Shown here one piece after another: positions 1-39,059 of a stretch of DNA of 39,059 bases. The position numbers and the translations under genes are program-made. The stretch spans positions 1-39,059 of the forward strand of contig JACQHB010000007.1 in assembly GCA_016199215.1 (NCBI GenBank), written 5' to 3'. The notes beneath the pieces were generated by a model. It was not told the DNA's origin and did no database searches. It worked only from the letters and a program-made list of their open reading frames with translations. Position 1 is the stretch's first letter; each line of letters opens with the position of its first letter. Source of the stretch: Candidatus Doudnabacteria bacterium. GTDB lineage: Bacteria > Patescibacteriota > Doudnabacteria > UBA920 > O2-02-FULL-48-8.

Positions 1-16
1 AGCCGATTTTAATATG

Positions 17-54
17 ATACTGACAAAAAATGCTATAGCATTTTTTGTCAGTAT
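17..54. terminator. 38-bp perfect palindrome, probable bidirectional terminator
   Basis: ATACTGACAAAAAATGCTATAGCATTTTTTGTCAGTAT equals its own reverse complement; A6/T6 tracts on the arms. Confidence 0.6.
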
Positions 55-240
55 GGGGATATTGCGGTTATCAGCTCTCTTCCCTAGTTTTTTGAGGGTT
101 GATTTGACAGAAGCGGAAGCAATTGATAGATTTTGAATAAGATTAATAAGACTGTTTTTCCAAGATTAAAGTGAATCAAGGGTTGGATAATATTTAACAG
201 GTCTTTAAGAACTTTTTTATCTTTAATTTTATTTGCTAAC

Positions 241-3069
241 GTGCCAATTCCTAACCAAAACCCATCCATAAAAAAATTTTTTATTTTGGGAACACTCTGT
301 CTAGGTGTTCTTTTTTTGTCTCCTCAAAAATCTTCTGCCGCGCTGACTTTACCGGTTACTTCCTGCGACCAGCAGTTGGCAAATATGCCGAAAATCAAAG
401 CTGACATGCAACAGGAAGACGGCGCGAAATCTTTCACTTATGGACCTGATAATAATTCTTTTGTCTCTTTAAGCGGCGACGTCGTTACTTTTAATATCAG
501 CGTTCTTTTTGATCCTATGGTTTCGCCAAACCGGGTTATTAGATTTAACGCGTTTAACGCTAACTGTTCCGGGGTTTATGGGAATGCTTTTATCAATTTT
601 TTGACCAGCAACAACACAATTGCTTATAACAAGGCAACCACAGGCCTTAAATTTAACCAGGAAGATGAGTATATGCCGACAATGATGGGATTGCCGCGCT
701 ACATTTGGCTTGAGGTTTGGGATGGCAAGAACGATGGAATTTTTGCAAGTTATTCTTATTTGGTTGATTTAAATGAGCCAGCAAATCCCACAGGGACCAC
801 GGTTGAGGAAGAGCCTATACCGCAACCGGAACCGGATGCAGAACCGGAAGAACAGCCGCAGGAACCCCAAGAACCATCCGGTAAACGACCAGTGTTAATT
901 ATCCCCGGGATAATGGGTAGCGAGCTCTATGAAGGTAATGAAAAGGTTTGGGAGAGAAAGGGCAAAATTGCTTTACACTACAAAGACCAATATTTAATTG
1001 ATAAATTATTATTAGAAGAGAGAGGTCGTTCTGTAAAAACTATCGTTCCTAATGAAGTAATAAAGAAGGTACTGACAGTAGATACATTTGATGGGTTAAC
1101 AAAATATTTTGAAGCTAATGGATATGAAGAAGAGGGAAGTCTTTTCTTCTTGCCTTATGATTGGCGATTAAATTTAGACGATAATATTAATCTACTCAAG
1201 GAAAAAATTGATACGATAAAATTATCCACTCGATTTATTAAGTTAGATTTTATAGTACATAGTATGGGGGGTTTGCTTATAGAAGATTATTTGAATAAGG
1301 AGGGCCTAGAAAGTATCAATAAACTGATTTTTGTTGGGACGCCACAATTAGGTTCTCCTAAATCAGTGAAGGTTTTATTAACTGGCGATACAGGGCTAAC
1401 AAAATATTTACTTAGTCATGAAACTATTAAGGAATTGGGTAGGAACATGACTTCAGTTTATCAATTATTGCCAAATCCTAGGTATTTTCAAATTTTCGAT
1501 CATTATCTAAATTTAATGAATCGTGATTTAAGAACATACGAAAATACGAAATTTTTTTTGAGCGAGGAATTGAATTCTTACCTCCTTGACCAAGCCGATC
1601 TATTTTTTCAAAAGGAGCTATATAATTCTAATTTTGGTGATGCCGGTATCTATAATATAATTGGTTGTGGTTTAAGCACCCAAGCTTCCTATCGGTATGA
1701 TTCTGAGAACAAAAATATAAATAGAATAGGATATACGACTGGAGATGGGACAGTCCCAATGATAAGTGCTCAATATTTAAACATTCCTTTAGAAAATAAA
1801 TTTTATGTGAATAAGGTTGATCATGCTGAGCTGCCAAGTGATCAGAAAGTCAGAGAGCTTATATTAAATTTACTTAATGGGAATTCTTCTTTTGATCCAA
1901 GCAAAATCAGCACTTCTTCCATTTTTTGTGGATTTAAAGGAAAGCAATTTTCTTGGCGAAGCCCTGTAACCATCCATATTTATGATCAAAACGGGAATCA
2001 TGCGGGGCCAACTGATGATGGAGGGTTTGAAAATAATTTAATTGGGGTCGATTATGAAATTATTGGTGGAGAAAAATTCATCTTCATCCCAACAGATGAC
2101 GGGAATACTTACACAATTCAGGCGACCGGTGATGAAGTAGGAACCTTTGATTTAGTAATGTCAGATATTGATAACGGTGAAGCAACTGGCTCGACTGTTT
2201 ATAATGATGTTCCGATTACAGGTTCCAGCCAGATTAATGTAGATATTAGCGGGATAATCAGTCTTGATTTTGCTGGGGATGGAAGTTTCGAAACTCTGGA
2301 ACCAAGTTCCAGTTTAACCGGAGATGCGGTTGATGATCTAACTGCGCCTGAGACTGTTTATACTATTGATGGGGATAAGGGCGTTAACGGGAACTATATA
2401 AATAGTGCTACAATTACATTACAAGCGACTGACGATAGTTCCGGGATCTTGGAAACAAAGTATTCAATTGATAATTCTGCATACGAAGTATATACAGGCC
2501 CTGTTATTCTTAACGAAAACGGCGCTCATAGCTTCAGCTTCTATTCAGTGGATAAGGCTGGGAACAATGAAACTGTTCAGCAGATTCAAGGAATAATAAT
2601 AGAGCCAGATCTTTCAAACAGTATTGGCGGAGGGAGTTATGCCACTGATCCTGGTCAACAACAAAGAGAAGGCCAAGTTTTGGGAGAGAAAACTGAAAAG
2701 AAAATCGAGGAAAAAGAAAAATTAAAGGATGGAACGCTAGTCCTGGATTCAACAGACGGAAGAACAGTATATATGATCGGAACCGGTGGGAAGAAATACG
2801 GATTTACGTCGCAAGAAATTTTCTGGGGATTGGGATACAGTTTTGAAAATTTGGTAACCGAGGATGTAAGCAATTATGAGCTTGGCGGGTTAGTTGACAC
2901 AGTTGAACGAGCACATCCGGATGGAAGTTTGGTCGTTGATAAAGATGGGGTGGTCTGGTTTATTAATTTTGGCCATAGAGCACTTGTTGATAGAAAGGAT
3001 TTTCTGAGTTTCAATAACAAGCAATTAGTTATTATTAATAACCATGATTTAAAATTAATAACTTTATGA
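241..3069 (+). CDS. Secreted LCAT/lipase-like alpha/beta hydrolase with C-terminal repeat-like domain
   Basis: GTG start, hydrophobic N-terminus; PVLIIPGIMGSELY oxyanion-type motif, nucleophile elbow FIVHSMGGLLIEDY, FVGTPQLGSPKS; C-terminal DGTLVLDSTDGRTVYMIGTGGKKYGFTSQEIF module. Confidence 0.8.
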   Translation: MPIPNQNPSIKKFFILGTLCLGVLFLSPQKSSAALTLPVTSCDQQLANMPKIKADMQQEDGAKSFTYGPDNNSFVSLSGDVVTFNISVLFDPMVSPNRVIRFNAFNANCSGVYGNAFINFLTSNNTIAYNKATTGLKFNQEDEYMPTMMGLPRYIWLEVWDGKNDGIFASYSYLVDLNEPANPTGTTVEEEPIPQPEPDAEPEEQPQEPQEPSGKRPVLIIPGIMGSELYEGNEKVWERKGKIALHYKDQYLIDKLLLEERGRSVKTIVPNEVIKKVLTVDTFDGLTKYFEANGYEEEGSLFFLPYDWRLNLDDNINLLKEKIDTIKLSTRFIKLDFIVHSMGGLLIEDYLNKEGLESINKLIFVGTPQLGSPKSVKVLLTGDTGLTKYLLSHETIKELGRNMTSVYQLLPNPRYFQIFDHYLNLMNRDLRTYENTKFFLSEELNSYLLDQADLFFQKELYNSNFGDAGIYNIIGCGLSTQASYRYDSENKNINRIGYTTGDGTVPMISAQYLNIPLENKFYVNKVDHAELPSDQKVRELILNLLNGNSSFDPSKISTSSIFCGFKGKQFSWRSPVTIHIYDQNGNHAGPTDDGGFENNLIGVDYEIIGGEKFIFIPTDDGNTYTIQATGDEVGTFDLVMSDIDNGEATGSTVYNDVPITGSSQINVDISGIISLDFAGDGSFETLEPSSSLTGDAVDDLTAPETVYTIDGDKGVNGNYINSATITLQATDDSSGILETKYSIDNSAYEVYTGPVILNENGAHSFSFYSVDKAGNNETVQQIQGIIIEPDLSNSIGGGSYATDPGQQQREGQVLGEKTEKKIEEKEKLKDGTLVLDSTDGRTVYMIGTGGKKYGFTSQEIFWGLGYSFENLVTEDVSNYELGGLVDTVERAHPDGSLVVDKDGVVWFINFGHRALVDRKDFLSFNNKQLVIINNHDLKLITL

Positions 3070-3350
3070 AAAAAAATATTCTTTTGCTTTTAATGTTTTA
3101 TTTTATACCTAATTTAGTAATTGTATGGTTATATCAGCAGAATGTAAGATTAGGACAAAATAGTTATATTCTCGATTATAAGAATCTACTTATATTTATT
3201 CTAGCGTTAACTCTCCTTTCACCAATTTTTATAGTAATTGACTCAATAAGCAGAAAGTCAAGTCACGCTTGGATTCTAATTTCCTTAATTTTAATAATTT
3301 TAACAGCCGGGTACATTTATTTCTTATACTCTTTTAAAGGGTTTTTTTAA
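3066..3350 (+). CDS. Small multi-TM membrane protein
   Basis: 94 aa, three hydrophobic stretches, ATGA overlap with the upstream gene. Confidence 0.55.
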   Translation: MKKNILLLLMFYFIPNLVIVWLYQQNVRLGQNSYILDYKNLLIFILALTLLSPIFIVIDSISRKSSHAWILISLILIILTAGYIYFLYSFKGFF

Positions 3351-3365
3351 AAGAGTATAATTTTT
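3324..3365 (+). terminator. Rho-independent-like terminator
   Basis: TTATACTCTTTTAAA / TTTAAAAGAGTATAA 15-bp perfect stem followed by TTTTT; overlaps the stop of the 94-aa ORF. Confidence 0.7.
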
Positions 3366-3392
3366 GACAAAATGGGGGAAAAGTCCTATAAT
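3364..3392 (+). promoter_or_regulatory. Consensus sigma70-type promoter for the pilus operon
   Basis: TTGACA (3364-3369), 17-nt spacer, TATAAT (3387-3392). Confidence 0.75.
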
Positions 3393-3467
3393 AAATAGGA
3401 CTTTTTGTGTATTTGAGATCCCAAAACAGGTTCGGGATTGCGTTTTTAAGAAAGAAAAACAAAACCA

Positions 3468-5216
3468 ATGAATTTAGATGTCCAGGAATTGAAAAGGGCC
3501 GTGGTTGGCAAAAAACTTGTCACAGTTCACGCTTGGAATGATTTGGTCAAAGAAGCCGTGGAGAAAAAAGCGGACTTAGCTCAGCTGTTGATCGAAAAAA
3601 AGATCTTGGACGAGGAAGCGTTGGCCCAAATTTCGGCCGGCTTTTTAGATTCCGAGTTTGTTGACCTAAAACAACTTGGGCAAATTTCCAAGGAAGTTTT
3701 GCTGTTGGTGCCGGAGCCGATCGCCCGGCGTCACGGCGTGATCGCTTTTGGCAAAGAAAAGGACAAACTTAAGCTTGCAATGATCGATCCCAATGACTTG
3801 GAAACCAGGGACGCGATCAAGAAAAAAACTGACCTAGTAGTCGAGCCTTATTTGATTTCCAAAGGATCACTTGATTACGGATTGAAGCAATACCATACTT
3901 CGTTGGAGGCGGAATTTGCCAAAATCGTTTCCAAACAAGACACCGCGGACGAGAAACAAAAGCAGGACGTAAACGAGAAGCTCAAGGAGATGGCTGAAGA
4001 AATCCCGGTTGTCCGGGTCGTGGACACGCTTTTGGAATACGCGATTTTTGAAAAAGCCTCGGATATCCATATAGAGCCGCAAGAAAAAGAGGTAATCGTC
4101 CGCTACCGAATTGACGGCGTGCTGCATGATGCCATGACCCTGCCAAAAGTGATCCAGCCGGCGTTGGTCGCCCGCATCAAGGTTATTGCCAATCTCAAGA
4201 TCGACGAGCATCGTCTGCCGCAGGACGGCCGGTTCAAAATCCAAAAAGACGAATATAATATTTCATTCCGCGTCTCCACCATTCCGGTGTTTGACGGGGA
4301 AAAAGTCGTGATGCGTCTGCTGGATGAATCGGCCAAAGCCATGAGTTTGGAAGAATTGGGATTTTTCCACCGCAACTACGAAACGATCATCCGGAATGTC
4401 AAAAAACCCCACGGGGCTTTGCTGGTCACAGGGCCTACGGGCAGCGGAAAGTCCACGACCCTTTATACGATTCTTTCCATGTTAAATACGAAAAACGTAA
4501 ATATTTCAACGATTGAAGACCCGATTGAATACAGGATTGAGGGGATCAACCAAATGCAGGTGAATCCGAAAATTGGGCTGACTTTTGCCCAGGGGTTGCG
4601 CGCGCTTTTGCGCCAAGACCCCAACGTGATTATGATCGGTGAAATCCGCGACACTGAAACCGCGGAAGAAGCAGTGCACGCCGCGCTTACCGGCCATATA
4701 GTGCTTTCCACCTTGCATACCAACAACGCCGGCGGCGCGCTCCCCAGGCTTTTGGATATTGGCGTTGAGCCTTATTTGATTGCCTCCACGGTCAATGCCG
4801 TGGTCGGCCAGCGCCTGACCAGGCAGATCTGCCAGGATTGCAAAATCGAGGACAAGATAGACGCCAAAGAGGAAGAGGAACTGCGCAAGGAATTTAATAT
4901 CGACGTCCTGCTTGCAGTCATGAAGCGGGAGGGGTTTATAGAAAAATCGGTCAAGACTTTATCGGAGCTGACTTTTTACAAAGGCAAGGGTTGCGACAAG
5001 TGCGCGCATACCGGATACAAAGGGCGAAAAGGAATTTTCGAAGTTTTGGAAGTTAGCGCCGAAATCCAAGACCTGATCCTCAAGCATGCTCCTACCAGCC
5101 AGATCCAGGACAAGGCAGTGGAGGCCGGAATGATTCTGATGTGGCAGGATGGATTCATCAAGTGCATTCAAGGCAGGACCACGATAGAAGAAATTTTGAG
5201 GGTAAGCAAGGAATAA
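3468..5216 (+). CDS. pilB: Type IV pilus assembly ATPase PilB (GspE family)
   Basis: Walker A GPTGSGKSTTLY, Asp box, Walker B RQDPNVIMIGEIRDTETAE, tetracysteine CQDC...CDKC; GspE N-domain. Confidence 0.95.
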   Translation: MNLDVQELKRAVVGKKLVTVHAWNDLVKEAVEKKADLAQLLIEKKILDEEALAQISAGFLDSEFVDLKQLGQISKEVLLLVPEPIARRHGVIAFGKEKDKLKLAMIDPNDLETRDAIKKKTDLVVEPYLISKGSLDYGLKQYHTSLEAEFAKIVSKQDTADEKQKQDVNEKLKEMAEEIPVVRVVDTLLEYAIFEKASDIHIEPQEKEVIVRYRIDGVLHDAMTLPKVIQPALVARIKVIANLKIDEHRLPQDGRFKIQKDEYNISFRVSTIPVFDGEKVVMRLLDESAKAMSLEELGFFHRNYETIIRNVKKPHGALLVTGPTGSGKSTTLYTILSMLNTKNVNISTIEDPIEYRIEGINQMQVNPKIGLTFAQGLRALLRQDPNVIMIGEIRDTETAEEAVHAALTGHIVLSTLHTNNAGGALPRLLDIGVEPYLIASTVNAVVGQRLTRQICQDCKIEDKIDAKEEEELRKEFNIDVLLAVMKREGFIEKSVKTLSELTFYKGKGCDKCAHTGYKGRKGIFEVLEVSAEIQDLILKHAPTSQIQDKAVEAGMILMWQDGFIKCIQGRTTIEEILRVSKE

Positions 5217-5330
5217 TGCAAAGATCAAAAATCAAAAATCAAAATGTAATTAAAAAAGCAAAAAGAACAATAAGTTTTAATTTTGCATTGTCATTTTGCA
5301 TTTTGCATTTTGACTTTTGAATTTTTAGTC
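5217..5330. repeat. AT-rich imperfect inverted repeat between pilB and pilC
   Basis: ATCAAAAATCAAAAATCAAAATG on the left, CATTTTGCATTTTGCATTTTGACTTTTGAAT on the right. Confidence 0.6.
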
Positions 5331-6545
5331 ATGCCGGATTTTAATTACATCGCCAGAAGCAGAGAAGGAGTCTTGGAAAAAGACGTGCTTTTTGCCCAGA
5401 ACGAAAAAGCCGTGGCTGATGTATTGCGCGCCAAAGGCCTGATCCCGACTTCGATCAAGGTTTCTAAAAAAGCGATCGACTGGAAAGAAGCGGCCGAGTA
5501 TTTCCAGCGGATCAAGCTGCTGGACAAAATCAGCTTTATCAAAAATTTGGGAGTAATGATTAAGGCGGGTCTTCCCGTGTCCAAGAGCCTTAAAATTTTG
5601 GTGGAGCAGACGCCGAACAAAAAATTAGCAAAAATAATCGCGGACATTTCAAGGCAGGTGGAGGGCGGGCATAGCTTGTCCGACTCCGTCCGGCGATACC
5701 CCAAAGTTTTCTCCCCGATTTTTGTCAGTATGGTCGGGGTGGGCGAGGTGTCGGGAAACCTTGAGCAGAATTTGGCTTATTTGGCGGATCAGCTGCAGAG
5801 GGATTATGACCTGATGTCCAAAGCCCGGGGAGCTTTGACTTATCCGATTGTGGTTTTGGTGGCGCTGGCTATTGTCGGGTTTTTGATGTTTACCTTTGTG
5901 CTTCCAAAGCTGACCAGCACTTTCAAGGATTTCCAGGTCGAATTGCCGTTCATGACCAAAGTCGTGATCGGGGTAGTGGATGTGTTTGCCCATTGGGGAA
6001 TCTTGATTTTAATTTTGATAGTGGTCGGGGTGTTTGGGTTTATTTCCTGGCGCAAAACCCCCGGAGGAAAAAAAATTATCCATAAACTGGTCTTATATAT
6101 TCCAATCGCGTCCGGAATTGTCGCCAAAATCAATCAAGCGAGATTTGTCCGCGTGCTTTCCTCGCTGATCAAAAGCGGTATGCCGATAGTTGAAGCGTTG
6201 GATGTTTCTTCCAACGTGGTCGGCAACATTTATTATCAGAAAGTGATTTCTGACGCGTCTTCCAAGGTGAGAGTCGGTTCGCCAATGGCTTTGGCATTCA
6301 AGAAAAATCCGAAATTGTTCTCAAATCTTGTGGTGCAGATGATGGAAGTGGGGGAAGAGTCCGGCACTACCGAGGTGGTCCTTTCTGAAGTCGCCAATTT
6401 TTACGAAGCCGAGATCGACCAGACCATGAAAAATTTATCCTCGATTCTTGAGCCGGTGATTATGATGGTAATCGGCGCCGTGGTTGGCCTTTTGGCAGTC
6501 GCTTTGATTACGCCAATTTACAATATTACCCAGAATATTGGTTAG
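5331..6545 (+). CDS. pilC: Type IV pilus inner membrane protein PilC (GspF family)
   Basis: Two GspF domains (FIKNLGVMIKAGLPVSKSL; RFVRVLSSLIKSGMPIVEAL), TM segments; start taken at ATGCCGGATTTT, downstream of the ORF-track start. Confidence 0.92.
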   Translation: MPDFNYIARSREGVLEKDVLFAQNEKAVADVLRAKGLIPTSIKVSKKAIDWKEAAEYFQRIKLLDKISFIKNLGVMIKAGLPVSKSLKILVEQTPNKKLAKIIADISRQVEGGHSLSDSVRRYPKVFSPIFVSMVGVGEVSGNLEQNLAYLADQLQRDYDLMSKARGALTYPIVVLVALAIVGFLMFTFVLPKLTSTFKDFQVELPFMTKVVIGVVDVFAHWGILILILIVVGVFGFISWRKTPGGKKIIHKLVLYIPIASGIVAKINQARFVRVLSSLIKSGMPIVEALDVSSNVVGNIYYQKVISDASSKVRVGSPMALAFKKNPKLFSNLVVQMMEVGEESGTTEVVLSEVANFYEAEIDQTMKNLSSILEPVIMMVIGAVVGLLAVALITPIYNITQNIG

Positions 6546-6556
6546 AGTATAGAAAT

Positions 6557-6964
6557 ATGGGTCCAAATTCCAAATTCCAAATTCCAAATTCCCAAAAGGG
6601 GATCAGCCTGATCGAAGTAATCATCAGCATGTTCATGCTGGCAGTGCTGTTGACGCTGTATGCCGCGGCCATGAACACCCTTGCCCAGACCAAAAAATTG
6701 AAATACGAGGATCTGGCCTACCACGTGGCCAGCAAAAAAATGGAAGAGCTGCGCGCCACTTCTCTTGACTCCCTGCCGTCATCCGGTGCTGTGACGGATC
6801 CAATGCTCGCGCAGATCCCCTCCGGCAGCGCGGATTTTTCCGTGGCTGATTACGGCGGTTTTTCAGGAATGAAGGAAATCGTGGTAACCGTGAACTGGAA
6901 CGACGGTGGGGCAAAGCAGGTCCGGTTGCAGACCCTGGCCGGATCAGGAGGGATTAATCCGTGA
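6557..6964 (+). CDS. Type IV pilin-like protein (PilV-type minor pilin)
   Basis: Prepilin cleavage motif KGISLIEVIISMFMLAVLLTLYAAA. Confidence 0.85.
   Translation: MGPNSKFQIPNSQKGISLIEVIISMFMLAVLLTLYAAAMNTLAQTKKLKYEDLAYHVASKKMEELRATSLDSLPSSGAVTDPMLAQIPSGSADFSVADYGGFSGMKEIVVTVNWNDGGAKQVRLQTLAGSGGINP
6563..6590 (+). repeat. Tandem heptamer (CCAAATT)x4 inside the pilin-like CDS
   Basis: Four exact 7-bp units encoding part of PNSKFQIPNS. Confidence 0.85.
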
Positions 6965-7521
6965 AGAAATCCCGGCCAGATTCCAATCAAAAAGGTTTTA
7001 CTCTGATAGAAATGCTAGTCGTGATCGCTATCGTGGGCGTAAGCCTTTTGGTCTTGGCAAATTTGTTTATTGGCCAGAACCGAATTTACAGGACGCAAAC
7101 CGCGGAGCTGAATGTCACCGGCGATGCCCGCGCCTCGTTGGACGATATAGACGCTTACACAAGATCCTCCCACAGGGTGCTGGCATCTTACGATTCATAT
7201 GCTACTGGTGTTCAGACTTTGGTTTTGCAAGTCCAATCCGTAAACGCTTCCAATCAGCTGATCGGGGGAAGCTATGATACGGTGGTTTATTATCTTTCCG
7301 GCTTAACTTTTTACCGTCAAATTTTCCCCGCGGCCGCAAGCGCCAGGACGGCATCAATAAAAAAGCTGGCAGCCAACGTTACTGGCTTGAATTTTTCCTA
7401 CAACAACCAAGACCCAATCCTGGCCAGCCAGATTACCACTGACCTGACCATCCAGGAATCAGCCGGGATCCAGACCAGGAGCATTACCTCGTCATCGAAA
7501 TCTTATTTAAGGAATTTTTAG
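6961..7521 (+). CDS. Type IV pilin-like protein (PilW/PilE-type)
   Basis: KGFTLIEMLVVIAIVGVSLLVLANLF prepilin motif; GTG start overlapping upstream stop. Confidence 0.85.
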   Translation: MKKSRPDSNQKGFTLIEMLVVIAIVGVSLLVLANLFIGQNRIYRTQTAELNVTGDARASLDDIDAYTRSSHRVLASYDSYATGVQTLVLQVQSVNASNQLIGGSYDTVVYYLSGLTFYRQIFPAAASARTASIKKLAANVTGLNFSYNNQDPILASQITTDLTIQESAGIQTRSITSSSKSYLRNF

Positions 7522-8871
7522 ATGAAGAAACAAGACGGACAGATAATCATTATCGCGCTAATTTTTATGACACTCGTCACTGTAGCTGTCGGCTCTTTGG
7601 TCGGGTATGCCGCGGTTCAGATCAAGGGGCACAAACAGGCGGTGGCAAGAGCCCAAGCCTTAAGCATCGCTGAAGCTGGATTGGAAGCGGCTGTTTGGAA
7701 ACTGAATAACCAGGTCGGCTACAGCGGAGAAACTGGTACATCCTACTCAAACGGCTCTTATACTATTACCGTCGCGGACATTGCAGGCAATTCCAAACTG
7801 GTTAAAGCTGAAGCCGTGATTGGCAATTTAGGCAGAAGAACGGTGCAGGCAACCGTGGCAACCGGAACGACCAATGTCGCGTTTAACTACGGAGTCCAAG
7901 TCGGCGAAGGCGGGCTTGAGATGGTTAACAGCTCCAAAATTATCGGTAATGTTTATTCAAACGGCAATATAGATGGGGCAAATTCCGCAAGGATTCAGGG
8001 CACCGCGGTTTCCGCGGAATACTTTATTGAGGGCATGCAAGTAGATGGCAATGCCACAGCCAGATCAATTCAGAATTCTACGATTGGCGGAAGCGCCAAT
8101 ACCTACGGACTGGCCAGTTCCACGGTCGGAGGGAATGTGGTGGCAACAACGATGTCGCAATGTACCATTGGAGGAAACGCGATTTTTGACTTGAAAGTCA
8201 CGTGCACTATTGGAGGAAATCAAACCGTTCCCAATCCTGATGAATTTGTCGATCCGGAAAAAATCGCGATGCCGATATCTGATGAGCAAATTGATGCCTG
8301 GGAGGAGGAGGCTGAAGCTGGCGGAGTGATCAGCTCGCAGAATTTATCAGACGGCACCACCAGCCTTGGGCCCAAAAAGATTGACGGCGACCTGATTTTA
8401 TCAAATGACGCCACGCTGATTGTAACCGGAACTTTGTGGGTTACTGGAAAGATTGAAGTTAAGAACAGGGCGATCATGCGCTTATCTGAAAGTTTTGGAA
8501 CTTCCAGCGGAGTTGTAATTTCTGGGGTGGATGGAAGCACGACAGCGGGCTATATCGAAATCGACAACACAACGCAGCTCCTAGGCTCAGGAACCGCGGG
8601 CAGTTATATTATGCTGTTGTCACAGAAAGAAGGAACAGGCTCAAACGCGATCAATATGAAGAATGGGACATCCAGCGCGGTACTTTATGCCGGTGAAGGA
8701 ATGATCGAAGTCAACAATAGCGGGACCTTGAAAGAAGTGACTGCGTATAAATTAAGGATCACCAACACCGCCACGATAACTTACGAATCAGGGCTTGCCA
8801 ACGCGCAGTTTTCTTCGGGCCCGAGCGGAGGTTGGGAAATCCTTGATCAGTCGTGGCAGTTAATACAATAG
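7522..8871 (+). CDS. PilX-like pilus assembly protein with polymer-forming/beta-helix-like C-terminal region
   Basis: N-terminal GQIIIIALIFMTLVTVAVGSLVGYAA...ALSIAEAGLEAAVWKL; glycine-rich repeats (STIGGSANTYG, STVGGNVVA, CTIGGNAIF). Confidence 0.75.
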   Translation: MKKQDGQIIIIALIFMTLVTVAVGSLVGYAAVQIKGHKQAVARAQALSIAEAGLEAAVWKLNNQVGYSGETGTSYSNGSYTITVADIAGNSKLVKAEAVIGNLGRRTVQATVATGTTNVAFNYGVQVGEGGLEMVNSSKIIGNVYSNGNIDGANSARIQGTAVSAEYFIEGMQVDGNATARSIQNSTIGGSANTYGLASSTVGGNVVATTMSQCTIGGNAIFDLKVTCTIGGNQTVPNPDEFVDPEKIAMPISDEQIDAWEEEAEAGGVISSQNLSDGTTSLGPKKIDGDLILSNDATLIVTGTLWVTGKIEVKNRAIMRLSESFGTSSGVVISGVDGSTTAGYIEIDNTTQLLGSGTAGSYIMLLSQKEGTGSNAINMKNGTSSAVLYAGEGMIEVNNSGTLKEVTAYKLRITNTATITYESGLANAQFSSGPSGGWEILDQSWQLIQ

Positions 8872-8898
8872 GTTATAGTTGTAGTATAATAAAAGCAG

Positions 8899-9984
8899 AT
8901 GTTCAACCTTTTGGGAAACAAAAAAATTGAAGCTTTCGGCCTGGATATTTCCAACGTTTCGATTAAGGCCATGATGCTCGGAAAGAAAAACAACGGGCTT
9001 TTTCCTTTGGCTTTTTCCGACATACAAATTCCCGGCAACATCATCTCAAACCATATGATTACCAATGAGGAAAAGCTTGCGGACCAGATCAAGCGAGCCG
9101 TGTCAGCCGCGGGCAAAATTTCCTCCAAATACGTGGTCGCCTCCGTGCCGGAAGCCAAATCTTTTGTCCGCCTGCTTAATCTGCCCAAGCTTTCCGAATC
9201 AGAATTGGATAGCTCCATCCCCTGGGAGTTGGAAGCCGATATTCCGGTGCCTGTGGACCAGGTTTACCTTGATTGGATGATTATTAACCAGCAGGGGGAC
9301 AAGCTGGACGTGCTGGTTATGGCCACTCCCAAGGATTACGTGGACACCTTGGTCTCTTCAATAAAGTCAGCCGGGTTCAAGCCTGCCGCCCTGGAACTGG
9401 AATCGCAGGCCACAGCCAGAGCGCTGGTTTCATCCGTGGATTCGTCTTCCGCTGTCTTGATTTTGGATATAGCGAGCATTTTGACAAGTTTTGTAATTAT
9501 TGAAAACGGGGTTTTGCAATACACGTCAAGCATTCCGCTGGGGGGCAACGCCTTGACCGAAAGCATTGCCAGAAACTTGGGGGTTTCCGCACCTGATGCG
9601 GAAAAAATGAAACGAGAATTAGGGCTTCTTTCGGACACCAAAAAAGGCAATATTCGGCAGGCAATCCTTCCGATCCTTGATAATATTGTTGATGAAATAA
9701 AAAATGTTGCCCGCTTTCATGAGGAGCATTCCGTGGGCAAAAAACCGATCAGCAAAGTGATTCTTGCGGGGGGTGGCGGAAAGCTGCTTGGCATCACCGA
9801 TTATATTTCAGCCCGCTTAAACCTGGGTGCGGCAAAACCGATTGGCCGAGTAGTGCTTGGGGATCCTTGGGTCAATGTGATTGATTCATCTATGAAGGAG
9901 CAAATCCCGCTGCCAAAAGAGCAAGCCCTTGGTTTGGCTACCGTAACCGGCCTTGCGCTGAGAGGGGCAAGCTATGCCCAGTAA
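8899..9984 (+). CDS. pilM: Type IV pilus assembly protein PilM
   Basis: FGLDISNVSIKAMML actin-like start, VASVPEAKSFVRLLNLPKLSESELDSSIPWELE, VILAGGGGKLLGI. Confidence 0.92.
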   Translation: MFNLLGNKKIEAFGLDISNVSIKAMMLGKKNNGLFPLAFSDIQIPGNIISNHMITNEEKLADQIKRAVSAAGKISSKYVVASVPEAKSFVRLLNLPKLSESELDSSIPWELEADIPVPVDQVYLDWMIINQQGDKLDVLVMATPKDYVDTLVSSIKSAGFKPAALELESQATARALVSSVDSSSAVLILDIASILTSFVIIENGVLQYTSSIPLGGNALTESIARNLGVSAPDAEKMKRELGLLSDTKKGNIRQAILPILDNIVDEIKNVARFHEEHSVGKKPISKVILAGGGGKLLGITDYISARLNLGAAKPIGRVVLGDPWVNVIDSSMKEQIPLPKEQALGLATVTGLALRGASYAQ

Positions 9985-10356
9985 TACAACTTCGCGCATG
10001 TTCTACTATGTTTACATCCTGGAAAGTTTATCAGATGGTAAGCGCTATATCGGTTTTACCGCCAATTTACGGCGTCGACTAGTAGAACATGAACGAGGAT
10101 TAAACTTTTCCACGAAGTTTCGACGCCCGTTTAAACTAATCTACTTTGAAGCCTGTTTATCCGAAAAAGATGCCAAACGCCGTGAGCATTATTTAAAATC
10201 AACCCAAGCCCAGTATGACAACTTCGATAATATTTTCTGGTTTGCTTTTGCTAATAAATTAACTTTTTTATTCTACATCTCTCTGATGCTAATATTTAAG
10301 TTTGTCTATTCAGAAAATATTAAAAAGCAAAAGCATCGAAGTTGCTCTACTGGGCA
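9975..10356 (+). mobile_element. Putative GIY-YIG cassette with ~20-bp terminal inverted repeats
   Basis: TGCCCAGTAATACAACTTCG at 9975-9994; reverse complement TGCCCAGTAGAGCAACTTCGAT at 10335-10356; third internal copy GCCCAGTATGACAACTTCGAT at 10208-10228. Confidence 0.5.
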
Positions 10357-10426
10357 AGGTCGAAAGTTTACAGGTTTAAGATTAATCGAGTACCAGCGCC
10401 AATCGGCGTTTGGCACGCGAAGTTGA
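9998..10426 (+). CDS. GIY-YIG nuclease-like protein (UvrC N-terminal/YhbQ type), unusual C-terminal tail
   Basis: FYYVYILESLSDGKRYIGFTANLRRRLVEHERG...RRPFKLIYFEACLSEKDAKRREHYLKS; start taken at ATG 9998. Confidence 0.8.
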   Translation: MFYYVYILESLSDGKRYIGFTANLRRRLVEHERGLNFSTKFRRPFKLIYFEACLSEKDAKRREHYLKSTQAQYDNFDNIFWFAFANKLTFLFYISLMLIFKFVYSENIKKQKHRSCSTGQGRKFTGLRLIEYQRQSAFGTRS

Positions 10427-10436
10427 TATACTGGGT

Positions 10437-12218
10437 ATGTCTGACGAAATTTTTGACAAGGAATCTGCCGAAGAATTGTCCGAAAGCGTTCATCGCTCGG
10501 ATTCTTCCTGGAAGCAGTTTTTTCATAAGAACAAAAAAATTATCTACGCTTCGGCCGGCAGTTTGGTTGTGATCCTGCTTGCGGCATTGGGATGGATGAT
10601 TTTTTCAGGACAAAAACCAGGGGTGGGGCCTGCATCTAATAATGTCTTTGTCAAAATCAAAGGCCAGAGCCAAGTAACTTCCGGTAACGAAGGCAATTAC
10701 ACTGTTGTTTACACCAATGGCGAGGCCGCGGACTTAACCAATGTCACGCTGGAGCTTTTTTATCCGTTAAATTTTAAATTTATTTCCGCCACTCCTTCCC
10801 CGACCAATTCCGAAGGCCAAAGATTCAATCTGCCGACGCTTAAAAAGGGAGAGAACGCGGAAGTTAAAATTAAGGGACAGCTTGGGGGAGCAAGCGGCGA
10901 AATTAAAGAATTCAAGGCCAGGCTGACTTATTCTTTATCTAATTTTAATTCGGAATTTGTAACGGAAGACAGCTTCACGACCCTGATTCTCCCGCCTAAC
11001 TTAAGCGTGGAAATTACAGGCCCAATAGATGTAATTGGCGGCCAGGAGACCACGTTTTCCATCAATTATTCAAACGTATCAAGCCAGGCATTTGAGAATT
11101 TGGCCTTAATCGTGGCATATCCCTCGGGATTTAAATTTGCATCCAGCGTTCCGCCCCCTTCCAAGAACCAGAACTATTGGACAGTTCCAAAATTGGACAA
11201 GGGCGGTTTGGGAAAGATAGAAATCACGGGAAGCTTTTCCGCTTCCAACGCCGCTGATGCCATAGTAGGAGTAGAGCTCGGGCAAATAACCAACAATACT
11301 TTCGCGACGTTAATTAACAGCTCCGCGGTTTTTAAAACGACCCCATCATCGTTGTCTTTGACTTTAACAGCCAATCCTAAAGACGTTGTTTCGCTTGGCG
11401 ACAGCATTGAATACACCCTCGATTACGGGAATTTCGGAACTATCGGTTTGACAAACGTCGTGATAACGGCAAGCTTGCAAGGAACGGTTCTTGACTTAAC
11501 CAGATTAAATGTGAGGGACGCGATAGTTACCGGCAATGTTCTGACTTGGAAGTCGGCGACCAAAAGTGAACTGAACCTGGTTTCGCCCAACCAGAAAGGG
11601 AAAATAACCTTTTCTGTGCCCACCAAATCCTCGCTTACAACCAATATTAAAAACCAAACTATTGGGGCGTCAGCTTCGATTTACGCGGCTGAGGTTCCCA
11701 AGCCAGTCCACGTCCCGGATGTCAATTTGAAGTTGGCGACACAGCTAGGCTTGTCCGTAAGCGGCCGGTATGTCCGGGGAGCCTTGCCTATGAAGGTCGG
11801 CGAGTCAACGACCTTTGAGATAACTTTTATCCTGTCGAATTTAAGCAATGATCTTGAAAATGCGCAGGTAGTTTCCTCCTTGCTCCTGCCTTCTTCCTCC
11901 TGGAAAAATATTATCGCCCCTGATTCGGAAAAATCCAGGATTTCTTTCAACCCTGGAGCGGGCAAGATTATCTGGAAGATTCCGCAGGTTTCTGCTTTTG
12001 TCGGCAAGTACGCGCCGGCGCTTATGGCCTCGTTTGAGCTTGAGGTTATACCGACCGAAGCGGACAGAGGAAAGACTGTTAATCTTCTGAAAGATATTCA
12101 AGCAACAGGCAAAGACCTGTTCATTGGCAAGGATGTTTCATCGGGTAATGTTATTGACATAAACACGGCAAACATTGATGACGATCAGTTAAACCTGAAG
12201 GGAAGCGCAGTGCAGTAG
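10437..12218 (+). CDS. Single-TM anchored protein with tandem DUF11/Ig-like extracellular repeats
   Basis: KKIIYASAGSLVVILLAALGWMIF TM; repeated NxxFTVxYxNxxxxxLxNVxLxxxYPxxFxFxSxxP pattern. Confidence 0.65.
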   Translation: MSDEIFDKESAEELSESVHRSDSSWKQFFHKNKKIIYASAGSLVVILLAALGWMIFSGQKPGVGPASNNVFVKIKGQSQVTSGNEGNYTVVYTNGEAADLTNVTLELFYPLNFKFISATPSPTNSEGQRFNLPTLKKGENAEVKIKGQLGGASGEIKEFKARLTYSLSNFNSEFVTEDSFTTLILPPNLSVEITGPIDVIGGQETTFSINYSNVSSQAFENLALIVAYPSGFKFASSVPPPSKNQNYWTVPKLDKGGLGKIEITGSFSASNAADAIVGVELGQITNNTFATLINSSAVFKTTPSSLSLTLTANPKDVVSLGDSIEYTLDYGNFGTIGLTNVVITASLQGTVLDLTRLNVRDAIVTGNVLTWKSATKSELNLVSPNQKGKITFSVPTKSSLTTNIKNQTIGASASIYAAEVPKPVHVPDVNLKLATQLGLSVSGRYVRGALPMKVGESTTFEITFILSNLSNDLENAQVVSSLLLPSSSWKNIIAPDSEKSRISFNPGAGKIIWKIPQVSAFVGKYAPALMASFELEVIPTEADRGKTVNLLKDIQATGKDLFIGKDVSSGNVIDINTANIDDDQLNLKGSAVQ

Positions 12219-12239
12219 TTATAAAGTATAAAGTTTCGT

Positions 12240-12270
12240 AAAGTAAAACCCGGTTATTCCGGGTTACTTT
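12240..12270. terminator. Bidirectional terminator between convergent genes
   Basis: AAAGTAAAACCCGG-TTATT-CCGGGTTACTTT, 12-bp stem with a 2-nt bulge. Confidence 0.7.
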
Positions 12271-12303
12271 ATAACTTTATAAACTTTAAGAACTTAGAAC
12301 TCT

Positions 12304-13578
12304 TTATGGCTTCACGTAGCCAAGCGGATTAAGTGAGACTCCGTTTTTCATGATTCTGAAGTCTAGGTGGATTCCGGTCACCCCTCTTACGCGTCCGGTG
12401 TTGCCTTGTTTGGCTATAGTTTGTCCCTTGGCTACCTGGTCGCCAGCTTTGACATAAAGTTCTGAGGCATGGCTGTAGCGCGTTTTGTAGCCATTTCCGT
12501 GGTTGATTATAATCGTATTGCCCCAACCGCTTTGCCATCCTGAAAGCTCCACGAACCCGGCTTCAGAGGCGAAAATCGGCTCTTTTTTGCTATTGGAGAT
12601 ATCGATGCCCGCGTGGCGCTTGAAGAATCCCTGGGTAATTGTCCGGACCGATGTCGGCCAGATGAAATTAAGGCCGCCGACCAGGTTTCCAGGGGCTGTG
12701 GCCTGTTTAAGCGCAATCTTTCCGCTATCGACTTTGACGAATTGGGAAGCGGGTTTTGGTTTGGCGGGCATGCTTACATTTTCCAGGGGGATAACAATGC
12801 TTGTGCCAGGCTCCAAATCTTCAAACAACTCGACGTTGTTGGCGTCCAGAAAATCATCTTCTGATATTTTGTATTTTGCAAGAATCGACTCCAGCGTGTC
12901 CGACTCCTTTAATGTGTAGGTAATTCCGGTTGTTGGAAGAATAGTCAGCTCCTGCCCTGGTTTGAGTATTGTGGTTTCATCAATTTTGTTCTCGACCATA
13001 ATGGTCTGGGGAGAAATGCCAAAGCTTGAGGCAATGCTGACCAGATTATCCCCTGGCTCTACTTTGTAAACTGTCCGGCCTTCCCGCAGGGGGCTGTCGG
13101 AATCAGCGGGGTTGGTTTTGACAATTACGTTTTCCTGGATAGTGGTCGGGTTTAAGTTTTCAGATTTGAAGCCGGTTTGAGAAGCAAGAAGGGCAGAGGA
13201 GAAACTTGATTGGGCCCAAGCTTGATTTACTAGCCGATCCGTGCGAGCCAGAATCGTAGTGGTGTCGCTTGAGGCGAGCAGAGAAGAATTGAGGGTGGGG
13301 TTGCTTTTGAGGAAAGAAAAAATCACGCTGTTGTCGGATGATTCCAGACGGTTAGCGTGAGCGGAAAGGGTAAAGTTTACAATAAGGCCAAAAGTGGCGA
13401 TAAACAAAACCACGAGTTCCAAGCCAAAACGGTACGCATAATCCTTGATAGACAAGGGAAGCAATGTTTTGGCGTGGAGAGACTTAAACGGGTGGATTGT
13501 GAATTTGCTGTTTGTTTTGAGCTTTTGAACAATTTTTTGGGTGAGGGATCCGCCTAGATGGTCTAGATTTTGGGCCAT
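12304..13578 (-). CDS. LysM-domain M23 family metallopeptidase
   Basis: Two LysM repeats (VYKVEPGDNLVSIASSFGIS; TYTLKESDTLESILAKYKIS); M23 motifs HAGIDIS and HLDFRI. Confidence 0.9.
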   Translation of the reverse strand: MAQNLDHLGGSLTQKIVQKLKTNSKFTIHPFKSLHAKTLLPLSIKDYAYRFGLELVVLFIATFGLIVNFTLSAHANRLESSDNSVIFSFLKSNPTLNSSLLASSDTTTILARTDRLVNQAWAQSSFSSALLASQTGFKSENLNPTTIQENVIVKTNPADSDSPLREGRTVYKVEPGDNLVSIASSFGISPQTIMVENKIDETTILKPGQELTILPTTGITYTLKESDTLESILAKYKISEDDFLDANNVELFEDLEPGTSIVIPLENVSMPAKPKPASQFVKVDSGKIALKQATAPGNLVGGLNFIWPTSVRTITQGFFKRHAGIDISNSKKEPIFASEAGFVELSGWQSGWGNTIIINHGNGYKTRYSHASELYVKAGDQVAKGQTIAKQGNTGRVRGVTGIHLDFRIMKNGVSLNPLGYVKP

Positions 13579-13828
13579 CGGATCAAGATTTTGACTAGTA
13601 ATAGTGGCTCCTGTAATTTTCCAGTTCTATGCCAGCAGATAGCGGGAAAATAGTGGTTTTGCTTGCAAAAAACAGGAAATTAAAGATCAGTAAAATCAAT
13701 ACTCCGATAGTGTTGATGTTATCAAAATAGGTCCCGTAAGTCAACGGTTTAAGCACAGACTATTGTGCAAAAGTGGCAAAATGAGGCTTATTTAGGGCAA
13801 ATTTTTAGATACTTAATCCACAAAAGGT

Positions 13829-13957
13829 TAAATCCGAAATTCAAATATCGAAAATCCTAAACAATGTCAAAATCCAAAGCCCAAATGTTTCAAACATTTG
13901 AATTTTGAACCTTTGAATTTGTTTCGAATTTAGTGCTTCGTGCTTCGAATTTAGCTA
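13829..13957. repeat. Inverted-repeat unit of the CGAAACAAATTCAAA family, gene-less
   Basis: TTAAATCCGAAATTCAAATATCGAAAATCC... left; CTTTGAATTTGTTTCGAATTTAGTGCTTCGTGCTTCGAATTTAG right; ACATTTGAATTTTGA core. Confidence 0.65.
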
Positions 13958-13959
13958 TA

Positions 13960-15993
13960 ATGCTTAATATGACTGAAAAGTTAAATTTAGGACTTAACGA
14001 AGCCCAGCTTAAGGCCGTAACCGCGCCAATGGGGCCGGTTTTGATTTTGGCCGGGGCTGGCAGCGGTAAAACGCGGGCTTTAAGCATGCGGATCGTGTAT
14101 CTTATAAAAAAATTAGGAATGGATCCCGAAAATATTTTAGCCGTGACCTTTACCAATAAAGCAGCCGGAGAAATGAAAGAGCGGATTTTGAAACTTTTAA
14201 GAAGAGAGGACCGTCCTCTGAAGGAGGACGGTCCTGTGGCCTTGCCGGCCATGGGAACATTCCACTCTATCGGAGCCAGGATTTTGCGGACAGAAGGACG
14301 CCGGTTGGGGCTTAGCCCGAATTTTTTGATTTATGATACTTCTGATCAGGAGAGTTTGCTTAAAGAGGTTTTGGCAAAGCTTCGGATTGATGCGACAAAG
14401 TTTAAACCCTCGCTGTTTGCTCATGTCATTGATCGCGCCAAGAACAATCTGATTGAGCCGGAAGACTATAACGATGATGATAACGATAACCGCTTCAATG
14501 ACATGGCTCGGAGGGTTTTTGTCCAATATCAAGAAAGCTTGCGACAAAATAATGCTGTTGATTTTGGGGATCTGTTGGTCTTGCCGGTCAAATTATTCCG
14601 CGACCATCCCGAGATTTTGAAGAAATATCAGGACAAGTGGCAATATGTATTGGTCGACGAATACCAGGACACAAACCAAGTCCAATATACTTTTACCAAG
14701 CTTTTGGTTTCCAAGCGCAAGAATATTTTCGTGGTGGGGGATGACGCGCAGGCCATTTACGGGTTTAGGGGAGCTAATTTGCAGAATATTTTAGATTTCG
14801 AGGAAGATTACCCCGACGCAAGCATTTACAGGCTTGAGCAGAATTACCGTTCAACCGCGCAAATTTTGGCCATTGCCGAAAAAATCATTGAACTTTCCCC
14901 TCGCCAGCATAAAAAGAAGCTCTGGACCGAAAACCACAACGGCCAAGCTCCGGTTTTGTTCCGGGCCGAGGATGAAATGGTGGAGGCCTGGTTCGTGGCG
15001 CGTAAAATTATCGAGCTTCAGGACGGGAGTCCGGGCGAAATCACTTACGATTATGATGACGACTCGATCCTTTCCAGGGTAATGCGCAGGGCCAGGCAAA
15101 GAGTCCTGCCCAAGCTAAAAAATCGACAAGGGTTGAATAATTTCGCGGTGCTTTACCGAACCCACGCCCAATCGCGCGCCGTGGAAGAAGTGATGATCGA
15201 AAGCGGAATTCCGTACCAGATCATCGGCGGTCTTAAATTTTATGAACGGAAAGAAATCAAAGACCTGTTGGCTTATCTGAAATTGCTGGTGAACCCAAAC
15301 GATCTTGTCAGCCTGAAGCGCGTGATCAACGTTCCTCCCCGGGGCATTGGCCCGAAAAGTTTTGATTTGCTAAAAGAAGCCCTTCTTGAGAAAAAAGACA
15401 AAGCCTTGGCTAAATTATTTGACGAAAAGCCGGCGGTGAAGATTTTTTTTGAAATTGTTGATGCTGTTTCGAGTTTGGACGAAACCGCGACGCTTCCCCA
15501 GATCATGAGCCAGGTTCTTAAGATGACCGGTTATGAAAGTTTTCTGCGCGACGGGTCGGAGGAAGCGGAAAGCCGATGGGAAAACGTCCAGGAGCTTTTC
15601 AACGTCGCGACAAGTTTTGAGAAGTTTAATTGGAAAGAGGGGCTGACAAGATTTCTTGAGGAAGTCAGCTTGATGACCAATGTGGACGAGCTGGACCCCG
15701 CCACCCAGAAAGTTACATTAATGACTTTGCATCAGGCCAAGGGTTTGGAATTTGATACCGTATTCCTAATCGGGCTTGAAGAGGGGATTCTTCCTCATGC
15801 CAGATCGATCATGGAGGCTAAAGATGTGGCGGAAGAGATCAGGCTTGCTTATGTCGGCGTCACCAGAGCCAGAAAGAACCTTTTTTTGATTTATTGTTCA
15901 TCACGCAAACAGTTTGGAACAAGGAATATGAGCGTACCCTCGAGGATACTAAAAGCAATACCCGAGGAGCTTTTAGATGTTTATGAATTTTAA
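13960..15993 (+). CDS. uvrD: UvrD/PcrA family DNA helicase
   Basis: LNEAQLKAVTAPMGPVLILAGAGSGKTRAL, VDEYQDTNQVQY, VGDDAQAIYGFRGA, TLHQAKGLEFDTVFLIGLEEGILPH, RLAYVGVTRARKNLFL. Confidence 0.95.
   Translation: MLNMTEKLNLGLNEAQLKAVTAPMGPVLILAGAGSGKTRALSMRIVYLIKKLGMDPENILAVTFTNKAAGEMKERILKLLRREDRPLKEDGPVALPAMGTFHSIGARILRTEGRRLGLSPNFLIYDTSDQESLLKEVLAKLRIDATKFKPSLFAHVIDRAKNNLIEPEDYNDDDNDNRFNDMARRVFVQYQESLRQNNAVDFGDLLVLPVKLFRDHPEILKKYQDKWQYVLVDEYQDTNQVQYTFTKLLVSKRKNIFVVGDDAQAIYGFRGANLQNILDFEEDYPDASIYRLEQNYRSTAQILAIAEKIIELSPRQHKKKLWTENHNGQAPVLFRAEDEMVEAWFVARKIIELQDGSPGEITYDYDDDSILSRVMRRARQRVLPKLKNRQGLNNFAVLYRTHAQSRAVEEVMIESGIPYQIIGGLKFYERKEIKDLLAYLKLLVNPNDLVSLKRVINVPPRGIGPKSFDLLKEALLEKKDKALAKLFDEKPAVKIFFEIVDAVSSLDETATLPQIMSQVLKMTGYESFLRDGSEEAESRWENVQELFNVATSFEKFNWKEGLTRFLEEVSLMTNVDELDPATQKVTLMTLHQAKGLEFDTVFLIGLEEGILPHARSIMEAKDVAEEIRLAYVGVTRARKNLFLIYCSSRKQFGTRNMSVPSRILKAIPEELLDVYEF
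14207..14235 (+). repeat. In-frame palindromic element inside uvrD
   Basis: AGGACCGTCCTC-TGAAG-GAGGACGGTCCT, 12-bp perfect stem; each arm is itself nearly palindromic. Confidence 0.8.
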
Positions 15994-16094
15994 ATTCAAA
16001 GCACAAAGCTCAAATTTCAAATAAGAGTTAATAATTAATATTTTAATTTTTAAAATATATTTGTGCTTTGAATTTTGGACTTTGAAATTTTTTT
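15994..16094. repeat. AT-rich imperfect inverted repeat between uvrD and ksgA
   Basis: TTCAAAGCACAAAGCTCAAATTTCAAA ... TTTGTGCTTTGAATTTTGGACTTTGAAATTT. Confidence 0.6.
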
Positions 16095-16913
16095 ATGAAC
16101 AATCTCACAGACATAACTTATCTCAAATCTTTTTTAAAACAGTCCGGCCTGAAGCCTCGGCATTACCTCGGCCAGAATTTTTTGGTTGATCAGGATGTGC
16201 TGAATCGGATTATCGAGGCCGCAGATCTAAAAAAATCTGACACTGTGCTTGAAGTGGGGCCGGGGATAGGGACACTTACTTCTGAGTTGATTAAGCGGGC
16301 GGGGAAGGTGATAGCGGTGGAGAAGGATGAGTCAATGGCCAGAATCTTTGAGAAGGAATATGGAATATGGATCCAAATTCCAAATTCCAAATTCCAATTA
16401 GTTAACCAGGACATCCTTCGGTTCCATCTTGATCGGCATATTCAAGGCCCTTACAAAGTTGTTGCAAATATTCCTTATTATTTGACTTCAGTTTTATTCC
16501 AATATTTTCTTGGACAAGAAAACAAACCGGAGCTTCTTGTTTTAATGGTGCAAAAAGAAGTTGCGGAAAGAGTGGTTGCAAGCCCTGGGGAGTTATCAGT
16601 TCTTGGGATATCCGTGCAATTTTACGCAGACCCGGAAATTGTAGGAATCGTGAACAAGGAAAGTTTTTGGCCGCAGCCAAAAGTTGATTCCGCCATTTTG
16701 AAAATAACGCCTGTAAATAAATTTCCGGAAGTGGAGGACGAAAAATTATTTTTTAGAATTGTTAAGTCCGCGTTTGCCGGAAAAAGAAAACAGCTTAAGA
16801 ATACGATTAGGGATGTTGAGGCTTTGCGAAGAGCGGGGGTTGAGCCCACTGCAAGACCCCAAGATTTGCAGATAGAAGACTGGGTCAGGCTTTACAAAAT
16901 CATGAAAAGATGA
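16095..16913 (+). CDS. rsmA: 16S rRNA (adenine(1518)-N(6)/adenine(1519)-N(6))-dimethyltransferase KsgA/RsmA
   Basis: KPRHYLGQNFLVDQDVLNRI, VLEVGPGIGTLTSELI, VANIPYYLTSVLFQYF, FWPQPKVDSAIL. Confidence 0.93.
   Translation: MNNLTDITYLKSFLKQSGLKPRHYLGQNFLVDQDVLNRIIEAADLKKSDTVLEVGPGIGTLTSELIKRAGKVIAVEKDESMARIFEKEYGIWIQIPNSKFQLVNQDILRFHLDRHIQGPYKVVANIPYYLTSVLFQYFLGQENKPELLVLMVQKEVAERVVASPGELSVLGISVQFYADPEIVGIVNKESFWPQPKVDSAILKITPVNKFPEVEDEKLFFRIVKSAFAGKRKQLKNTIRDVEALRRAGVEPTARPQDLQIEDWVRLYKIMKR
16373..16393 (+). repeat. Tandem heptamer (CCAAATT)x3 in frame in ksgA
   Basis: GGAATATGGAATATGGATCCAAATTCCAAATTCCAAATTCC encodes GIWIQIPNSKFQ. Confidence 0.8.
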
Positions 16914-16939
16914 AAAACGCTGGACAACCAGCGTTTTTT
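16914..16939 (+). terminator. Rho-independent terminator after ksgA
   Basis: AACGCTGG-ACAA-CCAGCGTT followed by a T-run. Confidence 0.85.
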
Positions 16940-17000
16940 GTGCTATAATATAATAAAGTATTGGAAAGTATTGGTAAGTTCTGAAACAAAAGGGTTGAAA

Positions 17001-17062
17001 TCCACCTTCGCTAAAGCTTCCCCCTTCGCCAAGGCTTCGGGGGACAGGTCGGCGGACAAGCA
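17001..17062. repeat. GC-rich CTTCGCYAARGCTTC repeat, probable dispersed element
   Basis: CCTTCGCTAAAGCTTCCCCCTTCGCCAAGGCTTCGGGGGACAGGTCGGCGGACAAGC: two tandem CCTTCGC(T/C)AA(A/G)GCTTC units. Confidence 0.55.
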
Positions 17063-17076
17063 AAAACAAAACTAAA

Positions 17077-17256
17077 ATGCACGGAAAACTTGAGGAGTTG
17101 CTTACGCTTAAGCAAGCCACTCATCTGCTGAATGTTCATCCAAATACCCTTCGGAACTGGGAAAAAGAAGGGCTGATTGCTGCTGTCCGGATTGGACCGC
17201 GGGGAGACCGCAGATATAAAAAACAGGTCATAAGCCGGATATTAAATCAAAAATAA
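17077..17256 (+). CDS. Small MerR/excisionase-like helix-turn-helix protein (59 aa)
   Basis: My translation: MHGKLEELLTLKQATHLLNVHPNTLRNWEKEGLIAAVRIGPRGDRRYKKQVISRILNQK; not in the supplied ORF track (59 aa). Confidence 0.7.
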   Translation: MHGKLEELLTLKQATHLLNVHPNTLRNWEKEGLIAAVRIGPRGDRRYKKQVISRILNQK

Positions 17257-17630
17257 TGACTGAAGCAAAAAGAATATTAGTAAATATTTTGTTGGGTATT
17301 CTCTTAATTGCTATTTTGTTACCTTTCGTTTCAGTAAAAGAAACAAAAGCTATAGCAGTGGGGTTGCCTTTCGGTGGACGATTGCTTTTTACTTCACCCC
17401 CAATTATCACTCTGATTGTTAATTGTCCTGCTATGGCGCATGTTCTTAACTTAGGTCCCCAGAAAGGGGTTCTCCATTTATTTCTTCCTCCGGGTCAACC
17501 AAAAGCCTTTTATAATTTTTTTACTCCAGGAGTAAGTACCTTAGGTTCATATTATCCAACACCCTTACCTTTTAACTGTCCTGTTCAGCCAATTTTTCCT
17601 GCAAATTATTTTGGAACCAGTGTAAGATAA
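17256..17630 (+). CDS. Small secreted/membrane protein of the T4SS-like cluster
   Basis: N-terminal TM, GLPFGGRLL...C...C pattern; TAATG overlap with the HTH gene. Confidence 0.5.
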   Translation: MTEAKRILVNILLGILLIAILLPFVSVKETKAIAVGLPFGGRLLFTSPPIITLIVNCPAMAHVLNLGPQKGVLHLFLPPGQPKAFYNFFTPGVSTLGSYYPTPLPFNCPVQPIFPANYFGTSVR

Positions 17631-18563
17631 ATGATGCGGAAAAAATCAAAAAATAATTACGGAACATTCGCAGTAAAGAATAAGAGAACCCCCTACTATT
17701 GGGGAGTGGTTTTATTCGCAGTCTTATCAGTCGTTGTTTATTTTGGATTTATTAATCCGAAGAAAAAGGTTCAAGATAATATTTCAACAATTCCAAAAGT
17801 TGAAGCCAATGAAATCCCTGGCTGGTGGTACAAAGATAACTTTGGATCATCTGTCTGTGAAAAAGATAACTGTAAGCAATCAGCAGATCCAGATAATGAT
17901 AAGCTTACTAATTCACAAGAGTTTTTTTACCATTCTGACCCTTTGAATAGAGATACAAATGGTAATGGTTTAACCGACGGAGAAGATGTTGCATATAATT
18001 ATGATCCAAGCAAGGCCGGGAAAGTCACTTTTGATCAAGCTGCGTCTGATGATGAAGTAGTGGGAGAGAGTCTTCTTCTTGATCAAGACATAAAGAAGGT
18101 AATTCAGGACTTGACTAGCATGGACAATGTCCAAGTCCCCAAAATTAATGATATTGAATTGGTAATTACACAGGACAATACTAAACAGGGAATCATCAAT
18201 TACATTGTCCAAACTGAAGAGGTTATTAAAAATAATTTTCCCGATGAAGCGGAATCTTTCATCGCAACCACCCTTGAATCCAAAGACGATGAACAAGTGG
18301 CCGATCTTAAACTTCGAATCACCAGAACAATTATCGATTATAAAAAAATTTCCGTACCTTCAGATGCTTTGCAACTCCACAAATACCAGATTGGATCGTT
18401 CCAAACTTCACTTGCTGTAATCACTGTCCCTCCCGTCACTAATGTGAATGACGTATCCGATCCTGCGGCTAACTTTTGGTATGACCAAGTCCAGACTTAC
18501 GCCTTTTTAGGACAGCAGGTCCAGCTAGAAACAAAAAAGCTTAAAGATAAGTATCAATGGTAG
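17631..18563 (+). CDS. Membrane-anchored protein with calcium-binding thrombospondin type 3-like repeats
   Basis: TM near residues 21-40; DPDNDKLTNSQEFFYHSDPLNRDTNGNGLTDGEDVAYNYDPS. Confidence 0.6.
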   Translation: MMRKKSKNNYGTFAVKNKRTPYYWGVVLFAVLSVVVYFGFINPKKKVQDNISTIPKVEANEIPGWWYKDNFGSSVCEKDNCKQSADPDNDKLTNSQEFFYHSDPLNRDTNGNGLTDGEDVAYNYDPSKAGKVTFDQAASDDEVVGESLLLDQDIKKVIQDLTSMDNVQVPKINDIELVITQDNTKQGIINYIVQTEEVIKNNFPDEAESFIATTLESKDDEQVADLKLRITRTIIDYKKISVPSDALQLHKYQIGSFQTSLAVITVPPVTNVNDVSDPAANFWYDQVQTYAFLGQQVQLETKKLKDKYQW

Positions 18564-20389
18564 GGCAATCAAGAAAATTTATTATACTTTTGGTTTTAAT
18601 ATCTTTGTTGCTTGTTGAAATACAGCCAGCTTTTGCTGTTATTGACGGAACTACTGATCTTTCCGGTGTGCTTTATTCAGTTCCTACCGCGACCATGGCT
18701 GATATCCCCAAACTTAAGGAAAGGATTTGGATAACGATAATGAGAGGGGTTTCTTATGCTCTCGTGGAAGCCTTTACCTCGAGATTTGTAAATAAATTGG
18801 TAGAGAAATATAAAATCCGCAACTACCTTTATTATGACCAAGTTTTGACCAATTATTATCTAAATCGTTATCTAGCTGATAAAATTTCAGACCCCGATTT
18901 ACAAAACATATATGAGTTGATGTACAGGGGCTACATAACAGGAGAATCCACGGGTACTACAGGCGGTCCTGATCCAAATGCGGCAGTCATTCCTAGGCTG
19001 AAACAGGCTATATATAAAGTATATTTAGAGAGCGGCGGGATTCCGAGTGATACTGTTTTTGACCCTTCGACAAGAACTTCTAATGTGGAATATTATGCCG
19101 CTGCTCAAACTTACTGGCTGGGGAGACCAAGCTATACGGAACAGAATTTACAAGGGCAGTTTGGTTCATTCCAAAGCGCCGCCACTACTGCGGCTCAATT
19201 GGAAGTTATTGTGGGCAACGGACTTAAGGCAGGGCGTTTCGTAGGGAGCGGTACGTGTAGTATTTCTTACGAATATGAAACAGAAAAGATAGATAATTTT
19301 TTTGTCAAAGCAGGATTAATAAAAAAGGCATTAGCAGAAGAGCCGCCTGCCGCGCCTGGCGTGCCGGTGGATCCCAATGGGAATTTGCCAGGAACCCAGA
19401 TTCCGATAGAGAACCCGCCATTCGATCCCAATAGTTCCCCGGCTGCCTGCCAGGCTGCCGGAGGGAGATGGACACCTGCTGCGTTGGATCAAGCCCGTTC
19501 TTTTATCGACAACCCTTCATTTTTTGTAAATAACTGGCTACAAGGAGTAATAAGTTCAAAGAGTAATAGTAACTTTGACCCAAGCAATTTCTGGTTTGCC
19601 ATCGGCAGCTCCTTGGGTAAATTTTTGGCAAATCAATTATTTTTAGATAAACAGGGCGGAGTTCTTAAAGATGATCCAAGGCCGTATACACCATTCGATG
19701 ATAATCTTGGGGCAGGAAATGGCGTGGGCTACGATATTGACGGTGACGGAATAATTGATGGTTATGATTACGACGGCGATGGGCAAATGGACGTTTGTAT
19801 TTATGGAGGAGACGCCCCTAACTGCTTAGGATCAAGACAATCAACTACCATTCCACCTCCGCCGTCAGGAGGAGGTGGAGGTGGAGCAACAATTTGTCCA
19901 AGCGATGAAATTAGTTTGGACGTAGTTTACCACGTTGCAAGGAGTGAGCCGGTTAACGGAGTATATTATGACCGTTTGAGTGTTCACGTGGATAATTATC
20001 CTGATGGTTCAGAGCCTCTTGGCCCGGATTTAGTTGATGATGATCCATTCCACGTCCCTCCAAGTTCAGCGCTTAATGATTTTGGCAATATATTTATCCG
20101 GACTTCGGGCGGAGCAGGGGGGTATATTGCAGAAGGCGGAGAAAGCCCCGAAAAAAGAGCGGCGGAAGCAGCGGGAGTAAGAAGGCACACCAAAATTCCT
20201 ACTAATTATGTGATTGACGGATACATTACTGATTCGAATGTTCTCCAGATAAATCTTTCTAATTATGCTTCCGAAAGTCTTACAATTGGCGGATACTTCC
20301 GTGGAACGAATTCCGGAGACGGACGTGCGGAGGTTTGCACGCCGAGAAGCAATGTCCATACTGGACTAGTAATTCCCCAGGTGCCATAA
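18557..20389 (+). CDS. Secreted protein of the T4SS-like cluster with Asp-rich DxDGDGxxD motif
   Basis: Signal peptide KFIILLVLISLLLVEIQPAFA; GYDIDGDGIIDGYDYDGDGQMDVC. Confidence 0.55.
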   Translation: MVGQSRKFIILLVLISLLLVEIQPAFAVIDGTTDLSGVLYSVPTATMADIPKLKERIWITIMRGVSYALVEAFTSRFVNKLVEKYKIRNYLYYDQVLTNYYLNRYLADKISDPDLQNIYELMYRGYITGESTGTTGGPDPNAAVIPRLKQAIYKVYLESGGIPSDTVFDPSTRTSNVEYYAAAQTYWLGRPSYTEQNLQGQFGSFQSAATTAAQLEVIVGNGLKAGRFVGSGTCSISYEYETEKIDNFFVKAGLIKKALAEEPPAAPGVPVDPNGNLPGTQIPIENPPFDPNSSPAACQAAGGRWTPAALDQARSFIDNPSFFVNNWLQGVISSKSNSNFDPSNFWFAIGSSLGKFLANQLFLDKQGGVLKDDPRPYTPFDDNLGAGNGVGYDIDGDGIIDGYDYDGDGQMDVCIYGGDAPNCLGSRQSTTIPPPPSGGGGGGATICPSDEISLDVVYHVARSEPVNGVYYDRLSVHVDNYPDGSEPLGPDLVDDDPFHVPPSSALNDFGNIFIRTSGGAGGYIAEGGESPEKRAAEAAGVRRHTKIPTNYVIDGYITDSNVLQINLSNYASESLTIGGYFRGTNSGDGRAEVCTPRSNVHTGLVIPQVP

Positions 20390-20392
20390 AAT

Positions 20393-23300
20393 ATGAATAT
20401 TATCGTCAAGAAAATTTTATTAATCCTTACTTTGGCCTTTTTGGCAAACCTTTCGTTTGCTGATTTAGGTTTTGCTGTAATTTCGCCCACCCCCCCGCAG
20501 GAAGTATTGATTGAGCCGGGGGAATTAAATTTGATTAATAAAGATAAAAAGATTCAGGAATGTGAAACAACTCTTTCAAACCGTCTTTACAAAGTTTCGG
20601 ATTTTGGTTTTATGGAAAGCGGAACTGGCTTATGGCTGGAAAACGTCACTTGGCTCGTTGCCAGATGGGACTACACAAATAATCAATGTTTAATTTATCA
20701 AAAGCAGAGAATAAATTTTGCTACCGATGCAAAAATTGATAGCTTTGAAGCAAGAGGCTATAAAACCGAAGATATAACCGCTACTGGAGCTTATTACTTG
20801 GAAAGAACGGAATATGCCAGGATGGTGGAAAATAAGCTTAAGAACACAAGCACTAAGATTACGGTGCAAAATTTTAACAGGACAGTTGGGGCAAATACGG
20901 AAGCAACTGGCGCAAGCAAAGTAATCGGCACGATTCTTGCAAAGCTTATTGGTTTGGTTACGTCAGCAGTTCTTGCTCTAACCTCCATGGCCGGTGAATT
21001 AATGTCCTGGGTGATTGATGAAGTCACTGGCGCCGCTCAACCCCTTGTCGTTACCACTGGTTGGAAGATAATAAGAGATATTATGAACATGATTTTCATA
21101 TTGGCGCTCATTATTATGTCTCTTGGAACCATACTTAGGATTGAGAAATATAATTATAAAAAGTTATTGGTCAAGCTGGTTATAATGGCTATACTGATTA
21201 ATTTCAGCAAAGTAATCGCCGAGTCCTTCATTGGCTTAGTTGATATTCTGATTAGAATCTTTGCAGCCCAAGGGAACTGGACGGAATTTTTAAGTTATGC
21301 AAAAAATATCGCGTTTTACGCCGATTTTTCTTCAAGCAAAGGTTTTTTAAGCGATTTAGGACTTTCCATAACCGGACTTATCCTTGCTCTCGTGATGCTT
21401 GTAACATTTTTAGCTGTCGCACTGCTTCTGGTTATTCGCACCGTTGGCCTGTGGGTTTTAGTTATTCTTTCCCCAGTGGCTTATGCCCTCTATATTCTCC
21501 CGGGTACAGAGAAATGGGCGCAGAAATGGTGGGAAACCTTTATTAAATATCTTATATGGGCTCCAGTGGCAGTATTTTTCCTGCGGCTTGGCGATATTTT
21601 TATAGTAGAAATGAGAGCGAGGTTAACAAGCACTAAAACAAATAATCCGACTTTTGATTTTATTTTTGCTATGGCTTTTATGTGGGCAGCGGTTTACGTT
21701 GCCAAGCAGGCGGGGATGGTTGGGGGAGATATGGCGATTAAGGGAGCAAAGAGCGTCGTTACTGGCAAATATGGCATGAAAGGGGCTGCCCAATGGGGAC
21801 TTGGTGCAACTGATAGATGGCTGGGCCGAGGGGCTAGTAGTTCCAGCAAGCTTAGAAGAGGGTTATCGTATGCGAGCGTCGGAGCCTGGAAAAAAGGCAG
21901 AAAAGAGAGAAGTCAGAAATTAGAAGAAGAGGCGTATACTGTATCTGGCGGTATGAGGGCGAACGTTCTTTCAAAGGTCTTTGGCGGGCCTCGTGATTTT
22001 GCAAAATTAGCCCAGTACCAAAGAGTTGCCCAGGAAAGGAGGCGGCTTGAGAATGTGGTTGATAAGGATGAATTAACAGCAGAAGTTATGCAGGCGTTAA
22101 ATAGAAAAGAGTGGGATAAAGCAATGGGCGGAATGATGAAATTAGCTGCGCAAGGGGATTTGAATGAGGTGCTCTTGGCAAAAGGCTTAACCGCGGATGC
22201 CCAAGGTCTGCAGGCATTAATAAATGAGATAGTAACCAAATCGGGGAATAATACATATATGAGGATGGGGGCGGAACTTTCAAAAACTGCGGAAAATGCC
22301 AACTGGTGGGTTTTAGCCGGGGCTTTTAAACGCAATGATGACGGGAGTTGGTCAAATCGTTCGGAAGAGGACAGAAGAGGATACGTTAATGTTCAAAGAG
22401 CAAAGGCGAGTGATCAGGTTAACATAAGAACCCTTACAAGGGCCGGTATCGGTTTCAAAGAAAGAGTGGATGAGAATGGTGTCTGGTATGTCGAAGGTAT
22501 AACTGAGGACGGTTTGGATTATGCTTCCCGGGTAAAAAATATCCAAGAATGGCGGAACAATGGCAACAAGAATGCAAAAGCGAACGTCGCCATTAGCGGT
22601 TCAGCGGATTGGTTGAGGGTTAATCCAGAAGCTTGGGCTGTGGCAGCAAATGAATATGCAAGCACAAAATTGGATGATCCTGACCGTTTGGAACAACTGC
22701 ATAAATCTGTTGCCGCTCCAAACCCGCAGAGAGACTATGGTACAAATAGAACCGTGAATGCTACACAGGCTAGGGCATATTTTAACCGATTCACAGGAGA
22801 AGAAAGAGATAAAAAAATTAAAGACTATTCTGATTTGGCGCGTTTGGCCGGAATAACGCCCCCAGGAGCTGCTGGGACTCAGCCTGCTCCAACTGCTACC
22901 ACTCCTGCAGCTACCGGTGGCGCAGCAACAACTGCCACAGCAGCTACAGGCCGAGGAGGATCAAGCCAACCTCAATCAAGATTTGAGAGTACTTCGGGAC
23001 AAGCTGTTGTGGTGGAAAACAGAGCTCCTCATGTTCAGACGGCAACGGAAGTGATTAGAGAAGTAAGAGCTCCAGCGGGTGCTCACGATGCCATACGTGA
23101 AGTGTCTAGGCAGTTTCATGGGGGTGAACAGCTTGATGTAGGCGTCATTAAAGACCAACTAAGAAACTTGGGATTAAGCGTTGAACAAGCCAGTGATGCG
23201 ATAAGCTCTTTGGCAAAGCGCGCTGCTGATTTTAGAGTGAACCGAGTAAGTGATGCCGCTTATAATAGGACAGGAATCGACATGTCTGAATTTAAAAGGG

Positions 23301-23440
23301 TTTTGAAAAATTTTATGTCTGCGCGACACGAAACAGGTGGGGAAGTCAACGAAAGAGTGATAGTAAACACAATAAGGTCCCAATGGCCCCAAGTAAACTC
23401 AAATGACGCTCAAACTATTGCTAGACAAATGTTTGGTTAA
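20393..23440 (+). CDS. VirB6/TrbL-like polytopic T4SS membrane protein with long soluble C-terminal region
   Basis: Signal peptide; ~6 TM segments incl. IIRDIMNMIFILALIIMSLGTILRI, LWVLVILSPVAYALYILPGTEKWAQKWWETFIKYLIWAPVAVFFLRLGD. Confidence 0.7.
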   Translation: MNIIVKKILLILTLAFLANLSFADLGFAVISPTPPQEVLIEPGELNLINKDKKIQECETTLSNRLYKVSDFGFMESGTGLWLENVTWLVARWDYTNNQCLIYQKQRINFATDAKIDSFEARGYKTEDITATGAYYLERTEYARMVENKLKNTSTKITVQNFNRTVGANTEATGASKVIGTILAKLIGLVTSAVLALTSMAGELMSWVIDEVTGAAQPLVVTTGWKIIRDIMNMIFILALIIMSLGTILRIEKYNYKKLLVKLVIMAILINFSKVIAESFIGLVDILIRIFAAQGNWTEFLSYAKNIAFYADFSSSKGFLSDLGLSITGLILALVMLVTFLAVALLLVIRTVGLWVLVILSPVAYALYILPGTEKWAQKWWETFIKYLIWAPVAVFFLRLGDIFIVEMRARLTSTKTNNPTFDFIFAMAFMWAAVYVAKQAGMVGGDMAIKGAKSVVTGKYGMKGAAQWGLGATDRWLGRGASSSSKLRRGLSYASVGAWKKGRKERSQKLEEEAYTVSGGMRANVLSKVFGGPRDFAKLAQYQRVAQERRRLENVVDKDELTAEVMQALNRKEWDKAMGGMMKLAAQGDLNEVLLAKGLTADAQGLQALINEIVTKSGNNTYMRMGAELSKTAENANWWVLAGAFKRNDDGSWSNRSEEDRRGYVNVQRAKASDQVNIRTLTRAGIGFKERVDENGVWYVEGITEDGLDYASRVKNIQEWRNNGNKNAKANVAISGSADWLRVNPEAWAVAANEYASTKLDDPDRLEQLHKSVAAPNPQRDYGTNRTVNATQARAYFNRFTGEERDKKIKDYSDLARLAGITPPGAAGTQPAPTATTPAATGGAATTATAATGRGGSSQPQSRFESTSGQAVVVENRAPHVQTATEVIREVRAPAGAHDAIREVSRQFHGGEQLDVGVIKDQLRNLGLSVEQASDAISSLAKRAADFRVNRVSDAAYNRTGIDMSEFKRVLKNFMSARHETGGEVNERVIVNTIRSQWPQVNSNDAQTIARQMFG

Positions 23441-23445
23441 AATAT

Positions 23446-24690
23446 ATGCCTTTTAAGCTTAACAAAATTGAAATACAAGGACAGCTGTCGGATCCCAAGG
23501 TTTACGACAGTGTTCTCTTTTTTGCCGATTTAGTTCTTGATGAAAATTCCGGTGCAAATATACACAAATTTCATCAGGATCTTAAGCATGCGCTTCAACA
23601 GCAGAAGAATCAATTAGGTGAAAACGCAAGCAGATATGACTCCTTACTATTGAGGCTGCAATTCCGATCTATTCCTTTGTTGTCAGATGAAGAAATTAAA
23701 GGAATTTTGTCGAAAAGGATATTTTTTGCATACAAAGCGGACGTCGATCTGAAAAAATCTTTTTCCATGATGTTTGTGCCGTTTTTTTTCCAGGATGATT
23801 TTACCACTCTCACGAGAATTATTCGTCATTTGGAAGATAATAGCGAGACAATCGGCAGGAATAACATTATCCTCACTGACGGAAAAGTAGTCCATCCATT
23901 GATCTCGAATTGGTTAAAAGATTATAGGATTAAGACAGTGGAAAATAAAGGCAGCCTTAATATAATCAGCTTTCTAACCCATAGCAATAATTGTAAGAAC
24001 TTAAACGAACAAGAACTCGGATTTTTGAAATATGTTTTGAATTTTTACGATTGGCTTAGGTTTGAGGCAAGCAAAACTTCGTTTATAGAAGAAGATATTC
24101 CAGCTAAAAGTATTATCCGGCCTGTCCCTCCCCCTGCTCCAAGTATTATACAACCACCGCAGCTTCCCAAATTTCCCGTAAAATTTAATCAGGAAATTGC
24201 CGTCTCGCCAAAGCCTGTCCATCTTGTTCCGTTTAAGGTCGACCTTAAAGAAATTGAGAGGGAAGTGGGTACTCCGGAATTGCCTGCGCCAAAGACTCAG
24301 ATTTTCCGCGGACAATCGCCAACAGTTCCGCATCCGGCTGCGGTTTTCGACCCGCGCACCCGCATGCATCAAGATTTCGGCGGGCAGGGAAAAGTGGCCG
24401 CACAGCAAATCAATGTGATTGATGATCTTAAAAAACTTGACGTTGGCTATCTAAGGCGAGGGGAGCTGCAAAAGCAAATATCAAATATCAAATATCAAAT
24501 ATCAAAATTGGCGCAAGTAAATCACCTGTATCCTTATCAGGTTGTCATGGCTTTTGAACAAAGCCCCCTGTTTAAGCTTTACTTGTCGCATGGCAGTTCA
24601 CGCGTTATCGGCCAGCCGACGAAGGACGATTTGTCTCAACCCGAATTTGAGGCCATTGCGGATTTGAGGAAAGAGATTGAAAGATTGTAA
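23446..24690 (+). CDS. Uncharacterised protein of the T4SS-like cluster
   Basis: 414-aa ORF in operon register; no motif recognised. Confidence 0.55.
   Translation: MPFKLNKIEIQGQLSDPKVYDSVLFFADLVLDENSGANIHKFHQDLKHALQQQKNQLGENASRYDSLLLRLQFRSIPLLSDEEIKGILSKRIFFAYKADVDLKKSFSMMFVPFFFQDDFTTLTRIIRHLEDNSETIGRNNIILTDGKVVHPLISNWLKDYRIKTVENKGSLNIISFLTHSNNCKNLNEQELGFLKYVLNFYDWLRFEASKTSFIEEDIPAKSIIRPVPPPAPSIIQPPQLPKFPVKFNQEIAVSPKPVHLVPFKVDLKEIEREVGTPELPAPKTQIFRGQSPTVPHPAAVFDPRTRMHQDFGGQGKVAAQQINVIDDLKKLDVGYLRRGELQKQISNIKYQISKLAQVNHLYPYQVVMAFEQSPLFKLYLSHGSSRVIGQPTKDDLSQPEFEAIADLRKEIERL
24478..24505 (+). repeat. Tandem heptamer (ATATCAA)x4 in frame in the 414-aa ORF
   Basis: Four exact 7-bp units encoding QISNIKYQIS. 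Confidence 0.8.
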
Positions 24691-24780
24691 ATCCGAATAT
24701 CGAATATCGAAATCCGAAACAAATTCAAATGTCTAAAATTCAAAACAAAAAGCCCCTTTTGGGCTATTTTGTTTATTGAT
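24688..24780 (+). repeat. Left-end relic of the four-helix-bundle cassette
   Basis: TAAATCCGAATATCGAATATCGAAATCCGAAACAAATTCAAATG, then short ORF MSKIQNKKPLLGYFVY* (24729-24779). Confidence 0.55.
24745..24772 (+). terminator. Short terminator-like hairpin
   Basis: AGCCC-CTTTT-GGGCT with flanking A and T runs. Confidence 0.5.
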
Positions 24781-24796
24781 AAGATTATGTTATAAT
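24769..24796 (+). promoter_or_regulatory. Putative promoter upstream of the four-helix-bundle gene
   Basis: TTGTTT, 16 nt, TATAAT. Confidence 0.45.
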
Positions 24797-24816
24797 ATTG
24801 GGGATAAATTCTAAAG

Positions 24817-25285
24817 TGAATATCGAAGTCCGAAACAAATTCAAATGCCCGAAGCTCAAAACCCAAAGAACTATGATTTGGAAGAAAGAACGTATAAATT
24901 TGCGGCAGATTGCAGAAAGCTTATAAAGAAAATTTCCAGAACTATATCTAACATTGAGGATTGTAAACAGCTGACTAAGTCTTCAGGTTCAATACCTGCA
25001 AATTATATAGAAGCCAACGAGGCTCTAAGCAAAAAAGACTTTGTAATGCGCATTAAAATCTGCCGTAAAGAATCTAAAGAGAGCATTTTGTGGTTACGGT
25101 TATTTGATCTCGAAGACCCCACTTTAGACAAAGAACGAAACAGATTAAAACAAGAAGCCACCGAACTTATGAAGATATTTGGTTCGATATTAAGAAAGTC
25201 AGAATAGCACTGTTTCAATATTTGATATTTGAATTTAGATATTGTTTCGAATTTCGGGTTTCGTGCTTCGATATTAAATAAGAAC
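24817..25285 (+). mobile_element. Putative four-helix-bundle cassette bounded by inverted repeats
   Basis: Left GAATATCGAAGTCCGAAACAAATTCAAATG; right reverse complement AATATCGAAGCACGAAACCCGAAATTCGAAACAATATCTAAATTCAAATATC. Confidence 0.5.
24845..25207 (+). CDS. Four-helix bundle protein (23S rRNA IVS/S23-like, Avd-related fold)
   Basis: NPKNYDLEERTYKFAADCRKLIKKI...QLTKSSGSIPANYIEANEALSKKDFVMRIKICRKESKESILWLRL matches the family pattern. Confidence 0.8.
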   Translation: MPEAQNPKNYDLEERTYKFAADCRKLIKKISRTISNIEDCKQLTKSSGSIPANYIEANEALSKKDFVMRIKICRKESKESILWLRLFDLEDPTLDKERNRLKQEATELMKIFGSILRKSE

Positions 25286-25296
25286 AAGAATAAATT

Positions 25297-25737
25297 ATGC
25301 AGTATGCTTTGCCTCAATTTACCGACATCGAAGACAAGCTGATCGGGCCGTTGACGTTAAAACAGTTTCTGTCTCTTTTGGCCACAGGCGGCCTGGTTTT
25401 ATTTTTTTGGTCGATATTCAAAATCAGTATTTTCTTTTTCTTTTTCGCGCTCCCAGTCGCCTTGTGCGGTATTTTTATCACTTTCGGCAGATTTAATGGA
25501 AGGTCGGTATTCACTTACGTACTTCCTTTTTTGGCTTTTATGGCCCGGCCAAGACTAAGGATATTTAAGAGAGAAACCCCCACCTTGGCCATTCAAAAAA
25601 GCGTCCGGACCAAAGAGGAAATAAAAAAGAGTCCAGAGAACTCAGCTGAAGAGCCGGGGAGCCGACTTAAGAAATTAGCCTATTTATTGGACCAGAGATC
25701 GCTTGAAGAAAGCAAATTAGCGAAAGAAGACATATGA
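25297..25737 (+). CDS. PrgI family / T4SS-associated small membrane protein
   Basis: QYALPQFTDIEDKLIGPLTLKQFLSLLATGGLVLFFW, two TM segments, upstream of VirB4-like genes. Confidence 0.7.
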   Translation: MQYALPQFTDIEDKLIGPLTLKQFLSLLATGGLVLFFWSIFKISIFFFFFALPVALCGIFITFGRFNGRSVFTYVLPFLAFMARPRLRIFKRETPTLAIQKSVRTKEEIKKSPENSAEEPGSRLKKLAYLLDQRSLEESKLAKEDI

Positions 25738-26426
25738 GCGAAATGGCATCAAAAGAAAAAGCGGGAGCGGGAACGCAGGCCTACTTAGACATTGCCGAAG
25801 TAAGAGAGGGAACAGTGGTTCTCAAAGATGCTTCTATGAGAGCAGTCGTGGTAGTTTCTTCCACCAATTTTTCCCTGAAAAGCGGAGAGGAGCAGAACGC
25901 TTTAATTAATTCTTACCAGAGTTTCCTTAATTCATTGGAATTCCCGATCCAAATAGTTATGCAGTCGAGAAAACTGGACGTCCACGGCTATTTGGACAAA
26001 CTTAGGGCGATAATGCAGCAACAGACAAACGAACTCTTGCGCCTGCAGACCCAGGAATATATTGAATATGTCGGAAAGTTGATTGAATTTGCCAGCATAA
26101 TGAACAAGACTTTTTACGTGGTGGTCCCTTATTCCACTCAGGCGACGAAACAAGGATTTTTTAATAAGCTAGGGTCAATCTTAAACCCTGCTTCTACTGT
26201 TAGTCTTAAAAAACAGGAGTTCGAGGCGCACAGGGAAGAGCTTTATAAAAGAGTTAACCAGGTAGTCGGCCTTCTATCAAGCATGGGATTGAGGGCTCTT
26301 GTTTTGGATACCGAAGAATTGATTGAGCTGATGTATAATAGCTATAATTTTGATTCCGCGTCGCCGATTCATATTAAGAGCGTCGCGGAGCTTGAAGTGG
26401 CGGGCAATCAAGACGAAAGCCCTTAG
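25734..26426 (+). CDS. TraC/VirB4 N-terminal-domain-like protein
   Basis: YLDIAEVREGTVVLKDASMRAVVVVSSTNFSLKSGEEQNALINSYQSFLNSLEFPIQIVMQSRKLDVHGYL. Confidence 0.65.
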   Translation: MSEMASKEKAGAGTQAYLDIAEVREGTVVLKDASMRAVVVVSSTNFSLKSGEEQNALINSYQSFLNSLEFPIQIVMQSRKLDVHGYLDKLRAIMQQQTNELLRLQTQEYIEYVGKLIEFASIMNKTFYVVVPYSTQATKQGFFNKLGSILNPASTVSLKKQEFEAHREELYKRVNQVVGLLSSMGLRALVLDTEELIELMYNSYNFDSASPIHIKSVAELEVAGNQDESP

Positions 26427-26427
26427 C

Positions 26428-26567
26428 ATTAAATCCGAATATCGAATATCGAAATTCGAAACAATATCAAATGACCAAAATAATAAATCCAAAACATCGT
26501 TCAGATATTAAATATTTGAAATTTGAATTTGTTTCGTGCTTCGGATTTCGTGTTTCGGATTTATAAA
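26428..26567. repeat. Gene-less inverted-repeat unit (deletion relic of the four-helix-bundle cassette)
   Basis: TTAAATCCGAATATCGAATATCGAAATTCGAAACAATATCAAATG left; TTTGAATTTGTTTCGTGCTTCGGATTTCGTGTTTCGGATTTA right; internal 31-codon ORF MTKIINPKHRSDIKYLKFEF... (26471-26566). Confidence 0.65.
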
Positions 26568-26570
26568 AAT

Positions 26571-28397
26571 ATGGCTTTATTCAAGAACAAATCATCGCCC
26601 AGACAAGAAACTCAAAGAAAGATGCTGGAAGCGGAACGCCAATTCCGGCAGGGTTTAAACACTCTGCGGGACTTAATAGCTCCTTCGGCTTTCAGGGTTA
26701 ATTCAAATAACGTGGAAATTTCCGGCAAGCTGGCAAGATCTTTTTTTGTCCTGTCTTATCCCCGTTTTATTTCAGTTGACTGGCTTGCTCCCATAATCAG
26801 TTTGGACGCGACAATGGACATGTCCATGTTTATCTACCCGATGGGAACGGAGGATGTTATGAAAAAGCTTCGAAACAAAGTGGGGCAGTTGGAATCAACC
26901 ATTTCTATGAACCAGCAGAGGGGCAATGTCCGCGATCCGATGCTTGAAACCGCTTACCAGGACGTGGAAGCTTTGCGCAACCGGCTCCAGCAGGGGACTG
27001 AAAAATATTTCAGGTTTTCTTTGTATTTCACAATTTACGCCGATAATCAGAAAGACCTGGATCAGATATCTTCAACGATCGAATCCCTGTTGGGTTCCAA
27101 ACTGATTATCGCCAAACAATCTATTCTCCAAATGGAGCAAGGGTTCAATTCCACCTTGCCTCTGGGCAATGATGAGTTGGCTGTGGCAACCAATATGAAC
27201 ACGGAGCCTCTTTCCACCACCTTTCCTTTTGTCTCCACCGAACTTACCAGCAATGACGGGATACTTTATGGAATCAATCGTCATAACAACAGCTTGATTT
27301 TATTTGACAGGTTTCAGATGGAAAATGCCAATTCCGTATGTTTTGCCAAATCCGGCGCTGGAAAAAGCTACGCGATTAAACTGGAGATCCTGCGATCATT
27401 GATGCTAGGGTCGGAAGTGATAGTGATTGATCCTGAAAACGAATACAAGCATCTTTCAGATGCCGTGGGCGGGTCTTTCTTAAACGTTTCGCTGAATTCT
27501 AACTCACGGGTAAATCCTTTTGATTTGCCGAAGTCAATCGAAGGAGAAAATAACGAGGATATTTTAAGGGCGTCAGTGGTAAATTTGCTGGGCTTAATGA
27601 ATTTAATGCTTGGCAGGCTCAATCCGACCGAGGAGGCGATAATGGATCGGGCAATTTGGGAAACTTACGCGAAGAAAGATATTACTCCAGCAAGCAGCTT
27701 CAACAATATCGAGCCTCCCCTGATGCAAGATTTGGTTGATGTCCTCGGAGGCATGGTCGGCGGAGAAAGTTTGGCCCAACGATTGACCAAATACACTGAA
27801 GGGACTTTTTCCGGTATTTTCAACCAGCCGACCAACATTAACATGGACAACCAGCTGGTGGTTTTTTCAGTGAGGGATCTGGAAGAAGCCCTGCGCCCGA
27901 TTGCCATTTATATAATTCTCAATTTTATATGGAATATGGTAAGGTCTGAATTAAAAAAGCGGATTCTGGTCATTGACGAAGCCTGGTGGATGATGCAAAG
28001 AGAGGATTCCGCAAAATTTTTGTTCGGCATGGCTAAGCGCGCGCGCAAGTATTATTTGGGCGTAACCACGATTACCCAGGACGTATCTGACTTTTTGCAA
28101 AGCCCGTACGGCAAGCCGATTGTTACAAATTCCTCAATCCAGCTGCTGCTCAAGCAGAGTCCGGCTGCCATTGATTTGATTGCCCAGACATTCTTCTTGA
28201 CCGAGGGGGAGAAATACTTGCTTTTGGAATCGGATGTTGGAGAGGGAATTTTCTTTGCCGGGCTTAAGCACGTTGCCATTAAAATAATCGCCTCATACAT
28301 GGAAGACCAGATTATAACCACAGATCCCAAAAGAGCGTTGGAAATAGAACAGGCGAAAAAAGAATTGCAAGCAGTAAACGAAAATGATAATGCCTAA
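26571..28397 (+). CDS. virB4: VirB4-like T4SS ATPase
   Basis: Walker A CFAKSGAGKSYAIKLEILRSLMLGSEVIVIDPENEY; Walker B KKRILVIDEAWWMMQ; TTITQDVSDFL. Start set at ATG 26571; the ORF-track start lies in the repeat. Confidence 0.9.
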   Translation: MALFKNKSSPRQETQRKMLEAERQFRQGLNTLRDLIAPSAFRVNSNNVEISGKLARSFFVLSYPRFISVDWLAPIISLDATMDMSMFIYPMGTEDVMKKLRNKVGQLESTISMNQQRGNVRDPMLETAYQDVEALRNRLQQGTEKYFRFSLYFTIYADNQKDLDQISSTIESLLGSKLIIAKQSILQMEQGFNSTLPLGNDELAVATNMNTEPLSTTFPFVSTELTSNDGILYGINRHNNSLILFDRFQMENANSVCFAKSGAGKSYAIKLEILRSLMLGSEVIVIDPENEYKHLSDAVGGSFLNVSLNSNSRVNPFDLPKSIEGENNEDILRASVVNLLGLMNLMLGRLNPTEEAIMDRAIWETYAKKDITPASSFNNIEPPLMQDLVDVLGGMVGGESLAQRLTKYTEGTFSGIFNQPTNINMDNQLVVFSVRDLEEALRPIAIYIILNFIWNMVRSELKKRILVIDEAWWMMQREDSAKFLFGMAKRARKYYLGVTTITQDVSDFLQSPYGKPIVTNSSIQLLLKQSPAAIDLIAQTFFLTEGEKYLLLESDVGEGIFFAGLKHVAIKIIASYMEDQIITTDPKRALEIEQAKKELQAVNENDNA

Positions 28398-29622
28398 TCC
28401 GATTGATCCTGACAAAAAAGAAGATTTAGAAATAAAAATAAAGAAAGAGCATGAAATAAAGCCGGAAGATATCATTCTGGGAAGAATTCCTAGTCCTCAA
28501 GAAGAGGAAGAAGACGAAGAGGATCAAAACCAGGATCAGCAAGGACAAAGAGAAGAAGACCAAGAAGAGGGAATTGAGGAAAAAGAAAAAGATCAAGGTG
28601 AAAAAGAAGAAAAGGAAGGGGATAAGGATTATGGGCAGAAAGAAGATAATAAAGAACCTGAAGGAAGCGATGAACAAGAGCCTGTTGAATCTGGACCCTC
28701 ACAATTAGATGAGGAGCTACAAGAACAGGGAAGACAGAATGAGTTGGATCGTTTGAACCAAGAAGAGAGATTAGCAAAAAAAATAGGTGAAAGAGGTGCC
28801 GGACAAGCGGCGGTTGGGGAAGCGGGAGGTGCGGCAGTAGCGGGAGGCGAAGCGGCAGCTGCTGCTGGTGCCGGTGCAGTGGGGGGAGGTGCTACAGCTG
28901 GGGCGGCCGCTGTTGGTGGAGCGGGACTATTTTCTAGCATCGGCGCATTTCTTGTATCTACTGCTCCTGTTTGGATTCCAATTTTTTTGATAGGAGTTCT
29001 TATGATATTTTTAGTAGTTCTTTTGGTAAGTGCATGCGATCAGTCAGGTATTAAGGGGTACCTTGTCCGGGGGGGAGGATCATGGGCGGCTGCTATCGTA
29101 AAAGCACTACCAAGCGATTTATGCAAACAATTATCTTTTCAAGGCGGATCGAGTGGCGGAGGTGGGGGTGGAGGTGGTTTTCCATTTGATATCGTTATTA
29201 CTAGCGCATATAGGCCAAACCAGAGCGGGTCGGCTCACCAGAGGGGTGAAGCCATAGATTTTTCCCTAAGACCAAGACCAACGGACAATAATGATTACAG
29301 AATAGATCAACTGGTGGCGATTGCTAAAGATTCGTTTCCAGGACCATTTGCGGGAGCAAAAGGAGATACCTTAGATGAATACAGAAAGCCAACGGAAAAT
29401 GCGACAGGCGGGCATGTCCATGTGGAATTTAACACGTATTCATCGAACGGTAAAACGTATACTTATTGTGACAATACTGAAGTTATAATTCCGCCTATTG
29501 ACTTGGAAGACATAAGCGATTTTCCGGTGGAAGGAATTACGGCTCCCAATTCGGCAAAAGTCCGGCCGTGTATGGTAGATGAAGTGCTAAGGATATTAAA
29601 CGCAGCAAGTTCAGAGGGTTAG
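28384..29622 (+). CDS. Acidic, TM-anchored protein with C-terminal M15-like peptidase domain
   Basis: E/D/Q-rich N-terminus, Ala/Gly linker, TM (APVWIPIFLIGVLMIFLVVLLVSA), then TSAYRPNQSGSAHQRGEAIDFSLRP...GGHVHVEF (HxxxxxxD and HxH). Confidence 0.65.
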   Translation: MIMPNPIDPDKKEDLEIKIKKEHEIKPEDIILGRIPSPQEEEEDEEDQNQDQQGQREEDQEEGIEEKEKDQGEKEEKEGDKDYGQKEDNKEPEGSDEQEPVESGPSQLDEELQEQGRQNELDRLNQEERLAKKIGERGAGQAAVGEAGGAAVAGGEAAAAAGAGAVGGGATAGAAAVGGAGLFSSIGAFLVSTAPVWIPIFLIGVLMIFLVVLLVSACDQSGIKGYLVRGGGSWAAAIVKALPSDLCKQLSFQGGSSGGGGGGGGFPFDIVITSAYRPNQSGSAHQRGEAIDFSLRPRPTDNNDYRIDQLVAIAKDSFPGPFAGAKGDTLDEYRKPTENATGGHVHVEFNTYSSNGKTYTYCDNTEVIIPPIDLEDISDFPVEGITAPNSAKVRPCMVDEVLRILNAASSEG

Positions 29623-29632
29623 AGAATAAAAA

Positions 29633-30673
29633 ATGATCAGCAAAAGAATTTATTTGGTCTTGGGTGGGATAGCGATTTTGATCGCGCTTGCCGTGGTGGC
29701 TTTTGTTTTTGCCGTAAAAAAGTCTAAAGAAAAGCCCTCCGTCTCCCTGCCTGAAGCAAAAACAGAAGCCAGACTGCTTGCGGATGAACCGGTTATTTCT
29801 CCAATCAGCTCTTTTGACGGAGGCGCTGTGTGGTTTTTTACTCCCAAGGGGAAGTTATTCAGGGTCAACATCGACGGTTCAGGATTGACTGAAGCTGTTT
29901 TGCCGGCTGTAAGCGGAACTGTAAAAAAGGCCGATTGGCCAAGCCAAGGCAATGATTTTATCCTTACCGCGTCTGAAACGGGCGGCGATAGCAGATATTA
30001 TTACAGCAACGCTGACCAAAAATACACAAAACTTCCCGCCAATATCCAAAATTTCAATTGGCTTCCCGACTCAAGGAGAATTATTTATATTTGGCGCTCA
30101 GGCGACAATGTTCACCAGCAGCTTAATTACGCCAACGCGGACGCGTCAGGTTATAAAATTATCACGGATAAAATTTTTTGGCCCGACTTCAAGGTGATTC
30201 CCTCTCAAGACGGCAAGTCAGCGCTTTTGATCCGTTCAAAGCCGGAAGGAGACGTAAATAAAATTTATAAAGCGAATCTTGAGACCGGGGAGATAGAAAT
30301 TGTTTTAGGCGAGGGAAAAAATATCGACGCCGTATGGCTGCCAAACGGGCAGAAATTTATTTTTGTCCAAGATGCAAGTACTGTTCCTAAACTGTTTTTA
30401 TATAACCTGATAACGCATTCCCAGACGGATCTGGGATTGTCCGTCACGCTTGATAAGGTAGCGGTTGATAGAGATGGAAAATACGCGTACGCCGCGACGA
30501 GCAAAGCTGATTCTTTGGGCAGCATTTTTTACAGATTGGATTTGGCAAGCCTGAAACAGGAAGAGTTTTTCGCTCCAACATCTGAACTCCGCGTGAGAAG
30601 CTTGGGTTTGGCTTCAGACAAATTGTTTTTTGTCTCAAGCCAAGACAGTAAGCTGTACCTGATACAGAAATAG
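29633..30673 (+). CDS. TM-anchored WD40/TolB-like beta-propeller protein
   Basis: N-terminal TM IYLVLGGIAILIALAVVAFVFAV; repeated propeller-blade-like segments (GAVWFFTPKGKLFRVNIDGSGL, DSRRIIYIWRSGDNVHQQLNYANADASG). Confidence 0.6.
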   Translation: MISKRIYLVLGGIAILIALAVVAFVFAVKKSKEKPSVSLPEAKTEARLLADEPVISPISSFDGGAVWFFTPKGKLFRVNIDGSGLTEAVLPAVSGTVKKADWPSQGNDFILTASETGGDSRYYYSNADQKYTKLPANIQNFNWLPDSRRIIYIWRSGDNVHQQLNYANADASGYKIITDKIFWPDFKVIPSQDGKSALLIRSKPEGDVNKIYKANLETGEIEIVLGEGKNIDAVWLPNGQKFIFVQDASTVPKLFLYNLITHSQTDLGLSVTLDKVAVDRDGKYAYAATSKADSLGSIFYRLDLASLKQEEFFAPTSELRVRSLGLASDKLFFVSSQDSKLYLIQK

Positions 30674-30680
30674 TTATACG

Positions 30681-32750
30681 CTATTCAAGGTGGATGACCC
30701 CATGTTTTTTTATTTTTTCAGCCAGCAACGGGTGATCCGTGAGCATTAAGTCCTGCTCGAGAAGCTGTTGGGCGAGCAATTTGGACCGCGCGACCAGATC
30801 AAGATTGGTCATGTTCGCTATTTTGAAGCTGTATCCTGATTGCTGGGTGCCATACAGGTCCCCGGCGCCTCTTATTTCCAGGTCTTTTTCAGCCAGTTCA
30901 AATCCGTTATTAGACGAAACCAATGCCTGTATCCTGGGATTTGTTCCGGCATTGGGATCTTCAGAAAAAAGAAAGCAATATGATTGGTGATGCAACCGTC
31001 CGACTCTTCCCCGGAACTGGTGCAGTTGCGCGAGGCCAAATCTTTCCGCCCCTTCAATCATCATCACGGTAGCGTTGGGCACATCTACCCCGACTTCGAC
31101 TACCGAAGTCGCGACCAGGATGTTGATCTTGTTTTCTTTAAATTCAAGCATAACGCTTTCCTTGTCTTTGGCAGGAATTTTTCCGTGCAGTAGGCCGATT
31201 TTTAGTTCCGGAAAGACCTGCTTGCTTAGCTTTTCATATTCCGCGGTTGCGGATTTGACGCCCAATTTATCGGACTCTTCTATTAGGGGGCAGATCACAA
31301 AAGCTTGCCGCCCATCATTGATTTGTTTTTTTATAAATTGGTAAGCGTCAGCTCTTTTGGCTTCCGGCACAAATTTTGTTTTAACCGGAAGCCTGCCGGT
31401 CGGCAGTTGGTTTAAGAGGGTAATATCCAAATCTCCATACAGGGTTAAGGCAAGCGTCCGGGGAATCGGGGTGGCGCTCATGGTTATAAGATGAGCCCTG
31501 GATGTTTGTTTTAAGGTTGAGCGCTGCTGGACTCCGAAGCGGTGCTGTTCATCGATCACAACCAATGATAAATTTTTAAACTGGACGGTTTTTTCAAGCA
31601 AAGCGTGAGTGCCCAAAATCAGTCGCGTTTGGCCTCCTGAAATTTGGGCAAGCATGGTTTGCCTAGAAACCGGATTGCCGTTGATTTTAGTTGAGGATGA
31701 CGTGAGAAGGCCCGTATTTATGCCGTCATCAAGGAACAGTTTTAGGAGGGTAAGATAATGCTGGTTGGCCAAAACCTCGGTAGGAGACAGAAGGGCGCTC
31801 TGGAGGCCGTTTTTGGCGGCAAGAAGCATGCTTAGAGCCGCTATTATGGTTTTACCGCTTCCAACATCTCCTTCCAGCAGTCGGTTTGCCGGGTAGGGTT
31901 TGGAAAAGTCCGAAAAAATGTCTTTAAGCGCTTGTTTTTGCGAATCGGTAAGATTGAAGGGCAGGCTCCTGATTTTTTGGTCAAGCAAATTTTTGGTTTG
32001 GATCTGGTATGAGGATTGGAGCTGCCTGATCTTTTTATGTTGAAGAACTTTGGTCTGGGTTTGGAAAATTTCATCAAACGCCAGGCGATTCCGGGCTTGC
32101 TTTAATTTTGTCAGGTCGGATGGGAAATGAAATGTTTTTACTGCCTGATCCTCGGGAAATAGCTTTTCTGTTTTTAGAATTTGGGGCGGAAGGTATTCCG
32201 GGATCACAGCTTTATCAAGATAGGTTTTGATAATTGTGCGTAATTGTTTCTGGGTTAATTTCGCGGTTAAGGAATAGATCGGCACGAGCCTGGCAGTATG
32301 GATTTGTTCCTGTTTTTCGATTTCGTAAATTGGGTTTTGAAACTGAAGCTTTCCGCCGGAGGCGGATCCGTTTTTGGCGGAGTTTCTCCTTAGGCTAACT
32401 TTGCCGGAAAAGATGAAATTCTCTCCTTGTTTAATGATTTTTGAAAGGAAGGGCTGGTTGAACCAAACACAAGTGATGCTTCCAGTATCATCCTCAATCA
32501 ATGCTTGTGTCATGGTTAGCCTACGGACTTTTGTCCGGAAACTGGTGGCCGAAAGAACCCTGGCTTTGACATTTGCCCATTCGTTAACTTTTAATTCCGC
32601 GATGGGGGTGAATTTAGAAAGATCCAGGTGGTTTCTGGGCAAATAAAAAAGCAGGTCCTCTAACGTCTCGATCCCTAAGTTTTTTAGCAACTTAGCGCGT
32701 TGGGGGCCAACAAGATAAAGATTTTGAACAGGAGTCGATAGTTCAAACAT
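30681..32750 (-). CDS. recG: ATP-dependent DNA helicase RecG
   Basis: LLEGDVGSGKTIIAALSMLLAAKNG, VVIDEQHRFGVQQR, TMSATPIPRTLAL, ERFGLAQLHQFRGRVGR, N-terminal wedge domain. Confidence 0.95.
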   Translation of the reverse strand: MFELSTPVQNLYLVGPQRAKLLKNLGIETLEDLLFYLPRNHLDLSKFTPIAELKVNEWANVKARVLSATSFRTKVRRLTMTQALIEDDTGSITCVWFNQPFLSKIIKQGENFIFSGKVSLRRNSAKNGSASGGKLQFQNPIYEIEKQEQIHTARLVPIYSLTAKLTQKQLRTIIKTYLDKAVIPEYLPPQILKTEKLFPEDQAVKTFHFPSDLTKLKQARNRLAFDEIFQTQTKVLQHKKIRQLQSSYQIQTKNLLDQKIRSLPFNLTDSQKQALKDIFSDFSKPYPANRLLEGDVGSGKTIIAALSMLLAAKNGLQSALLSPTEVLANQHYLTLLKLFLDDGINTGLLTSSSTKINGNPVSRQTMLAQISGGQTRLILGTHALLEKTVQFKNLSLVVIDEQHRFGVQQRSTLKQTSRAHLITMSATPIPRTLALTLYGDLDITLLNQLPTGRLPVKTKFVPEAKRADAYQFIKKQINDGRQAFVICPLIEESDKLGVKSATAEYEKLSKQVFPELKIGLLHGKIPAKDKESVMLEFKENKINILVATSVVEVGVDVPNATVMMIEGAERFGLAQLHQFRGRVGRLHHQSYCFLFSEDPNAGTNPRIQALVSSNNGFELAEKDLEIRGAGDLYGTQQSGYSFKIANMTNLDLVARSKLLAQQLLEQDLMLTDHPLLAEKIKKHGVIHLE
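32352..32366. repeat. Small in-frame palindrome in recG
   Basis: TCCGCC-GGA-GGCGGA; lies in the NSAKNGSASGG segment. Confidence 0.6.
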
Positions 32751-32871
32751 AAAAATAAAAAGCAGCCTTTAAGCCGCCGCCGCCTCGTTTCACGAGGCGA
32801 GCCTCGCCAATCTTCGATTGGCGAGGACCCACTAGGTATAAATTTTCAACTGGAGTTTTTAGGTCAAACAT
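32743..32871 (-). pseudogene. Diverged recG 5' fragment forming a 42-aa upstream ORF that overlaps the recG start
   Basis: MFDLKTPVENLYLVGP versus recG MFELSTPVQNLYLVGP; the uORF stop TGA lies inside ATGTTTGAA of recG. Confidence 0.7.
32781..32826. repeat. Tandem palindromes with identical triloops
   Basis: CGCCTCGT-TTC-ACGAGGCG and CCTCGCCAATC-TTC-GATTGGCGAGG, both perfect stems. Confidence 0.8.
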
Positions 32872-32873
32872 AC

Positions 32874-33056
32874 TGGTGTGGCTTTACAACCACGCTCGAA
32901 CGTATTTTAGCAAAAATTGCTGAATTTGGCGAACGCCTCCGCGCCGCCGCAAAGCGGAGGCGTGCCAAGTTTGTACTCGGGCGCAGCGGAAGGGGGGTGT
33001 GGGAGGAATTCCGCTACGCCCTCGCTTCGGCTGGTGGCGAAAAATTGGCGGCGGGC
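32874..33056 (+). repeat. Left inverted repeat (IR-A) of the island
   Basis: TGGTGTGGCTTTACAACCACGCTCGAACGTATTTTAGCAAAAATT ... GGAATTCCGCTACGCCCTCGCTTCGGCTGGTGGCGAAAAATTGGCGGCGGGC; reverse complement of 37064-37239 with a divergent core. Confidence 0.9.
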
Positions 33057-33062
33057 GGAACT

Positions 33063-33839
33063 CTAAAAATTGAAAGGTTTTGAATTTTGCCAAATAATAT
33101 CAAACTGGCCTTTCATTGTCTTGGTAAATTCTTGGCTTTTGATAATGAACCCAAAATTTTCACGAGATGAAGAGATAAATCTCACCGTATTTTCATAGAT
33201 AGCATACCCCAAAGAAAAATCTGTTCCTTCTGGAGCTAATCTTACTTCTCGGTTATTTTGATTTCCAATTTTAAGAAAAGGATATTTTTCCAAAGACGGA
33301 ATTTGAGTACGCGGCCAAATGGTTTTTAAAGTAATATTTCTTTTTACTCTTTCATTATGAAATTCCTGGTGAAATTGCGGGGTCAGTAATTTAATTACGT
33401 CCAAAATAGGCCAATACACAGATACTGTTATATTTTGATAAAGTAGCATATCCTTCATCATTTGTTGCAGTTCCTCTCTTCCTTCGAATAATTGCAAAAT
33501 AGGTCTTAGTCGCACTTGACCTTTGCCATATATGCTTTTTAAATCCGCCATAGCTTCTCGTGCAAGAGCAAGATTTGTTTCTTGCTCAGTTAAAATTAGC
33601 TCAATTTTTTCAGGTAGTTCAACGCTATATTTTCTTATCCCACCTTTCAAAGTTTGGGTTACTAAACCTCGTTCTTTTAGTCGAGCGAGGTAATCGTACA
33701 CAGAAGTACGAGTGATATTTGCCTCGTGCGCCAATTCTGTTGCGCTAACTAACCCGCTTTCGAGTATCTTTTCAAAAATTTCTGCCTCGATCTCTTTGAG
33801 ATTAAACAGTGCGAGGATGTTCTTTAGTTTCGGAGTCAT
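33063..33839 (-). CDS. TrmB-family-like transcriptional regulator
   Basis: N-terminal wHTH FNLKEIEAEIFEKILESGLVSATELAHEANITRTSVYDYLARLKERGLV; C-terminal effector-type domain. Confidence 0.8.
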   Translation of the reverse strand: MTPKLKNILALFNLKEIEAEIFEKILESGLVSATELAHEANITRTSVYDYLARLKERGLVTQTLKGGIRKYSVELPEKIELILTEQETNLALAREAMADLKSIYGKGQVRLRPILQLFEGREELQQMMKDMLLYQNITVSVYWPILDVIKLLTPQFHQEFHNERVKRNITLKTIWPRTQIPSLEKYPFLKIGNQNNREVRLAPEGTDFSLGYAIYENTVRFISSSRENFGFIIKSQEFTKTMKGQFDIIWQNSKPFNF

Positions 33840-33848
33840 AGTTGTGGA

Positions 33849-33862
33849 ATTGTTACGACAAT
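33849..33862. promoter_or_regulatory. Candidate operator in the divergent regulator/radical SAM intergenic region
   Basis: ATTGT-TACG-ACAAT palindrome. Confidence 0.35.
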
Positions 33863-33929
33863 ATTTACATTATCAAATTTTTTAAATAGAGTCAATAAGG
33901 GTATTTGTTCTTTCAAAAGGAGAGAAGAC

Positions 33930-35234
33930 ATGAAAGTCCAGTTGGTCGTTCCCGCTCTTGAGGGGTTCAAATACACCCGCAAAAGCGGGTGCCCTCCTCT
34001 GGGCATTGCCAGCATCGCCTCCTACCTAAAAAGGCATGCTGACGCTGATGTAGAGATTCTGGACGGCGAGATGATTGCTGATAACAAGACAATCGTTTCT
34101 CGTATAAGCTCCGGTGCTCTCGTCGGGGTCCTTACTAAAACTCCAAACTATCCTGGAGCGGTCAGGATTGCAGAAGGAGCGAAAGCCAATGGCTGCACAG
34201 TCGTTTTTGGTGGAGTGTACGCCTCAAACATGGCTCAAGCAATCATGCAACACCGCCATACGGTAGTTGATTTCGTAGTGCGTGGTTTCGGCGAAAAACC
34301 GATGCTTCGAATTCTCGAAATGATCCGGTCAGGTCAGCAATTTCCGGAAAAACGGATTTTGCTTGAACCTGCTCCGTGTTTTGACGAGATGGGCTGGCCA
34401 AGCCGCGGGTGGTTTGACATGGAGCAGTATATCGCCAACTTCGCTGCCGATCGGCCTAGTTGGAATTTGGCTCATGGCACCAACCTTTTCACACACATGG
34501 GCTGTGTCCATAAGTGTGATTTCTGCTCGCGGATGGGCCCGTTGGGTGGAGGGGTGTACTGGCGTGAGCCAAAAAACATTTGGGCTGAAGTGCGAGAGCT
34601 GGTATCGAGCTACGGAATAGACTACGTACTTGATTTCAGTGACACACTCACCCAAAACCGGCGCTGGCTTCAGGCACTTGTTGAGGCAAGACCGTACGAC
34701 CTGGAGCATATCCGCTGGCATGTATTTGCCACCGCAAAGCGGATTCCAGACAGCATTGAGCTACTCAAACTGCTCAATGTCGCGCATGTTTTTGTCGGCG
34801 TGGAAACTGGAGACGAGCTGATATCGCAGAACGTGCTCAAAGGGAGAAGGTTCAGCCCGCAACTGGTGCGTAATGGAATCAGTCTCTTGGTTGAAGCTGG
34901 GATTCGTGTCACTCCGTCCTTTGTGTACGGCTTGCGTGGCGAAACTCCGGCGAGTATGGAACGGACATTCCGATTTGCGCAAGAACTCGTAGCACTTGCC
35001 GGAGCAGAAGAAGTCTTTGCTTCGGAGCTGATTCCTTGGCCGGGAGCACCGGCTTGGGAGACAGTTCGCCAATTCTTCGGCGGTACGGACTTGCTTGAGG
35101 TCGAAGCACTGAAAGAGGTCTGGCTTCGTGAGGTTGTTCACCTCAGTCCTGTTCACGCGCGTGAGTACGTCAACAACACGCTGGCACTCGCAAAGTATCC
35201 CATTAGCGTGCAAGGAAAGGAGGATAAGCAATGA
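33930..35234 (+). CDS. B12-binding-domain radical SAM protein
   Basis: N-terminal PPLGIASIASYLKRH...DGEMI; CVHKCDFC (CX3CX2C) cluster; VFVGVETGDELI; strong SD AAAGGAGAG upstream. Confidence 0.88.
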   Translation: MKVQLVVPALEGFKYTRKSGCPPLGIASIASYLKRHADADVEILDGEMIADNKTIVSRISSGALVGVLTKTPNYPGAVRIAEGAKANGCTVVFGGVYASNMAQAIMQHRHTVVDFVVRGFGEKPMLRILEMIRSGQQFPEKRILLEPAPCFDEMGWPSRGWFDMEQYIANFAADRPSWNLAHGTNLFTHMGCVHKCDFCSRMGPLGGGVYWREPKNIWAEVRELVSSYGIDYVLDFSDTLTQNRRWLQALVEARPYDLEHIRWHVFATAKRIPDSIELLKLLNVAHVFVGVETGDELISQNVLKGRRFSPQLVRNGISLLVEAGIRVTPSFVYGLRGETPASMERTFRFAQELVALAGAEEVFASELIPWPGAPAWETVRQFFGGTDLLEVEALKEVWLREVVHLSPVHAREYVNNTLALAKYPISVQGKEDKQ

Positions 35235-35977
35235 AAATAATCCGGCCAATCTTCCTGTTCGGATGCCCGAACAGTGGAACTACAATTCTGTGGCGTGCAC
35301 TCAAGAACCATACGGACTTGAGTGGGCCTGACACGGAAGATCAGGATATCGAGGGTATGCCGAATTCCATGCGTCACCACCTCGGAAACGCCACTTTCCG
35401 ACTCTGGGCTCATCCGAAGTTTGGCCTTGCTTATTATGTAACCGAGCAGGACTACAACGAGGAGGACACCCAAAGACTTCGAACAATTTACTGCCAGTCA
35501 CTTGCGCCTGGTACAAGGCTGGTGGTGAAAAGCCCGGCGCACACGCTACGGGCTCGGCTAATACAAGCATACTTTCCCGACGCGTACTTCGTAGCCATTG
35601 TTCGGAATGGCTACGCGGTTGCAGAAGGAATTGTACGAAAGAGGAAGTACGACCCTGATCGTCCGCAATTTAAAGGTTTAACCACAACCATTGAAGAGGC
35701 GGCGGAACAGTGGTTCAGAGCGAACGTGGTGGTAGTTTCGCACCAACAGTTCTTGCGTAATTACCTCATCGTGAAGTACGAGGATTTGGTACAAAATCCA
35801 GGAACAACGCTGTATCAAATTCTCGACCACTGCGGTCTAGCCCGAACCTCCATTCAAGTCCCCAACTTCAAGCAGGATAAAAACGACGAGCAAATCGCTC
35901 GACTAACAAAGGAGGAAATCGACGCCATAACGAGAATCGCCGGGCCGATGTTGCGTCACTTCGGCTACGTTCTTTAA
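35231..35977 (+). CDS. Sulfotransferase family protein
   Basis: PAPS 5'-phosphosulfate loop-like FLFGCPNSGTTILWRAL; YFVAIVRNGYAVAEG; LIVKYEDLVQNP. Confidence 0.8.
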   Translation: MKIIRPIFLFGCPNSGTTILWRALKNHTDLSGPDTEDQDIEGMPNSMRHHLGNATFRLWAHPKFGLAYYVTEQDYNEEDTQRLRTIYCQSLAPGTRLVVKSPAHTLRARLIQAYFPDAYFVAIVRNGYAVAEGIVRKRKYDPDRPQFKGLTTTIEEAAEQWFRANVVVVSHQQFLRNYLIVKYEDLVQNPGTTLYQILDHCGLARTSIQVPNFKQDKNDEQIARLTKEEIDAITRIAGPMLRHFGYVL

Positions 35978-36008
35978 GGGGCTTACAATTCACAAGATTG
36001 TGAGCCCC
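35977..36008 (+). terminator. Terminator-like hairpin after the sulfotransferase
   Basis: GGGGCTTACAAT ... ATTGTGAGCCCC, 12-bp stem with one wobble. Confidence 0.55.
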
Positions 36009-36026
36009 AACTTTTAAAAAATCATT

Positions 36027-36986
36027 ATGCAATACAAAATATTTGGTCCAACAGGTAAAAAAGTTTTTAACGTCGGTCTTGGCACTTATGGTCACGGCGA
36101 AGCATATGGCGGAATTACCAAAGAAGAATCTTTGGAGATTTTACATACTGCGGCTGAATACATAACCGAGGATGTCCATCTTCTTATTGATACTGCTCCA
36201 AGATATGGAAACGGGGAGGTAGAAATTTGGATTGGAGAATTTTTGAAAAACTATAAAAAGAATAATATCCTTGTAGCCACAAAGGGCGGAAGACATATTG
36301 AGCCCAGACGCGTGAATGAGAAAGACTTTAGTCCGAAATTTCTTCAAGCCGATTTGGAAGGAAGTTTAAAGAGGCTTGGACAAGATAATGTCTTTCTCTA
36401 TCAACTCCATAACCCATCTCTCGATATCATTACAGATGGCTCGGTATTTACCTTTTTGGAAGAGATGAGAAGGCAAGGGAAAATTCAATGGTATGGAGTA
36501 TCTATTGATACTGCTGAAGAAGGTTTGGCGGTTATTGATGTTTGTCGTAAGCGGAGATATAAAGGACTAGCGTCTCTTCAGCTTATTTATAACATTCTTC
36601 AAAAGCATATAATTGACGAACTTCAGCGACAGACAAATAATATTGACCTAGCAATTATTGCACGGGAGCCACTTCTTCGTGGCTTTTTGACTGACCTATA
36701 CGACGAAAAAGTGAATATATCAAAACTTCCTCCTGCTCCCAAAAAAGTAATTGACCTCTATGGTAAAGATAAACTATTTGCACATGTTAAAACGGTGCGT
36801 AAGTTTTTGAATGAACAAGATATTACCATGCCGCAATTGGCACTCCAATTTGTTCTTGCTCACCCTTTAATAACCACGGTAATACCGGGAATAAATAAAA
36901 AAGGGTATATTGCCTTAGATTTTTCTTTGGATAACAATAATTTGAGTTTAGAACAGGCAGAACAACTTAAAAAAATTGATGATTAA
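36027..36986 (+). CDS. Aldo/keto reductase family protein
   Basis: VGLGTYGHGEAYGG, LIDTAPRYGNGEVEIWIGEFL, VATKGG, LYQLHNP, WYGVSID, PQLALQFVLAHPLITTVIPGIN. Confidence 0.88.
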   Translation: MQYKIFGPTGKKVFNVGLGTYGHGEAYGGITKEESLEILHTAAEYITEDVHLLIDTAPRYGNGEVEIWIGEFLKNYKKNNILVATKGGRHIEPRRVNEKDFSPKFLQADLEGSLKRLGQDNVFLYQLHNPSLDIITDGSVFTFLEEMRRQGKIQWYGVSIDTAEEGLAVIDVCRKRRYKGLASLQLIYNILQKHIIDELQRQTNNIDLAIIAREPLLRGFLTDLYDEKVNISKLPPAPKKVIDLYGKDKLFAHVKTVRKFLNEQDITMPQLALQFVLAHPLITTVIPGINKKGYIALDFSLDNNNLSLEQAEQLKKIDD

Positions 36987-37063
36987 AGGGGAGTTGTTAG
37001 CTAAAAGCCGCGCGGATGGGAGGGTGGGCCAAGCGGCTTTCCTTTTTCTTATTTTGTTTTTAA

Positions 37064-37239
37064 GCCCGCCGCCAATTTTTCGCCACCAGCCGAAGCGAGG
37101 GCGTAGCGGAATTCCCCCACACCCCCTTCCGCCGCGCCCGAGCGCAGTATTGTCATTGTGCCGCGCGTAGCGCGGCTCTCTGTCATTTTTTACAAATTTT
37201 TGCTAAAATATGTTCGAGCGTGGTTGTAAAGCCACACCA
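37064..37239 (-). repeat. Right inverted repeat (IR-A') of the island
   Basis: GCCCGCCGCCAATTTTTCGCCACCAGCCGAAGCGAGGGCGTAGCGGAATTCC ... AATTTTTGCTAAAATATGTTCGAGCGTGGTTGTAAAGCCACACCA. Confidence 0.9.
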
Positions 37240-37371
37240 CTAAACAACTTTTCAATTTTTTTGAAGCCAAATTGTGGGCGGCACGAAGTGCCGCCCATTG
37301 GTTTTCCCCTGACAAATCCGCTTCGCTCGGCGCGCGCAGGCGCGCCTCGCGGTTGGCCAAAACGAGGTTCG
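37235..37371 (-). repeat. Inverted repeat IR-B: antisense partial copy of the recombinase C-terminal coding region
   Basis: Reverse complement of 38923-39059 with about 3 mismatches in 137 bp. Confidence 0.95.
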
Positions 37372-37431
37372 CTCTTGTGCGATTTTAAATTCTGTCTCGG
37401 ATTTGCTTTGCCCAAAATACAAAAAGAATTT

Positions 37432-37459
37432 TTGCCTTGGATATTAGGTATGATATACT
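37432..37459 (+). promoter_or_regulatory. Recombinase promoter
   Basis: TTGCCT, 16-nt spacer, TATACT. Confidence 0.5.
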
Positions 37460-37465
37460 TGTAAT

Positions 37466-37535
37466 GTATCCAACTCCGCAAGTCTTCTTTTTTGATGGCC
37501 GTCTCGGTCAATTCAAGGAGACTTGAGTTGGATAC
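37466..37535 (+). promoter_or_regulatory. Structured leader or recombination-site-like hairpin upstream of the recombinase
   Basis: GTATCCAACTC-CGC-AAGTCT ... AGACTT-GAGTTGGATAC: 17-bp stem with a 3-nt bulge. Confidence 0.55.
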
Positions 37536-37571
37536 AACCGGGGCGGCCTTTAAAGTTTAACTAACATTTTT

Positions 37572-39059
37572 ATGCAAAAATTCTTTTTGTATGCCCGCAA
37601 GTCCACCGATGTGGAAGATAAGCAAGTTTTGAGTATTGAAGCGCAACTAACAGAATTGCGCGAGCTTGCCAAGCGTGAAAACTTGGAGGTAGTTGAGGAG
37701 TTGGTGGAGAAACAATCGGCCAAAATTCCAGGCAGACCAATTTTTAACGAAATGTTGCGAAGAATTGAAGCCGGAGAAGCTGCCGGAATTTTGGCCTGGC
37801 ATCCGGACAGATTGGCGCGCAATTCTGTTGACGGTGGAAAAATAATTTACCTTTTAGACACAGGTGGACTTGCGGGCTTGAAGTTTCCGCAGTTTTGGTA
37901 TGAAAACACCGCGCAAGGTAAATTCATGCTCAATATTGCTTTTGGGCAAAGCAAATACTATATAGACAATTTGAGCGAGAATACCAAACGAGGATTGCGC
38001 CAAAAAGTCAGACGAGGTGAATATCCCGGCCTTGCGCCTGTGGGTTATCAGAATGACCCTCGCACAAAAACCGTTGTCGTGGACAAAAAGCGAAGTGTGG
38101 TTATCCGCAAGGCCTTTGAGCTGTACGCGCAAAATAACTCTCGTTTAGAGGACATTGCCAACTTTTTGGCGCAGAATGGTATTCTCACTTCTGGTGGCAA
38201 GAAACTTCACCGAGACAGAATTTCTTTTATCCTTTCCAACCCGTTTTATTACGGACATTTTCGCTATGCTGGGGAGGTTCACGAGGGCAAGCACCAGCCA
38301 GTCGTCTCAAAGAAAATTTTTGATAAAGTCCAAGAGGTAATGAAGCAGAGAGGAAAACCTAAAACCAAAGGCAAAGTTGAAAAACCATTTGTCGGACTTT
38401 TACACTGTGATGAATGTGGCCGTATGATAACTGCCGAAATCCAGAAAGGTCATACTTATTATCGTTGCACGAAGAAAAACATTGTTTGTAGTCAGCCGTA
38501 TGTCCGTGAAGAAGAATTGGATCGGCAGTTATCTTCTCTGCTTCAAAAATTTTCTTTGAGACCGGATTGGGCGGCACAAATGGACAAAATGCTGAAAAAA
38601 GACAAAAAGGAATCCGCCCAATCCGCAACCGCTTTTGTTCAAGAGGCAGACGAAAAGACTAAGACACTAAATATCAAACTCCAGCGACTTTTAGACGGAT
38701 ATTTGGAACAAGATATTGAACGCGAAATATATCTCGAAAAGAAGCGAAATTTCATGAGTGAAAAAAAGTCGCTGGAGGAGCAAATCATCAACTTCGAACA
38801 AAAGCGGACTGGCTGGCTCGAACCGATGGCGGAATGGATAAAAGAAGCAGAATCTCTGCCTAAAATCGCACAAGAGAGCAACCTTTTCTCAAAAAAGGTT
38901 GCTGCCGAACATTTGTTCGGCTCGAACCTCGTTTTGGCCAACCGCGAGGCGCGCCTGCGCGCGCCGAGCGGAGAGGATTTGTCTGGGGAAAACCAATGGG
39001 CGGCACTTCGTGCCGCCCACAATTTGGCTTCAAAAAAATTGAAAAGTTGTTTAGTGGTG
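37572..39059 (+). CDS. Large serine recombinase (resolvase/invertase), 3'-incomplete at window end
   Basis: My translation is open for 496 codons: MQKFFLYARKSTDVEDKQVLSIEAQLTEL..., recombinase domain, zinc-ribbon LHCDECGRMITAE...YYRCTKKNIVC, coiled-coil, LFGSNLVLANREARLRAP. Missing from the ORF track because no stop lies in the window. Confidence 0.93.
   Translation, partial: MQKFFLYARKSTDVEDKQVLSIEAQLTELRELAKRENLEVVEELVEKQSAKIPGRPIFNEMLRRIEAGEAAGILAWHPDRLARNSVDGGKIIYLLDTGGLAGLKFPQFWYENTAQGKFMLNIAFGQSKYYIDNLSENTKRGLRQKVRRGEYPGLAPVGYQNDPRTKTVVVDKKRSVVIRKAFELYAQNNSRLEDIANFLAQNGILTSGGKKLHRDRISFILSNPFYYGHFRYAGEVHEGKHQPVVSKKIFDKVQEVMKQRGKPKTKGKVEKPFVGLLHCDECGRMITAEIQKGHTYYRCTKKNIVCSQPYVREEELDRQLSSLLQKFSLRPDWAAQMDKMLKKDKKESAQSATAFVQEADEKTKTLNIKLQRLLDGYLEQDIEREIYLEKKRNFMSEKKSLEEQIINFEQKRTGWLEPMAEWIKEAESLPKIAQESNLFSKKVAAEHLFGSNLVLANREARLRAPSGEDLSGENQWAALRAAHNLASKKLKSCLVV
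38923..39059 (+). repeat. Inverted repeat IR-B' within the recombinase 3' coding region
   Basis: CGAACCTCGTTTTGGCCAACCGCGAGGCGCGCCTGCGCGCGCCGAGCG...GGCTTCAAAAAAATTGAAAAGTTGTTTAGTGGTG; partner of 37235-37371. Confidence 0.95.

Follow-up and report, generated by a model that had tools for sequence, protein, structure and literature searches.

Islands moved by a CcrB-like large serine recombinase are described from Dehalococcoides, where the recombinase DsiB serves ssrA islands with varied cargo that target the T-loop of the tmRNA (PMC3146451). These islands have the tmRNA as their single target, a six-gene integration module, a second recombinase (DsiA) and 20-bp direct repeats (PMC3146451). 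Insertion at a tRNA 3' end that leaves the tRNA whole is described for the islands of tyrosine integrases, which a 2014 paper gave as the only integrases then known to target tRNA genes (Islander, PMC4383910). For the A118-type LI integrase, attP carries the zinc-ribbon (ZD) motif 5 bp farther outward than attB does (PMC3783163).

The locus considered here lies in the window, the whole stretch of 39,059 nucleotides that was analysed and that ends together with its contig (C5) at position 39059. On sequence grounds, the island in its right part is very probably a mobile element that has integrated here and is moved by the large serine recombinase it encodes, and integration at the 3' end of a tRNA gene is strongly supported by sequence comparison. 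We file it as a variant of the serine-recombinase integrative elements, little known, in CPR/Patescibacteria; a search of the open-access literature found no description of this family. The Dehalococcoides tmRNA islands are the closest system by concept, sharing with the element a large serine recombinase, a place at the tRNA-like 3' portion of a gene and varied cargo; for a relative, too, an att site has been reported inside the recombinase gene (PMC3146451). However, the target here is tRNA-Arg, not tmRNA, neither a second recombinase nor integration-module genes were found within the island, and the passages of that report drawn on here describe no inverted second attP, no mosaic and no use of many tRNA genes. 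The tyrosine-integrase islands differ in enzyme class, the island holding no tyrosine recombinase and only one recombinase, of serine type.

The recombinase gene (37572..39059, plus strand) encodes an N-terminal resolvase domain (PF00239), a recombinase domain (PF07508) and a zinc ribbon (PF13408), all above cut-offs. Its best NCBIfam profile match is CcrB, at 129 bits against a cut-off of 900, and the SCC equivalog scores (CcrA/CcrB/CcrC) were not reached, at 129, 75 and 66 bits against cut-offs of 900, 700 and 900. The element is thus like staphylococcal SCC (CcrA/CcrB) in recombinase profile and unlike it in scoring far under the family cut-off. Staphylococcal SCC elements use a target gene other than a tRNA gene. 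Among solved structures, YokA and the A118 integrase match, their sequences being only weakly similar (E about 1e-8 and 1e-5); these phage serine integrases (A118/LI, SPbeta YokA) resemble the element in domain order and in an attP motif further from the core than in attB, but have one attP and other targets. Plasmid and phage collections returned distant recombinases only. A prophage was considered and rejected, as the island holds no viral structural or replication genes, only four non-viral cargo genes, and phage records match the recombinase weakly.

Boundaries of the island and its junction with the tRNA gene

Read along the plus strand, the left part of the locus runs from the chromosome through a core TGGTG (32874..32878, plus strand), a P arm, four cargo genes and an inverted P arm to an inverted core (37239-37235), and the right part continues with an inverted P' arm, a mosaic, a promoter, a leader and the recombinase gene, which itself ends in a P' arm, followed by a further core TGGTG and the tRNA. 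The left core, placed by P-arm scan and by alignment with relatives, would be attL, with chromosome on its left and the P arm on its right; its left flank is like the empty site in genome G003. The left P arm (IR-A; 32879..33075, plus strand) is an inverted match to 37045-37242 and carries the conserved motif TAC[AG]AC..GCTCGAAC, the stretch 32871-32918 matching 37195-37242 inversely at 96%. The inverted P arm (IR-A'; 37045..37234, minus strand) is placed by the same repeat match and motif. Next to it, the internal core (37235..37239, minus strand) joins P and P' arms as an intact attP, and the same junction occurs in 36 relatives. The inverted P' arm (37240..37371, minus strand) is a copy of the recombinase 3' end, and the P' arm within the recombinase gene (38923..39054, plus strand) is placed by repeat match and by relatives. 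Finally, the right core (39055..39059, plus strand) would be attR, its TGGT being the antisense of the ACCA of tRNA-Arg(GCG). Thus, sequence comparison finds outer ends structured as expected of attL and attR, a complete inverted attP between cargo and recombinase, and a recombinase 3' end that doubles as one attP arm.

That tRNA lies on another contig. The last 40 bp of contig C5 equal the first 40 bp of contig C1 of the same genome, the sole other contig sharing this end, and after the shared 40 bp contig C1 continues with CACCCGGCAGGGATCGAACC, which is the 3' end of tRNA-Arg(GCG) (C1:36-111) in antisense. One repeat copy leads into IR-A' within C5 and the other into the tRNA in C1, so that both repeat continuations are accounted for; because the copies are identical near the core, the assignment of one of them to the tRNA depends on the assembly. 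Many genomes from the family and order have recG, tRNA-Arg and the gene beside that tRNA in C1 as direct neighbours with no island, indicating that the island was inserted between recG and tRNA-Arg; this synteny also supports the join of C5 to C1, and the uninterrupted site in G003 looks like the island's left flank fused to the tRNA. When integrated, the recombinase reads through into the tRNA antisense (HPAGIEPATLGSANLRSIH), while its reading at an attP junction would be WLYNHARTYFSKNL.

The earlier note had taken the island boundaries for duplicated 3' ends of the recombinase gene. Its inverted copy of 38923-39059 at 37235-37371 holds, at 98% over 137 nt counting the core, and the minus strand of that copy does run on into IR-A' as VWLYNHARTYFSKNL, with a peptide match over 37193-37372. 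By contrast, the recombinase 3' end does not occur three times, as it stated: the 3' end (P' arm) is present twice, and so is the IR-A side (P arm), while the left IR-A consists of a P arm alone with recG-side DNA outside it. From its reading it had proposed that cargo was captured between recombinase remnants, or that successive recombinase insertions or inversions moved the island, and had predicted that the contig would continue past 39059 as TGGCTTTACAACC into the IR-A motif. A partial inverted recombinase copy does adjoin the cargo; however, contig C1 contradicts the predicted continuation and does not enter IR-A, and at the left boundary recombinase coding sequence is absent outside the P arm. 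Moreover, because the recombinase 3' end is an attachment-site arm and the internal copy an intact inverted attP, and because the same arrangement recurs with different, unrelated cargo in dozens of relatives at many tRNA genes, we consider trapping between decayed copies from successive insertions or inversions very improbable: the recombinase 3' end and inverted arrangements do shape the island edges, but the inverted copy is an attachment site and not a decayed remnant.

Relatives at tRNA genes and their cargo

Searching 192 genomes with an exact P-arm pattern gave 3 carriers only, the pattern being too strict, and a position-weight scan took its place. Relatives came from one genome scan, which yielded 80, and counts over 81 loci comprise these and the window. 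In 66 of the 81 loci the recombinase gene lies directly at a tRNA 3' end, and 13 isotypes are represented in all. The reverse isomer, with the tRNA on the other side and the recombinase facing away, was called by script in 5 loci and recognised in one more (L054) by inspection; the script called no tRNA beside the recombinase in 10 loci, 5 of which end within 50 nt of the recombinase or are otherwise explained. In one metagenome-assembled genome (MAG), relatives sit at the tRNAs for Gln, Leu and Met (L107, L114 and L117). The locus L043, with a recombinase 89% identical and the same layout, lies at tRNA-Ile and holds other cargo; its IR-A copies are 100% identical over 180 bp. The complete layout is present in 16 loci, contigs of 792 and 972 kb among them, and the recurrence of an identical layout in dozens of relatives places the repeats far beyond chance. 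Contigs often break at these repeats, which could suggest that the inverted copy was made by assembly; yet there are a few base differences between the copies and the layout appears in independent assemblies, also inside very long contigs (L110 and L112), leaving an artefact with next to no probability.

The cargo between the P arms varies from element to element. In the window it comprises a TrmB-like regulator (33063..33839, minus strand; PF01978) and, on the plus strand, a B12-binding radical SAM protein (33930..35234; PF04055, PF02310), a sulfotransferase (35231..35977; PF13469) and an aldo/keto reductase (36027..36986; PF00248). Relatives carry a SET protein with a glycosidase; HydF with two radical SAM proteins and deoxyhypusine synthase; GmrSD/HNH with other defence-like genes; or NUDIX, glycosyltransferase, alcohol dehydrogenase and HD genes. 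The cargo of L082 (2893-7602) has two reverse transcriptases together with an Lcl_C protein, which may form a diversity-generating system, and that of L095 (1674-6245) resembles anti-phage defence genes (PD-Lambda-2 parts and a restriction enzyme).

L129 (G018:C52, 7866-9459) has two back-to-back P-arm pairs about 94 bp apart, a short hairpin spacer with no recombinase joining them and 1.4 kb lying between, and looks like an array of cargo-only cassettes. A lone P arm in L128 (G004:C9, 9033), 94% like the window's peptide reading and with no recombinase nearby, is a possible remnant or non-autonomous unit. Within the window, the intergenic parts of 13829-26563 hold scattered A/T-rich repeats such as TAAATCCGAATATCGAATATCGAAA, some direct and some inverted.

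Attachment-site sequence and proposed movement

The P arm of attP reads TGG, N2, N4, T[TA]TAC[AG]AC, N3, GCT[CA]GAAC and then TATTTT, and the tRNA antisense reads TGG followed by the acceptor stem, the T stem and the T-loop TCGAAC. TCGAAC starts at +18 in the tRNA (35 of 44 sites) and at +22 in attP (32 of 37 sites), so that the T-loop-like TCGAAC of the attP arm (IR-A) lies 4 bp further from the core than its counterpart in the tRNA. As is characteristic of large serine recombinases, attP and attB thus share a short core with the recognition motif further out in attP, the shift being in the same direction as that of the LI integrase but of 4 bp rather than 5 (PMC3783163). At the two positions that follow TGG (73 and 72 of the tRNA, antisense), the internal attP and the tRNA have the same bases in 36 of 36 comparable loci, compared with about 38% of unmatched pairs. 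At several loci (L043, L050, L052, L078, L082 and L085), TTG or ATG stands at the left end in place of the element's TGG. This is what one would expect of an empty tRNA gene that lacks an encoded CCA and receives it from the element, which seems to supply the CCA of the tRNA in some hosts. We infer that the recombinase may read the T-loop sequence together with a CCA-end core common to all tRNA genes, and reading of these shared parts would explain isotype-independent targeting.

In the movement we propose, crossover would take place in the core at G-N73-N72 (antisense), leaving the tRNA whole and exchanging the last codons of the recombinase for tRNA antisense. Excision (attL x attR) would then release a circle carrying two oppositely oriented attP sites, either of which may be able to integrate. 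Two opposed attP sites would account for both isomers, with the recombinase facing the tRNA or facing away from it, although the orientation bias of 66 to 6 counts against two equal sites. The same inverted cores could instead form an on/off switch in an element that rarely moves, the recombinase inverting its own gene between the internal and tRNA cores or the cargo between the left and internal cores. Near-identical inverted repeats do flank both modules, both orientations occur in nature, and the recombinase C-terminus differs by orientation. However, different cargo at 13 tRNA isotypes shows that the elements move, one orientation dominates, and serine integrases normally need a directionality factor to join attP with attL or attR (PMC3783163); we therefore regard a switch as unlikely and retain an element that moves between tRNA genes.

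Mosaic and leader upstream of the recombinase gene

Unremarked in the earlier note, the inverted copy extends past 37371 to 37435 as a mosaic (37372..37435, minus strand) between the inverted P' arm and the promoter, built of four exact, collinear recombinase-gene pieces (37574-37591, 37940-37956, 38210-38222 and 38861-38876) of 13-19 nt each, with no spacers. The gene positions of the pieces are the same in relatives, and the reverse complement of the upstream 260 nt shares at least one exact 13-mer with gene nt 1-1345 in 53 of 74 loci, compared with 2 and 0 in two controls. Counts of co-change in the mosaic are biased, the segments having been chosen by match, and the test anchored on the repeat (piece 4) is preferred. 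In this test, piece 4 matches its own gene at 12.5 of 14 positions against 9.8 for other genes, and own gene against nearest differing relative wins 23 times and loses 3, indicating that each mosaic copy keeps step with its own gene. Such tracking could come from pairing, copying or selection. Extra constraint at synonymous sites of the copied gene segments was not strong (68th-85th percentile of codon conservation), and a coding role of the mosaic is ruled out by frame shifts at the piece junctions.

The mosaic and the nested inverted repeats might also be a working part of the movement cycle, the element moving as folded single-stranded DNA. A single strand would form two adjacent hairpins, one from IR-A and IR-A' and the other from the two recombinase 3' ends and the mosaic, which would rebuild a double-stranded attP; movement might follow DNA uptake, for example, and pairing would keep the mosaic matched to its gene. 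We hold such a cycle to be quite unlikely.

Mosaic piece 1 overlaps the -35 box of the putative recombinase promoter (37432..37459, plus strand), which was assigned from sequence with TTGCCT (37432-37437) as -35 and TATACT (37454-37459) as -10, the latter conserved in the leader alignment. Downstream, covariation in an alignment of 25 relatives supports a leader pseudoknot (37465..37551, plus strand) of two crossing helices, 37465-37473 with 37528-37536 and 37494-37504 with 37541-37551. With 90.4% of cells paired and 103 two-sided changes, counts that lean towards the structure because it was chosen from the alignment on which it was scored, none of 500 shuffles scored as high, and slid versions reached 31-44%. 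Rfam gave no family match at the pseudoknot, which likely controls recombinase expression.

The mobile elements of CPR bacteria are poorly understood, and the analysis yields att sites that can be tested, a leader RNA structure absent from Rfam and a mini-copy that tracks its gene. If the recombinase family does recognise features common to all tRNA genes, it would form a compact integration system with a broad choice of targets, and such broad tRNA targeting would help explain how cassettes for hydrogenase maturation, restriction, reverse transcriptases and metabolic enzymes spread in CPR.
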